DNA of 64,000 bases. Source: Siphonodentalium dalli (lineage: Eukaryota; Mollusca; Scaphopoda; Gadilida; Siphonodentaliidae). Location: the NCBI GenBank assembly GCA_032622095.1, contig CP136069.1, positions 103,816,278-103,880,277 on the forward strand, in the 5' to 3' direction. The notes beneath the pieces were generated by a model. The model was given only the letters and a program-made list of their open reading frames with translations. It searched no databases and was not told the DNA's origin. The first letter of the stretch is position 1; each line of letters starts with the position of its first letter. Made by a program: the position numbers and the translations under genes. Positions 1 through 64,000 of this stretch are shown here, in pieces.

Positions 1-1344
1 ATGTCAATACAGCAATGCTACCATAAACAATGGGGATGAGTTTCAAAGAGCTGAACCAAAAACCACCCTATTCTGAAGTGAAACCAAATGCACAGGAGAA
101 ATATATTCTTCCTGACACATTGGTAGACATACATGGTCAGAGAAATTCGACATGTAATGACCAAGACCTTGGAGATATTACGGCATCTGTTCCTCATCAT
201 ATTCCAAGAGATATGGCCCAACCCAGAAACGGCGCCATGGTACCCTATAAAGGGGGGTTCAATGACGATAGATATAATTAAAGAACATCGCAAGGTTGAT
301 GACAAGGTTTGATGATTTGATGGCTGTGACCAAGAAGGTCGTGACGCATTAAAACACCAAATACTGTGGGGAAAGTCCCCATTATAGTGCAAAGTCGTGG
401 ATGATGACTACCAGATAGGAGAGCCACAGACATACTGTTTATATACTGTTTGTACAGTACTGTTGATGTAAAACAAATATTCTATTATATGATTAAAGGG
501 AAGTGTCAGTCATGGGGGAACATCAAGTCCCTTGTGGTTGCGGGTTCATTCCAAACACGACCCCTTGGCTGAACTTGCAAGGTTGAGCCACGAATAGATG
601 TGGTGAGATCGCGAGCTCACCTTAATGGCTGTGCCGTCTCGTGGGTAGTTCATGCCCATTGCTCGCTAAAAAACCCTCTATGTGTATCGAAGAAGAGTAG
701 GCTATGCGACCGCATTGGAGCACATTTCTGCATCCAGATACAAACAAACTTTGGCTTCCATCGGTTCCAGGGTGCAGACGACCTACGGTATGTAAAGGAA
801 GTCGTACCAACAACCCATTTGGGAAAAGTAACGGCGTGGTCACCGCTGCTGAAGAATTTAACAAAATATCACTAAGCACATGTTCGTCGATTGATATAAA
901 GATTGGACACCCCTCTGATACACATTTCGCTGCACATTTGACACAAAACGTCTAAACGGTTGTTTGATGGTGTACGTGCAAGCGGGATGGTCATGTGAGT
1001 CAGATGATTTCGTTGGTAATGTCAACACACGTTACAAGTTACCTGGTTATTAACAATCACTAAATCTCCCAATACGTATAATGTTATACAACTGTGAAGC
1101 TATATTATGCGAAGTAAACATATACAATGATGTAATTTCTTCAACTCAAGTAACTATCAAACGCCTCAGCTTGATAAGGTATGTGTATAATGCATAAATG
1201 TGTATAGGAATATTCCGTGTTTGTCTCATCTTTTAATGTATTGTATTGTTGGGCGATGGGTGCAATAACGTAACCAAACAAATGCGACAGAAGATGATAC
1301 AATCCGAAAACATTCACATGCGTTATGTGTCTCGTCAACTCTTG
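1..1344. other. Non-coding flank, no recognised gene
   Basis: I see no gene family here. Short open frames exist (for example 30-281 and 600-955), but they are interrupted, overlap on both strands and show no domain I recognise. The stretch is moderately AT-rich intergenic or decayed repeat DNA. Confidence 0.5.
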
Positions 1345-2345
1345 AGAGTTTGTCCTGGATTATTGTTCAAAATGGAATTGAATTATCACCCATGTAGAGG
1401 GGCAAACAAGTTTATATTTCACGATTTTCGGTCTACTTTCATCAGAAACCTCCGAAATGTTGCCATCTGTAAATGATACCATGGCGCTATCATATTGCAT
1501 ATCTCGAAGTGGGTAGAATTCAATATAATAGCACAAAATAATCGGAGTTGTGCTTTGTATTCTGCCATAACGAAATTTCTAAAACTGATTTTTTTTCTTC
1601 TGAATTTTGGGGTGGGGGTGACACAATCTACCACCACATATCATATATGGCAAAGAATGACATCCTTATCTTACAGTCATATGCAGTATATATTTCCACA
1701 AGTTTCTATATTATATACGGGATCTCCATTCAATGAAATACTGAATAAACGCCTATTAAGAGGGGCGAAACAACTGAAAATGAATGATTTTTTGTCTATT
1801 TTCCACGTAAATTTAAGAAACTTTTACATCTATCACCGCAATCATGACATTTCATTACTTTGTATTTATAAGTGTGTAACCTGCTATATTGTAGCACAAA
1901 CATATCCCGAATACCTGTGCTTGTGTATTCATTTGTGCCGAAATTCCCTAAAACATTGACTTTTTGCTGAATTTTGGGGTGAGGGGTGAACTAATCTTAC
2001 ATAACACATCACGTGTTAAATATGATGACATATTCAGCATACTGTGTCGTATGCGGTATATATATCCGCACTTTTCTAGACTATATACGATATCCCTGGT
2101 CAAAACAATATTGATCTATCGCCCATCAAGTGAGGCAAAAAAATTGAAAAATTGCGCTGTTTTGTCTATTTTTACAATAAATCTAAAAAAATCTTCGTTA
2201 TATCAGAGAAATCGTACCACTATCGTAGAAAATATCTAGAGGTATGTAGACTACAATATTTCAGCGCAAAATGTTCGCGTTCCTATAATGTTATTTCTCA
2301 TTTTGCCGAATTTTACAAAAACAGTGATTTTTGCTGAATCTTGGC
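1345..2345. repeat. Diverged ~367-bp tandem repeat, about 2.7 copies
   Basis: The word TGAATTTTGG recurs at 1601 and 1968, and TGAATCTTGG at 2335, giving a constant 367-base step. A second anchor, TTTGTCTATT, recurs at 1791 and 2161. Between anchors, the order of a tract such as CATATGCAGTATATATTTCC and its counterpart is conserved although the bases have drifted. Open frames in this block (1495-1959, 1964-2239) are frames of the repeat, not genes. Confidence 0.75.
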
Positions 2346-2893
2346 ACTCAATCAACTAAAAATCATCTTTTGCATCATCTGTATATTTCACACCGGGTCC
2401 TATCCGATGCGGAATGTCATAACCTTCAAAATGATGTATCACAAGCCCGTGTGTGGTGCCGATGGACTAAACTTTCTGAAATCGGTTCCGTCCGCTCCAC
2501 CAAATAGGAAACTTTAACGCAAAGTCTTTTAGACTTATGGGTATGGAATAATGTTTAACAACTCAATTTGATATGTTTAGGGGTGTTAATTGATATAAAT
2601 TACATGGCTGTGGACATATATGGCAATTGATTGTTTCATAAATTAAATGTTCTGATAGTTATATAGGCACTGTCAAAGCATGTAACCCCAGTATGAAAAT
2701 TGGATGAAATATTGATGGTTTGTGTGGGAGGGAGGTGGGATTTTTTTTTAGCAGGTCAGCCCCTTTGATTCAGATTGTCTGGTTTCGGCAATCCGCTACG
2801 GCAACCATTTGTCGTGGCCCAGTTTGCTTCATCAAATGGCTTCGGCAGTGCTGATTGCCGTAGCCAATTATGAAGGCTGAATGGCAGGTTGAA
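2346..2893. other. Intergenic, no gene seen
   Basis: No coding signal is seen. A weak imperfect inverted repeat (CGGCAATCC near 2788 against GATTGCCG near 2859) and a poly-T run at 2741-2750 are the only structures. Confidence 0.4.
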
Positions 2894-3055
2894 TATTATA
2901 AGTTACGGGTCGGATATGGTGTCATGCAACTAGCTAGGGGAAGTGAGATCAATATTAGGCGAGGCCGTATATAGGCCGATCCTAATTATAATTGATCTCG
3001 CTGAGCCTCACATGACAACATATTCGACCACTAAGTGTCCCGTAATTTATTATGT
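2894..3055. repeat. Imperfect fold-back sequence
   Basis: The left half (ATTATAAGTTACGGG, GATATGGTGTCATG, GTGAGATCAAT) is mirrored by the right half (ATTGATCTCGCTGAGCCTCAC, CATGACAACATATTCG, CCCGTAATTTATTAT). This gives a roughly 65-bp interrupted stem around 2975, consistent with an old MITE-like element. Confidence 0.6.
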
Positions 3056-3124
3056 CAGTGGACAAAATCCAGCATATCCCTTTAATTAATCGTCGCTGTA
3101 ATTTATTGTAATTTGATAAGATAA

Positions 3125-3238
3125 ATCACAGGTCCCCAGAACAAAAATTGACCCCACCCAATAGTACTTAATCCTATAGATCTATAGGATTAAGTACTAT
3201 TGGTTGTGGGGTCAATTTTTGTTCTGGGGACCTGTGAT
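3125..3238. mobile_element. 114-bp near-perfect hairpin MITE
   Basis: ATCACAGGTCCCCAGAAC at 3125 is mirrored by GTTCTGGGGACCTGTGAT ending at 3238. The two halves pair along almost their whole length, with one 2-base bulge (CACCCAAT against ATTGGTTGTG). The centre is TATAGATCTATA. ATAA stands on both sides (3121-3124 and 3239-3242), which could be a short target duplication. There is no coding capacity. Confidence 0.75.
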
Positions 3239-3353
3239 ATAAATGTGTCGTCTATGTCCATTTACTTATGTAACGTCACAGTGACGCGTCATGGGCATTG
3301 AAGCGGATGGAACAGACTGAATGCAATCAGGATAGACAGGTCCGCTCTGCGCA

Positions 3354-3359
3354 TGCGTT
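3354..3359 (+). repeat. Left 6-bp target-site duplication (TGCGTT) of the giant palindrome
   Basis: TGCGTT lies immediately outside the first base of the palindrome and recurs in direct orientation immediately outside the last base, at 20160-20165. If it were simply more palindrome it would appear inverted as AACGCA, and it does not. Confidence 0.85.
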
Positions 3360-3365
3360 AGTAGT

Positions 3366-4306
3366 ATAGAAAGCGTTGTACCTCCCCCATTCTACCAGTA
3401 CCAGGGTCGATGCATGACCTTGACACGGTCCAATTCTACTAGTACCAGGTCGATGGTTGACCTTAATACTGTATGTAGGTCGCCCTATTTACCCCAGGTA
3501 TCTAGGTCGCCCTATTTACCCCCCCCCCCCCGTATGAATCTAGTAGTACAAATGGTCGATGACCGAGATAAGCTAATGGTATGTAGGTCGCTATATGATA
3601 GATGTCGCCCTATTTACCGTCCCGTATGAATCTAGTAGTACAAATGGTCGATGACCGAGATAAGCTAATGGTATGTAGGTCGCTATATGATGGATATACC
3701 AGCTAATATGGTCGATGACCGACTATCATATACTCGAGTTTCATACGGTATGTAGGTCGCTATATTATAGAGTAATTTATGCGGGTGTGTGAGGAATATT
3801 ATCTGAGGAGGGGGCCCTATTACAAACACGGTTAGTAGGTCGCCCGAATTAGATGTGGTAAGTAGGTCGCTATATTATGCAGTATTATGTTAATGGATCT
3901 ACCAGCTAATATGGTCGATGAGCGACTATTATATACACGAGTTTCTTGTGGTATGTAGGTCGGTGTATTATGCAGTATTTAGAGCGGGTTAATGGATCTA
4001 CCAGATAATACGGTCGATGACCTACTGACAGATATAATACGTACTAGTACGGTATGCAGGTCGCTGCATCATCTACCAGATAATATGGTCGATGAGATAT
4101 ACTCGAGTTTCGTAGGGTATGTAGGTCGCTGTACGTTTTTAGACTCGGTTATTGGGTCTACGAGATAATATGGTCGATGACCGACTATCACATATACTCG
4201 GGAGTTTCGTAGGGTATGTAGGTCGCTGCAGCAGCTACCAGATAATATGGTCGATGACCTACTTATCGATATACATACTCCAATTTCGTACGGTATGTAG
4301 ATCGCT
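3366..4306 (+). repeat. Subterminal repeat block A (left arm)
   Basis: This is an array of loosely spaced direct repeats. Recurring words are GTATGTAGGTCGC, GGATCTACCAGCTAATATGG and TGGTCGATGACC. The TGGTCGATGA core occurs about ten times at intervals of roughly 40-200 bp (near 3411, 3451, 3552, 3642, 3708, 3914, 4011, 4088, 4172, 4249). Such arrays at the ends of DNA transposons commonly bind the mobilising protein, but that role is inferred here. A short poly-C run interrupts the block near 3520. Confidence 0.8.
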
Positions 4307-4315
4307 GTGTGGGGG

Positions 4316-4323
4316 TATTTAAA
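4316..4323 (+). promoter_or_regulatory. Possible TATA box of the left zinc-ribbon gene
   Basis: TATTTAAA lies about 100 bases upstream of the ATG at 4424, just after the subterminal block ends. In the right arm the matching site reads TATCAAAA, so the box is intact only on the left. Function is inferred from position and composition. Confidence 0.35.
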
Positions 4324-4423
4324 GCAGATAATTTTCTTTCCCTACCACTATATTTTTTCTCCTACATCTTCAAGGGTGTTATACAATATATTCTCTTTTG
4401 TTGTGTCAAAGTCTGCTGTCAAA

Positions 4424-5023
4424 ATGCCAAAAGCTACCGAGAAGACCGTAAAGAAAACGCAAGCTCCATCTAAGGATAGTGAACAACCTATTTTACAACT
4501 TTCACTCACATAATTATTCAACCTCGAGAAGACAAACTTTCAGAATATTGAAAGAAGGATTAGTGTTGGACAGATACCTGTGAAGATAGTGTATACTATC
4601 GTGTCAAGAGAGTTGAGAGAATTCGACGACAAGGACACTGATGGTGGAAAGATTGAACTGTACAAACTCACACTCAAAAGAGAATTTCAAAAGTCACTGG
4701 AAACCATCAGTGTGATTATCCCAAAACGCTACCAACACCCATGCTCAACTGCTACTCACCTAGTGAATCTTGGAAAGCTGACGACCAAAAATGGTCGTTC
4801 AATGAACAACTTATTGTTTTATAGTTCTAATGATTCCACCGAGGAGCAACCTCAAATGCAATTCTGTGCAACAAATGGCCATTGTGCCACGTCAAGTTCA
4901 TTTGATATGTACTGTTCTTTGTGTGGTGAACAACAACACGACTGGCAACATCCAGACGAAGATGGACAAATTCAATTCTGCATTGTATGTGGTTTGGAAA
5001 TCAAATCTCTCACTTATGCCTGA
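4424..5023 (+). pseudogene. Zinc-ribbon-like protein gene, left copy, one internal stop
   Basis: The reading frame runs 199 codons from an ATG in good context (GTCAAAATGCC) to TGA. It is broken only by TAA at 4511-4513 (codon 30), where the right-arm copy has GAA. The start is basic and rich in K, T and P (MPKATEKTVKKTQ). A central segment of mixed charge contains RRISVGQIPVKIVY and LYKLTLKREF. The C-terminal ~50 residues hold paired cysteines (YCSLCGEQ and FCIVCGLE, plus FCATNGHC), which look like a zinc ribbon or knuckle. I do not recognise the family. A stopless frame around the single nonsense codon suggests the gene was intact recently. It lies between two direct copies of the element's end repeat, so it may encode something acting on those repeats, but this is inference. 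Confidence 0.65.
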
Positions 5024-5058
5024 AGTACAAATCTAAAGAACAGCATAGCTAGATATAT

Positions 5059-5256
5059 ATGAGCTTCATATTCGAAGAACACTGGAACTATATGTTGTTA
5101 TATATGTTATGTTTACTGATCTCCTTTCTTAACGAGGTAACGGATCAAATATTAATATTACACTTATGTGTTGTTGTTTTTTTTCTTTATATCCTATATG
5201 TAAGTATGGTAAAAAATATGGTATATGTTAAGATATCCTTATTCCCAATCCCGTGA
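5059..5256 (+). other. Small hydrophobic open frame (65 codons), left arm
   Basis: This frame lies 36 bases after the zinc-ribbon frame. It predicts two hydrophobic stretches (MLLYMLCLLISFL and ILILHLCVVVFFLYILYV) that could span a membrane. The sequence is AT-rich and may simply be the 3' untranslated region. The right-arm copy encodes the same peptide, but the arms are near-identical anyway, so this is not evidence of selection. Confidence 0.2.
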
Positions 5257-5334
5257 TATATTTGTCAGTGCTCATACCCATTGATTGCTGTAAATGATTA
5301 CAAATTCTATAAATATTGAATATTTTATTACTAA

Positions 5335-5968
5335 TATCGCTATATGATGGATCTACCAGCTAGTATGGTCGATGACCGAATATCCTATTTACCCCAGGTA
5401 TCTAGGTCGCCCTATTTACCCACGTATGAATCTAGTAGTACAAATGGTCGATGAACGAGATAAGCTAATGGTATGTAGGTCGCTATATGATGGATCTACC
5501 AGCTAGTATAAGCTGAAGGTATGTAGGTAGCTATATGATGGATCTACCAGCTAATATGGTCGATGACCGAATATTATATACTCGAGTTCCATACGGTATG
5601 CAGGTCGCTATATTATAGAGTAATTTATGCGCGTGTGTGTGAGGAATATTATCTGAGTAGAGGGGGGGGGCTATTACAAACGCTGTTAGTAGGTCGCCCG
5701 AATTAGATGCGTTAAGTATATGTCGCTATATTATGCAGTATTATGTTAAATGGATCTACCAGCTAATATGGTCGATGAGCGACTATTATATACACGAGTT
5801 TCATATGGTAGCTATGTCGCTGTATTATGCAGTATTTATAGCGGGTTAATGGATCTACCAGATAATATGGTCGATGACCTAACTGTCAGATATAATACGT
5901 ACTAGTACGGTATCCAGGTCGCTGCAGCATCTACCAGATAATATGGTCTATGACAGTCTACTATCGGG
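5335..5968 (+). repeat. Subterminal repeat block B (left arm), direct copy of block A
   Basis: The block repeats the content and order of 3460-4100 in the same orientation. In order it has the CCCTATTTACCC words, GTATGAATCTAGTAGTACAA, the TTATGCG...GTGAGGAATATTATCTGAG segment with a following G run, then ACGTACTAGTACGGTAT. The zinc-ribbon gene is therefore bracketed by two direct copies of the end block in each arm. Confidence 0.8.
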
Positions 5969-6150
5969 ACAGTCGTAATGTGGTGTGACCATCTGCTCAA
6001 CGACCTACACGTTACACGATACAGTTACGGTTGTTTTGTCTATTCTGGCGAATAACAAAGAGCGTTCTTATTATATACGCTCGTAACTATTGTGTATTGT
6101 AATACTACATTCGAATTGCTTGAACATTGAAAACAGTATATTCGTTAGTC
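5969..6150 (+). repeat. Direct repeat unit 1 inside left arm
   Basis: This unit (CAGTCGTAATG, GACCTACACGTTACACGAT, TTTTGTCTATTCTGG, TTGCTTGAACATTGAAAACAG) recurs in the same order at 7203-7370. A shortened version lies near 6490-6570. The matching right-arm copies lie at about 17370-17550 and 16140-16320. No coding content is seen. Confidence 0.6.
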
Positions 6151-6575
6151 ATCGAGCCACTGATGGTGTGACCAAATAGTCACTGTTTAAACGACAATGA
6201 CTGTAAAATGACGGAACACATGTGGGACAAAAGATGAGTCACGGGATGTACCGTGTGTATAATTCAAAAGAAATGTGAAAAATACCTAATTTCCGCCTGA
6301 AATACTATTCAATTTGTCCAAATTGTACGGAAAATATAGCAAATTTGCTTGATATTGTCTAAATTTTGAGTTTTCGTAACGTTTTGGGTTGGAAGACACC
6401 GTAAAACGACTACCTATACACTTTCCAAAATACGAATATGAGATCATACCTGTTATATTCCAACAGTTGACAAAAAGTGCAAATGGTGGATTATAACAAA
6501 GAGCAGTTATGGTTGTGTTGTCTATTTCTGGATAATAAAAAAGAGTTTTTTTATCATATACACACGAGCCTATTA

Positions 6576-7112
6576 TATATATTAAAGATGGATTATCTCT
6601 TTAAATAACAAATTTTAAATAGTTGCGTGGGTATAAAATAATAGATATGAACTGAAGACCCCTGTCCGGAAAAGCTTCTATCAATTAATATTGTTTTTAT
6701 TTCGAATATTAAATCGGGAGCGTTTGTGTTACTATTTTTAGAACAGACCATTCGGATGATACCATATTGCGATATAGAGCACTGGTCTGTTCCTATGGCT
6801 ACGCACTGAAAGTCAAATATCCCAGATTGATTGTTTGTATTGTATTGTTCCACAGATATAAGCGATAATGAGTATAATTAACGTTTGTTTGTGACAAAAT
6901 TGTACAATAAAATTTCTGGTCTCTGTTAACAGTAACCACTATTGTTCGTTAGCTGAACAAACACACCTTTTTAGACCAGAAAATATTCGAAATAAAATTA
7001 ATATTAATCGATAGAAGCATTTCCGGACAGGATTTTCGATTCAAATCTAATATATTATACCCCGGTAACTATATAATACATGTTTACAAAGAGATAATCC
7101 ACCTTTAATATT
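6576..7112. mobile_element. Nested inverted-repeat element in left arm (~535 bp)
   Basis: TTAAAGATGGATTATCTCTT at 6583 and the following ~135 bases (GTATAAAATAATAGAT, CCTGTCCGGAAAAGCTTCTA, TTTCGAATATT) are mirrored at 6980-7107, ending AAGAGATAATCCACCTTTAA. The ends are TTAATATTAAAG-like. This is probably a MITE inserted before the palindrome formed, since the right arm has it at 16416-16950. Confidence 0.65.
6593..6853 (-). other. Open frame of unknown status inside nested element
   Basis: An 86-codon frame overlaps the nested fold-back; its right-arm version is 16664-16936. It shows no recognisable domain or signal peptide. It runs through the inverted-repeat arm, so it is more likely a chance frame of the element than a gene. 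Confidence 0.15.
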
Positions 7113-7202
7113 AAATTCAATCGCTTGAACATTGAACTCAGAATATCCGTTTGTTTTCGAGTCCCAGATAGTGTGTGAATGCCGTATGTTTTAATGTGCA
7201 AT

Positions 7203-7410
7203 TGGGACAGTCGTGTTGGGATATGACCCTCGACTCAAAGACCTAAGTGTTACAAGATGCAGTTATGGTCGTTTTGTCGATGTCTGTATAATTATAAAGA
7301 GCTTATACCTACTGTGTATTGTAATATTACATTTTAATTGCTTGAACATTGAAAACAGAATATCCGGCAGTCGTAATGGGATATGACCTTCGGCTCATAG
7401 ACATATATGT
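7203..7410 (+). repeat. Direct repeat unit 2 inside left arm
   Basis: This is the second copy of the unit at 5969-6150, with GGGACAGTCGT, TGTTACAAGATGCAGTTATGG and TTGCTTGAACATTGAAAACAG. A third partial start (CAGTCGTAATGGGATATGAC) follows at 7370-7410. The two units flank the fold-back at 6576-7112. Confidence 0.6.
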
Positions 7411-7724
7411 TACACGGGTAGTGCAAATATTAAGTAGTATACATATAACATGGCGCTGTCAAAGAAACGTTATGATGTATCGTATGTTGTAGGAAGTGTA
7501 TCTTCTATATCAGGGCCACTATAAATACTCCTTTCTTGGCACGATCCACTCACTCAATGGTATCGTATAAATTAAGCAAAAAACACAAACTGAGACACAC
7601 CCCGTCTTATTTTGGCATATACTGCCCGTGATTTTCCCAAAGACGAATGCGAACTTTCCACTCGCTTTCGAATCTACTGACCTATCACTCCCTAGATGTT
7701 TGACGATTTGTACACCTTTCATAT

Positions 7725-7958
7725 TCAAAAATAGATTCGTGTCGCTCTCGGTCTGACGAGACTACAATGTTCGGGTCTCAATAAAAAAAAAAAAACAGCC
7801 ATATGCCCGACAGGTGTCATAAAACACCGCTCCGTGTTAGTCCATTGTTGATATAGTATAAATAAAGAGCGTTTGTTGCACCTGTACGCAGAAAATTGAA
7901 ACAGCTGAGAAAATGAATGTGACCATGGGTTGTATTGTTCAAGAGAATACAAAGACAT
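7725..7958 (-). other. Open frame of unknown status
   Basis: A 77-codon frame with no recognised domain; its mirror copy is 15572-15805. It crosses a poly-A/poly-T run (about 7783-7795) that would be unstable in a coding gene. A TATAAATAAA word lies inside it on the opposite strand. It is listed only because it is shared by both arms. Confidence 0.15.
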
Positions 7959-8611
7959 TATATGAATAGTTAGTATATTTTAAACCAATATTAAACCTCA
8001 CTCCAAATTAAGTTGACATAATATGGAAGCTCGAATGGACCATTAAAATTGATAAGCATGTGATACATCCAATTCGTGTGAGAATGTCGAGTTAGTGCAC
8101 TGACGTGTGGACGTTGGTGTTAATGGACCTGATACATTATGGAGACAACCTTCACGTCAAATACGATGTGCAAAACTCGATCATTAATATTAAAAATCAG
8201 TGATGTTTGAATTGAAAATAGTACCCCTTGCGATGTATTTAATATGTACATCTTTGGAGTGTATTCAATATTATTTTCGACAACCTATTAGTAACCTATA
8301 TCGCAAAAAAAAAATATGGTCAATGTCATATGTGTAAATTTGAATCAATGACGAATGTTATACACGATATAATGAGGTCAGTAAATACGACAGTGTTCGT
8401 TATGTTGTGTATTATGCGTACCGCCATAGTGCCGGTTGTAATAAGATATTGCGAGTTTGTTATTGAGAGGTGGTTTTAATTACAACTAAAGCTGTGTATA
8501 CTGTGTATATGTATACTGGTTAACTCACACTGATCTATTTTCGTTTAAATATCGAGCGTGCTGACTATTCGCTCCATTTCGTGTAATATTATTAGTATAC
8601 TTTAGTAAACG

Positions 8612-9102
8612 ATGGAATCTAAATCCTACAGGAACTATCTCGGGAATAGGGGTCGTTTTTTAAACGTTTGTATGTTCAAATCTGAAGCTAGAATAGATGT
8701 TCGCTGTTGGGTGAAAAATGGGTCATACCCCACGAAAACTGGAACGTCTATGAGTCTGGCGCGTTGGTTGAATCTTTTTTATTATTTTGAAATGATTCAA
8801 GAGGCCATCGATGATGGCATAGATTTACACAAACAACATATATGTGGCAATTTGCACGTTAGTTGTGACACAAGGTACTCGGTTATACACATAAGGACAT
8901 ATTTTGTTCCAGGAAGGGGCTGTCAATCTGATACCTACACGGAAGGGGGGTCACATTGAACCATTCAGAATGGAAAGATATGGTGGAGTGTAGAGCGAAG
9001 GTAGAGGAACTTTACCCAGAGCTAAAAACGTGGACTCCATGTGTTTATGCCGAGAATGCTCACCTTCAACCTACAAGGAATACTTATAAATTGGACACAT
9101 AA
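8612..9102 (+). pseudogene. PC4/p15-like single-strand DNA-binding protein gene, left copy, frame broken
   Basis: The first ~66 codons match the pattern of the PC4 (transcriptional coactivator p15) C-terminal domain. That pattern is GRFLNVCMFKSEARIDVR, a glycine turn, then the PTKTG motif and a helix starting SLARWLNL. From about residue 80 a second similar module begins (NLHVSCDTRYSVIHIR). It continues past residue 103 only if the frame shifts twice, first in the run near 8911-8919 and again in the six-G run near 8943-8948. After that, PTRKG and then LNHSEW resume the pattern and end at TAA 9100-9102. PC4-family proteins bind single-stranded or melted DNA in the nucleus. Without the shifts the frame stops at 8959. 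Both arms share the two breaks, so they predate the palindrome or its last homogenisation, unless they mark introns or programmed shifts. Confidence 0.65.
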
Positions 9103-10090
9103 CACTCATGACATATAATTTACACCGATCGTTGTAAATGGATATAACAGCCGTAAGAATATTTTGATATGTATCTGTTTTTGATTATACAGATAGAAGA
9201 TTAACTATATCATTGTTGAGTATGCTATTCATTAAATTATTTATATTTCCACGTGGATTACTTTTTAAGGCTCTATAATTCATTTCATATTATGATTCTG
9301 TGCCTAAAAAATACCTTTTACTTCAAATGCAGCAACAAATCTGAGAGGCAGTGAGTGTACTCGACTCAGATTTATTATTTATCATCTGAGATGTATTACA
9401 CCGCCGCGTATTTGCAATATAACCTGCATTTAGGTGTAGTCTTCCCTTTGGTATGTATTTCAAAATGTTACTTTGAAATATAGTCTATTTTAAGGCTATA
9501 TACAATTTTATCTCTTAATACGTTTAAGAAGGATACATGATATCGATATATAGTAAACGTAAATGTATTTGCAGATTGAATAAATGTTCTATATCGCTTT
9601 AAATACGGTATGTATACCCTATAATGCTATATTAATTGTTTCAAACAAATGTGTGTTATTACCCTATATTGCTATATTAATTGTTTCAAACAAATGTGCG
9701 TTATTGCCGATGAGTATGTGTCTCATACAACCCATATTCTATTGTGCCCGGTAATGAAACGAGGTATGTTATTTGTGAAATCGAAGGTTATATAGTGTTA
9801 ACCCGTGGATACACTAGGCAGGTCGTATATTTTTCACATGGAGGTCTACTAACCACCTATAGATGGTAAGTGAAATTTGAGGAAATATGCCAGACTTATA
9901 CATAAGCAATTACCTTATTTACATATATACTTCAATAGTTATAAATGATTAACGTCAACATCTATACAATCTGGTTAAAAGAATCAATTCTCATCATGTT
10001 TGGGAGAAATACAGGGAGCCAGGTATAAATCCGAGTTATTTCCTTCGACATAAGTGAACATTTTGAGTACTACTCTTCATAGAACGTTAG
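9103..10090. other. AT-rich left-arm stretch without genes
   Basis: No coding frame of note. It contains a tandem 45-bp pair at 9616-9705 (ACCCTATAATGCTATATTAA then ACCCTATATTGCTATATTAA) and a small inverted pair (CTGAGAGGCAGTGAGTG against the following ACTCAGATTTATTATTTATC). The right-arm equivalent is about 12730-13711. Confidence 0.6.
9616..9705 (+). repeat. 45-bp direct tandem pair
   Basis: Two adjacent units share GCTATATTAATTGTTTCAAA and CAAATGTG, differing at a few bases. The mirror pair lies at about 13110-13199 in the right arm. Confidence 0.8.
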
Positions 10091-11276
10091 AAAACCATAA
10101 TCTAACAACGAATATCGAAGAAACAATGTGATTTCTTGATACAAATTTGAATTATTCTGTCTATTTTGAATAATATTGGTAGAAAAAATGATTTTTTTTC
10201 AATGAGAGTTGGGACAAAAACTCACATTTTGAGATAAAAATGTATCGTTTGTATCATAGTCTTATAAAAACGAAGACTTAATACGAACCTATTCGGTATA
10301 TTGAGTGAATGTTTTAGAAAGAATATCGAAGAACCAATGTAATTACTTGATAAGCATTGTAACTATTCGTCTGTTTAAAAAAAAAAATGGAAATATTTCG
10401 TCTATTTGGAATACAGTTGGTAGCAATATTCAAGTATTTAAATGAAATTTGGACCAAAAAACTTATAATTTGAGAAAACGTGTACCATTTCTAATGTGTC
10501 TAATGTGTGAATGTGTTCATATATAGCAAATATAATGATGCAGAAATGAATATTTCCTAGAAAAAATGTTAACATAGCTTGTATTGAACCAATATAATGT
10601 AGCATTCGAGTTAAAATATTTCATATTTGGACCATAACGAACCAATGCAAAAGATAGGGGGACATATTTTGCGCATAAAAATACAGGGTTGTCAATTATC
10701 AACAAAAAAACAAATACTTTGAAACAACAAAAAAGATGACATAAGAACGAATATCCAAAAGCTAGTGTGAAAATAACCCTCACATTTATAAAAATAAAAC
10801 AATAAAAATTCAGTTTTCGAGTAAATCCTTTAAAATTATTGAATGTTTTCGTCTATGTAGGATAAAATTTGACACAAAAATCAATTAGCTCACTAACAGT
10901 TCGCGCAATATCTCAGGTTTTGAGAAAACGTTTGCAATTTGAGACAACAATATTGCTAGTGAAGGTGAAAATTTCGTCCTGGAACTGATGAAATATGATA
11001 AAAATAGATGTAAAGACACTTCCTGGGCCCTCATGTCTATGAGTTATGAACATAATGTCATCTCATAGTGCCTTTGTACCCCATAATTTGGTCACGAGAA
11101 ATGTGTATTTCATTTTTGACCCTTCATGTGTGATAACAATCAATGAAATTACAGCCCATGGTATCCTAAAACATGAAGGAACATCATAAGTGGAGTCAGT
11201 TTTGCCAATTTAGGTAACATTGTTGCCAGGGAAGTTCTACATTTCTTGTTGGAACTGAAGAAATGTGATGAAAATT
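10091..11276. repeat. Diverged ~205-235-bp tandem repeats, inner left arm
   Basis: Recurring words show a degenerate series of direct repeats. AATATCGAAGAA lies at about 10111 and 10322, TTTGGACCAAAAAAC-type and TTGAGAAAACG-type segments recur to about 10930, and AAATGTGATGAAAATTGA-type tracts follow. A TATGGGGTAC-containing unit lies near the centre (read on the other strand). Homopolymer runs of A and T are frequent. No gene is seen. Confidence 0.55.
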
Positions 11277-11502
11277 GATCAATTATCACTTGATGGGCCC
11301 TCGTGGCTTTCAATTTCAATTTCCCTGGCAAGAATGTTGCCTAAAATTCCAAAATTGAGTCAATTTATGCTCTGGGTTAATATCTAGGGCACCACTAACA
11401 TGGCCCTTAATTCATCTTTTTGCCACAGATAAATGGTTAAATATCCAATTCACTCTCCTCCTGATCAGATTATGGGGTACAATGAGACTATCAGATGCCT
11501 TT
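11277..11502. other. Central asymmetric spacer of the giant palindrome (226 bp)
   Basis: Arm pairing ends at 11276 and resumes at 11503 with no complementarity between. The spacer is related to the flanking repeat units: CCCTGGCAAGAATGTTGCC resembles CCCTGGCAACAATGTTACC at 11550, and GATTATGGGGTACAA resembles AAATTATGGGGTACAA at 11690. It is therefore one further diverged unit of the same tandem series, present once. Confidence 0.8.
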
Positions 11503-12730
11503 AATTTTCATCACATTTCTTCAGTTCCAACAAGAAATGTAGAACTTCCCTGGCAACAATGTTACCTAAATTGGCAAAACTAACTCCACTTATGATGTTC
11601 CTTCATGTTTTAGGATACCATGGGCTGTAATTTCATTGATTGTTATCACACATGAAGGGTCAAAAATGAAATACACATTTCTCGTGACCAAATTATGGGG
11701 TACAAAGGCACTATGAGATGACATTATGTTCATAACTCATAGACATGAGGGCCCAGGAAGTGTCTTTACATCTATTTTTATCATATTTCATGAGTTCCAG
11801 GACGAAATTTTCACCTTCACTAGCAATATTGTTGTCTAAAATTGCAAACGTTTTCTCAAAACCTGAGATATTGCGCGAACTGTTAGTGAGCTAATTGATT
11901 TTTGTGTCAAATTTTATCCAACATAGACGAAAACATTCAATAATTTTAAAGGATTTACTCGAAAACTGAATTTTTATTGTTTTATTTTTATAAATGTGAG
12001 GGTTATTTTCACACTAGCTTTTGGATATTCGTTCTTATGTCATCTTTTTTGTTGTTTCAAAGTATTTGTTTTTTTGTTGATAATTGACAACCCTGCATTA
12101 TTTTGATCGAGAATGAAAAACAAAATATTGTATTTTTATGCGCAAAATATGTCCCCCTATCTTTTGCATTGGTTCGTTATGGTCCAAATATGAAATATTT
12201 TAACTCGAATGCTACATTATATTGGTTCAATACAAGCTATGTTAACATTTTTTCTAGGAAATATTCATTTCTGCATCATTATATTTGCTATATATGAACA
12301 CATTCACACATTAGACACATTAGAAATGGTACACGTTTTCTCAAATTATAAGTTTTTTGGTCCAAATTTCATTTAAATACTTGAATATTGCTTCCAACTG
12401 TATTCCAAATAGACGAAATATTTCTATTTTTTTTTTAAACAGACGAATAGTTACAATGCTTATCAAGTAATTACATTGGTTCTTCGATATTCTTTCTAAA
12501 ACATTCACTCAATATACCGAATAGGTTCGTATTAAGTCTTCGTTTTTATAAGACTATGATACAAACGATACATTTTTATCTCAAAATGTGAGTTTTTGTC
12601 CCAACTCTCATTGAAAAAAAATCATTTTTTCTACCAATATTATTCAAAATAGACAGAATAATTCAAATTTGTATCAAGAAATCACATTGTTTCTTCGATA
12701 TTCGTTGTTAGATTATGGTTTTCTAACGTT
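11503..12730. repeat. Diverged ~205-235-bp tandem repeats, inner right arm
   Basis: This is the mirror of 10091-11276. It has a right-arm-only segment of about 35 bases near 12090-12125 (between CAACCCT and GTATTTTTATGCGC) that the left arm lacks. Confidence 0.55.
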
Positions 12731-13711
12731 CTATGAAGAGTAGTACTCAAAATGTTCACTTATGTCGAAGGAAATAACTCGGATTTATACCTGGCTCCCT
12801 GTATTTCTCCCAAACATGATGAGAATTGATTCTTTTAACCAGATTGTATAGATGTTGACGTTAATCATTTATAACTATTGAAGTATATATGTAAATAAGG
12901 TAATTCCTTATGTATAAGTCTGGCATATTTCCTCAAATTTCACTTACCATCTATAGGTGGTTAGTAGACCTCCATGTGAAAAATATACGACCTGCCTAGT
13001 GTATCCACGGGTTAACACTATATAACCTTCGATTTCACAAATAACATACCTCGTTTCATTACCGGGCACAATAGAATATGGGTTGTATGAGACACATACT
13101 CATCGGCAATAACGCACATTTGTTTGAAACAATTAATATAGCATTATAGGGTAATAACACACATTTGTTTGAAACAATTAATATAGCATTATAGGGTATA
13201 CATACCGTATTTAAAGCGATATAGAACATTTATTCAATCTGCAAATACATTTACGTTTACTATATATCGATATCATGTATCCTTCTTAAAAGTATTAAGA
13301 GATAAAATTGTATATAGCCTTAAAATAGACTATATTTCAAAGTAACATTTTGAAATACATACCAAAGGGAAGACTACACCTAAATGCAGGTTATATTGCA
13401 AATACGCGGCGGTGTAATACATATCAGATGATAAATAATAAATCTGAGTCGAGTACACTCACTGCCTCTCAGATTTGTTGCTGCATTTGAAGTAAAAAGG
13501 TATTTTTTAGGCACAGAATCATAATATGAAATGAATTATAGAGCCTTAAAAAGTAATCCACGTGGAAATATAAATAATTTAATGATTAGCATACTCAACA
13601 ATGATATAGTTAATCTTCTATCTGTATAATCAAAAACAGATACATATCAAAATATTCTTACGGCTGTTATATCTATTTACAACGATCGGTGTAAATTATA
13701 TGTCATGAGTG
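12731..13711. other. AT-rich right-arm stretch without genes
   Basis: This is the mirror of 9103-10090. It contains the 45-bp pair at about 13110-13199 and no coding frame. Confidence 0.6.
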
Positions 13712-14918
13712 TTATGTGTCCAATTTATAAGTATTCCTTGTAGGTTGAAGGTGAGCATTCTCGGCATAAACACATGGAGTCCACGTTTTTAGCTCTGGGT
13801 AAAGTTCCTCTACCTTCGCTCTACACTCCACCATATCTTTCCATTCTGAATGGTTCAATGTGACCCCCCTTCCGTGTAGGTATCAGATTGACAGCCCCTT
13901 CCTGGAACAAAATATGTCCTTATGTGCAGTGTTCGCGCTGTCGGTAGCCAAATTAGCCAATGGCTAATATTATTCGAATTTGGCTAATATAAATTTCATT
14001 TGGCTAAACTTTTTTTTACATGGAGTTGTAAAGCTAATTAATAAAAGCGCTGAATAGATCGAAGTTATGTGACGAAAGTATTTCGTACTTATGTTAATAC
14101 GCCGTCGATGACATTTAACCAGCCTAATCGTCAAAACGCTTAAGCTGTATTCTGGTTATGTAACTGATTAAGCCGTCTGTAAGATAAAATACCTAAATGC
14201 TTTGTTCAGAAGAGCAGTTCTTAATCAATGGTTGCGTAATCTGAATCCCGTTTAATAAACTGGCTTCTCGTCATAAAAGTGTCAACGACATAGAGTTATT
14301 ACAATTAATTAGCTTAGCGAATTTATGCGGGCTTTTGCAATGTGAAATCCCGCCGTATTCTATAGTAATGTTTTATGAATTGATCTGCTTGTGTGATATA
14401 ATACATACATATGTTCGTATAATATTGTTTTTAAATTTGTTTTTGTGTTGTTTTAATTATGTTTTTATACTGAATAACAAATAAAGTTTAAAGCGAATAT
14501 TTTAGTCATTAATTGTGAACCTCCCAGAAAATGAGGATTTAATTTGGCAAAAAAACATTTGGCTAAAGTTTTTTTCATTTGGCTAATAAAATTTTCATTT
14601 GGCTAACATATTTTTCGGTCCAGCGCGAACACTGCTTATGTGTATAACCGAGTACCTTGTGTCACAACTAACGTGCAAATTGCCACATATATGTTGTTTG
14701 TGTAAATCTATGCCATCATCGATGGCCTCTTGAATCATTTCAAAATAATAAAAAAGATTCAACCAACGCGCCAGACTCATAGACGTTCCAGTTTTCGTGG
14801 GGTATGACCCATTTTTCACCCAACAGCGAACATCTATTCTAGCTTCAGATTTGAACATACAAACGTTTAAAAAACGACCCCTATTCCCGAGATAGTTCCT
14901 GTAGGATTTAGATTCCAT
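13712..14918 (-). pseudogene. PC4/p15-like gene, right copy, split by a hAT-type MITE
   Basis: This is the mirror copy of 8612-9102, starting at the complement of the ATG at 14918. It carries the same two G-run frame breaks. In addition a 708-bp insertion (13927-14634) interrupts the second PC4-like module just after the RYSVIHI codons. Translation from the start would run into the MITE and end at 14595. This copy is certainly non-functional as a two-module protein. Confidence 0.7.
13927..14634. mobile_element. 708-bp hAT-type MITE
   Basis: The ends are the perfect 14-bp inverted repeat CAGTGTTCGCGCTG, flanked by the 8-bp direct duplication CTTATGTG (13919-13926 and 14635-14642). An 8-bp duplication with CAGTG-type tips is the hallmark of the hAT superfamily. 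Subterminal regions repeat the word TTTGGCTAA several times at both ends. There is no transposase frame, so it is non-autonomous. The left arm retains the single uninterrupted site (CACATAAG, 8888-8895). Confidence 0.9.
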
Positions 14919-16415
14919 CGTTTACTAAAGTATACTAATAATATTACACGAAATGGAGCGAATAGTCAGCACGCTCGATATTTAAACGAAAATAGATCAG
15001 TGTGAGTTAACCAGTATACATATACACAGTATACACAGCTTTAGTTGTAATTAAAACCACCTCTCAATAACAAACTCGCAATATCTTATTACAACCGGCA
15101 CTATGGCGGTACGCATAATACACAACATAACGAACACTGTCGTATTTACTGACCTCATTATATCGTGTATAACATTCGTCATTGATTCAAATTTACACAT
15201 ATGACATTGACCATATTTTTTTTTTGCGATATAGGTTACTAATAGGTTGTCGAAAATAATATTGAATACACTCCAAAGATGTACATATTAAATACATCGC
15301 AAGGGGTACTATTTTCAATTCAAACATCACTGATTTTTAATATTAATGATCGAGTTTTGCACATCGTATTTGACGTGAAGGTTGTCTCCATAATGTATCA
15401 GGTCCATTAACCCCAACGTCCACACGTCAGTGCACTAACTCGACATTCTCACACGAATTGGATGTATCACATGCTTATCAATTTTAATGGTCCATTCGAG
15501 CTTCCATATTATGTCAACTTAATTTGGAGTGAGGTTTAATATTGGTTTAAAATATACTAACTATTCATATAATGTCTTTGTATTCTCTTGAACAATACAA
15601 CCCATGGTCACATTCATTTTCTCAGCTGTTTCAATTTTCTGCGTACAGGTGCAACAAACGCTCTTTATTTATACTATATCAACAATGGACTAACACGGAG
15701 CGGTGTTTTATGACACCTGTCGGGCATATGGCTGTTTTTTTTTTTTTATTGAGACCCGAACATTGTAGTCTCGTCAGACCGAGAGCGACACGAATCTATT
15801 TTTGAATATGAAAGGTGTACAAAACGTCAAACATCTAGGGAGTGATAGGTCAGTAGATTCGAAAGCGAATGGAAAGTTCGCATTCGTCTTTGGGAAAATC
15901 ACGGGCAGTATATGCCAAAATAAGACGGGTGTGTCTCAGTTTGTGTTTTTTGCTTAATTTATACGATACCATTGAGTGAGTGGATCGTGCCAAGAAAGGA
16001 GTATTTATAGTGGCCCTGATATAGAAGATACACTTCCTACAACATACGATACATCATAACGTTTCTTTGACAGCGCCATGTTATATGTATACTACTTAAT
16101 ATTTGCACTACCCGTGTAACATATATGTCTATGAGCCGAAGGTCATATCCCATTACGACTGCCGGATATTCTGTTTTCAATGTTCAAGCAATTAAAATGT
16201 AATATTACAATACACAGTAGGTATAAGCTCTTTATAATTATACAGACATCGACAAAACGACCATAACTGCATCGTGTAACACTTAGGTCTTTGAGTCGAG
16301 GGTCATATCCCAACACGACTGTCCCAATTGCACATTAAAACATACGGCATTCACACACTATCTGGGACTCGAAAACAAACGGATATTCTGAGTTCAATGT
16401 TCAAGCGATTGAATT

Positions 16416-16950
16416 TAATATTAAAGGTGGATTATCTCTTTGTAAACATGTATTATATAGTTACCGGGGTATAATATATTAGATTTGAATCGAAAATCCT
16501 GTCCGGAAATGCTTCTATCGATTAATATTAATTTTATTTCGAATATTTTCTGGTCTAAAAAGGTGTGTTTGTTCAGCTAACGAACAATAGTGGTTACTGT
16601 TAACAGAGACCAGAAATTTTATTGTACAATTTTGTCACAAACAAACGTTAATTATACTCATTATTGCTTATATCTGTGGAACAATACAATACAAACAATC
16701 AATCTGGGATATTTGACTTTCAGTGCGTAGCCATAGGAACAGACCAGTGCTCTATATCGCAATATGGTATCATCCGAATGGTCTGTTCTAAAAATAGTAA
16801 CACAAACGCTCCCGATTTAATATTCGAAATAAAAACAATATTAATTGATAGAAGCTTTTCAGGACAGGGGTCTTCAGTTCATATCTATTATTTTATACCC
16901 ACGCAACTATTTAAAATTTGTTATTTAAAGAGATAATCCATCTTTAATAT
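16416..16950. mobile_element. Nested inverted-repeat element in right arm (~535 bp)
   Basis: This is the mirror copy of 6576-7112, with GGTGGATTATCTCTT at the start and AAGAGATAATCCATC at the end. Its presence in both arms places its insertion before the inverted duplication. Confidence 0.65.
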
Positions 16951-17552
16951 ATATAATAGGCACGTGTGTATATGATAAAAAAACTCTTTTTTATTATCCA
17001 GAAATAGACAACACAACCATAACTGCTCTTTGTTATAATCCACCATTTGCACTTTTTGTCAACTGTTGGAATATAACAGGTATGATCTCATATTCGTATT
17101 TTGGAAAGTGTATAGGTAGTCGTTTTACGGTGTCTTCCAACCCAAAACGTTACGAAAACTCAAAATTTAGACAATATCAAGCAAATTTGCTATATTTTCC
17201 GTACAATTTGGACAAATTGAATAGTATTTCAGGCGGAAATTAGGTATTTTTCACATTTCTTTTGAATTATACACACGGTACATCCCGTGACTCATCTTTT
17301 GTCCCACATGTGTTCCGTCATTTTACAGTCATTGTCGTTTAAACAGTGACTATTTGGTCACACCATCAGTGGCTCGATGACTAACGAATATACTGTTTTC
17401 AATGTTCAAGCAATTCGAATGTAGTATTACAATACACAATAGTTACGAGCGTATATAATAAGAACGCTCTTTGTTATTCGCCAGAATAGACAAAACAACC
17501 GTAACTGTATCGTGTAACGTGTAGGTCGTTGAGCAGATGGTCACACCACACC

Positions 17553-18190
17553 GATAGTAGACTGTCATAGACCATATTATCTGGTAGATGCTGCAGCGAC
17601 CTGGATACCGTACTAGTACGTATTATATCTGACAGTTAGGTCATCGACCATATTATCCGGTAGATCCATTAACCCGCTATAAATACTGCATAATACAGCG
17701 ACATAGATACCATATGAAACTCGTGTATATAATAGTCGCTCATCGACCATATTAGCTGGTAGATCCATTTAACATAATACTGCATAATATAGCGACATAT
17801 ACTTAACGCATCTAATTCGGGCGACCTACTAACAGCGTTTGTAATAGCCCCCCCCCCCCCCTCCCTACTCAGATAATATTCCTCACACACACGCGCATAA
17901 ATTACTCTATAATATAGCGACCTGCATACCGTATGGAACTCGAGTATATAATATTCGGTCATCGACCATATTAGCTGGTAGATCCATCATATAGCTACCT
18001 ACATACCTTCAGCTTATACTAGCTGGTAGATCCATCATATAGCGACCTACATACCATTAGCTTATCTCGTTCATCGACCATTTGTACTACTAGATTCATA
18101 CGTGGGTAAATAGGGCGACCTAGATACCTGGGGTAAATAGGATATTCGGTCATCGACCATACTAGCTGGTAGATCCATCATATAGCGATA
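17553..18190 (-). repeat. Subterminal repeat block B (right arm)
   Basis: This is the reverse-complement counterpart of 5335-5968. It contains ATTAGCTGGTAGATCCAT and GGTCATCGACCATATTA words and a poly-C run at about 17850-17861 opposite the left-arm poly-G. Confidence 0.8.
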
Positions 18191-18268
18191 TTAGTAATAA
18201 AATATTCAATATTTATAGAATTTGTAATCATTTACAGCAATCAATGGGTATGAGCACTGACAAATATA

Positions 18269-18466
18269 TCACGGGATTGGGAATAAGGATATCTTAACAT
18301 ATACCATATTTTTTACCATACTTACATATAGGATATAAAGAAAAAAAACAACAACACATAAGTGTAATATTAATATTTGATCCGTTACCTCGTTAAGAAA
18401 GGAGATCAGTAAACATAACATATATAACAACATATAGTTCCAGTGTTCTTCGAATATGAAGCTCAT
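18269..18466 (-). other. Small hydrophobic open frame (65 codons), right arm
   Basis: This is the mirror copy of 5059-5256 and predicts the same peptide. It has the same doubts: probably untranslated AT-rich sequence downstream of the zinc-ribbon frame. Confidence 0.2.
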
Positions 18467-18501
18467 ATATATCTAGCTATGCTGTTCTTTAGATTTGTAC
18501 T

Positions 18502-19101
18502 TCAGGCATAAGTGAGAGATTTGATTTCCAAACCACATACAATGCAGAATTGAATTTGTCCATCTTCGTCTGGATGTTGCCAGTCGTGTTGTTGTTCACC
18601 ACACAAAGAACAGTACATATCAAATGAACTTGACGTGGCACAATGGCCATTTGTTGCACAGAATTGCATTTGAGGTTGCTCCTCGGTGGAATCATTAGAA
18701 CTATAAAATAATTAGTTGTTCATTGAACGACCATTTTTGGTCGTCAGCTTTCCAAGATTCACTAGGTGAGTAGCAGTTGAGCATGGGTGTTGGTAGCGTT
18801 TTGGGATAATCACGCTGATGGTTTCCAGTGACTTTTGAAATTCTCTTTTGAGTGTGAGTTTGTACAGTTCAATCTTTCCACCATCAGTGTCCTTGTCGTC
18901 GAATTATCTCAACTCTCTTGACACGATAGTATAGACTATCTTCACAGGTATCTGTCCAACACTAATCCTTCTTTCAATATTCTGAAAGTTTGTCTTCTCG
19001 AGGTTGAATAATTCTGTGAGTGAAAGTTGTAAAATAGGTTGTTCACTATCCTTAGATGGAGCTTGCGTTTTCTTTACGGTCTTCTCGGTAGCTTTTGGCA
19101 T
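18502..19101 (-). pseudogene. Zinc-ribbon-like protein gene, right copy, two private stops
   Basis: This is the same 600-base frame as 4424-5023 on the other arm (paired coordinates sum to 23525). It keeps GAA at the codon that is a stop on the left. It carries its own TAA codons at 18906-18904 (GAA on the left) and 18714-18712 (TTA on the left). The cysteine-rich C-terminus is preserved in the frame. The leader differs slightly (GTCAATATG) and the TATA-like site upstream is changed. With different lesions in each arm, neither copy makes the full protein unless stops are read through. The lesions postdate the duplication or its last homogenisation. Confidence 0.65.
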
Positions 19102-19218
19102 ATTGACAGCAGACTTTGACACAACAAAAGAGAATATATTGTATAACACCCTTGAAGATGTAGGAGAAAAAATATAGTGGTAGTGAAAGAAAATTATCTG
19201 ATTTTGATACCCCCACAC

Positions 19219-20153
19219 AGCGATCTACATACCGTACGAAATTGGAGTATGTATATCGATAAGTAGGTCATCGACCATATTATCTGGTAGCTGCTGCAGC
19301 GACCGACATACCCTACGAAACTTCCGAGTATATCTGATAGTCGGTCATCGACCATATTATCTGGTAGACCCAATAACCGAGTCTAAAAACGTACAGCGAC
19401 CTACATACCCTACGAAACTCGAGTATATCTCATCGACCATATTATCTGGTAGATGCTGCAGCGACCTGCATACCGTACTAGTACGTATTATATCTGTCAG
19501 TAGGTCATCGACCGTATTATCTGGTAGATCCATTAACCCGCTCTAAATACTGCATAATACACCGACCTACATACCACAAGAAACTCGTGTATATAATAGT
19601 CGCTCATCGACCATATTAGCTGGTAGATCCATTAACATAATACTGCATAATATAGCGACCTACTTACCACATCTAATTCGGGCGACCTACTAACCGTGTT
19701 TGTAATAGGACCCCCTTCATCAGATAATATTCCTCACACACCCGCATAAATTACTCTATAATATACCGACCTACATACCGTATGAAACTCGAGTATATCA
19801 TACTCGGTCATCGACCATATTAGCTGGTATATCCATCATACAACGACATACATACCATTAGCTTATCTCGGTCATCGACCATTTGTACTACTAGATTCAT
19901 ACGGGACGGTAAATAGGGCGACATCCATCATATAGCGACCTACATACCATTAGCTTATCTCGGTCATCGACCATTTGTACTACTAGATTCATACGGGGGT
20001 TAAATAGGGCGACCTAGATACCTGGGGTAAATAGGGCGACCTACATACAGTATTAAGGTCAACCATCGACCTGGTACTAGTAGAATTGGACCGTGTCAAG
20101 GTCATGCATCGACCCTGGTACTGGTAGAATGGGGGAGGTACAACGCTTTCTAT
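19219..20153 (-). repeat. Subterminal repeat block A (right arm)
   Basis: This is the reverse-complement counterpart of 3366-4306, with the same series of GGTCATCGACC cores and CGACCTACATACC words running up to the right terminus. Confidence 0.8.
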
Positions 20154-20159
20154 ACTACT

Positions 20160-20165
20160 TGCGTT
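20160..20165 (+). repeat. Right 6-bp target-site duplication (TGCGTT) of the giant palindrome
   Basis: This is the direct copy of the left TGCGTT, abutting the terminal CTATACTACT. Arm homology stops exactly at this base pair. Confidence 0.85.
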
Positions 20166-20172
20166 CCTATAT

Positions 20173-20456
20173 ACTCGGAATTATGTATCACTTGTCTGGG
20201 GTCTCACTGAACTCGGAATTAGGTATCACTTGTCTCGGGTATCACTGAACTCGGAATTAGGTATCACTTGTCTCGGGTATCACTGAACTCGGAATTAGGT
20301 ATCACTTGTCTCGGCTATCACTGAAATCGGAATTATGCATCACTTGTCTCGGGTATCACTGAACTCGGAATTAGGTACCCCTTGTCTCGGGTATCACTGA
20401 ACTCGGAATTAGGTATCACTTGTCCCGGGTAGTATTTGACTCGGGTATCATTTGTT
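20173..20456 (+). repeat. 38-bp tandem array, about 7 copies
   Basis: The unit starts ACTCGGAATTAGGTATCACT and continues TGTCTCGGGTATCACTGA; the step is 38 bases. The last unit decays to GGGTAGTATTTGACTCGGG. The array begins only 8 bases beyond the right TGCGTT of the giant palindrome and is absent on the left flank. Confidence 0.9.
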
Positions 20457-21050
20457 GGAATAACTACATCACACTAATTACACCCAACTGGGTTAAATAG
20501 AATGGATAGGCTGTCTTCCTATCCACCCATCATAAATTATGCGAGGGTGCTAGGTGGTTCACATGGGGCACTCTTTAATGTGATCAATTTTTACTTCGAG
20601 GTAAAAACAAATCCTTGATTCCTTATACAATATGGCTGCGAATTATGTTGTCAGTCAATTTTTGTGCTGCAGAATAACATTTTGACACTCATTTTTTATT
20701 ACGTTTGCGCTACCAATTGGCATGAAGTGTGCACATGGCACACATATTTATATTATATAATTATGTGTACATGTGTCAGCCAATGACATGGGATTGGGTT
20801 GTTGTGTCAAGCCCCTGCACCCCCTTTATTTAGAAAGCACAATAAATACAAGGTTATTATCAAAATTCACTTTATTTAAACAAGATCAAGTATGTACCAA
20901 CTGTAGAATAACAAAATGAAAGTGTCAATGACACTGTAGCTCAACTTGGAAAGGGAATAATTTAATGTGTTATTGTCGATGGAGTGATTAGGAATGTGGA
21001 AAGTTGAATGTCTAATGCTAGTTTATCAACATGAAGAGAGATATATATAT
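20457..21050. other. Intergenic, no gene seen
   Basis: AT-rich with a short AT microsatellite (ATATATATATATAC near 21043). No coding signal. Confidence 0.4.
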
Positions 21051-21056
21051 ATACAT

Positions 21057-22258
21057 GTATATAAAAGTAAAATCTAAGATGGTTGCTGGCGGCTATGTTT
21101 TCCAACAATTCAAAAACATTTGATAGCTTTAGTCATGCAAAGAGTAGAATCCAAAATGGCCGCTGGCAGCCATTTTTTAATGCCGAATAAACCTAAAATG
21201 ACTCGTTCCCATCTACATGTCATTTTCAACAGCCATGACAAATGTTATGATGATCAGACTAAAGGTACGACCTGTAGCCCGTGCTAAAGGATTTAGTCAT
21301 ACAAAGAGTAAAATCTAAGATGGCTGCCGACGGCCATGTTTTTAGGCCGAATGACCCCAAAATTACTCGTTCCCATCTACAAGTCAATATTAACACCCAC
21401 GACAAATATCATGATGATCAGATGAACAGTACGACCTGTAGCTCGTGCTAATGGATTGAATTTTGAAATCCAAGATGGCCGCTGGCAGCCATGTTTTTTT
21501 TCTCCGAATGACCCCAAAATGATTCGTTCCCATCTACATTCCAATTTCAACATCCATGACAAATTTCATGATGATCTGACCAAAGGTACGACCTGCAGCC
21601 CGTGCTAAATGATTTAGTCATGCGAAGAGTAAAATCTAAGATGGCTGCCAGCGGCCATTTTTTTTGGCTGAATGACCCCAAAATTAATCGTTCCCATTTA
21701 CATGTCAATATTAACATCCATGACAAATTTCATGATCATCAGACGAACAGTACGACCTGTAGCCCGTGCTAATGAATTGAATTTTGAAATCAAAGATGGC
21801 CGCTGGCGGCCATGTTTTTTGTCCTAATGACCCCAAAATGACTCGTTCCCATCTACATTCCAATTTCAACAGCCATGCAAAATTTCATGATTATCAGACT
21901 CAAGGTACGACCTGTAGTCTGTGCTAAAGGATTTAGTCATACAAAGAGTAAAATCCAAGATGGCTGCTGATGGCCATGTTTTTCGGCCGAATAACCCCAA
22001 AATGACTCGTTCCCATCTACATGTCATTGTTAACATCCATGACAAATTGTATGATGATCCCACCAAAGGTACGACCTGTAGCCCGTGTCAAAGGATTTAG
22101 TCATGCAAAGAGTAAAATCTAAGATGGCTGCCGGCGGCCATGTTTTTGGGCCGAATGACCCCAAAATTACTCGTTCCCATCTACATGTCAATGTCAACAT
22201 CCATGACAAATTTCATAATAATCGGACCAAAGGTACGAACTGTAGCCCGTGCTAAAGG
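21057..22258. repeat. ~160-bp tandem repeat with AAGATGGC core, about 7 copies
   Basis: Each unit has AAAATCTAAGATGGCTGCC or AAATCCAAGATGGCCGCTGG, then GGCCATGTTTTT, GACCCCAAAATGACTCG, TTCCCATCTACATG, CATGACAAATTTCATGATGA and GGTACGACCTGTAGCCCGTG. Two unit types alternate irregularly, one starting TTTAGTCATGCAAAGAGT and the other TTGAATTTTGAAATC. The AAGATGGC(T/C)GC core resembles the YY1 recognition motif. Open frames on the minus strand here are repeat frames. Confidence 0.85.
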
Positions 22259-22529
22259 AAATTGTTGACGAATCACGCACACACATACACCCTTGTTTGT
22301 ATTACATACGTTGTGGGTACATTTCTTTAGAAATTCAAACAATACCGTAGTTGTGAGGGCCTCGTTATTTCGTAAATATATCCAAACTCGGAGGGTACCT
22401 TTAACGAAATAACGGCAATCTTTGTAACGCATGCGTAGTATCATTTCCGCCTAGTACGGACGAAAAAATATCAAAAATTTCAAAAAATACAAATTTCCGT
22501 CGCCTTAAGGGAAAAAATTGTTAACATTG

Positions 22530-22603
22530 TGAGGACATTGTTTTACTATATGAATGTCCTCACAGAGTTGGGTTGACACACTCACACACACACACACACG
22601 CAC
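22530..22603. repeat. Short hairpin and CA microsatellite
   Basis: GTGAGGACATT near 22530 is mirrored by AATGTCCTCAC ending near 22563. A (CA)n tract of about 25 bases follows at 22578-22601. Confidence 0.7.
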
Positions 22604-22869
22604 GACGGATACCAAGCCATGGCAATAGCTCAAACTTTACAAAGTAAAGTTGAGCTAAAAAGGGAATAAAATAAACAAAAATAACAGCACAATACACAGC
22701 ACACAAGAAAAAACCCAGTTGACTATAACATATATTAGCACATAGTGCTCGTAGAAAGTAAGCTTCGAACACGCCTCATATCATCGAAGTTAGGAAAGTT
22801 GAAATTGAAGCGGAATAATAACTTGCTCAGAAGATATGGAAGATATTGTACAGAATATACTAATAGCTA

Positions 22870-23147
22870 TGGAATACTGTTAGGGCCAACTTGCAGCGTG
22901 GCGGGGAATATGAAATCCGCCAGTCGCGGAAACCGCCGAAAGCGACAAAACATCTTATTACCGCCACACAGTGGGTGTACACTGGTGTAGATTTCTCATA
23001 TTGTGTGGTCGATCGATAATCCACTGGGCGATTGTATTATGGTTATGTCGTACTTGTGGAATACTGTTAGGGCCAACTTGCAACGGGGCGGGGAATATGG
23101 AATCCGCCAGACGCGGAACCCGCCGAAACCGCGGAAAGCGACAAAAT
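22870..23147 (+). repeat. Two GC-rich ~90-bp direct repeats
   Basis: GGAATACTGTTAGGGCCAAC begins at 22871 and again at 23058, each followed by GGCGGGGAATATG, ATCCGCCAG, CGCGGAA and CGAAAGCGACAAAA. The local GC content is much higher than in the surroundings. Confidence 0.8.
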
Positions 23148-23179
23148 GTCCAGACGCGCACACATATTGTCGCGCGAGG

Positions 23180-23325
23180 GAACCGCGGAAAGTGCCAAAA
23201 ATGAAACGAAATCTCGTTTCATTATCTCGCTTTCGGCGGTTCTGTCGTTTGATTTCTTCGCACCGCGGAAAACGAAATAACCAAACGAGATCTCGTTTCA
23301 TTTTGGCGGTTTCGGCGGTTTCCTC
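23180..23325. repeat. GC-rich palindromic segment
   Basis: The left arm (GAACCGCGGAAAGTGCC, ATGAAACGAAATCTCGTTTC) is mirrored by the right arm (AAACGAGATCTCGTTTCATT, GGCGGTTTCGGCGGTTTCC). Within it, AAACGAGATCTCGTTT (23283-23298) is a perfect 16-base palindrome. Several overlapping open frames (22745-23446) reflect its low stop density, not genes. Confidence 0.7.
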
Positions 23326-23746
23326 GCTCACGCCGGAAAATAGCCGGAACACGGACCGGAAGTATTTGTTAATGTCAAGTATTTTCTACAACAATGGCGC
23401 GAACTTGGAAGTTGATGTAGATTTGAGTTGCAAAACATCGAGTTAAATACAGCATTCGAAGATTCAACAGTCCTGCAGATCGGCTAACTGGATGAACCTA
23501 CGACTAGTCCGAGTTGAGGTGAGTTTTATTTTCCCGAACTTATATCGCCAACCCCGATTCAGAATGTTGAAATGGGATTGACTCAACCACAGTTGTTGGA
23601 AACTTGTTTAAAAACCCGAAAAGAGATGTCACCACCCTACTTATTAATATAATTGACAAGTAGGGAAAGCTACTGAGCCCACCCATCTCTCATCAAACCA
23701 TGTCACCGCTCGTTTTGTGTTCAATTGCAACAATAAAAACATTAAT

Positions 23747-24103
23747 TTCAGAAAAGTACCACATCCTAGTAATAAAACATATATTTGTTTTCATGTTTAC
23801 CGTAAGTGCAGAAGAAAATTTTCACTTTATAAGTACTTTTATCGTATACAACTTCCCAAACAACAGCGGCTCGCTAATTCCACGAGTCGCCATCAGAGAG
23901 TCAAGCGCAGATAATAGCATTTGAAATTATCTTCCCTTGACTCTCGGATGGCGACTCGTGGAATCGACAGCCCACAGTTGCACAGTTGTTTTGGGAAGTT
24001 GTATACGATAAAAGTAATTATAAAGTGATAATTTTCTACTGCACTTACGGTAAACATGAAAAGAAATATATGTTTTATTACTAGGGTGTGGTACTTTTCT
24101 GAA
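23747..24103. mobile_element. Fold-back nested inside the 1.35-kb element
   Basis: TTCAGAAAAGTAC at 23747 is mirrored by GTACTTTTCTGAA ending at 24103. The arms are about 160 bp with a ~30-bp loop (23906-23935) that itself contains a small GATAAT/ATTATC stem. The right arm has a ~15-base insertion near CAGCCCACAGTTG. Confidence 0.75.
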
Positions 24104-24639
24104 AGGGTGATACTATTTACCGAGAAAAAACCGAGAACAAACCGAGAACAACCGAGAACAAGTCTAAAATTATTAAATAAGTCATAATAATGTTCAATTA
24201 TAGTGTATATATCAATCTTAAGTGAATATTATACCGTATTGACATTTTAAATGACATATATGTATAGTTATTATGGGTATACCGAGAACATCAAAACCGC
24301 AGTGCATGTTCTTGGTTTGCCGCCGGTGCTCATGACACAAAGCCATGGGCCGTGCCTATATGTGTTAATTAAATATGTACTAGCTGCATTATTGGTATGT
24401 TTGGTTATCAAAATTCATTGAGTTGTGTAAAGAGTTGCTTCTTAAACCAGCAAGTGAATGTGGATCGAACATTTATTCATGATATGATGAGATATATAGA
24501 ACCATACTGTATTTGACGTTCGAAAGAAAAAGAAAAACATATCGGTCCATGAACAACATTTTTAAATTATCGACGGACTGAAAAACTTTTGATGTTAGAG
24601 GCAATATCTCACTCTGACCCATTTTGACAAATTAATGTT
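24104..24639. other. Interior of the 1.35-kb element, no gene
   Basis: It contains four copies of ACCGAGAACAA-like words (24118-24160) and one more near 24281. No coding frame or recognised family. Confidence 0.45.
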
Positions 24640-24834
24640 TTTAGCTTTCCCTAATTGTCAATTATATTAATAAGTAGGGGTGGTGACATCTCTTTTCGGG
24701 TTTTTAAACAAGTTTCCAACAACTGTGGTTGAGTCAATCCCATTTCAACATTCTGAATCGGGGTTGGCGATATAAGTTCGGGAAAATAAAACTCACCTCA
24801 ACTCGGACTAGTCGTAGGTTCATCCAGTTAGCCG

Positions 24835-27800
24835 AGCATAAAGCGACAGCTTGTGCCACTAAATACTCAAACTATACAAAATTTCCTTCAAAATTGGTAG
24901 ATTTTTACGTACCATCCCCCCAGGATATCAGTAGTTGGTCAACCGAGGGTCAACTGGTCCGGGTTTTCTGTAAGACGGGTAGGAATGGTGATTATGTGGC
25001 CATAAAGCGACAGCTTGTGCCACTAAATACTCAAACTATACGAAATTTCCTTCAAAATTGGTCGATTTTTACGTACCATCCCCCCAGGATATCTGTAGGT
25101 GGTCAACCGAGGGTAAACTTGTCCTGTTTTTCTGTAAGGTGGATAGGAATGGTGATTATTTGGGCATAAAGTGACAGCTTGTGCCACTAAATACTCAAAC
25201 TATACGAAATTTCTTTCAAAATTGTTCGATTTTTACGTACCATCCCCAGGATATATGTAGGTGGTCAACCGAGGGTCAACTGGTCCGGGTTTTCTGAAAG
25301 GCGGGTAGGAATGGTGATTATGTGGGCATAAAGCGACAGCTTGTGCCATTAAATACTCAAACTATACGAAATGTCCTTCAAAATTGGTCGATTTGTACGT
25401 ACCATCCCCCAGGATATCTGTAGGTGGTCAACCGAGGGTCAACTGGTCCGGGTTTTCTGTAAGGAGAGTAGGAATTGTGATTATGTGGGCATAAAGCGAC
25501 AGCTTGTGCCACTAAATACTCAAACTATACGAAATTTCCTTCAAAATTGGTCGATTTTTACGTACCATCCCCCAGGATATCTGTTTGTGGTCAACCGAGA
25601 GTCAACTGGTCCGGGTTTTCTGTAAGACGGGTAGGAATGGTGATTATGTGGGCATAAAGCGACAGCTTGTGCCACTAAATACTCAAACTATACAAAATTT
25701 CCTTCAAAATTGGTCGATTTTTACGTACCATCCCCCAGGATATCTGTAGGTGGTCAGCCGAGTGTCAACTGGTCCGGGTTTTCTGTAAGACGGGTAGGAA
25801 TGATGCTTATGTGGGCATAAAGCGACAGCTTGTGCCACTAAATACTCAAACTATACGAAATTTCCTTCAAAATTTGTCGATTTTTACGTACCATCCCCCC
25901 AGGATATTTGTAGGTGGTCAACCGAGGGTAAACTGGTCCTGTTTTTCTGTAATATAAGGCGGGTAGGAATGGTGATTATGTGGGCATAAAGTGACAGCTT
26001 GTGCCACTAAATTCTCAAACTATACGAAATTTCTTTCAAAATTGTTCGATTTTTACGTACCATTCCCCAGGATATATGTAGGTGGTCAACCGAGGGTCAA
26101 CTGGTCCGGGTTTTCTGAAAGGCGGGTAGGAATGGTGATTATGTGGGCATAAAGCGACAGCTTGTGCCACTAAATACTCAAACTATACGAAATTTCCTTC
26201 AAAATTGGTCAATTTTTACATACCATCCCCCAGGATATATGTAGGTGGTCAACCGAGGGTCAACTGGTCCGGGTTTTCTGAAAGGCGGGTAGGAATGGTG
26301 ATTATGTGGGCATAAAGCGACAGCTTGTGCCATTAAATACTCAAACTATACGAAATGTCCTTCAAAATTGGTCGATTTGTACGTACCATCCCCCAGGATA
26401 TCTGTAGGTGGTCAACCGAGGGTCAACTGGTCCGGGTTTTCTGTAAGGAGAGTAGGAATTGTGATTATGTGGGCATAAAGTGACAGCTTGTGCCACTAAA
26501 TGCTCAAACTATACGAAATTTCTTTCAAAATTGTTCGATTTTTACGTACCAATCCCCAGGATATATGTAGGTGGTCAACCGAGGGTCAACTGGTCCGGGT
26601 TTTCTGAAAGGCGGGTAGGAATGGTGATTATGTGGGCATAAAGCGACAGCTTGTGCCACTAAATACTCAAACTATACGAAATTTCCTTCAAAATTGGTCA
26701 ATTTTTACATACCATCCCCCAGGATATATGTAGGTGGTCAACCGAGGGTCAACTGGCCCGGGTTTTCTGAAAGGTGGGTAGGAATGGTGATTATGTGGGC
26801 ATAAAGCGACAGCTTGTGCCACTAAATACTCAAACTATACGAAATTTCCGTCAAAATTTGTCGATTTTTTCGTACCATCCCCCCAGGATATCTGTAGGTG
26901 GTCAACCGAGGGTCAACTGGTCCGTGTTTTCTGTAAGGCGAGTAGAAATGGTGATTATGTGGGCAAAAAGCGACAGCTTGTGCCACTAAATACTCAAACT
27001 ATACGAAATTTCCTTCAAAATTGTTCGATTTTTACTTAACATCCCCCCAGGATATCTGTAGGTGGTCAACCGAGGGTCAACTGGTCCGGGTTTTCTGTAA
27101 GGCGGGCAGGAATGGTGATTATGTGGACATAAAGCGACAGCTTGTGCCACTAAATACTCAAACTATACGAAATTTCCTTCAAAATTGGTCGATTTTTACG
27201 TACCATCCCCCAGGATATCTGTATGTGGTCAACCGAGGGTCAACTAGTCCGGGTTTTTGTAAGGCGGGTAGGAATGGTGATTATGTGGGCATAAAGCGAC
27301 AGCTTGTGCCACTAAATACCCAAACTATACGAAATTTCCTTCAAAATTGTTCGATTTTTACGTACCATCCCCCAGGATATATGTAGGTGGTCAGCCGATG
27401 TTCAACTGGTCCGGGTTTTCTGTAACACGGGTAGGAATGGTGCTTATGTGGGCATAAAGCGACAGCTTGTGCCACTAAATACTCAAACTATACGAAATTT
27501 CATTCAAAATTGGTCGATTTTTACGTACCATCCCCCCAGGATATCTGTAGGTGGTCAACCGAGGGTAAACTGGTCCTGTTTTTCTGTAAGGCGGGTAGGA
27601 ATGGTGATTATGTGGGCATAAAGTGACAGCTTGTGCCACTAAATACTCAAACTATACGAAATTTCCTTCAAAATTGGTCGATTTTTACGTACCATCCCCC
27701 CAGGATATCTGTAGGTGGTCAACCGAGGGTAAACTGGTCCTGTTTTTCTGTAAGGCGGGTAGGAATGGTGATTATGTGGGCATAAAGTGACAGCTTGTGC

Positions 27801-28602
27801 CACTAAATACTCAAACTATACGAAATTTCCTTCAAAATTGGTCAATTTTTACATACCATCCCCCAGGATATATGTAGGTGGTCAACCGAGGGTCAACTGG
27901 TCCGGGTTTTCTGAAAGGTGGGTAGGAATGGTGATTATGTGGGCATAAAGCGACAGCTTGTGCCACTGAATACTCAAACTATACGAAATTTCCTTCAAAA
28001 TTGGTCGATTTTTACGTACCATCCCCCCAGGGTATCTGTAGGTGGTCAACCGAGGGTCAACTGGTCCGGGTTTTCTGTAAGGCGGGTTGTAATGGTGATT
28101 ATGTGGGCATAAAGCTACAGCTTGTGCCACTAATTACTCAAACTATACGAAATTTCTTTCAAAATTGTTCGATTTTTACGTACCATCCCCCCAGGATATA
28201 TGTAGGTGGTCAGCCGATGTTCAACTGGTCCGTGTTTTCTGTAACACGGGTAGGAATGGTGCTTATGTGGGCATAAAGCGACAGCTTGTGCCACTAAATA
28301 CTCAAACTATACGAAATTTCCTTCAAAATTGGTCGATTTTTACGTACCATCCCCCCAGGATATCTGTAGGTGGTCAACCGAGGGTAAACTGGTCCTGTTT
28401 TTCTGTAAGGCGGGTAGGAATGGTGATTATGTGGGCATAAAGTGACAGCTTGTGCCACTAAATACTCAAACTATACGAAATTTCCTTCAAAATTGGTCGA
28501 TTTTTACGTACCATCCCCCCGGATATCTGTAGGTGGTCAACCGAGGGTCAACTGGTCCGGGTATTCTGAAAGGCGGGTAGGAATTGTGATTATGTGGGCA
28601 TA
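24835..28602 (+). repeat. 164-bp satellite, block 1 (about 23 monomers)
   Basis: The monomer starts GCATAAAGCGACAGCTTGTG, passes ACTCAAACTATACGAAATTT, a C run after GTACCAT, then GGTGGTCAACCGAGGGTCAA, and ends GGAATGGTGATTATGTGG. Spacing is 164 bases with small indels. Monomers differ from one another by a few percent to about 10 percent by eye. Open frames here are satellite frames. Confidence 0.97.
28601..28602 (+). repeat. Left TA target duplication of the 11.8-kb insertion
   Basis: The satellite monomer reads GGGCA-TA-AAGCGAC. Here it is split after TA, and the other half resumes with TA at 40442-40443. Confidence 0.8.
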
Positions 28603-29262
28603 CCCCTACCAAAAATCAGTTATATTCTAGTTAATTATTAGCCAACTATTAGCCAGTCACATTAGCCAACCTTTAGTTAAGGTCTAGTCAATATCCTAGT
28701 TACTATTTAGCTTAACTAGATATTAGCTGACATTAGCTAGATATTAGCTAAGATGAATTTCCTTGATGAAATCCCATGAGCGTTAGCTAACTTTTAGCCG
28801 TTTCAACTATGCTAATTAGTTATTTAGCTAGAATCTAGCTAAGATTTAGCTACTTTTTAGTAAGTTATGCAAATGAGCTATTTAGCCATAATCTAGCTAA
28901 CAATTAGCTACTTTTTAGTTACATAAATTAGCTAAAGCTAATTTTTAACTAATGTTTAGCTAAGATTTAGTATGGTCTGGATGCCAGCTGTAGAAACCAG
29001 CTAAATTGACTAAATATTAACTAGAATATAACTAAATATTAGCTAAATATATCAGCCATTATCTAGCTATATTTTCTAGCTATAGCATTTAGTACAGTAT
29101 TAGCCAGAATCTAGCTATATTCTAGTTAAAATCTAGCTATATTCTAGTTAAAATCTAGCTATCTTTTAGCTGGTATCTAGTATAATATTAGCTAACATCT
29201 AGCTATATTCTAGTTAATATCTAGCTAATATTTAGCTTGAATCTAGCAATGTAGCAACCTGT
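28603..29262. repeat. Left subterminal TAGCTA-rich region
   Basis: Dozens of overlapping words of the form ATTAGCTA, TCTAGCTA and TTTAGCTA, often spaced 10-25 bases, make up almost all of the sequence. The hexamer TAGCTA is self-complementary. Confidence 0.85.
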
Positions 29263-29568
29263 ACAATTAAGTAAGGGACCTAATTAAAAGAAGTACATAT
29301 TAAAATGGCAGTTGCAAGACATTTAGTAATAACAACAAATAAGTTACAAACATAATTATTTATTTTGAAACAATGACAAGTTAGTGCGTTAACAATTTCA
29401 GTGCCAAGTCTGATTTTTGTATCAACCCATATTTCTTTGATAATTTTTTCAAATTTATTGATTAAAGCCAATAGCTGCAGATTTGACCTTTCTGTGCATC
29501 CTTAAGGCCGTAAATTTGCTGCACATATCAGTGAGAAATATCAGCATACATATGTATTTTCAGTTGGA
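29263..29568. other. Intergenic within the insertion, no gene
   Basis: AT-rich unique sequence with no coding signal and no clear repeat. Confidence 0.4.
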
Positions 29569-30733
29569 ACTAGAGGTGTGACTGTGACTAAGGATACACC
29601 CCCCCACCATTTTTTAAATACTAAGATGTTTCACATGTCAGTAAACATTTAGTTAAAATAATAAAATAACAGTTCACATTGCAGTACACAACCCTAATCT
29701 TAAAGCTATTGACCGAAAAATGTACGAAAAAAAGCTCAGACAAAATTATGCATGTTGCAAAAATGTTCCAAGTCAAAAAAGGGGAATAACTCCACAAAAA
29801 AATTCGAACAGACATCATAATCGCAGGTGCACAGGTTCCCATGGTAACTAGAGGTGTGACTGTCCCAATGGGACTACGGATACCCCCCTTTTTAAAATAC
29901 TAAGATGTTTCACATGTCAGTAAACATTTAGTTAAAATAATAAAATAACAGTTCCCATTGCAGGTGTACAACCATAACCCTAATCTTAAACCTATTGACC
30001 GAAAAATGTAGGAATAAAAGCTCGGACAAAATTATGCATGTTGCAAAAAAAGATTCTAAGTTGAAAAAGGGGGATAACTCCACCAAAAAATGTCGGACAA
30101 ATGTCATAATCGCAGGTGCACAAGTTCCAATGGTACTAAATATCTGTGCCAAGTTTTAAAAAAATTGACCGAAAAATGTAGGAATAAAAGCTCGGACAAA
30201 AGTATACATGTTGCGAAAATATTCTAAGTCGAAAAAAGGGGGATAACTCCAAAATAAAAGTCTGACAAACGTCATAATCGCAGGTGCACAGGTTCCCATG
30301 ATGGTTGATGTCTGTGCCAAGTTTCACGGAAATTGATCAAAAAACGACTGAGAAAAACTCCGGACAAATCTGTGTCCACGGACGGACGACGGACAAGCTG
30401 ACTCCAGTATACCCCCCCTAACTTCGTTGCGGGGGGTATAATAAATGTGAGTGCCAAGATTAAAAAACATTGACCTAAAAATGTAGGAATAAAAGCTCGG
30501 ACAAAATTATACATCTTGCGAAAATAGTTGAAAAAGGGGGGGATAACTCCACCAAAAAAAGTCTGACCGAGGTCATAATCGCAGGTGCACAGGTTCCCAT
30601 GGTGGTTGATGTCTGTACCAAGTTTCACGGAAATTGATAGAAAAACGACTGAGAAAAACTCAGGACAAATTTATGTCCACGGACGAACTCCAGTATACCC
30701 CCCCTCCCTAACTTCATTGCGGCGGAGGTTATA
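29569..30733 (+). repeat. ~170-bp repeat series with TATACCCCCC hairpin ends, copy set 1
   Basis: Units carry GGAATAAAAGCTCGGACAAA, GGGGATAACTCCACC, CATAATCGCAGGTGCACAGG and TTCCCATGG. The last word recurs near 29837, 30127 (variant), 30294 and 30595. Ends are marked by TATACCCCCCCTAACTTCGT and GCGGGGGGTATAATAA (30410-30441, 30694-30733). CTAGAGGTGTGACTG occurs at 29569 and 29850. This is a non-autonomous family I remember from several marine invertebrates; its class is uncertain. Confidence 0.75.
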
Positions 30734-30734
30734 A

Positions 30735-30930
30735 TTATTATTAAATAGTTGGAACTCTAAGGTACATTTCCCAAGTGTGTCATAAGTGTAGGGAAATTTT
30801 TGCTCCAAGTGTACACTTACAACGAAGTGTGAGTATACACTTACAACGAAGTGTACAAGTCCAACAGTGGCAGCACTGAGTGTGAATTGTAAGTGTACAT
30901 TCCAACTTTGTAAATGAGGTCTTAAGTGTC
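30735..30930 (+). repeat. AAGTGT-rich segment with a short tandem pair
   Basis: TACACTTACAACGAAGTGT occurs twice in a row near 30820 and 30839, and AAGTGTGTCATAAGTGTAG near 30772 recurs near 39350. No gene. Confidence 0.6.
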
Positions 30931-30949
30931 TACATCGACACGAAACGAA

Positions 30950-31650
30950 TATCGAATCAAATCATACCTGTTTTGCATTCTCATTGCAGGTGCACAACCC
31001 TAACCCTAATCTGAAACCTATTGACCGAAAAATGTGGGAATAAAAGCTCGGACAAAATTATGCATGTTGCAAAAATTTTCTAATTAAAAAAAGGGGAATA
31101 ACTCCACAAGAAAGAGACAGACAGACATCATAATCGCAGATGCACAGGTTCCCATGGTACTAAATATTACTGCCAAGATTAAAAAAACATTGACCTAAAA
31201 ATGTAGGAATAAATGCTCGGACAAAATTAGACATGTCGCAAAAAACATATCTAAGTTGAAAAAGGGAGATAACTCCACCAAAAAATGTCGGACAGACATC
31301 ATAATCGCAGGTGTACAGGTTCCCGTGGTACTAAATATCTGTGTCAAGTTTTTTTTTTAAATTGACCGAAAAATGTACTAGTATGAATAAAAGCTCGGAC
31401 AAAATTATACATTTTGCAAAAATTTCTAAGTCGAAAAAGGAAGGATAACTCCACCAAAAAATATCTGACAGACGTCATAATCACAGGTGCACAGGTTCCC
31501 ATGGTGGTTAATGTCTGTGCGAAGTTTCACGGAAATTGATCCAAAAACGACTGAGAAAAACTCCAGACAAATTTGTGTCTACGGACAGACCGACGGACAA
31601 GCTGACTCCAGTACACCTCCCTAACTTCGTAGTGGGGGGGTATAATAAGT
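30950..31650 (+). repeat. ~170-bp repeat series with TATACCCCCC hairpin ends, copy set 2
   Basis: The same units as 29569-30733 occur again, with the GTGCACAGGTTCCCATGG anchor or variants near 31142, 31312 and 31488, spaced 170 and 176 bases. The set ends in a decayed CCTCCCTAACTTCG...GGGGGGGTATAATAA hairpin. Confidence 0.75.
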
Positions 31651-31812
31651 GTACTAGTAGTCTAGTACCGTAGATGAGCATGCATCCAATGCCATCCATG
31701 TACAAAATTCAATGACTCGTACTAAAATGGCAATACAATAATCAAGGGAATCAATGATTTAAACTGATAAAATACTTTTACTAATAATATATAAATTATC
31801 TATAGATCAGTT

Positions 31813-32087
31813 AGATCATGCCATGAATCTCTACTCTGGCTGACACCCGTAGAGATCATATTCCACCAGTTCAAAACCTGGGAAGTTGGGAACGTTTAAA
31901 GTTACTTCAGGTACTTATGAATAAATTAAGCAACAGGTACCGGTAAATTAACAAAGAAAATACATTTCCCACATTATTTTTATATTTATAAGGTTCCCTG
32001 TTAAAACTGTAAAAATTCCCGGGTTTTGTACTGGTGGAATATGATCTCTTCGAGCATCCGCCAGAGAAGAGATTCATGGCATGATCT
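31813..32087. mobile_element. 275-bp MITE, GATCATGCC family
   Basis: AGATCATGCCATGAATCTC at the left end is mirrored by GAGATTCATGGCATGATCT at the right, with further inverted pairing (CATATTCCACCAG against CTGGTGGAATATG). TA immediately outside the GATCATGCC core on both sides may be the target duplication. No coding capacity. Confidence 0.8.
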
Positions 32088-32111
32088 ACCGGTATAGATT
32101 TGGTTCTTTGG

Positions 32112-32577
32112 CTCATTCAATATATTTCATAAATCTGTGGCCAATTGAAATAAAATGAGCTGACAATCTATCTTCAAGCTATTCTCTTCCCTTTAGGTTT
32201 TCAGACCCACTGTAAATATGTTTAAGGCTACCTATTTTTTTTTAAATTTATGAGAACTCTTTTCAACAATATAGGTAGTCCTTAATATTATCGCAATTCT
32301 TTGTTCCTTCATCTCTCCCTTGTTGCTGGGGATATAATTTAACAAGTTATAATTAGTTTTATGGACCCACTCTAAATATAAAATACTAATTGCATCCGGG
32401 AGATAATCAAATGTGTGTGTTTGGATACTTATCCGTGAAATGGTCTATATGGCCATCATAATAGGAGTTAAATTCAACCTACTAAAAAGCCTAAACTTGG
32501 CTAAAGGGAAGAGAATAGCTTGAAGATAGTCAATCGGCAGATGGCCACAGATTTATGAAATATATTGATTGAGTCAA
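32112..32577. mobile_element. Fold-back between two GATCATGCC copies
   Basis: The left arm (CTCATTCAATATATTTCATA, ATCTTCAAGCTATTCTCTTC) is mirrored by the right arm (AGAGAATAGCTTGAAGATAG, CACAGATTTATGAAATATAT). Arms are about 75-85 bp with a ~300-bp interior without genes. A solitary GATCATGCCATGAATCTC copy follows at about 32595. Confidence 0.7.
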
Positions 32578-32594
32578 GGAAACATATTTATAGA

Positions 32595-33207
32595 TCATGC
32601 CATGAATCTCTACTCTGACTGAAGTCCATGTTTGGATACCAGATGTAACCAGAATGCATCATTCTCGCTATCCGTGAAATGGTCTGTCACTGTCAGCCAC
32701 GTCCCATCTAAAGAAACACATATTCATATACCATATGGTACCTCCAAGACTCTATCAGATCATTAATTATCCTTTTTGGTCATGTCTTTAAATTAGTCAA
32801 TACCGTACTAGTGCATGTACAGTATATACTGTTGTATTGTAATTTAAAGTGTTCAACTTTGTTGATATGCTCTGAAAGTTTTTTGATGAAGCTGCTGCAC
32901 ACATGGGGATGTTTAGCCCCGAGACTAGTGGGAGAAATTTGCAAACTTTGTATGACTATGAGTCTATATATGACCGATTCCATTTTTTTTCTTCTTCTGA
33001 TGTCACATTGATTGTCACGTGATTGTCTCCGAGATCCAAATTCCAATGCACACTGCATGTATCGTATAGTCTCTCTCCCTCCAACAGAATTAGTTTTGTC
33101 CTGTAATACAAGCACTCTGCCAGTCCCAAGTCACAAGTGGATGATTGAAATTTTTGCAAAGAATGAATGCAACATTCGAGAGATCAATCAGTGAAATTGA
33201 TTGATCA
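32595..33207. other. Solo GATCATGCC end and unassigned sequence
   Basis: It starts with a single GATCATGCCATGAATCTC end lacking a nearby partner. The rest has overlapping short frames on both strands (32780-33332) with no recognised family. Confidence 0.4.
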
Positions 33208-33775
33208 TGCCATGAATCTCTACTCTGTCTAACTCCCGTAGACATACCGGTATTCCACCAGTACAAAACCCGGGAAGGCGGGAACTTTTTAAAGTTTTGA
33301 CAGAGAACCTTATAAAGACGAAAAAATAACAAGGGAAATGTATTTATTTGACAGACTTTGTTAATTATACCTGTTGCTTAATGATTTATTCATCGGTACG
33401 TGAAGTTCCCAGCTCGAGATAACATTATTTACGTGACTTTTGACACCGGATTCCACAATTAATAATAATATTGAATTTATTCCCAGTCATTAAACTCTAC
33501 ACATTACTATATCGTAAGTGACACATTTCACGAATACTATAGGAAATAAACTTGGCAGGGTGGGTGCATGTGCTTGTGGGGAGGTGGATGGTACATTCTA
33601 ACAAACTTCAGCCCAAAAATGTTCTCGACAGGGAAGTTCTGTGAGATTGCCCAAAGAAATACATTCTCTACGTTATTTTTTCGACTTTATAATGTTCCCT
33701 GTCAAAAGACAAAACTTAAAAAAGTTCCCGGGTTTTGACAACTTTTGTACTGGTGGAATATGATCTGTACGCCTA
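33208..33775. mobile_element. ~570-bp fold-back, GATCATGCC family
   Basis: GATCATGCCATGAATCTC, then ACCAGTACAAAACCCGGGAA and AGTTTTGACAG, is mirrored at 33650-33770 by CCTGTCAAAAGACAAAAC, TTCCCGGGTTTTG and GTACTGGTGGAATATGATC. The right tip has lost the CATGAATC part. Confidence 0.7.
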
Positions 33776-34140
33776 CGCTACACTAGTAACTACTGAGTAC
33801 TGTACTACAGCCTGGCGTTAGACAGACTCACACTCACAGTGACACAGAGTAGACTCAAAATCAAATTGATGTTGTTTTCCAGTAGTCACTTGAAGTTCAC
33901 CGAAGAACACATGTGGTTAACTTGTGAGAATATTCGCCTGTGAATAACGTCTGTGGGTTTGATGATGATCCATGAACTTGAGTTATAAATTCATTATTGT
34001 CAAATAATGAAATATTGACTGAATCAGTCAACCGGTTGGTGATCTGAATTTAGGCTTTTAGTTTTAGCGCACGTGTCCATCACTTATAATTTATATGCAA
34101 CCATTACATTATGCATCCATAGTGTGAGTTCCACTTGACT
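33776..34140. other. Intergenic within the insertion, no gene
   Basis: AT-rich unique sequence with no recognised coding frame or repeat. Confidence 0.35.
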
Positions 34141-34225
34141 GTTGTAGCCGGCAGTAGTGTTGACTGGAACAGTTTTCGACAATGACATTAAATTTTTCAG
34201 TCAATGTCACCGCCGACACCGGCCC

Positions 34226-34491
34226 GGGGCGGGAGAAAAGTTCGTAAACTCTCTTTGCGTGTAATTATTCGCCGAATTCTGCCTCCTATCAATAGTATCA
34301 TGGTATATCTCTAGCGTGTATAGTTCCTTTTTTTCTTGTTGAATTGTTTTGGCTTTCCTCGTCATTATCTTCGGAGACTAATTGTTGTATTTTTCGTTAA
34401 AAAAATGATGAATCTTGTGAAAAGCAGCCGATAATTTGACCGGAAATAATCTGCGCATGCGCACACATTCACGTATTGGCTTTTAGCCAAT
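34226..34491. promoter_or_regulatory. Promoter-like motif cluster without a visible gene
   Basis: GGGGCGGG (34226-34233, GC-box-like), TGCGCATGCGCA (34452-34463, matching the palindromic NRF1 motif) and ATTGGCTTTTAGCCAAT (34475-34491, a pair of inverted CCAAT boxes) lie within 270 bases in locally GC-richer DNA. No convincing first exon follows on either strand. Confidence 0.35.
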
Positions 34492-34556
34492 CGTATGCTT
34501 AGTTCTAGATTCTCGCCGGATTTAGACATGACATCATAGCAGGCGCGTAATTTGAG

Positions 34557-34573
34557 GAGGGGGGGGGGGGGGG
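34557..34573 (+). repeat. Poly-G run
   Basis: An uninterrupted G run of about 17 bases follows TGAGGA. It creates the proline run in a minus-strand open frame (34365-34643) that I do not accept as a gene. Confidence 0.9.
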
Positions 34574-34659
34574 CAAAGTTTAGTCCGGGAACGTATGCCG
34601 GGGTGGATGGTCGATAGAACCAACAAACAAATTTTTTTCGCAACTCAAAATGTTTTTTC

Positions 34660-36000
34660 CTGCATGTCTTTTGACTGTTTTTGCTGTTTAATTGGCTTAA
34701 AACACCTTAATTAATAAGAATAATTGAGAATAAAAGAAATAATGTAATGCTAACTGCTATTGACCGACTGCAGGCAGTTATCGTATTGTATTTTGTTGCA
34801 GATTTTGTTGGTGTCGGTCCCAGCTATCAGTCCAAGGTAAATTCAAACATAAATTTCCGAGGCGTAACGACAATTTTTTTAAACAAAGACTGTCTTTTAA
34901 AATATCTTAATTATATCAAACCAAGCTAATCAAATATAGGCCTACACACCTGTAATAAAATATATGCAGGCCTACTGACAGAAGACTTATTCTGTTTTGT
35001 TTTACGCAGACGGGAGGGTTTGAATAGCTGATTAGTTTTATTCAATAACTCAACAGCGCTGAAGGGAATTTTCATATAAACTAGCTGTACATATATAAAC
35101 AACAACAATTTTCATAAAAAATATAATGATGCATAATTATAGAACTGAACTTGACATAATTCTACAGAAGTATTACTGACGACATAATAGACCTATTAAA
35201 AGTCATTATTGCAGGAGGGATTTCTTCCGCACGTAGCTAGGCCTATGCGCCCGGGTGGGTGGGTGGTAGATGGGACCAACAAATCTCTGCTTCAGTGTTA
35301 AAAGGAGGTGGGTGTCCAAAAATGGTCGGAAAAAAACTGCCGAAAACGGAAGAAAAAAAAATTATGCGAGAGTGGGTGGGTCCCAACAACGTTCCATTTG
35401 CATGAATTCCACGGAAAAGCAGCCATATGGAGACCGAGCATGGGTAGACCTATATATTTGCACCAAAAGAATGTCATTGGAGAATGTTGTTGCTTCTTCT
35501 GTATTTCATTATTACTATCCAATGAATATATTTTGGAATGGTCATTGCCCACACTATACAATCTCTTTAACACCAGATATTGTGTGACTGGGGGGGATCA
35601 ATGATGCGCGCATGCGCAGTCAACGCATATTTTCATATTTGGCCAAATAAGGTCAAATGAACCCAAATATCATTTTCAAGCAGCTCAAGGGTCATTCTAT
35701 GTTAATAATGAGGCATGTGTTTAAATGTTATTTTTGTCACATTTCCCATATCACAATCAGACTCAATTGCCATAGTAGCTAGGCCTATCCCCCTTTTGCA
35801 CATCTATTTTGGTAAAATTACGGTTTAACCCTAGCTACCACCAACCCGTTTCGAAGGTAAAAATCGTCACATAGCAACCCTTGCCATGGCAAGTATTTTC
35901 GAGATTGTCACCATATCTGAAAATACGTGGGACCTAATATACACATGTGCCAAGTTTTATGATTTTATGAAAATGTCTGCACTTGTTACACAAACAAAAA
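34660..36000. other. Unassigned sequence within the insertion
   Basis: No gene recognised. There are several TAGGCCTA-type words, a GCGCATGCGCAG word at 35608 resembling the NRF1 motif, and overlapping short frames at 35270-35604 that cover the same bases on both strands. Confidence 0.4.
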
Positions 36001-36009
36001 ACTATACCT

Positions 36010-36400
36010 AAAAAATCGCACGGTGATTCCGTCACGCTCACCATCTGGTAAATATCTACACTTCATTATACATTTATACAATATAAATATGTTGTTTGTC
36101 AGGCGAATTCTTAACCCGTTTTGTACAGAGCCAATGCAAGTATATAGGCCTATGTTATGTGTAACAATTCAGAGTTATCTTGATAATGAAGGGTAAGGGA
36201 ACTTTTCGTGTGATTCCGTCACGGCCGAACTTTTGTTTATACCGATGCAGATCAACTTCCATTATGTATTTCTTATGTATCACTTTGCTCCATCATTCTA
36301 AAAAAAATAGTAGGCGAAATATCATTGGTATATATGAACCACATACGGTCGGGTACAAGTTGAAAAAAGCTCTGCGTTTGGTGATTCCGTCACGCTGGAA
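36010..36400 (+). repeat. Three GTGATTCCGTCACG boxes in diverged ~170-190-bp units
   Basis: The 14-base word occurs exactly at 36023-36036, 36210-36223 and 36381-36394. It contains the short inverted repeat GTGA-TTCCG-TCAC. Sequence between boxes is only loosely similar (a TTCATTATACATTTA tract against TTCCATTATGTATTTC). Confidence 0.75.
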
Positions 36401-37206
36401 TTCATGTTTGATGGACCATTTTTACGATAGCGAGAATGATGCATCATGGGATATAAATTCCCAAAACATTAACACGTGCGAGGAAAGCCACATGCATCTA
36501 CTATATAAGAGCTTTACAGTGGGTCTACAACACACATATATAGGCCTATAGGCCTAACGTTAAACTTTATTATTTTTGATAGTTTTTGCGTGAAATTTTA
36601 AACAAATATCAGGTACATATAACTCTCCGAGAATGTTAAAAACAATTTGTAACTATTATACTCATAGTGATTGTATTGATTTTATGTGACAAAAAATAGA
36701 CGGGAACATGTGGTCACAATTTAATTGCGTTAACTCATGCAGTGAATGCATGCATGTTGAAGTTTTGCGGTCAGAAAACACCTGCTAAAAATAGTTTTAT
36801 TGGGAATTTTTTCACACAACATGCTCAGAGAATATAGAATAAACATAGCCCTACCTGGCTATCTAAAATTATTTCTGCGTGTTGGGATTATAATTAACCA
36901 TCATGCTACATGTCGTGCAACGGAGAGCGTTCAACTACGACGATAATACATTCACTCTTTCGTATCGCGGTCCTTTTCATAGTGTCCGACAAAATGTCCT
37001 TTACTAAAATGACCATTCCTTAAATTCCTTTGCCCCCCCCCCCCCTCACTGTATGATTCAATGACAGTGAACATGAAAAGAAATAAAAGAGTTTCTCATA
37101 CAAGAGTCCCCCCATTGGCTTTGTTTGGTTTTGTTCAGTGTTTGTTTTTGTTTTTTGCTCGTCTTTTTCTCGACGGGCCCCGGATCATTTCAGAAATCGA
37201 CCTAGA
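36401..37206. other. Unassigned sequence within the insertion
   Basis: No gene seen. It contains ATATAGGCCTATAGGCCTA near 36538 and a poly-C run at 37033-37046. Confidence 0.4.
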
Positions 37207-37715
37207 TCATGCCATGAATCTCTACTCTGGCTAACGGCCATAGAGATCATTTTCCAACAGTACAAAACCTGGGAACTTTTTGAAGTTTTGACAGGGATCA
37301 AGTCGAAAAAGTAACACGGGGAATATATTTCTTAGTTATATCAGTGGTTATATAGCTGTTCCTTAATAATATACTTCACTATAGGTGAAGGTCCCACTCG
37401 AAATTGCATGTTTTTCAGTGACTTTGTGAGTTGATATCGAAATATATAAACATTGAATTAATCACCCATGCATGCATGCAGGGAAAATCTGCATATAATT
37501 ATAAGCGACGCAAAGCAAATTCGCTCACAAAGTCATAAATCGTGAAAGTTCGAGTTGGGACCTTCACCTAATGAAGTATACATTATTAAGCCAGGAACTG
37601 AGACCGTGACGTATATACCCCCTGCGTTATTTTTCGACTTTATAACTTGAAGGTTCCCTGTCAAAACTTTAAAAAGTTCCAATGTGTTGTATACTGCATG
37701 GTGGAATATGATATC
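37207..37715. mobile_element. ~510-bp fold-back, GATCATGCC family
   Basis: GATCATGCCATGAATCTC at 37207 starts a ~215-bp arm (AACCTGGGAACTTTTTGAAG, GTGAAGGTCCCA) mirrored at 37525-37710 (TTGGGACCTTCACCTAATGA, TTCCCTGTCAAAACTTTAAA, GGTGGAATATGATATC). The interior contains CATGCATGCATGCAGG. Confidence 0.75.
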
Positions 37716-37924
37716 TACGGGCGTTTCAAACGTTTGTAGGAGCAAACATCCGTTCTGTATAGCTTACCATGCAGGTCTGGTTGGAAACACAATCATTGAC
37801 GCTTTCAAAATACCCGATAACGGACCAATTTTCATTGTTTCAATGACCAAAAATATTGCCGTTAATAAATTGTATATGGGTTTAAAAAAAACATGAAAAC
37901 ACAATATGCAAATGCAATCTGTTG

Positions 37925-38362
37925 TATACCCCCCGCAACGAAGTTAGGGGGGTATACTGTAGTCGGCTTGTCCGTCGTCCGTCCGTCCGTGGACACAAAT
38001 TTGTCCGGAGTTTTTCTCAGTCGTTTTTCGATCAATTTCCGTGAAACTTGGCACAGACATCAACCACCATGGAAACATGTGCACCTGCGATTATGACGTC
38101 TGTCGGACTTTTTTGTTGGAGTTATCTCCCCTTTTTCGACTTAGAAAATTTTCGCAACATGTATAATTTTGTCCGAGCTTTTATTCCTACATTTTTAGGT
38201 GAATTCTTGTTAAACTTGGCACAGATATTTAGTACCATGGGAACCTGTGCACCTGCAATTATGACGTCTGTCCGACATTTTTGGTGGAGTTGTCCCCCTT
38301 TTTCAACTTAGAAATTTGTTTGCAACATGCATAATTTTGTCCCAGCTTTTATTTCTACATTT
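37925..38362 (-). repeat. TATACCCCCC repeat family, inverted copy, part 1
   Basis: The series begins with TATACCCCCCGCAACGAAGT and continues with GTCCGTCCGTCCGTGGACAC and the complement of the GGTTCCCATGG units (near 38070 and 38240). Orientation is opposite to the sets at 29569-31650. Confidence 0.75.
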
Positions 38363-38366
38363 TTAA

Positions 38367-38835
38367 AGGTACTCAACCCGTAAAGAGGGTCCCCATCTCA
38401 ACAGATTCCAACAACAACAATCCGATCAGAGGGTCCTATATTACTATTTCTTTGGCTTTGGGGGTAAAAAATATTTGATTCGAGTCGAGGAACCCATCAA
38501 ACAAAGCTCAGAGTTATTAGATATTGATTTTTGAAAATTCTTATGTTCTCGAGATGAGTACTTATAACTGCCGTCAATTTGGTAACATGCTCGAGATTTT
38601 ACGCCAAAATTCTATTCAAACAGACAAGGATGGATAACTCTATAATCGAGTGGTAATAATTGACTACGTACTGGGCCAGTAAGAATTCCCGATAATGAAA
38701 AATAATAGATTTCTAAAATCGATATCTAACAAATCTGAGCTTTGATGGGTGACTTCCTCGACTCGAATCAAATTTTGTTGACCCCCGAAGCCATTGAAAT
38801 AGTAATTGAGAGGAGTTTTATCGGGTTGAGTACCT
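38367..38835. mobile_element. 469-bp MITE with TTAA duplication
   Basis: Tips AGGTACTCAACCCG and its complement are flanked by TTAA on both sides (38363-38366 and 38836-38839). Inner arms also pair (CGAGTCGAGGAACCCATCAA against TTGATGGGTGACTTCCTCG with small differences). It interrupts a unit of the TATACCCCCC family. TTAA duplications are typical of piggyBac and Kolobok elements; there is no transposase here. Confidence 0.8.
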
Positions 38836-38839
38836 TTAA

Positions 38840-39165
38840 GTGAATTCTTTTTAAACTTGGCACTGATATTAAGTACCATGGGAACCTGTGAATATGATGT
38901 CTTTTTTTTTGTGGAGTCATTCCCCTTTTTCGACTTAGAACACTTTCGCAACATGCATAATTTTGTCTGAACTTTTATTCCTACATTTATTCGGTCAATA
39001 GGTTTAAGATTAGTAGTTATTGTTGTGCACTTACAATGGAAACTGTTATGTTATTATTTTAACTAAATGATTACTGACATGTGAATCATTTTAGTATTTT
39101 AAAAACACGGCGGGGGGGGGTGGGGGTATCCTTAGTCCCATTGGGACAGTCACACCTCTAGCTAT
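38840..39165 (-). repeat. TATACCCCCC repeat family, inverted copy, part 2
   Basis: It continues the unit broken by the TTAA MITE (GTACCATGGGAACCTGTG near 38873) and ends CCCATTGGGACAGTCACACC TCTAG, the mirror of the sequence at 29850-29875. Confidence 0.7.
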
Positions 39166-39449
39166 TTTAGAACAAAATATTAATTAAGTTTATTACTATA
39201 TTAAAATTAAAATAACCGAAAATGAAATAATTTCATAATTGAAAAAGTTCATTTTTAATATTAAGCCACATGTCAGAGGACAAAGCTTAATATATCAGTG
39301 TGAAGCTGTGAGCAGAAAACCTGAACATATCGAAACTACCAGAGTCCAATAAGTGTGTCATAAGTGTAGACAAATCTTTATAAGTGTACCTACCTACACA
39401 TGTTGTAAAAGGGTGGGCAGCATTCCCAAACATTTAAAAACAAACATGA

Positions 39450-39895
39450 CATTTGGAACTTATTTCCCATTCCTTATTCTCAAAAATGTCTCTTTTGGCC
39501 GATTTGATGGGATGGGTGGTTGGCCCGCCCCAAATACCCCCTAGAAACAAACCACCCCACCCATCACCCCCGGGGAGTACCACCCCGAGGCCGAGGGGGT
39601 GAAAATGAGGTATGGACCATTTTCGAGAACAGTAATGATTTTGGCCAATTTTATGGCATATGGGTGAGTGTTCTGCCCCAAATAGCCTATAGAAACACAC
39701 TTACCCCCCCCCCCCCCCATCACCCCCAGGGATTACCACCCGAGGGGGGTGAAATGGGGTATGGACCATTTTCGAGAACAGTAAGGATTTCGGCCGATTT
39801 GACGGCATGGGTGGGTGACTCACCCCAAATTCCATAGAAACACCTCGATTCGACCCCCCACCCACCCATCACCCCCCACCATCCACACAATGATG
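39450..39895 (+). repeat. ~149-bp C-rich tandem repeat, about 2.9 copies
   Basis: ATGGACCATTTTCGAGAAC occurs near 39612 and 39761. GGCCGATTTGATGGGATGGG, GGCCAATTTTATGGCATATG and GGCCGATTTGACGGCATGGG mark the three units. C runs (CCACCCATCACCCCC) separate them. Open frames on both strands are repeat frames. Confidence 0.8.
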
Positions 39896-39903
39896 TAAAC
39901 TTA

Positions 39904-39939
39904 ATTCTCACTTCACTGTGAGTACAGTGAAGTGAGAAT
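39904..39939. repeat. Perfect 16-bp hairpin
   Basis: ATTCTCACTTCACTGT, a 4-base loop, and ACAGTGAAGTGAGAAT pair without mismatch. Confidence 0.85.
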
Positions 39940-39967
39940 GACCATGTTTGCAGATGCAGACCGGCTA

Positions 39968-40441
39968 TTGGTGAATAAGTTAGATTAGCTAGGTGGAATT
40001 TTATTGTAATTTGTTTGTGTTAAATTAGCTAGATTCTAGTTAAATTCACTATATGTGTCTCAATTCTAAGTTGGATTAGCTACTTTTCAGCTAGGTCCAG
40101 TTTTCGTAAAATTTGTCTGTGTCAAATTAGCCAAATTCTAGCACAGAATTATATTTTCAATGTTGAATTAGCTAACTTCTAGCATATTGGAACATCCTTG
40201 GGGCCAAAAATTCTATAAGCTAAAAACTAACTAATATGTTAGCTAAGTTCTAGCATATATTATTAGCTAAGTTCTAGCTACACTAGATATTAACTAAAGT
40301 TTTAGCTAGGTTTTAGTGTAATTCTTAGCTATTATCTAGTATAGCTAAATTATAGCTAATAGTTTAGTGTATTTTTAGTACAATTATTAGCTAATATCTA
40401 GTTTAACTAAAAACATTAGTGTAGCTAAATTTTGGTAGGGG
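39968..40441. repeat. Right subterminal TAGCTA-rich region
   Basis: It has the same word population as 28603-29262 (TTAGCTAAGTTCTAGC, ATTAGCTAATATCTAG), ending in the TTTTGGTAGGGG tip. Confidence 0.85.
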
Positions 40442-40600
40442 TAAAGCGACAGCATGTGCCACTAAATACTCAAACTATACGAAATTTCCTTCAAAATTGG
40501 TCGATTTTTACGTACCATCCCCCAGGATATCTGTAGGTGGTCAACCGAGGGTCAACTGGTCCGGGTTTTCTGAAAGGCGGGTAGGAATGGTGATTATGTG

Positions 40601-43600
40601 GGCATACAGCGACAGCTTGTGCCACTAAATACTTAAACTATACGAAATTTCCTTCAAAATTTGTCGATTTTTACGTTCCATCCCCCAGGATATCTGTAGG
40701 TGGTCAACCGAGGGTCAACTGGTCCGGATTTTCTGTTTAAAGGCGGGCTGTAATGGTGATTATGTGGACATAAAGTTACAGCTTGTGCCACTAAATACTC
40801 AAACTATACGAAATTTCCTTCAAAATTGGGCGATTTTTACGTGCCATCCTCCCAGGATATCTGTAGGTGGTCAACCGAGGGTCAACTGGTCCGGGTTTTC
40901 TAAAAGGAGGGTAGGAATGGTGATTATGTGGGCATAAAGCGACAGCTTGTGCCACTAAACACTTAAACTATACGAAATATCCTTCAAAATTTGTCGATTT
41001 TTACGTACCATCCCCCCAGGATAACTGTAGGTGGTCAAGCGATGGTCAACTGGTCCGAGTTTTCTGAAAGGCGGGTAGGAATGGTGAGTATGTGGGCATA
41101 AAGCGAAAGCTTGTGCCACTAAATACTCAAACTATACGAAATTTCCTTCAAAATTGTTCGATTTTTACGTAACATCCCCCAGGATATCTGTAGGTGGTCA
41201 ACCGAGGGTCAACTGGTCCGGGTTTTTGTAAGGCGGGTATGAGTGGTGATTATGTGGGCATAAAGCGACAGCTTGTGCCACTAAATACTCAAACTATACA
41301 AAATTTCCTTCAAAATTGGTCGATTTTTACGTGCCATCCCCCCAGGATAGCTGTAGGTGGTCAACCGAGGGTCAACTGGTTTGGGTTTTATGAAAGACGG
41401 GTTTTATGAAAGACGGGTAGGAATGGTGATTATGCGGGCATAAAGCGACAGCTTGTGCCACTAAATTCTCAAACTATACGAAATTTCCTTCAAAATTGGT
41501 CGATTTTTACGTACCATCCCCCCAGGATATCTGTAGGTGGGCAACCGAGTGTCAACTGGTCCGGGTTTTCTGAAAGACGGATAGGAATGGTGATTATGTG
41601 GGCATAAAGCTACAGCTTGTGCAACTAAATACTCAAACTATACGAAATTTTCATCAAAATTGGTCGATTTGTACGTACCATCCCCCCAGGATATCTGTAG
41701 GTGGTCAACCGAGGGTCAACTGGTCCGGGTTTTCTGTAAGGCGGGTAAGAATGGTGATTATGTTGGCATAAAGCGACAGCTTGTGCCACTAAATACTCAA
41801 ACTATACGAAATTTCCTTCAAAATTGGTCGATTTTTACGTGCCACTCCACCCAGGGTATGTGTAGGTTGTCAAACGAGGGTCAACTGGTCCGGGTTTTCT
41901 GTAAGGCGGGTAGGAATTGTGATTATGTGGGCATAAAGCGACAGCTTGTGCCACTAAATACTCGAACTATACGAAATTTCCTTCAAAATTGGTCGATTTT
42001 TACTTACCATCCCCCACAGGATATCAGTAGGTGGTCAACCGAGGGTCAACTCCTCCGGGTTTTATGTAAGACGGGTATGAATGGTGATTATGTGGGCATA
42101 AAGCGACAGCTTGTGCCACTAAATACTCAAACAATACGAAATTTCCATCAAAATTGGTCGATTTGTACGTACCATCCCCCCAGGATATATGTAGGTGGTC
42201 AACCGAGTGTCAACTGGTCCGGGTTTTCTGAAAGGCGGGTAGGAATGGTGATTATGTGGGCATAAAGCGACAGCTTGTGCCACTAAATACTCAAACTATA
42301 CGAAATTTCCTTCAAAATTGGTCGATTTTTACGTGCCATCCTCCCAGGATATCTGTAGGTGGTCAACCGAGGGTCAACTGGTCAGAGTATTCTGTAAGGC
42401 GGGTAGGAATGGTGATTATGTGGGAATAAAGCGACAGCTTGTGCCACTAAATACTCAAACTATACGAAATTTCCTTCAAAATTGGTCGATTTTTACGTAC
42501 CACCGCCCCAGGGTATCTGTAGGTGGTCAACCGAGGGTCAACTGGTCCGGGTTTTCTGAAAGGCGGGTAGGAATGGTAATTATGTGGGCATAAAGCGACA
42601 GCTTGTGCCACTAAATACTCAAACTATACGAAATTTCCTTCAAAATTGGTCGATTTTTACGTACCACCCCCCCCCCCCAGGGTATCTGTAGGTGGTCAAC
42701 CGAGGGTCAACTGGTCCGGGTTTTCTGAAAGGCGGGTAGGAATGGTAATTATGTGGGCATAAAGCGACAGCTTGTGCCACTAAATACTTAAACTATACGA
42801 AATTTCCTTCAAAATTTGTCGATTTTTACGTAACATCCCCCCAGGATATCTGTAGGTGGTCAAGCGAGGGTCAACTGGTCCGTGTTTTCTGTAAGGCGGG
42901 TAGGAATGGTGATTATGTGGGCATAAAGCGACAGCTTGTGCCAATAAATACTCAAACTATACGAAATTTCCTTCAAAATTGGTCGATTTTTACGTGCCAT
43001 CACTCAGGATATCTGTAGGTGGTCAACCGAGGGTCAACTGGTTCGGGTTTTATGAAAGGCGGGTAGGAATGGTGATTATGCGGTCATAAAGCGACAGCTT
43101 GTGCCACTATTAAAATACTCAAACTATACGAAATTTCCTTCAAAATTGGTCGATTTTTACGTACCATCCCCCCGAGATATCTGTAGGTGGTCAACAGAGT
43201 GTCAACTGGTCCGGGTTTTCTGAAAGACGGGTAGGAATGGTGATTATGTTGGCATAAAGCGACAGCTTGTGCCACTAAATACTCAATCTATACGAAATTT
43301 CCTTCAAAATTGGTCGATATTTACGTACCATCCCCCCCCCCCCAGGATAACTGTAGGTGATCAACCGAGGGTCAACTGGTCCGGGTTTTCTGTAAGGCGG
43401 GTAGGAATGGTGATTATGTGGGCATAAAGCGATATCTGTAGGTGGTCAACCGAGGGTCAACTGGTCCGAGTTTTCTGTAAGGCGGATTGGAATGGTGATT
43501 ATGTGGGCATAAAGCGACAGCTTGTGCAACTAAATACTCAAACTATACGAAATTTCCATAAAAATTGGTCGATTTGTACGTACCATCCCCCCAGGATATC

Positions 43601-46600
43601 TGTAGGTGGTCAACCGAGGGTCAACTGGTCCGGGTTTTCTGTAAGGCGGGTAAGAATGGTGATTATGTTGGCATAAAGCGACAGCTTGTGCCACTAAATA
43701 CTCAAACTATACGAAATTTCCTTCAAAATTTGTCGATTTTTACGTGCCACTCCACCCAGGGTATGTGTAGGTTGTCAAACGAGGGTCAAGTGGTCCGGGT
43801 TTTCTGTAAGGCGGGTAGGAATTGTGATTATGTGGGCATAAAGCGACAGCTTGTGCCACTAAATACTCGAACTATACGAAATTTCCTTCGAAATTGGTCG
43901 ATTTTTACTTACCATCCCCCCGGATATATGTAGGTGGTCAACCGAGGGTCAACTGGTCCGGGTTTTCTGAAAGGCGGGTAGGAATGGTGATTATGTGGGC
44001 ATAAAGCAACAGCTTGTGCCACTAAATACTCAAACTATACAAAATTTCCTTCAAAATTGGTCGATTTTTACATACCATCCCCCACAGGATATCAGTAGGT
44101 GGTCAACCGAGGGTCAACTCGTCCGGGTTTTATGTAAGACGGGTAGGAATGTTGATCATGTGGGCATAAAGCGACAGCTTGTGCCACTAAATACTCAAAC
44201 TATACGAAATTTCCATCAAAATTGGTCGATTTGTACGTACCATCCCCCCAGGATATATGTAGGTGGTCAACCGAGTGTCAACTGGTCCGGGTTTTCTGAA
44301 AGGCGGGTAGGAATGGTGATTATGTGGGCATAAAGCGACAGCTTGTGCCACTAAATACTCAAACTATACGAAATTTCCTTCAAAATTGGTCGATTTTTAC
44401 GTGCCATCCTCCCAGGATATCTGTAGGTGGTCAACCGAGGGTCAACTGGTCAGAGTATTCTGTATGGCGGGTAGGAATGGTGATTATGTGGGAATAAAGC
44501 GACAGCTTGTGCCACTAAATACTCAAACTATACGAAATTTCCTTCAAAATTGGTCGATTTTTATGTACCACCGCCCCCTAGGGTATCTGTAGGTGGTCAA
44601 CCGAGGGTCAACTGGTCCGGGTTTTCTGAAAGGCGGGTAGGAATGGTAATTATGTGGGCATAAAGCGACAGCTTGTGCCACTAAATACTCAAACTATTCG
44701 AAATTTCCTTCAAAATTGGTCGATTTTTACGTAACACCGCCCCCCCCCCCCTCAGGGTAGCTGTAGGTGGTCAACCGAGGGTCAACTGGTCCGGGTTTTC
44801 TGAAAGGCGGGTAGGAATGGTAATTATGTGGGCATAAAGCGACAGCTTGTGCCACTAAATACTTAAACTATACGAAATTTCCTTCAAAATTTGTCGATTT
44901 GTACGTAACATCCCCCGGGATATCTGTAGGTGGTCAAGCGAGGGTCAACTGGTCCGGGTTTTCTGTAAGGCGGGTAGGAATGGTGATTATGTGGGCATAA
45001 AGCGACAGCTTGTGCCACTAAATACTCAAACTATACGAAATTTCCTTCAAAATTGGTCGATTTTTACGTGCCATCACTCAGGATATCTGTAGGTGGTCAA
45101 CCGAGGGTCAACTGGTTCGGGTTTTATGAAAGGCGGGTAGGAATGGTGATTATGCGGTCATAAAGCGACAGCTTGTGCCACTATTAAAATACTCAAACTA
45201 TACGAAATTTCCTTCAAAATTGGTCGATTTTTACGTACCATCACTCAGGATATCTGTAGGTGGTCAACAGAGTGTCAACTGGTCCGGGTTTTCTGAAAGA
45301 CGGGTAGGAATGGTCATTATGTGGGCATAAAGCGACAGCTTGTGCAACTAAATACTCAATCTATACGAAATTTCCTTCAAAATTGGTCGATATTTACGTA
45401 CCATCCCCCCCCAGGATAACTGTAGGTGGTCAACCGAGGGTCAACTGGTCCGGGTTTTCGGTAAGGCGGGTAGGAATGGTGACTATGTGGGCATAAAGCG
45501 ATATCTGAAGGTGGTCAACCGAGGGTCAACTGGTCCGAGTTTTCTGTAAGGCGGGTAGGAATGGTGATTATGTGGGCATAAAGCGACAGCTTGTGCAACT
45601 AAATACTCAAACTATACGAAATTTCCATCAAAATTGGTCGATTTGTACGTACCATCACCCCAGGATATATGTAGGTGGTCAACCGAGGGTCAACTGGTCC
45701 GGGTTTTCTGTAAGGCGGGTAAGAATGGTGATTATGTTGGCATAAAGCGACAGCTTGTGCCACTAAATACTCAAACTATACGAAATTTCCTTCAAAATTG
45801 GTCGATTTTTACGTGCCATCCTCCCAGGATATCTGTAGGTGGTCAACCGAGGGTCAACTGGTCAGAGTATTCTGTAAGGCGGGTAGGAATGGTGATTATG
45901 TGGGAATAAAGCGACAGCTTGTGCCACTAAATACTCAAACTATACGAAATTTCCTTCAAAATTGGTCGATTTTTATGTACCACCGCCCCCCAGGGTATCT
46001 GTAGGTGGTCAACCGAGGGTCAACTGGTCCGGGTTTTCTGAAAGGCGGGTAGGAATGGTAATTATGTGGGCATAAAGCGACAGCTTGTGCCACTAAATAC
46101 TCAAACTATACGAAATTTCCTTCAAAATTGGTCGATTTTTACGTGCCATCCTCCCAGGATATCTGTAGGTGGTCAACCGAGGGTCAACTGGTCAGAGTAT
46201 TCTGTAAGGCGGGTAGGAATGGTGATTATGTGGGAATAAAGCGACAGCTTGTGCCACTAAATACTCAAACTATACGAAATTTCCTTCAAAATTGGTCGAT
46301 TTTTATGTACCACCGCCCCCCAGGGTATCTGTAGGTGGTCAACCGAGGGTCAACTGGTCCGGGTTTTCTGAAAGGCGGGTAGGAATGGTAATTATGTGGG
46401 CATAAAGCGACAGCTTGTGCCACTAAATACTTAAACTATACGAAATTTCCTTCAAAATTTGTCGATTTGTACGTAACATCCCCCGGGATATCTGTAGGTG
46501 GTCAAGCGAGGGTCAACTGGTCCGGGTTTTCTGTAAGGCGGGTAGGAATGGTGATTATGTGGGCATAAAGCGACAGCTTGTGCCACTAAATACTCAAACT

Positions 46601-47316
46601 ATACGAAATTTCCTTCAAAATTGGTCGATTTTTACGTGCCATCACTCAGGATATCTGTAGGTGGTCAACCGAGGGTCAACTGGTTCGGGTTTTATGAAAG
46701 GCGGGTAGGAATGGTGATTATGCGGTCATAAAGCGACAGCTTGTGCCACTATTAAAATACTCAAACTATACGAAATTTCCTTCAAAATTGGTCGATTTTT
46801 ACGTACCATCACTCAGGATATCTGTAGGTGGTCAACAGAGTGTCAACTGGTCCGGGTTTTCTGAAAGACGGGTAGGAATGGTCATTATGTGGGCATAAAT
46901 CGACAGCTTGTGCCACTAAATACTCAATCTATACGAAATTTCCTTCAAAATTGGTCGATATTTACGTACCATCCCCCCCCCAGGATAACTGTAGGTGGTC
47001 AACCGAGGGTCAACTGGTCCGGGTTTTCGGTAAGGCGGGTAGGAATGGTGACTATGTGGGCATAAAGCGATATCTGAAGGTGGTCAACCGAGGGTCAACT
47101 GGTCCGAGTTTTCTGTAAGGCGGGTAGGAATGGTGATTATGTGGGCATAAAGCGACAGCTTGTGCCACTAAATACTCAAACTATACGAAATTTTCTTCAA
47201 AATTGGTCGATTTTTACGTAACACCGCCCCCCCCCCCTCAGGGTAGCTGTAGGTGGTCAACCGAGGGTCAACTGGTCCGGGTTTTCTGAAAGGCGGGTAG
47301 GAATGGTGATTATGTG
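40601..47316 (+). repeat. Higher-order repeat copy 1 (6716 bp, about 41 monomers)
   Basis: It begins at the variant GGCATACAGCGACAGC (40601), which recurs at 47317. Rare variants repeat at exactly this step, for example the duplicated ATGAAAGACGGGTTTT near 41390 and 48106, and CCACTCCACCCAGGGTATGT near 41841 and 48557. Confidence 0.85.
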
Positions 47317-50300
47317 GGCATACAGCGACAGCTTGTGCCACTAAATACTTAAACTATACGAAATTTCCTTCAAAATTTGTCGATTTTTACGTTCCATCCC
47401 CCAGGATATCTGTAGGTGGTCAACCGAGGGTCAACTGGTCCGGATTTTCTGTTTAAAGGCGGGCTGTAATGGTGATTATGTGGACATAAAGTTACAGCTT
47501 GTGCCACTAAATACTCAAACTATACGAAATTTCCTTCAAAATTGGGCGATTTTTACGTGCCATCCTCCCAGGATATCTGTAGGTGGTCAACCGAGGGTCA
47601 ACTGGTCCGGGTTTTCTAAAAGGAGGGTAGGAATGGTGATTATGTGGGCATAAAGCGACAGCTTGTGCCACTAAACACTTAAACTATACGAAATATCCTT
47701 CAAAATTTGTCGATTTTTACGTACCATCCCCCCAGGATAACTGTAGGTGGTCAAGCGATGGTCAACTGGTCCGAGTTTTCTGAAAGGCGGGTAGGAATGG
47801 TGAGTATGTGGGCATAAAGCGAAAGCTTGTGCCACTAAATACTCAAACTATACGAAATTTCCTTCAAAATTGTTCGATTTTTACGTAACATCCCCCAGGA
47901 TATCTGTAGGTGGTCAACCGAGGGTCAACTGGTCCGGGTTTTTGTAAGGCGGGTATGAGTGGTGATTATGTGGGCATAAAGCGACAGCTTGTGCCACTAA
48001 ATACTCAAACTATACAAAATTTCCTTCAAAATTGGTCGATTTTTACGTGCCATCCCCCCAGGATAGCTGTAGGTGGTCAACCGAGGGTCAACTGGTTTGG
48101 GTTTTATGAAAGACGGGTTTTATGAAAGACGGGTAGGAATGGTGATTATGCGGGCATAAAGCGACAGCTTGTGCCACTAAATTCTCAAACTATACGAAAT
48201 TTCCTTCAAAATTGGTCGATTTTTACGTACCATCCCCCCAGGATATCTGTAGGTGGGCAACCGAGTGTCAACTGGTCCGGGTTTTCTGAAAGACGGATAG
48301 GAATGGTGATTATGTGGGCATAAAGCTACAGCTTGTGCAACTAAATACTCAAACTATACGAAATTTTCATCAAAATTGGTCGATTTGTACGTACCATCCC
48401 CCCAGGATATCTGTAGGTGGTCAACCGAGGGTCAACTGGTCCGGGTTTTCTGTAAGGCGGGTAAGAATGGTGATTATGTTGGCATAAAGCGACAGCTTGT
48501 GCCACTAAATACTCAAACTATACGAAATTTCCTTCAAAATTGGTCGATTTTTACGTGCCACTCCACCCAGGGTATGTGTAGGTTGTCAAACGAGGGTCAA
48601 CTGGTCCGGGTTTTCTGTAAGGCGGGTAGGAATTGTGATTATGTGGGCATAAAGCGACAGCTTGTGCCACTAAATACTCGAACTATACGAAATTTCCTTC
48701 AAAATTGGTCGATTTTTACTTACCATCCCCCACAGGATATCAGTAGGTGGTCAACCGAGGGTCAACTCCTCCGGGTTTTATGTAAGACGGGTATGAATGG
48801 TGATTATGTGGGCATAAAGCGACAGCTTGTGCCACTAAATACTCAAACAATACGAAATTTCCATCAAAATTGGTCGATTTGTACGTACCATCCCCCCAGG
48901 ATATATGTAGGTGGTCAACCGAGTGTCAACTGGTCCGGGTTTTCTGAAAGGCGGGTAGGAATGGTGATTATGTGGGCGTAAAGCGACAGCTTGTGCCACT
49001 AAATACTCAAACTATACGAAATTTCCTTCAAAATTGGTCGATTTTTACGTGCCATCCTCCCAGGATATATGTAGGTGGTCAACCGAGGGTCAACTGGTCA
49101 GAGTATTCTGTAAGGCGGGTAGGAATGGTGATTATGTGGGAATAAAGCGACAGCTTGTGCCACTAAATACTCAAACTATACGAAATTTCCTTCAAAATTG
49201 GTCGATTTTTACGTACCACCGCCCCAGGGTATCTGTAGGTGGTCAACCGAGGGTCAACTGGTCCGGGTTTTCTGAAAGGCGGGTAGGAATGGTAATTATG
49301 TGGGCATAAAGCGACAGCTTGTGCCACTAAATACTCAAACTATACGAAATTTCCTTCAAAATTGGTCGATTTTTACGTACCACCCCCCCCCCCCCCAGGG
49401 TATCTGTAGGTGGTCAACCGAGGGTCAACTGGTCCGGGTTTTCTGAAAGGCGGGTAGGAATGGTAATTATGTGGGCATAAAGCGACAGCTTGTGCCACTA
49501 AATACTTAAACTATACGAAATTTCCTTCAAAATTTGTCGATTTTTACGTAACATCCCCCCAGGATATCTGTAGGTGGTCAAGCGAGGGTCAACTGGTCCG
49601 GGTTTTCTGTAAGGCGGGTAGGAATGGTGATTATGTGGGCATAAAGCGACAGCTTGTGCCAATAAATACTCAAACTATACGAAATTTCCTTCAAAATTGG
49701 TCGATTTTTACGTGCCATCACTCAGGATATCTGTAGGTGGTCAACCGAGGGTCAACTGGTTCGGGTTTTATGAAAGGCGGGTAGGAATGGTGATTATGCG
49801 GTCATAAAGCGACAGCTTGTGCCACTATTAAAATACTCAAACTATACGAAATTTCCTTCAAAATTGGTCGATTTTTACGTACCATCCCCCCGAGATATCT
49901 GTAGGTGGTCAACAGAGTGTCAACTGGTCCGGGTTTTCTGAAAGACGGGTAGGAATGGTGATTATGTTGGCATAAAGCGACAGCTTGTGCCACTAAATAC
50001 TCAATCTATACGAAATTTCCTTCAAAATTGGTCGATATTTACGTACCATCCCCCCCCCCCCCCAGGATAACTGTAGGTGGTCAACCGAGGGTCAACTGGT
50101 CCGGGTTTTCTGTAAGGCGGGTAGGAATGGTGATTATGTGGGCATAAAGCGATATCTGTAGGTGGTCAACCGAGGGTCAACTGGTCCGAGTTTTCTGTAA
50201 GGCGGATTGGAATGGTGATTATGTGGGCATAAAGCGACAGCTTGTGCAACTAAATACTCAAACTATACGAAATTTCCATAAAAATTGGTCGATTTGTACG

Positions 50301-52550
50301 TACCATCCCCCCAGGATATCTGTAGGTGGTCAACCGAGGGTCAACTGGTCCGGGTTTTCTGTAAGGCGGGTAAGAATGGTGATTATGTTGGCATAAAGCG
50401 ACAGCTTGTGCCACTAAATACTCAAACTATACGAAATTTCCTTCAAAATTTGTCGATTTTTACGTGCCACTCCACCCAGGGTATGTGTAGGTTGTCAAAC
50501 GAGGGTCAAGTGGTCCGGGTTTTCTGTAAGGCGGGTAGGAATTGTGATTATGTGGGCATAAAGCGACAGCTTGTGCCACTAAATACTCGAACTATACGAA
50601 ATTTCCTTCAAAATTGGTCGATTTTTACTTACCATCCCCCCGGATATATGTAGGTGGTCAACCGAGGGTCAACTGGTCCGGGTTTTCTGAAAGGCGGGTA
50701 GGAATGGTGATTATGTGGGCATAAAGCAACAGCTTGTGCCACTAAATACTCAAACTATACAAAATTTCCTTCAAAATTTGTCGATTTGTACGTAACATCC
50801 CCCCAGGATATATGTAGGTGGTCAACCGAGTGTCAACTGGTCCGGGTTTTCTGAAAGGCGGGTAGGAATGGTGATTATGTGGGCATAAAGCGACAGCTTG
50901 TGCCACTAAATACTCAAACTATACGAAATTTCCTTCAAAATTGGTCGATTTTTACGTGCCATCCTCCCAGGATATCTGTAGGTGGTCAACCGAGGGTCAA
51001 CTGGTCAGAGTATTCTGTAAGGCGGGTAGGAATGGTGATTATGTGGGAATAAAGCGACAGCTTGTGCCACTAAATACTCAAACTATACGAAATTTCCTTC
51101 AAAATTGGTCGATTTTTATGTACCACCGCCCCCTAGGGTATCTGTAGGTGGTCAACCGAGGGTCAACTGGTCCGGGTTTTCTGAAAGGCGGGTAGGAATG
51201 GTAATTATGTGGGCATAAAGCGACAGCTTGTGCCACTAAATACTCAAACTATTCGAAATTTCCTTCAAAATTGGTCGATTTTTACGTAACACCGCCCCCC
51301 CCCCCCCTCAGGGTAGCTGTAGGTGGTCAACCGAGGGTCAACTGGTCCGGGTTTTCTGAAAGGCGGGTAGGAATGGTAATTATGTGGGCATAAAGCGACA
51401 GCTTGTGCCACTAAATACTTAAACTATACGAAATTTCCTTCAAAATTTGTCGATTTGTACGTAACATCCCCCGGGATATCTGTAGGTGGTCAAGCGAGGG
51501 TCAACTGGTCCGGGTTTTCTGTAAGGCGGGTAGGAATGGTGATTATGTGGGCATAAAGCGACAGCTTGTGCCACTAAATACTCAAACTATACGAAATTTC
51601 CTTCAAAATTGGTCGATTTTTACGTGCCATCACTCAGGATATCTGTAGGTGGTCAACCGAGGGTCAACTGGTTCGGGTTTTATGAAAGGCGGGTAGGAAT
51701 GGTGATTATGCGGTCATAAAGCGACAGCTTGTGCCACTATTAAAATACTCAAACTATACGAAATTTCCTTCAAAATTGGTCGATTTTTACGTACCATCAC
51801 TCAGGATATCTGTAGGTGGTCAACAGAGTGTCAACTGGTCCGGGTTTTCTGAAAGACGGGTAGGAATGGTCATTATGTGGGCATAAAGCGACAGCTTGTG
51901 CAACTAAATACTCAATATATACGAAATTTCCTTCAAAATTGGTCGATATTTACGTACCATCCCCCCCCAGGATAACTGTAGGTGGTCAACCGAGGGTCAA
52001 CTGGTCCGGGTTTTCGGTAAGGCGGGTAGGAATGGTGACTATGTGGGCATAAAGCGATATCTGAAGGTGGTCAACCGAGGGTCAACTGGTCCGAGTTTTC
52101 TGTAAGGCGGGTAGGAATGGTGATTATGTGGGCATAAAGCGACAGCTTGTGCAACTAAATACTCAAACTATACGAAATTTCCATCAAAATTGGTCGATTT
52201 GTACGTACCATCACCCCAGGATATATGTAGGTGGTCAACCGAGGGTCAACTGGTCCGGGTTTTCTGTAAGGCGGGTAAGAATGGTGATTATGTTGGCATA
52301 AAGCGACAGCTTGTGCCACTAAATACTCAAACTATACGAAATTTCCTTCAAAATTGGTCGATTTTTACGTGCCATCCTCCCAGGATATCTGTAGGTGGTC
52401 AACCGAGGGTCAACTGGTCAGAGTATTCTGTAAGGCGGGTAGGAATGGTGATTATGTGGGAATAAAGCGACAGCTTGTGCCACTAAATACTCAAACTATA
52501 CGAAATTTCCTTCAAAATTGGTCGATTTTTATGTACCACCGCCCCCCAGG
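47317..52550 (+). repeat. Higher-order repeat copy 2 (clear homology to about 52.55 kb)
   Basis: It follows copy 1 with offsets of 6716 to 6720, changing to 6556 after about 50.78 kb because one monomer is missing. Beyond about 52.55 kb the order of variants is rearranged relative to copy 1. Confidence 0.75.
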
Positions 52551-55500
52551 GTATCTGTAGGTGGTCAACCGAGGGTCAACTGGTCCGGGTTTTCTGAAAG
52601 GCGGGTAGGAATGGTAATTATGTGGGCATAAAGCGACAGCTTGTGCCACTAAATACTCAAACTATACGAAATTTTCTTCAAAATTGGTCGATTTTTACGT
52701 AACACCGCCCCCCCCCCCCCCCCTCAGGGTAGCTGTAGGTGGTCAACCGAGGGTCAACTGGTCCGGGTTTTCTGAAAGGCGGGTAGGAATGGTAATTATG
52801 TGGGCATAAAGCGACAGCTTGTGCCACTAAATACTTAAACTATACGAAATTTCCTTCAAAATTTGTCGATTTGTACGTAACATCCCCCGGGATATCTGTA
52901 GGTGGTCAAGCGAGGGTCAACTGGTCCGGGTTTTCTGTAAGGCGGGTAGGAATGGTGATTATGTGGGCATAAAGCGACAGCTTGTGCCACTAAATACTCA
53001 AACTATACGAAATTTCCTTCAAAATTGGTCGATTTTTACGTGCCATCACTCAGGATATCTGTAGGTGGTCAACCGAGGGTCAACTGGTTCGGGTTTTATG
53101 AAAGGCGGGTAGGAATGGTGATTATGCGGTCATAAAGCGACAGCTTGTGCCACTATTAAAATACTCAAACTATACGAAATTTCCTTCAAAATTGGTCGAT
53201 TTTTACGTACCATCACTCAGGATATCTGTAGGTGGTCAACAGAGTGTCAACTGGTCCGGGTTTTCTGAAAGACGGGTAGGAATGGTCATTATGTGGGCAT
53301 AAAGCGACAGCTTGTGCCACTAAATACTCAATCTATACGAAATTTCCTTCAAAATTGGTCGATATTTACGTACCATCCCCCCCAGGATAACTGTAGGTGG
53401 TCAACCGAGGGTCAACTGGTCCGGGTTTTCGGTAAGGCGGGTAGGAATGGTGACTATGTGGGCATAAAGCGATATCTGAAGGTGGTCAACCGAGGGTCAA
53501 CTGGTCCGAGTTTTCTGTAAGGCGGGTAGGAATGGTGATTATGTGGGCATAAAGCGACAGCTTGTGCCACTAAATACTCAAACTATACGAAATTTCCATC
53601 AAAATTGGTCGATTTGTACGTACCATCACCCCAGGATATATGTAGGTGGTCAACCGAGGGTCAACTGGTCCGGGTTTTCTGTAAGGCGGGTAAGAATGGT
53701 GATTATGTTGGCATAAAGCGACAGCTTGTGCCACTAAATACTCAAACTATACGAAATTTCCTTCAAAATTGGTCGATTTTTACGTGCCATCCTCCCAGGA
53801 TATCTGTAGGTGGTCAACCGAGGGTCAACTGGTCAGAGTATTCTGTAAGGCGGGTAGGAATGGTGATTATGTGGGAATAAAGCGACAGCTTGTGCCACTA
53901 AATACTCAAACTATACGAAATTTCCTTCAAAATTGGTCGATTTTTATGTACCACCGCCCCCCAGGGTATCTGTAGGTGGTCAACCGAGGGTCAACTGGTC
54001 CGGGTTTTCTGAAAGGCGGGTAGGAATGGTAATTATGTGGGCATAAAGCGACAGCTTGTGCCACTAAATACTCAAACTATACGAAATGTTCTTCAAAATT
54101 GGTCGATTTTTACGTAACACCGCCCCCCCCCCCCCCTCAGGGTAGCTGTAGGTGGTCAACCGAGGGTCAACTGGTCCGGGTTTTCTGAAAGGCGGGTAGG
54201 AATGGTAATTATGTGGGCATAAAGCGACAGCTTGTGCCACTAAATACTTAAACTATACGAAATTTCCTTCAAAATTTGTCGATTTGTACGTAACATCCCC
54301 CCGGGATATCTGTAGGTGGTCAAGCGAGGGTCAACTGGTCCGGGTTTTCTGTAAGGCGGGTAGGAATGGTGATTATGTGGGCATAAAGCGACAGCTTGTG
54401 CCACTAAATACTCAAACTATACGAAATTTCCTTCAAAATTGGTCGATTTTTACGTGCCATCACTCAGGATATCTGTAGGTGGTCAACCGAGGGTCAACTG
54501 GTTCGGGTTTTATGAAAGGCGGGTAGGAATGGTGATTATGCGGTCATAAAGCGACAGCTTGTGCCACTATTAAAATACTCAAACTATACGAAATTTCCTT
54601 CAAAATTGGTCGATTTTTACGTACCATCACTCAGGATATCTGTAGGTGGTCAACAGAGTGTCAACTGGTCCGGGTTTTCTGAAAGACGGGTAGGAATGGT
54701 GATTATGCAGTCATAAAACGACAGCTTGTGCCACTATTAAAATACTCAAACTATACGAAATTTCCTTCAAAATTGGTCGATTTTTACATACCATCCCCCA
54801 CAGGATATCAGTAGGGTCAACTGGTCAGAGTATTCTGTAAGGCGGGTAGGAATGGTGATTATGTGGGAATAAAGCGACAGCTTGTGCCACTAAATACTCA
54901 AACTATACGAAATTTCCTTCAAAATTGGTCGATTTTTATGTACCACCGCCCCCTAGGGTATCTGTAGGTGGTCAACCGAGGGTCAACTGGTCCGGGTTTT
55001 CTGAAAGGCGGGTAGGAATGGTAATTATGTGGGCATAAAGCGACAGCTTGTGCCACTAAATACTCAAACTATTCGAAATTTCCTTCAAAATTGGTCGATT
55101 TTTACGTAACACCCCCCCCCCCCCCCTCAGGGTAGCTGTAGGTGGTCAACCGAGGGTCAACTGGTCCGGGTTTTCTGAAAGGCGGGTAGGAATGGTAATT
55201 ATGTGGGCATAAAGCGACAGCTTGTGCCACTAAATACTTAAACTATACGAAATTTCCTTCAAAATTTGTCGATTTGTACGTAACATCCCCCGGGATATCT
55301 GTAGGTGGTCAAGCGAGGGTCAACTGGTCCGGGTTTTCTGTAAGGCGGGTAGGAATGGTGATTATGTGGGCATAAAGCGACAGCTTGTGCCACTAAATAC
55401 TCAAACTATACGAAATTTCCTTCAAAATTGGTCGATTTTTACGTGCCATCACTCAGGATATCTGTAGGTGGTCAACCGAGGGTCAACTGGTTCGGGTTTT

Positions 55501-58024
55501 ATGAAAGGCGGGTAGTAATGGTGATTATGCGGTCATAAAGCGACAGCTTGTGCCACTATTAAAATACTCAAACTATACGAAATTTCCTTCAAAATTGGTC
55601 GATTTTTACGTACCATCACTCAGGATATCTGTAGGTGGTCAACAGAGTGTCAACTGGTCCGGGTTTTCTGATAGACGGGTAGGAATGGTGATTATGTGGG
55701 CATAAAGCGACAGCTTGTGCCACTAAATACTCAATCTATACGAAATTTCCTTCAAAATTGGTCGATATTTACGTACCATCCCCCCCAGGATAACTGTAGG
55801 TGGTCAACCGAGGGTCAACTGGTCCGGGTTTTCGGTAAGGCGGGTAGGAATGGTGACTATGTGGGCATAAAGCGATATCTGAAGGTGGTCAACCGAGGGT
55901 CAACTGGTCCGAGTTTTCTGTAAGGCGGGTAGGAATGGTGATTATGTGGGCATAAAGCGACAGCTTGTGCAACTAAATACTCAAACTATACGAAATTTCC
56001 ATCAAAATTGGTCGATTTGTACGTACCATCACCCCAGGATATCTGTAGGTGGTCAACCGAGGGTCAACTGGTCCGGGTTTTCTGTAAGGCGGGTAAGAAT
56101 GGTGATTATGTTGGCATAAAGCGACAGCTTGTGCCACTAAATACTCAAACTATACGAAATTTCCTTCAAAATTGGTCGATTTTTACGTGCCACTCCACCC
56201 AGGGTATGTGTAGGTTGTCAAACGAGGGTCAACTGGTCCGGGTTTTCTGTAAGGCGGGTAGGAATTGTGATTATATGTGCATAAAGCGACAGCTTGTGCC
56301 ACTATTAAAATACTCGAACTATACGAAATTTCCTTCAAAATTGGTCGATTTTTACTTACCATCCCCCCGGATATATGTAGGTGGTCAACCGAGGGTCAAC
56401 TGGTCCGGGTTTTCTGAAAGGCGGGTTGGAATGGTGATTATGTGGGCATAAAGCAACAGCTTGTGCCACTAAATACTCACACTATACAAAATGTCCTTCA
56501 AAATCGGTCGATTTTTACGTACCACCCCCCCCCCCCACCCCAGGATATCAGTAGGTGGTCAACCGAGGGTCAACTCGTCCGGGTTTTCTGTAAGACGGGT
56601 AGGAATGGTGATTAGGTGGGCATAAAGCGACAGCTTGTGCCACTAAATACTCAAACTATACGAAATTTCCTTCAAAATTGGTCGATTTTTACGTACCATC
56701 CCCCCGGATATATGTAGGTGGTCAACCGAGGTTCATCTGGTCCGGATTTTCTGAACGGCGGGTAGGAATGGTGATTATGTGGGCATAAAGCAACAGCTTG
56801 TGCCACTAAATACTCAAACTATACAAAATTTCCTTCAAAATTGGTCGATTTTTACGTACCACCCCCCCCCCCCCCCCCCCTCAGGATATCAGTAGGTGGT
56901 CAACCGAGGGTCAACTCGTCCGGGTTTTCTGTAAGACGGGTAGGAATGGTGATTATGTGGGCATAAAGCGACAGCTTGTGCCAATAAATACTCAAACTAT
57001 ACGAAATTTCCTTCAAAATTGGTCGATTTTTACGTACCATCCCCCCAGGATATCTGTAGGTGGTCACCCGATGGTCAACTGGTCCGGGTTTTCTGAAAGG
57101 CGGGTAGGAATGGTTATTATGTGGGCAGAAAGCGACAGCTTATGCCACTAAATACTCAAACTATACGAAATTTCCTTCAAAATTGGTCGATTTTTACGTT
57201 CCATCCCCCCCAGGATATCTGTAGGTGGTCAACCGAGGGTCAACTGGTCCGGTTTTTCTATAAGGCGGGTTGAAATGGTGATTATGTGGGCATAAAGCGA
57301 TAGCTTGTGTCACTAAATACTCAAACTATACGAAATTTCCTTCAAAATTGGTCGATTTTTACGTGCCATCCTCCCAGGATATCTGTAAGTGGTCAACCGA
57401 GGGTCAACTGGTCCTGTTTTTGTAAAAGGCGGGTAGGAAGGGTGATTATGTGGGCATAAAGCGACAGCTTGTGCCACTAAATACTCAAACTATAGGAAAT
57501 TTCCTTCAAAAGTGGTCGATTTTTACGTGCCATCCCCCCAGGATATCTGTAGGTGGTCAACCGAGGGTCAACTGGTCCGGGTTTTCTAAAAGGCGGGTAG
57601 GAATGGTGATTATGTGGGCATAAAGCGACAGCTTGTGCCACTAAATACTCAAACTATACGAAATTTCCTTCAAAATTTGTCGATTTTTACGTACCATCCC
57701 GCCAGGATAACTGTAGGTGGTCAAGCGATGGTCAACTGGTCCGAGTTTTCTGTAATGCGGGTAGGAGTGGTGATTATGTGGGCATAAAGCGATAGCTTAT
57801 GCCACTAAATACTCAAACTATACAAAATTTCCTTCAAAATTGTTCGATTTTTACGTAACATCCCCCCAGGATATCTGTAGGTGGTCAACCGAGGGACAAC
57901 TGGTCCGGGTTTTTGTAAGGCGGGTAGGAGTGGTGATTATGTGGGCATAAAGCGATAGCTTGTGCCACTAAATACTCAAACTATACAAAATTTCCTTCAA
58001 AATTGGTCGATTTTTACATACCAT

Positions 58025-61000
58025 CCCCCACAGGATATCAGTAGGGTCAACTGGTCAGAGTATTCTGTAAGGCGGGTAGGAATGGTGATTATGTGGGAAT
58101 AAAGCGACAGCTTGTGCCACTAAATACTCAAACTATACGAAATTTCCTTCAAAATTGGTCGATTTTTATGTACCCACCGCCCCCTAGGGTATCTGTAGGT
58201 GGTCAACCGAGGGTCAACTGGTCCGGGTTTTCTGAAAGGCGGGTAGGAATGGTAATTATGTGGGCATAAAGCGACAGCTTGTGCCACTAAATACTCAAAC
58301 TATACGAAATTTCCTTCAAAATTGGTCGATTTTTACGTGCCATCCTCCCAGGATATCTGTAAGTGGTCAACCGAGGGTCAACTGGTCCTGTTTTTGTAAA
58401 AGGCGGGTAGGAAGGGTGATTATGTGGGCATAAAGCGACAGCTTGTGCCACTAAATACTCAAACTATAGGAAATTTCCTTCAAAAGTGGTCGATTTTTAC
58501 GTGCCATCCCCCCAGGATATCTGTAGGTGGTCAACCGAGGGTCAACTGGTCCGGGTTTTCTAAAAGGCGGGTAGGAATGGTGATTATGTGGGCATAAAGC
58601 GACAGCTTGTGCCACTAAATACTCAAACTATACGAAATTTCCTTCAAAATTTGTCGATTTTTACGTACCATCCCGCCAGGATAACTGTAGGTGGTCAAGC
58701 GATGGTCAACTGGTCCGAGTTTTCTGTAATGCGGGTAGGAGTGGTTATTATGTGGGCATAAAGCGATAGCTTATGCCACTAAATACTCAAACTATACAAA
58801 ATTTCCTTCAAAATTGTTCGATTTTTACGTAACATCCCCCCAGGATATCTGTAGGTGGTCAACCGAGGGACAACTGGTCCGGGTTTTTGTAAGGCGGGTA
58901 GGAGTGGTGATTATGTGGGCATAAAGCGATAGCTTGTGCCACTAAATACTCAAACTATACAAAATTTCCTTCAAAATTGGTCGATTTTTACGTGCCATCC
59001 GCCCAGGATAGCTGTAGGTGGTCAACCGAGGGTCAACTGGTTTGGGTTTTATGAAAGACGGGTTTTATGAAAGACGGGTAGGAATGGTGATTATGCGGGC
59101 ATAAAGCGACAGCTTGTGCCACTAAATACTCAAACTATACGAAATTTCCTTCAAAATTGGTCGATTTTTACGTACCATCCCCCAGGATATATGTAGGTGG
59201 GCAACCGAGTGTCAACTGGTCCGGGTTTTCTGAAAGACGGGTAGGAATGGTGATTATGTGGGCATAAAGCGACATCTTGTGCAACTAAATACTCAAACTA
59301 TACGAAATTTCCTTCAAAATTGGTCGATTTTTACGTACCATCACCCAGGATATCTGTATGTGGTCAACCGAGGGTCAACTGGTCCGGGTTTTCTGTAAGG
59401 CGGGTAAGAATGGTGATTATGTTGGCATAAAGCGACAGCTTGTGCCACTTAATACTCAAACTATACGAAATTTCCTTCAAAATTGGTCGATTTTTACGTG
59501 CCACTCCACCCAGGGTATGTGTAGGTTGTCAAACGAGGGTCAACTGGTCCGGGTTTTCTGTAAGGCGGGTAGGAATGGCGATTATGTGGGCATAAAGCGA
59601 CAGCATGAGCCACTAAATACTCGAACTATACGAAATTTCCTTCAAAATTGGTCGATTTTTACTTACCATCCCCCCCCCCCCGGATATATGTAGGTGGTCA
59701 ACCGAGTGTCAACTGGTCCGGGTTTTCTGAAAGACGGGTAGGAATGGTGATTATGTGGGCATAAAGCGACATCTTGTGCAACTAAATACTCAAACTATAC
59801 GAAATTTCCTTCAAAATTGGTCGATTTTTACGTTCCATCCCCCCAGGATATCTGTAGGTGGTCAACCGAGGGTTAACTGGTCCGGGTTTTTCTGTGAGGC
59901 GGGTTGTAATGGTAATTATGTGGGCATAAAGCTACAGCTTGTGCCACTAAATACTCAAACTATACGAAATTTCCTTCAAAATTGGTCGATTTTTACGTAC
60001 CACGCCCCCCCCCCCAGGGTATCTGTAGGTGGTCAACCGAGGGTCAACTGGTCCGGGTTTTCTAAAAGGCGGGTAGGAATGGTGATTATGTGGGCATAAA
60101 GCGACAGCTTGTGCCACTAAATACTCAAACTATACGAAATTTCCTTCAAAATTTGTCGATTTTTACGTACCATCCCGCCAGGATAACTGTAGGTGGTCAA
60201 GCGATGGTCAACTGGTCCGAGTTTTCTGTAATGCGGGTAGGAGTGGTGATTATGTGGGCATAAAGCGATAGCTTATGCCACTAAATACTCAAACTATACA
60301 AAATTTCCTTCAAAATTGTTCGATTTTTACGTAACAACCCCCCAGGATATCTGTAGGTGGTCAACCGAGGGACAACTGGTCCGGGTTTTTGTAAGGCGGG
60401 TAGGAGTGGTGATTATGTGGGCATAAAGCGATAGCTTGTGCCACTAAATACTCAAACTATACAAAATTTCCTTCAAAATTGGTCGATTTTTACATACCAT
60501 CCCCCACAGGATATCAGTAGGGTCAACTGGTCAGAGTATTCTGTAAGGCGGGTAGGAATGGTGATTATGTGGGAATAAAGCGACAGCTTGTGCCACTAAA
60601 TACTCAAACTATACGAAATTTCCTTCAAAATTGGTCGATTTTTATGTACCACCGCCCCCTAGGGTATCTGTAGGTGGTCAACCGAGGGTCAACTGGTCCG
60701 GGTTTTCTGAAAGGCGGGTAGGAATGGTAATTATGTGGGCATAAAGCGACAGCTTGTGCCACTAAATACTCAAACTATACGAAATTTCCTTCAAAATTGG
60801 TCGATTTTTACGTGCCATCCTCCCAGGATATCTGTAAGTGGTCAACCGAGGGTCAACTGGTCCTGTTTTTGTAAAAGGCGGGTAGGAAGGGTGATTATGT
60901 GGGCATAAAGCGACAGCTTGTGCCACTAAATACTCAAACTATAGGAAATTTCCTTCAAAAGTGGTCGATTTTTACGTGCCATCCCCCCAGGATATCTGTA

Positions 61001-62975
61001 GGTGGTCAACCGAGGGTCAACTGGTCCGGGTTTTCTAAAAGGCGGGTAGGAATGGTGATTATGTGGGCATAAAGCGACAGCTTGTGCCACTAAATACTCA
61101 AACTATACGAAATTTCCTTCAAAATTTGTCGATTTTTACGTACCATCCCGCCAGGATAACTGTAGGTGGTCAAGCGATGGTCAACTGGTCCGAGTTTTCT
61201 GTAATGCGGGTAGGAGTGGTTATTATGTGGGCATAAAGCGATAGCTTATGCCACTAAATACTCAAACTATACAAAATTTCCTTCAAAATTGTTCGATTTT
61301 TACGTAACATCCCCCCAGGATATCTGTAGGTGGTCAACCGAGGGACAACTGGTCCGGGTTTTTGTAAGGCGGGTAGGAGTGGTGATTATGTGGGCATAAA
61401 GCGATAGCTTGTGCCACTAAATACTCAAACTATACAAAATTTCCTTCAAAATTGGTCGATTTTTACGTGCCATCCGCCCAGGATAGCTGTAGGTGGTCAA
61501 CCGAGGGTCAACTGGTTTGGGTTTTATGAAAGACGGGTTTTATGAAAGACGGGTAGGAATGGTGATTATGCGGGCATAAAGCGACAGCTTGTGCCACTAA
61601 ATACTCAAACTATACGAAATTTCCTTCAAAATTGGTCGATTTTTACGTACCATCCCCCAGGATATATGTAGGTGGGCAACCGAGTGTCAACTGGTCCGGG
61701 TTTTCTGAAAGACGGGTAGGAATGGTGATTATGTGGGCATAAAGCGACATCTTGTGCAACTAAATACTCAAACTATACGAAATTTCCTTCAAAATTGGTC
61801 GATTTTTACGTACCATCACCCAGGATATCTGTATGTGGTCAACCGAGGGTCAACTGGTCCGGGTTTTCTGTAAGGCGGGTAAGAATGGTGATTATGTTGG
61901 CATAAAGCGACAGCTTGTGCCACTTAATACTCAAACTATACGAAATTTCCTTCAAAATTGGTCGATTTTTACGTGCCACTCCACCCAGGGTATGTGTAGG
62001 TTGTCAAACGAGGGTCAACTGGTCCGGGTTTTCTGTAAGGCGGGTAGGAATGGCGATTATGTGGGCATAAAGCGACAGCATGAGCCACTAAATACTCGAA
62101 CTATACGAAATTTCCTTCAAAATTGGTCGATTTTTACTTACCATCCCCCCCCCCCCCGGATATATGTAGGTGGTCAACCGAGTGTCAACTGGTCCGGGTT
62201 TTCTGAAAGACGGGTAGGAATGGTGATTATGTGGGCATAAAGCGACATCTTGTGCAACTAAATACTCAAACTATACGAAATTTCCTTCAAAATTGGTCGA
62301 TTTTTACGTTCCATCCCCCCAGGATATCTGTAGGTGGTCAACCGAGGGTTAACTGGTCCGGGTTTTTCTGTGAGGCGGGTTGTAATGGTAATTATGTGGG
62401 CATAAAGCTACAGCTTGTGCCACTAAATACTCAAACTATACGAAATTTCCTTCAAAATTGGTCGATTTTTACGTACCACGCCCCCCCCCCCCCCAGGGTA
62501 TCTGTAGGTGGTCAACCGAGGGTCAACTGGTCCGGGTTTTCTGAAAGGCGGGTAGGAATGGTAATTAAGTGGGCATAAATCGACAGCTTGTGCCACTAAA
62601 TACTCAAACTATACGAAATTTCCTTCAAAATTGGTCGATTTTTACATACCACCGCCCCTCCCCCCCCCCCAGGGTATCTGTAGGTGGTCAACCGAGGGTC
62701 AACTGGTCCGGGTTTTCTGAAAGGCGGGTAGGAATGGTAATTATGTGGGCATAAAGCGACAGCTTGTGCCACTAAATACTCAAACTATACGAAATTTCCT
62801 TCAAAATTTGTCGATTTTTACGTAACATCCCCCCAGGATATCTGTAGGTGGTCAAGCGAGGGTCAACTGGTCCGGGTTTTTTGTAAGGCGGGTAGGAATG
62901 GTGATTATGTGGGCATAAAGCGACAGCTTGTGCCACTAAATACTCGAACTATACGAAATTTCCTTCAAAATTGGT
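58025..62975 (+). repeat. Second higher-order repeat family (about 2476-bp step, two copies)
   Basis: The chimeric monomer CCCCCACAGGATATCAGTAG followed directly by GGTCAACTGG occurs at 58025 and 60501 (and once at 54795). TATAGGAAATTTCC occurs at 57491, 58465 and 60940. Together these show a 2475-2476-base unit plus a 974-base shift. Confidence 0.8.
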
Positions 62976-64000
62976 CGATTTTTACGTGCCATCACTCAGG
63001 ATATCTGTAGGTGGTCAACCGAGTGTCAACTGGTTCGGGTTTTATGAAAGGCGGGTAGGAATGGTGATTATGCGGTCATAAAGCGACAGCTTGTGCCACT
63101 AAATACTCAAACTATACGAAATTTCCTTCAAAATTGGTCGATTTTTACGTACCATCCCCCCAGGATATCTGTAGGTGGTCAACAGAGTGTCAACTGGTCC
63201 GGGTTTTCTGAAAGACGGGTAGGAATGGTCATTATGTGGGCATAAAGCGACAGCTTGTGCAACTAAATACTCAATCTATACGAAATTTCCTTCAAAATTG
63301 GTCGATATTTACGTACCATCCCCCCCCAGGATAACTGTAGGTGGTCAACCGAGGGTCAACTGGTCCGGGTTTTCGGTAAGGCGGGTAGGAATGGTGACTA
63401 TGTGGGCATAAAGCGATATCTGAAGGTGGTCAACCGAGGGTCAACTGGTCCGAGTTTTCTGTAAGGCGGGTAGGAATGGTGATTATGTGGGCATAAAGCG
63501 ACAGCTTGTGCAACTAAATACTCAAACTATACGAAATTTCCATCAAAATTGGTCGATTTGTACGTACCATCACCCCAGGATATATGTAGGTGGTCAACCG
63601 AGGGTCAACTGGTCCGGGTTTTCTGTAAGGCGGGTAAGAATGGTGATTATGTTGGCATAAAGCGACAGCTTGTGCCACTAAATACTCAAACTATACGAAA
63701 TTTCCTTCAAAATTGGTCGATTTTTACGTGCCATCCTCCCAGGATATCTGTAGGTGGTCAACCGAGGGTCAACTGGTCAGAGTATTCTGTAAGGCGGGTA
63801 GGAATGGTGATTATGTGGGAATAAAGCGACAGCTTGTGCCACTAAATACTCAAACTATACGAAATTTCCTTCAAAATTGGTCGATTTTTATGTACCACCC
63901 GCCCCCCAGGGTATCTGTAGGTGGTCAACCGAGGGTCAACTGGTCCGGGTTTTCTGAAAGGCGGGTAGGAATGGTAATTATGTGGGCATAAAGCGACAGC

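What the first reader, a model, noticed from the sequence alone, without database searches (positions are those of the whole stretch)
3354..20165. 16.8-kb element that is almost entirely one palindrome, with a 6-bp target duplication
Seen: arms pair from exactly 3360 to 20159, and the next 6 bases on both sides are TGCGTT in direct, not inverted, orientation. Known: 6-bp duplications, AG tips and long inverted repeats are features of Polinton/Maverick elements; foldback elements also have very long inverted ends. Inference: the palindrome moved or integrated as a unit, perhaps as an inverted dimer produced by hairpin or snap-back replication of a linear DNA. None of the Polinton core genes is present, so it could be a non-autonomous relative or a new class.
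Basis: partly seen in the sequence, partly recalled or inferred. Interest (0 to 1): 0.9.

Follow-up and report, generated by a model that had tools for sequence, protein, structure and literature searches.

The report
Palindromic element with Polinton-type ends
A 16.8-kb mobile element that is almost entirely one mirror image, with the ends and target-site footprint of virus-like Polinton transposons but none of their core genes found; its better-preserved sister copies in the same genome are mirror images too, and the two halves seem to be made identical again each time the element moves.

Summary
It is neither an assembly artefact nor a one-off dimer. The same unnamed 2.23-Gb genome holds a family: 9 copies with both tips, i.e. 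7 independent insertions, 7 of 7 with a perfect 6-bp duplication. One (copy A) has a 234/234 empty site 1.1 kb away. The better-preserved copies are palindromes.

The tips (AGTAGT) match the published Maverick/Polinton (AGT)2 motif. Old copies carry a PC4 gene matching, at 28%, a gene of a Polinton amplified in this genome. No core Polinton gene was found, so the element is probably mobilised in trans.

Within a copy the arms differ by 0.3-0.8% (about 3% in the oldest), but copies differ by 1-3% (7% and more). Centre junctions are shared between independent insertions, and two duplicated insertions show arms drifting apart afterwards. So the palindrome is inherited, yet its arms are made equal again at each transposition, though the window's outer 1.3 kb is an exception. 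I infer replication through a self-complementary panhandle/hairpin. A second palindromic element and a third long-armed locus carry the same gene, ORF1. Helper and mechanism are inferred, not shown.

The parts
3354..3359 (+). left copy of the 6-bp target duplication TGCGTT
20160..20165 (+). right copy of the 6-bp target duplication TGCGTT
3360..11276 (+). left arm of the palindrome (7,917 bp), tip AGTAGTATAGAAAGCG
11277..11502 (.). unpaired central loop, 226 bp; itself a diverged inverted copy (about 66%) of the inner arm end; shared with copies A, D and (other strand) E
11503..20159 (-). right arm of the palindrome, ending in the same tip
3484..4260 (+). outer block of degenerate subterminal repeats (GGTATGTAGGTCGCT / GGTCGATGACC type); mirrored near 19266-20035
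   Evidence: sequence
5338..5953 (+). second block of the same repeats on the inner side of ORF1 (5508-5953 about 91% to 3660-4095); mirrored at about 17565-18188
4424..5023 (+). ORF1, 199 codons, Cys/His-rich C-terminus, no Pfam family; broken here by a stop at codon 30 (also seen in copy I); open in some other copies
18502..19101 (-). ORF1 of the right arm, broken by stops at codons 66 (also in both arms of copy D) and 130
8612..9099 (+). PC4-domain gene, left arm: first domain PF02229 E=5.7e-5; frame shifted at a G run before the second part; old copy H reads the whole match in one frame
13715..14918 (-). PC4-domain gene of the right arm, interrupted by the one-sided insert
13927..14634 (.). 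708-bp insert present in the right arm only, tips CAGTGTTCGCGCTG, 8-bp duplication CTTATGTG on both sides (hAT-like by recall); entered after the palindrome formed

Best explanation
It is a non-autonomous element with Polinton/Maverick-type ends whose genome is a palindrome, one member of a small family, probably mobilised in trans by the host genome's many Polintons. Shown: the ends, the 6-bp duplications, an empty site (copy A), palindromic sister copies, a PC4 gene shared with a local Polinton, centre junctions shared between insertions, arms more alike within a copy than between copies, and arms drifting apart after insertion. Inferred: integration by a Polinton integrase, and TP-primed, PolB-type strand-displacement replication. 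The displaced strand would be self-complementary and would fold into a panhandle/hairpin of about 8 kb. There the arms would template or repair each other, so a new insertion starts with (nearly) identical arms while the loop, which has no partner, is passed on. Palindromes of this sort may first have arisen as snap-back (defective-genome-like) derivatives of a Polinton end.
For: Ends: AGTAGT at both tips of W, A-H and at the single tips of I and K; the commonest vertebrate Maverick motif is (AGT)2//(ACT)2, with 6-bp duplications (passages of PMC8097293). 7 of 7 insertions with both tips have perfect 6-bp duplications. Empty site: joined flanks of copy A match 234/234 at C1:274724611-274724844, with 12 further near full-length unoccupied paralogues at 81-94%. 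Palindromy. Arms: p-distance W 0.78, A 0.40, B 0.31, C 0.29, D 0.58, E 0.38% within copies against 0.85-3.3% between the seven younger insertions W, A, B/C, D, E, F, I; inner-arm maximum-likelihood tree unites L+R with support W 97, A 95, B/C 100, D 100, E 100; G/H arms also fall together. No continuing homogenisation: the duplicated insertion B/C gives L-L 0.09, R-R 0.11, L-R 0.31% and G/H gives 1.1, 1.5 and 2.6-3.5%. Inherited centres: W, A and D share both loop junctions and E has the loop on the other strand; B/C and I share another centre. Helpers: open pPolB frames of about 952 and 1,312 aa; integrase and ATPase-like genes in the two sampled elements. PC4: residues 43-204 of the 218-aa Polinton PC4 protein match copy H in both arms without a stop, 28%, E=2e-14 and 5e-14. 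Copy D carries the same stop in ORF1 of both arms, so a copy without working ORF1 could still move, as expected of trans-mobilised DNA.
Against: No autonomous element sharing the arm DNA was found: the P1 and P2 copies read have no nucleotide match to the arms (one weak 58-bp match, E=7e-4, lies outside P2), and ORF1 matches none of 657 ORFs of 50 aa or more from 11 loci. Only the flanks of one P1 and one P2 copy were read. In the window's copy the outer 1.3 kb of the arms is mosaic: 8 sites join one arm to another copy against its partner, the W arms are not sisters in the outer tree, and their ORF1 stops are shared with different copies, left with I and right with D. So equalisation is not always complete. 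The window's own PC4 match is weak (26% over 69 aa, E=4.5e-5), tblastn of the P1 PC4 protein does not reach the window's arm at E<=0.01, and its second part matches nothing relevant. No replication intermediate or terminal protein was observed.
Confidence: 0.62

Rival explanations
1. Each insertion formed its palindrome afresh: a one-armed master element snaps back during replication, as in AAV snap-back genomes or (recalled) adenovirus incomplete-particle genomes, and the inverted dimer integrates.
For: Explains arms identical at birth and sisterhood of L and R. AAV snap-back genomes are documented (passages of PMC8235507). The centres fall into at least three types.
Against: W, A and D share exactly the same two loop junctions, E has the same loop, and B/C and I share a second centre although they are independent insertions. 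No one-armed master was recognised among the 16 places fetched besides the window (one search lists 46 match rows, several per place); I, J and K are single-ended and look truncated or undetermined.
Confidence: 0.2
2. The palindrome is inherited and arm identity is kept by gene conversion between the arms while they sit in the chromosome, as in mammalian Y palindromes (recalled).
For: In the window's copy the inner arm (22 of about 6,440) is far more alike than the outer arm (26 of 1,456); arms of copy B are identical over the inner 1,293 bp.
Against: In two insertions that were later duplicated (B/C, G/H) left arms group with left and right with right, and L-R distances exceed L-L and R-R. 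One-sided inserts and deletions persist.
Confidence: 0.1
3. A cut-and-paste foldback element of another superfamily with very long inverted repeats (IS3EU/GingerRoot, Dada, a Mutator-like foldback, Galileo/P) that only resembles Polintons at the tips.
For: Long internally repetitive inverted repeats are the hallmark of foldback elements; IS3EU also makes 6-bp duplications (passages of PMC10045372). No transposase or core Polinton gene was found.
Against: IS3EU ends are TA..TA, Ginger makes 4-5 bp duplications. Neither fits AGTAGT with 6 bp. The PC4 gene is shared with a Polinton of the same genome. A P2 Polinton here also starts AGTAGTAT with a 6-bp duplication.
Confidence: 0.13
4. Assembly artefact (hairpin read, uncorrected foldback) or chance inverted repeat.
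For: Long palindromes are a common artefact class (recalled).
Against: Different flanks, exact tips with 6-bp duplications, a one-sided insert with its own duplication, palindromic copies elsewhere in the genome and an empty site for one of them.
Confidence: 0.01

Closest known systems
Polinton/Maverick transposons (vertebrate set in PMC8097293; P1 and P2 of this genome)
   Same: 6-bp target duplications, trinucleotide-repeat tips (AGT)2, terminal inverted repeats, similar total size, a PC4 gene shared with P1
   Different: Published intact vertebrate elements have terminal repeats of 46-1,447 bp; here about 94% of the element is inverted repeat. No pPolB, integrase, ATPase, protease or capsid gene was found.
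AAV 5'/3' snap-back genomes (PMC8235507)
   Same: Self-complementary genome made from one end of a parent, symmetric or with a loop, replicating with helper functions
   Different: Parvoviral; not known to integrate with a fixed duplication (recalled). Here the palindrome is an inherited, multi-copy chromosomal family.
Palindromic genomes of incomplete adenovirus particles and palindromic derivatives of yeast linear killer plasmids (both recalled, not read)
   Same: Protein-primed linear DNA producing inverted dimers of one end
   Different: Transient deletion forms, not an inherited family with its own conserved gene.
Foldback elements (Drosophila FB, Galileo; Mutator/foldback Tm1; seen only as search listings)
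   Same: Very long, internally repetitive inverted repeats
   Different: Other duplication lengths (9 or 7 bp, recalled), no Polinton tips or genes, arms not reported to be equal at birth (recalled).

Membership tests
Polinton/Maverick | 6-bp target site duplication | tested here: met
   7 of 7 independent insertions with both tips are perfect; empty site for copy A
Polinton/Maverick | AG-type repeated end motif, (AGT)2 or (AG)3 | tested here: met
   AGTAGT in copies W and A-I plus K; J is cut at the tip; motif from passages of PMC8097293
Polinton/Maverick | terminal inverted repeats | tested here: met
   7.9-kb arms, far beyond the published vertebrate range
Polinton/Maverick | protein-primed DNA polymerase B, integrase, packaging ATPase, capsid proteins, protease | tested here: not met
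   No stop-to-stop ORF above 169 aa inside the element; 8 further left-arm ORFs give no Pfam core domain; no tblastn hit of 20 P1/P2 ORFs of 130 aa or more to the arm at E<=0.01. The polymerase domains themselves were not among those queries, so a decayed pPolB is excluded only by ORF length.
Polinton/Maverick | gene content shared with Polintons of the same genome | tested here: met
   PC4: P1 protein PF02229 E=5.6e-15 in two stretches; it matches both arms of copy H at 28%, E=2e-14 and 5e-14, no stop; the window copy only weakly and not by tblastn at E<=0.01
Polinton/Maverick | 5' terminal protein and protein-primed replication | not testable with these tools
   needs extrachromosomal DNA
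IS3EU/GingerRoot | 6-bp duplications with TA..TA (GingerRoot occasionally TG..CA) termini and an IS3-type transposase | tested here: not met
   tips AGTAGT; definition from passages of PMC10045372
Ginger1/Ginger2 | 4-5 bp duplications, TGTNR tips | tested here: not met
   6 bp and AGTAGT; definition from passages of PMC2836005
Foldback (FB/Galileo/Mutator type) | 7-9 bp duplications (recalled) with long repetitive inverted repeats | tested here: not met
   duplication length is 6 in 7 of 7

The most novel reading that the evidence does not exclude
A class of satellite elements of Polintons with self-complementary genomes: an inherited palindrome whose replicative form is a single-stranded hairpin of about 8 kb, so that one arm rewrites the other every cycle (arms behave like LTRs, identical at birth). 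The class would carry its own conserved gene, ORF1, found here in this family, in a second palindromic element (42% identical protein) and at a third long-armed locus, and would exploit Polinton replication and integration in trans.
Probability: 0.5. Interest if true: 0.9.

Novelty: new variant of a known kind. Interest (0 to 1): 0.82.

Why it matters
Polintons are thought to replicate by protein priming, but to my recall this has hardly been observed. A palindromic satellite whose arms are nearly identical at each birth leaves a readable trace of that replication in the chromosome, and it gives every insertion a built-in clock, as LTRs do. It would extend defective-interfering, snap-back biology from viruses to chromosomal virus-like transposons, and it shows that long palindromes can be inherited as mobile units. 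In the held library no paper contained the phrases non-autonomous (or nonautonomous) Polinton or Maverick (its 3 hits were for 'Polinton-derived'), and the one hit for palindromic Polinton, Maverick, transposon and similar phrases was unrelated. A wider word search for Polinton, Maverick, palindromic, hairpin and protein-primed showed no title or abstract start on such an element among the 20 listed of 82.

Tried and rejected
Chance or artefact: rejected. A single inverted dimer peculiar to this locus: rejected. In-place arm conversion as the main cause of identity: disfavoured. A loop flip in copy E: dropped, because the strand on which a palindromic element is read is arbitrary. Stops in ORF1 private to each window arm: my first reading, dropped, because codon 30 is also stopped in I and codon 66 in both arms of D. 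Database homologues: none for the PC4 piece or the ORF1 piece in the 5.8-billion protein set, none for the PC4 piece in viral contigs; the 16-base tip hits 3 viral contigs, where only the 16-mer and chance-level pieces match. ORF1 structure: one AlphaFold2 model from a single sequence, mean pLDDT 42, not interpreted. ORF1 codon test: pooled pN/pS 0.25 over 15 non-independent pairs of copies, but 0.22 also within copies (6 synonymous, 5 non-synonymous, nonsense excluded), where neutrality was expected; third-position excess 11 of 24, p=0.14. So constraint rests mainly on the 42% identity with the second family. Rows dropped: F, G and H from the codon test; G, H, J and K; F, I and C, which also left out G, H, J, K. 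G_R and H_L are badly aligned in the 4.5-kb tree, so G and H were judged on the outer 930 bp.
Full report
WHAT IS THERE. The arms pair from 3360/20159 inward to 11276/11503, leaving a 226-bp loop and one 708-bp insert in the right arm only, so about 94% of the 16,800 bp is inverted repeat. The two flanks show no similarity beyond TGCGTT. The right-arm insert has inverted tips CAGTGTTCGCGCTG and its own 8-bp duplication; calling it hAT-like is recall. It dates to after the palindrome. Between the arms there are 48 substitutions and 9 gaps over 7,897 aligned bases.

GENES. No stop-to-stop ORF inside the element exceeds 169 aa. Two genes are recognisable, each present in both arms. ORF1 (199 codons) lies about 1.06 kb inside each tip between two blocks of degenerate repeats. 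In the window the left copy has a stop at codon 30 (also in copy I) and the right copy at codons 66 (also in both arms of copy D) and 130. Of 13 arms with ORF1 sequence, 5 (A left and right, B right, C right, E right) are open over the full 199 codons. No Pfam family matches it. The second gene encodes a PC4-like domain (PF02229, E=5.7e-5, just below Pfam's own cut-off), shifted in frame at a G run that has six G in W, A, D, E, F and I, five in G/H, and a 6-base deletion in B/C. Eight other left-arm ORFs give no core-gene domain; two weak hits at E=0.028 were ignored.

THE FAMILY. The window lies at C9:103816278-103880277 of an unnamed 2.23-Gb genome in 9 contigs; I take it to be a eukaryote from its size, satellites and lack of long ORFs. 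The first 341 bases of the element give 46 match rows, a lower bound. I fetched 11 places and 5 weaker ones. Nine copies (window, A-H) have both tips. B and C share both flanks, as do G and H, so these are 7 insertions; all 7 have a perfect 6-bp duplication: TGCGTT, GCTGTG, GATGTT, CTGATA, GAAGGG, ATCTAC, AGCGTG. I, J and K show one end only. Copies A, B, C, D, E and H are palindromic over most of their length. F has lost nearly all of one arm, and G has outer arms plus a tandem-repeat-filled middle. Copy A sits in a repeat; its joined flanks, with a single GCTGTG, occur uninterrupted at 234/234 identity 1.1 kb downstream and near full length at 81-94% in 12 further places. So the unit that integrates is exactly tip to tip.

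ARMS ARE EQUAL AT BIRTH. On the outer 4.5 kb of 18 arms, L and R of one copy differ by 0.29-0.78% (W, A, B, C, D, E) while the seven younger insertions (W, A, B/C, D, E, F, I) differ from each other by 0.85-3.3%; G/H lie further out. An inner-arm maximum-likelihood tree unites L and R of W, A, B/C, D and E with support 95-100. In site patterns over 10 arms, 28, 38, 27, 6 and 2 sites unite L+R of E, D, B, A and W; sites that join one arm to another copy number 2 in E, 8 in W and none in A, B, D. All 8 in W lie at arm positions 319-1260, where the two W arms also fail to group and where their ORF1 stops are shared with different copies: the window's own copy is mosaic in its outer 1.3 kb, and this is the main blemish. 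Two insertions duplicated afterwards (B/C 2.2 Mb apart, G/H 3.7 Mb apart; either segmental duplication or uncollapsed haplotypes) give left-with-left and right-with-right groupings, with L-R distances above L-L and R-R; in the short outer trees the B/C part of this is weakly supported, in the inner tree it is 90 and 98. So arms drift apart after insertion and are not being homogenised in place.

THE CENTRE IS INHERITED. W, A and D have identical junctions arm 7917 | loop 1-226 | arm 7917'. E has the same loop read on the other strand, and its right arm is deleted from 5064 to the loop. D's right arm lacks 6950-7815. B/C and I, independent insertions, share another centre (7730|7905', partly obscured in B/C by a deletion), and G/H have an extended one. 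So the palindrome is passed on as a palindrome, its centre erodes by one-sided deletions, and yet the arms are made equal again between insertions. A cycle through a self-complementary single strand would do this naturally: the arms are in duplex and can be repaired or copied against each other, whereas the loop has no partner. Copy D, stopped at the same ORF1 codon in both arms, suggests that ORF1 is not needed in cis.

POLINTON LINK. Intact vertebrate Mavericks most commonly end in (AGT)2//(ACT)2, with 6-bp duplications and terminal repeats of 46-1,447 bp (passages of PMC8097293). The palindromic family starts AGTAGT. The same genome is rich in Polintons: 149 pPolB matches from 69 scored of 1,596 candidates, nearly all in open frames, mostly of about 952 or 1,312 aa. 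One copy of each type was examined by its flanks. P1 (C1, about 16.5 kb) has 1.2-kb terminal repeats, tip AGAAGAATAGG and duplication CATATA (my reading of the ends printed), an integrase with chromodomain, a weak AAA-type ATPase match, a PC4 protein with two PF02229 stretches (E=5.6e-15) and next to it a TATA-binding protein (E=3.9e-32). P2 (C1, about 14.3 kb) has tip AGTAGTATTAAG, duplication GAGCTG, integrase and an adenovirus IVa2-like ATPase. Residues 43-204 of the P1 PC4 protein, which I take to span both domains, match both arms of old copy H without a stop, 28%, E=2e-14 and 5e-14 against the fetched DNA, and G in two pieces. The window's first domain matches at 26% over 69 aa, and tblastn does not reach the window's arm at E<=0.01. 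P1-type PC4 gave 150 scored matches of 94-100% (716 candidates). So potential helpers are present and apparently recently amplified. But the copies read of P1 and P2 share no DNA with the arms, so the actual helper is not identified.

MORE PALINDROMIC FAMILIES. Searching the genome with ORF1 gave 45 matches, including diverged ones in inverted pairs. C3:146005771-146013296 is a 7.5-kb element with AGTAGT tips, a 5-of-6 duplication (TATACA/GATACA), arms paired over about 73% of its length at 93-98% around a loop of about 1.1 kb with a 0.8-kb insert, and ORF1 homologues in both arms; its protein is 42% identical to ORF1 over 163 aa. C9:105447500-105464154 has arms of at least 3.6 kb at 99.3-99.4%, tips not reached, interior not read. 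ORF1 thus marks a wider class. Low-identity single ORF1 matches could lie in autonomous elements; I could not read them.

MECHANISM AND CONFIDENCE. Integration by a Polinton-type integrase in trans: likely (about 0.8). Inherited palindrome with arms re-equalised at each cycle: about 0.7. Panhandle/hairpin intermediate of protein-primed replication as the cause: about 0.45, inferred from the adenovirus panhandle (recalled) and from AAV snap-back genomes (passages of PMC8235507). The repeated trinucleotide tip also fits the jumping-back initiation of protein-primed polymerases (recalled). Papers: PMC8097293, PMC8235507, PMC10045372, PMC2836005 and PMC6431247 were seen as passages only; others only as search listings.

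Noticed in passing
L039:1217-2406 (P1 Polinton, C1:205525616-205526805): An amplified Polinton carries overlapping genes for a PC4 protein with two PF02229 stretches and a TATA-binding protein, an unusual pair of transcription factors for a Polinton; word searches for PC4 with Polinton (no paper) and for Maverick, PC4, TATA-binding protein, transposon (2 unrelated papers) found nothing on it.
   Followed up: partly
L014-L017, L023-L026: Copies B/C (2.2 Mb apart on C5, both 300-bp flanks 100% identical) and G/H (3.7 Mb apart on C1) are duplicates of single insertions: recent segmental duplications or uncollapsed haplotypes in the assembly.
   Followed up: partly
L030:6170-7212: Near the single-ended copy K (tip at L030:9700) lie two stretches about 81% identical to P2 Polinton DNA; it could be a chimeric element or a nested fragment.
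   Followed up: no
L031 and L032 (C3:270541369, C3:268221899): A related element, duplicated 2.3 Mb apart, starts AGTAGTAGAGTAGGGA and shares about 80 bp of tip (78%) with the family; no right end was recognised within the 20 kb (L031, L036) or 10 kb (L032) read.
   Followed up: partly
L038:7284-9086 and L040:8587-9999: A separate 601-aa ORF of P1 is related (21%, E=6e-17) to the start of what appears to be the long pPolB frame of P2, so the two Polinton families seem to differ by a fusion at the polymerase.
   Followed up: no
window 20173-20431: A 38-bp tandem array (6.8 copies) begins 8 bp beyond the right target duplication.
   Followed up: no
window 24836-28602 and 40442-64000: Large arrays of a satellite of about 164 bp with higher-order variants of 85, 330 and 494 bp fill much of the window.
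   Followed up: no
window 3125-3241: A near-perfect hairpin of 117 bp overall lies about 110 bp left of the insertion.
   Followed up: no
window 3360-11276: Substitutions between the arms show no transition excess (16 transitions, 32 transversions), unusual for a nuclear genome.
   Followed up: no
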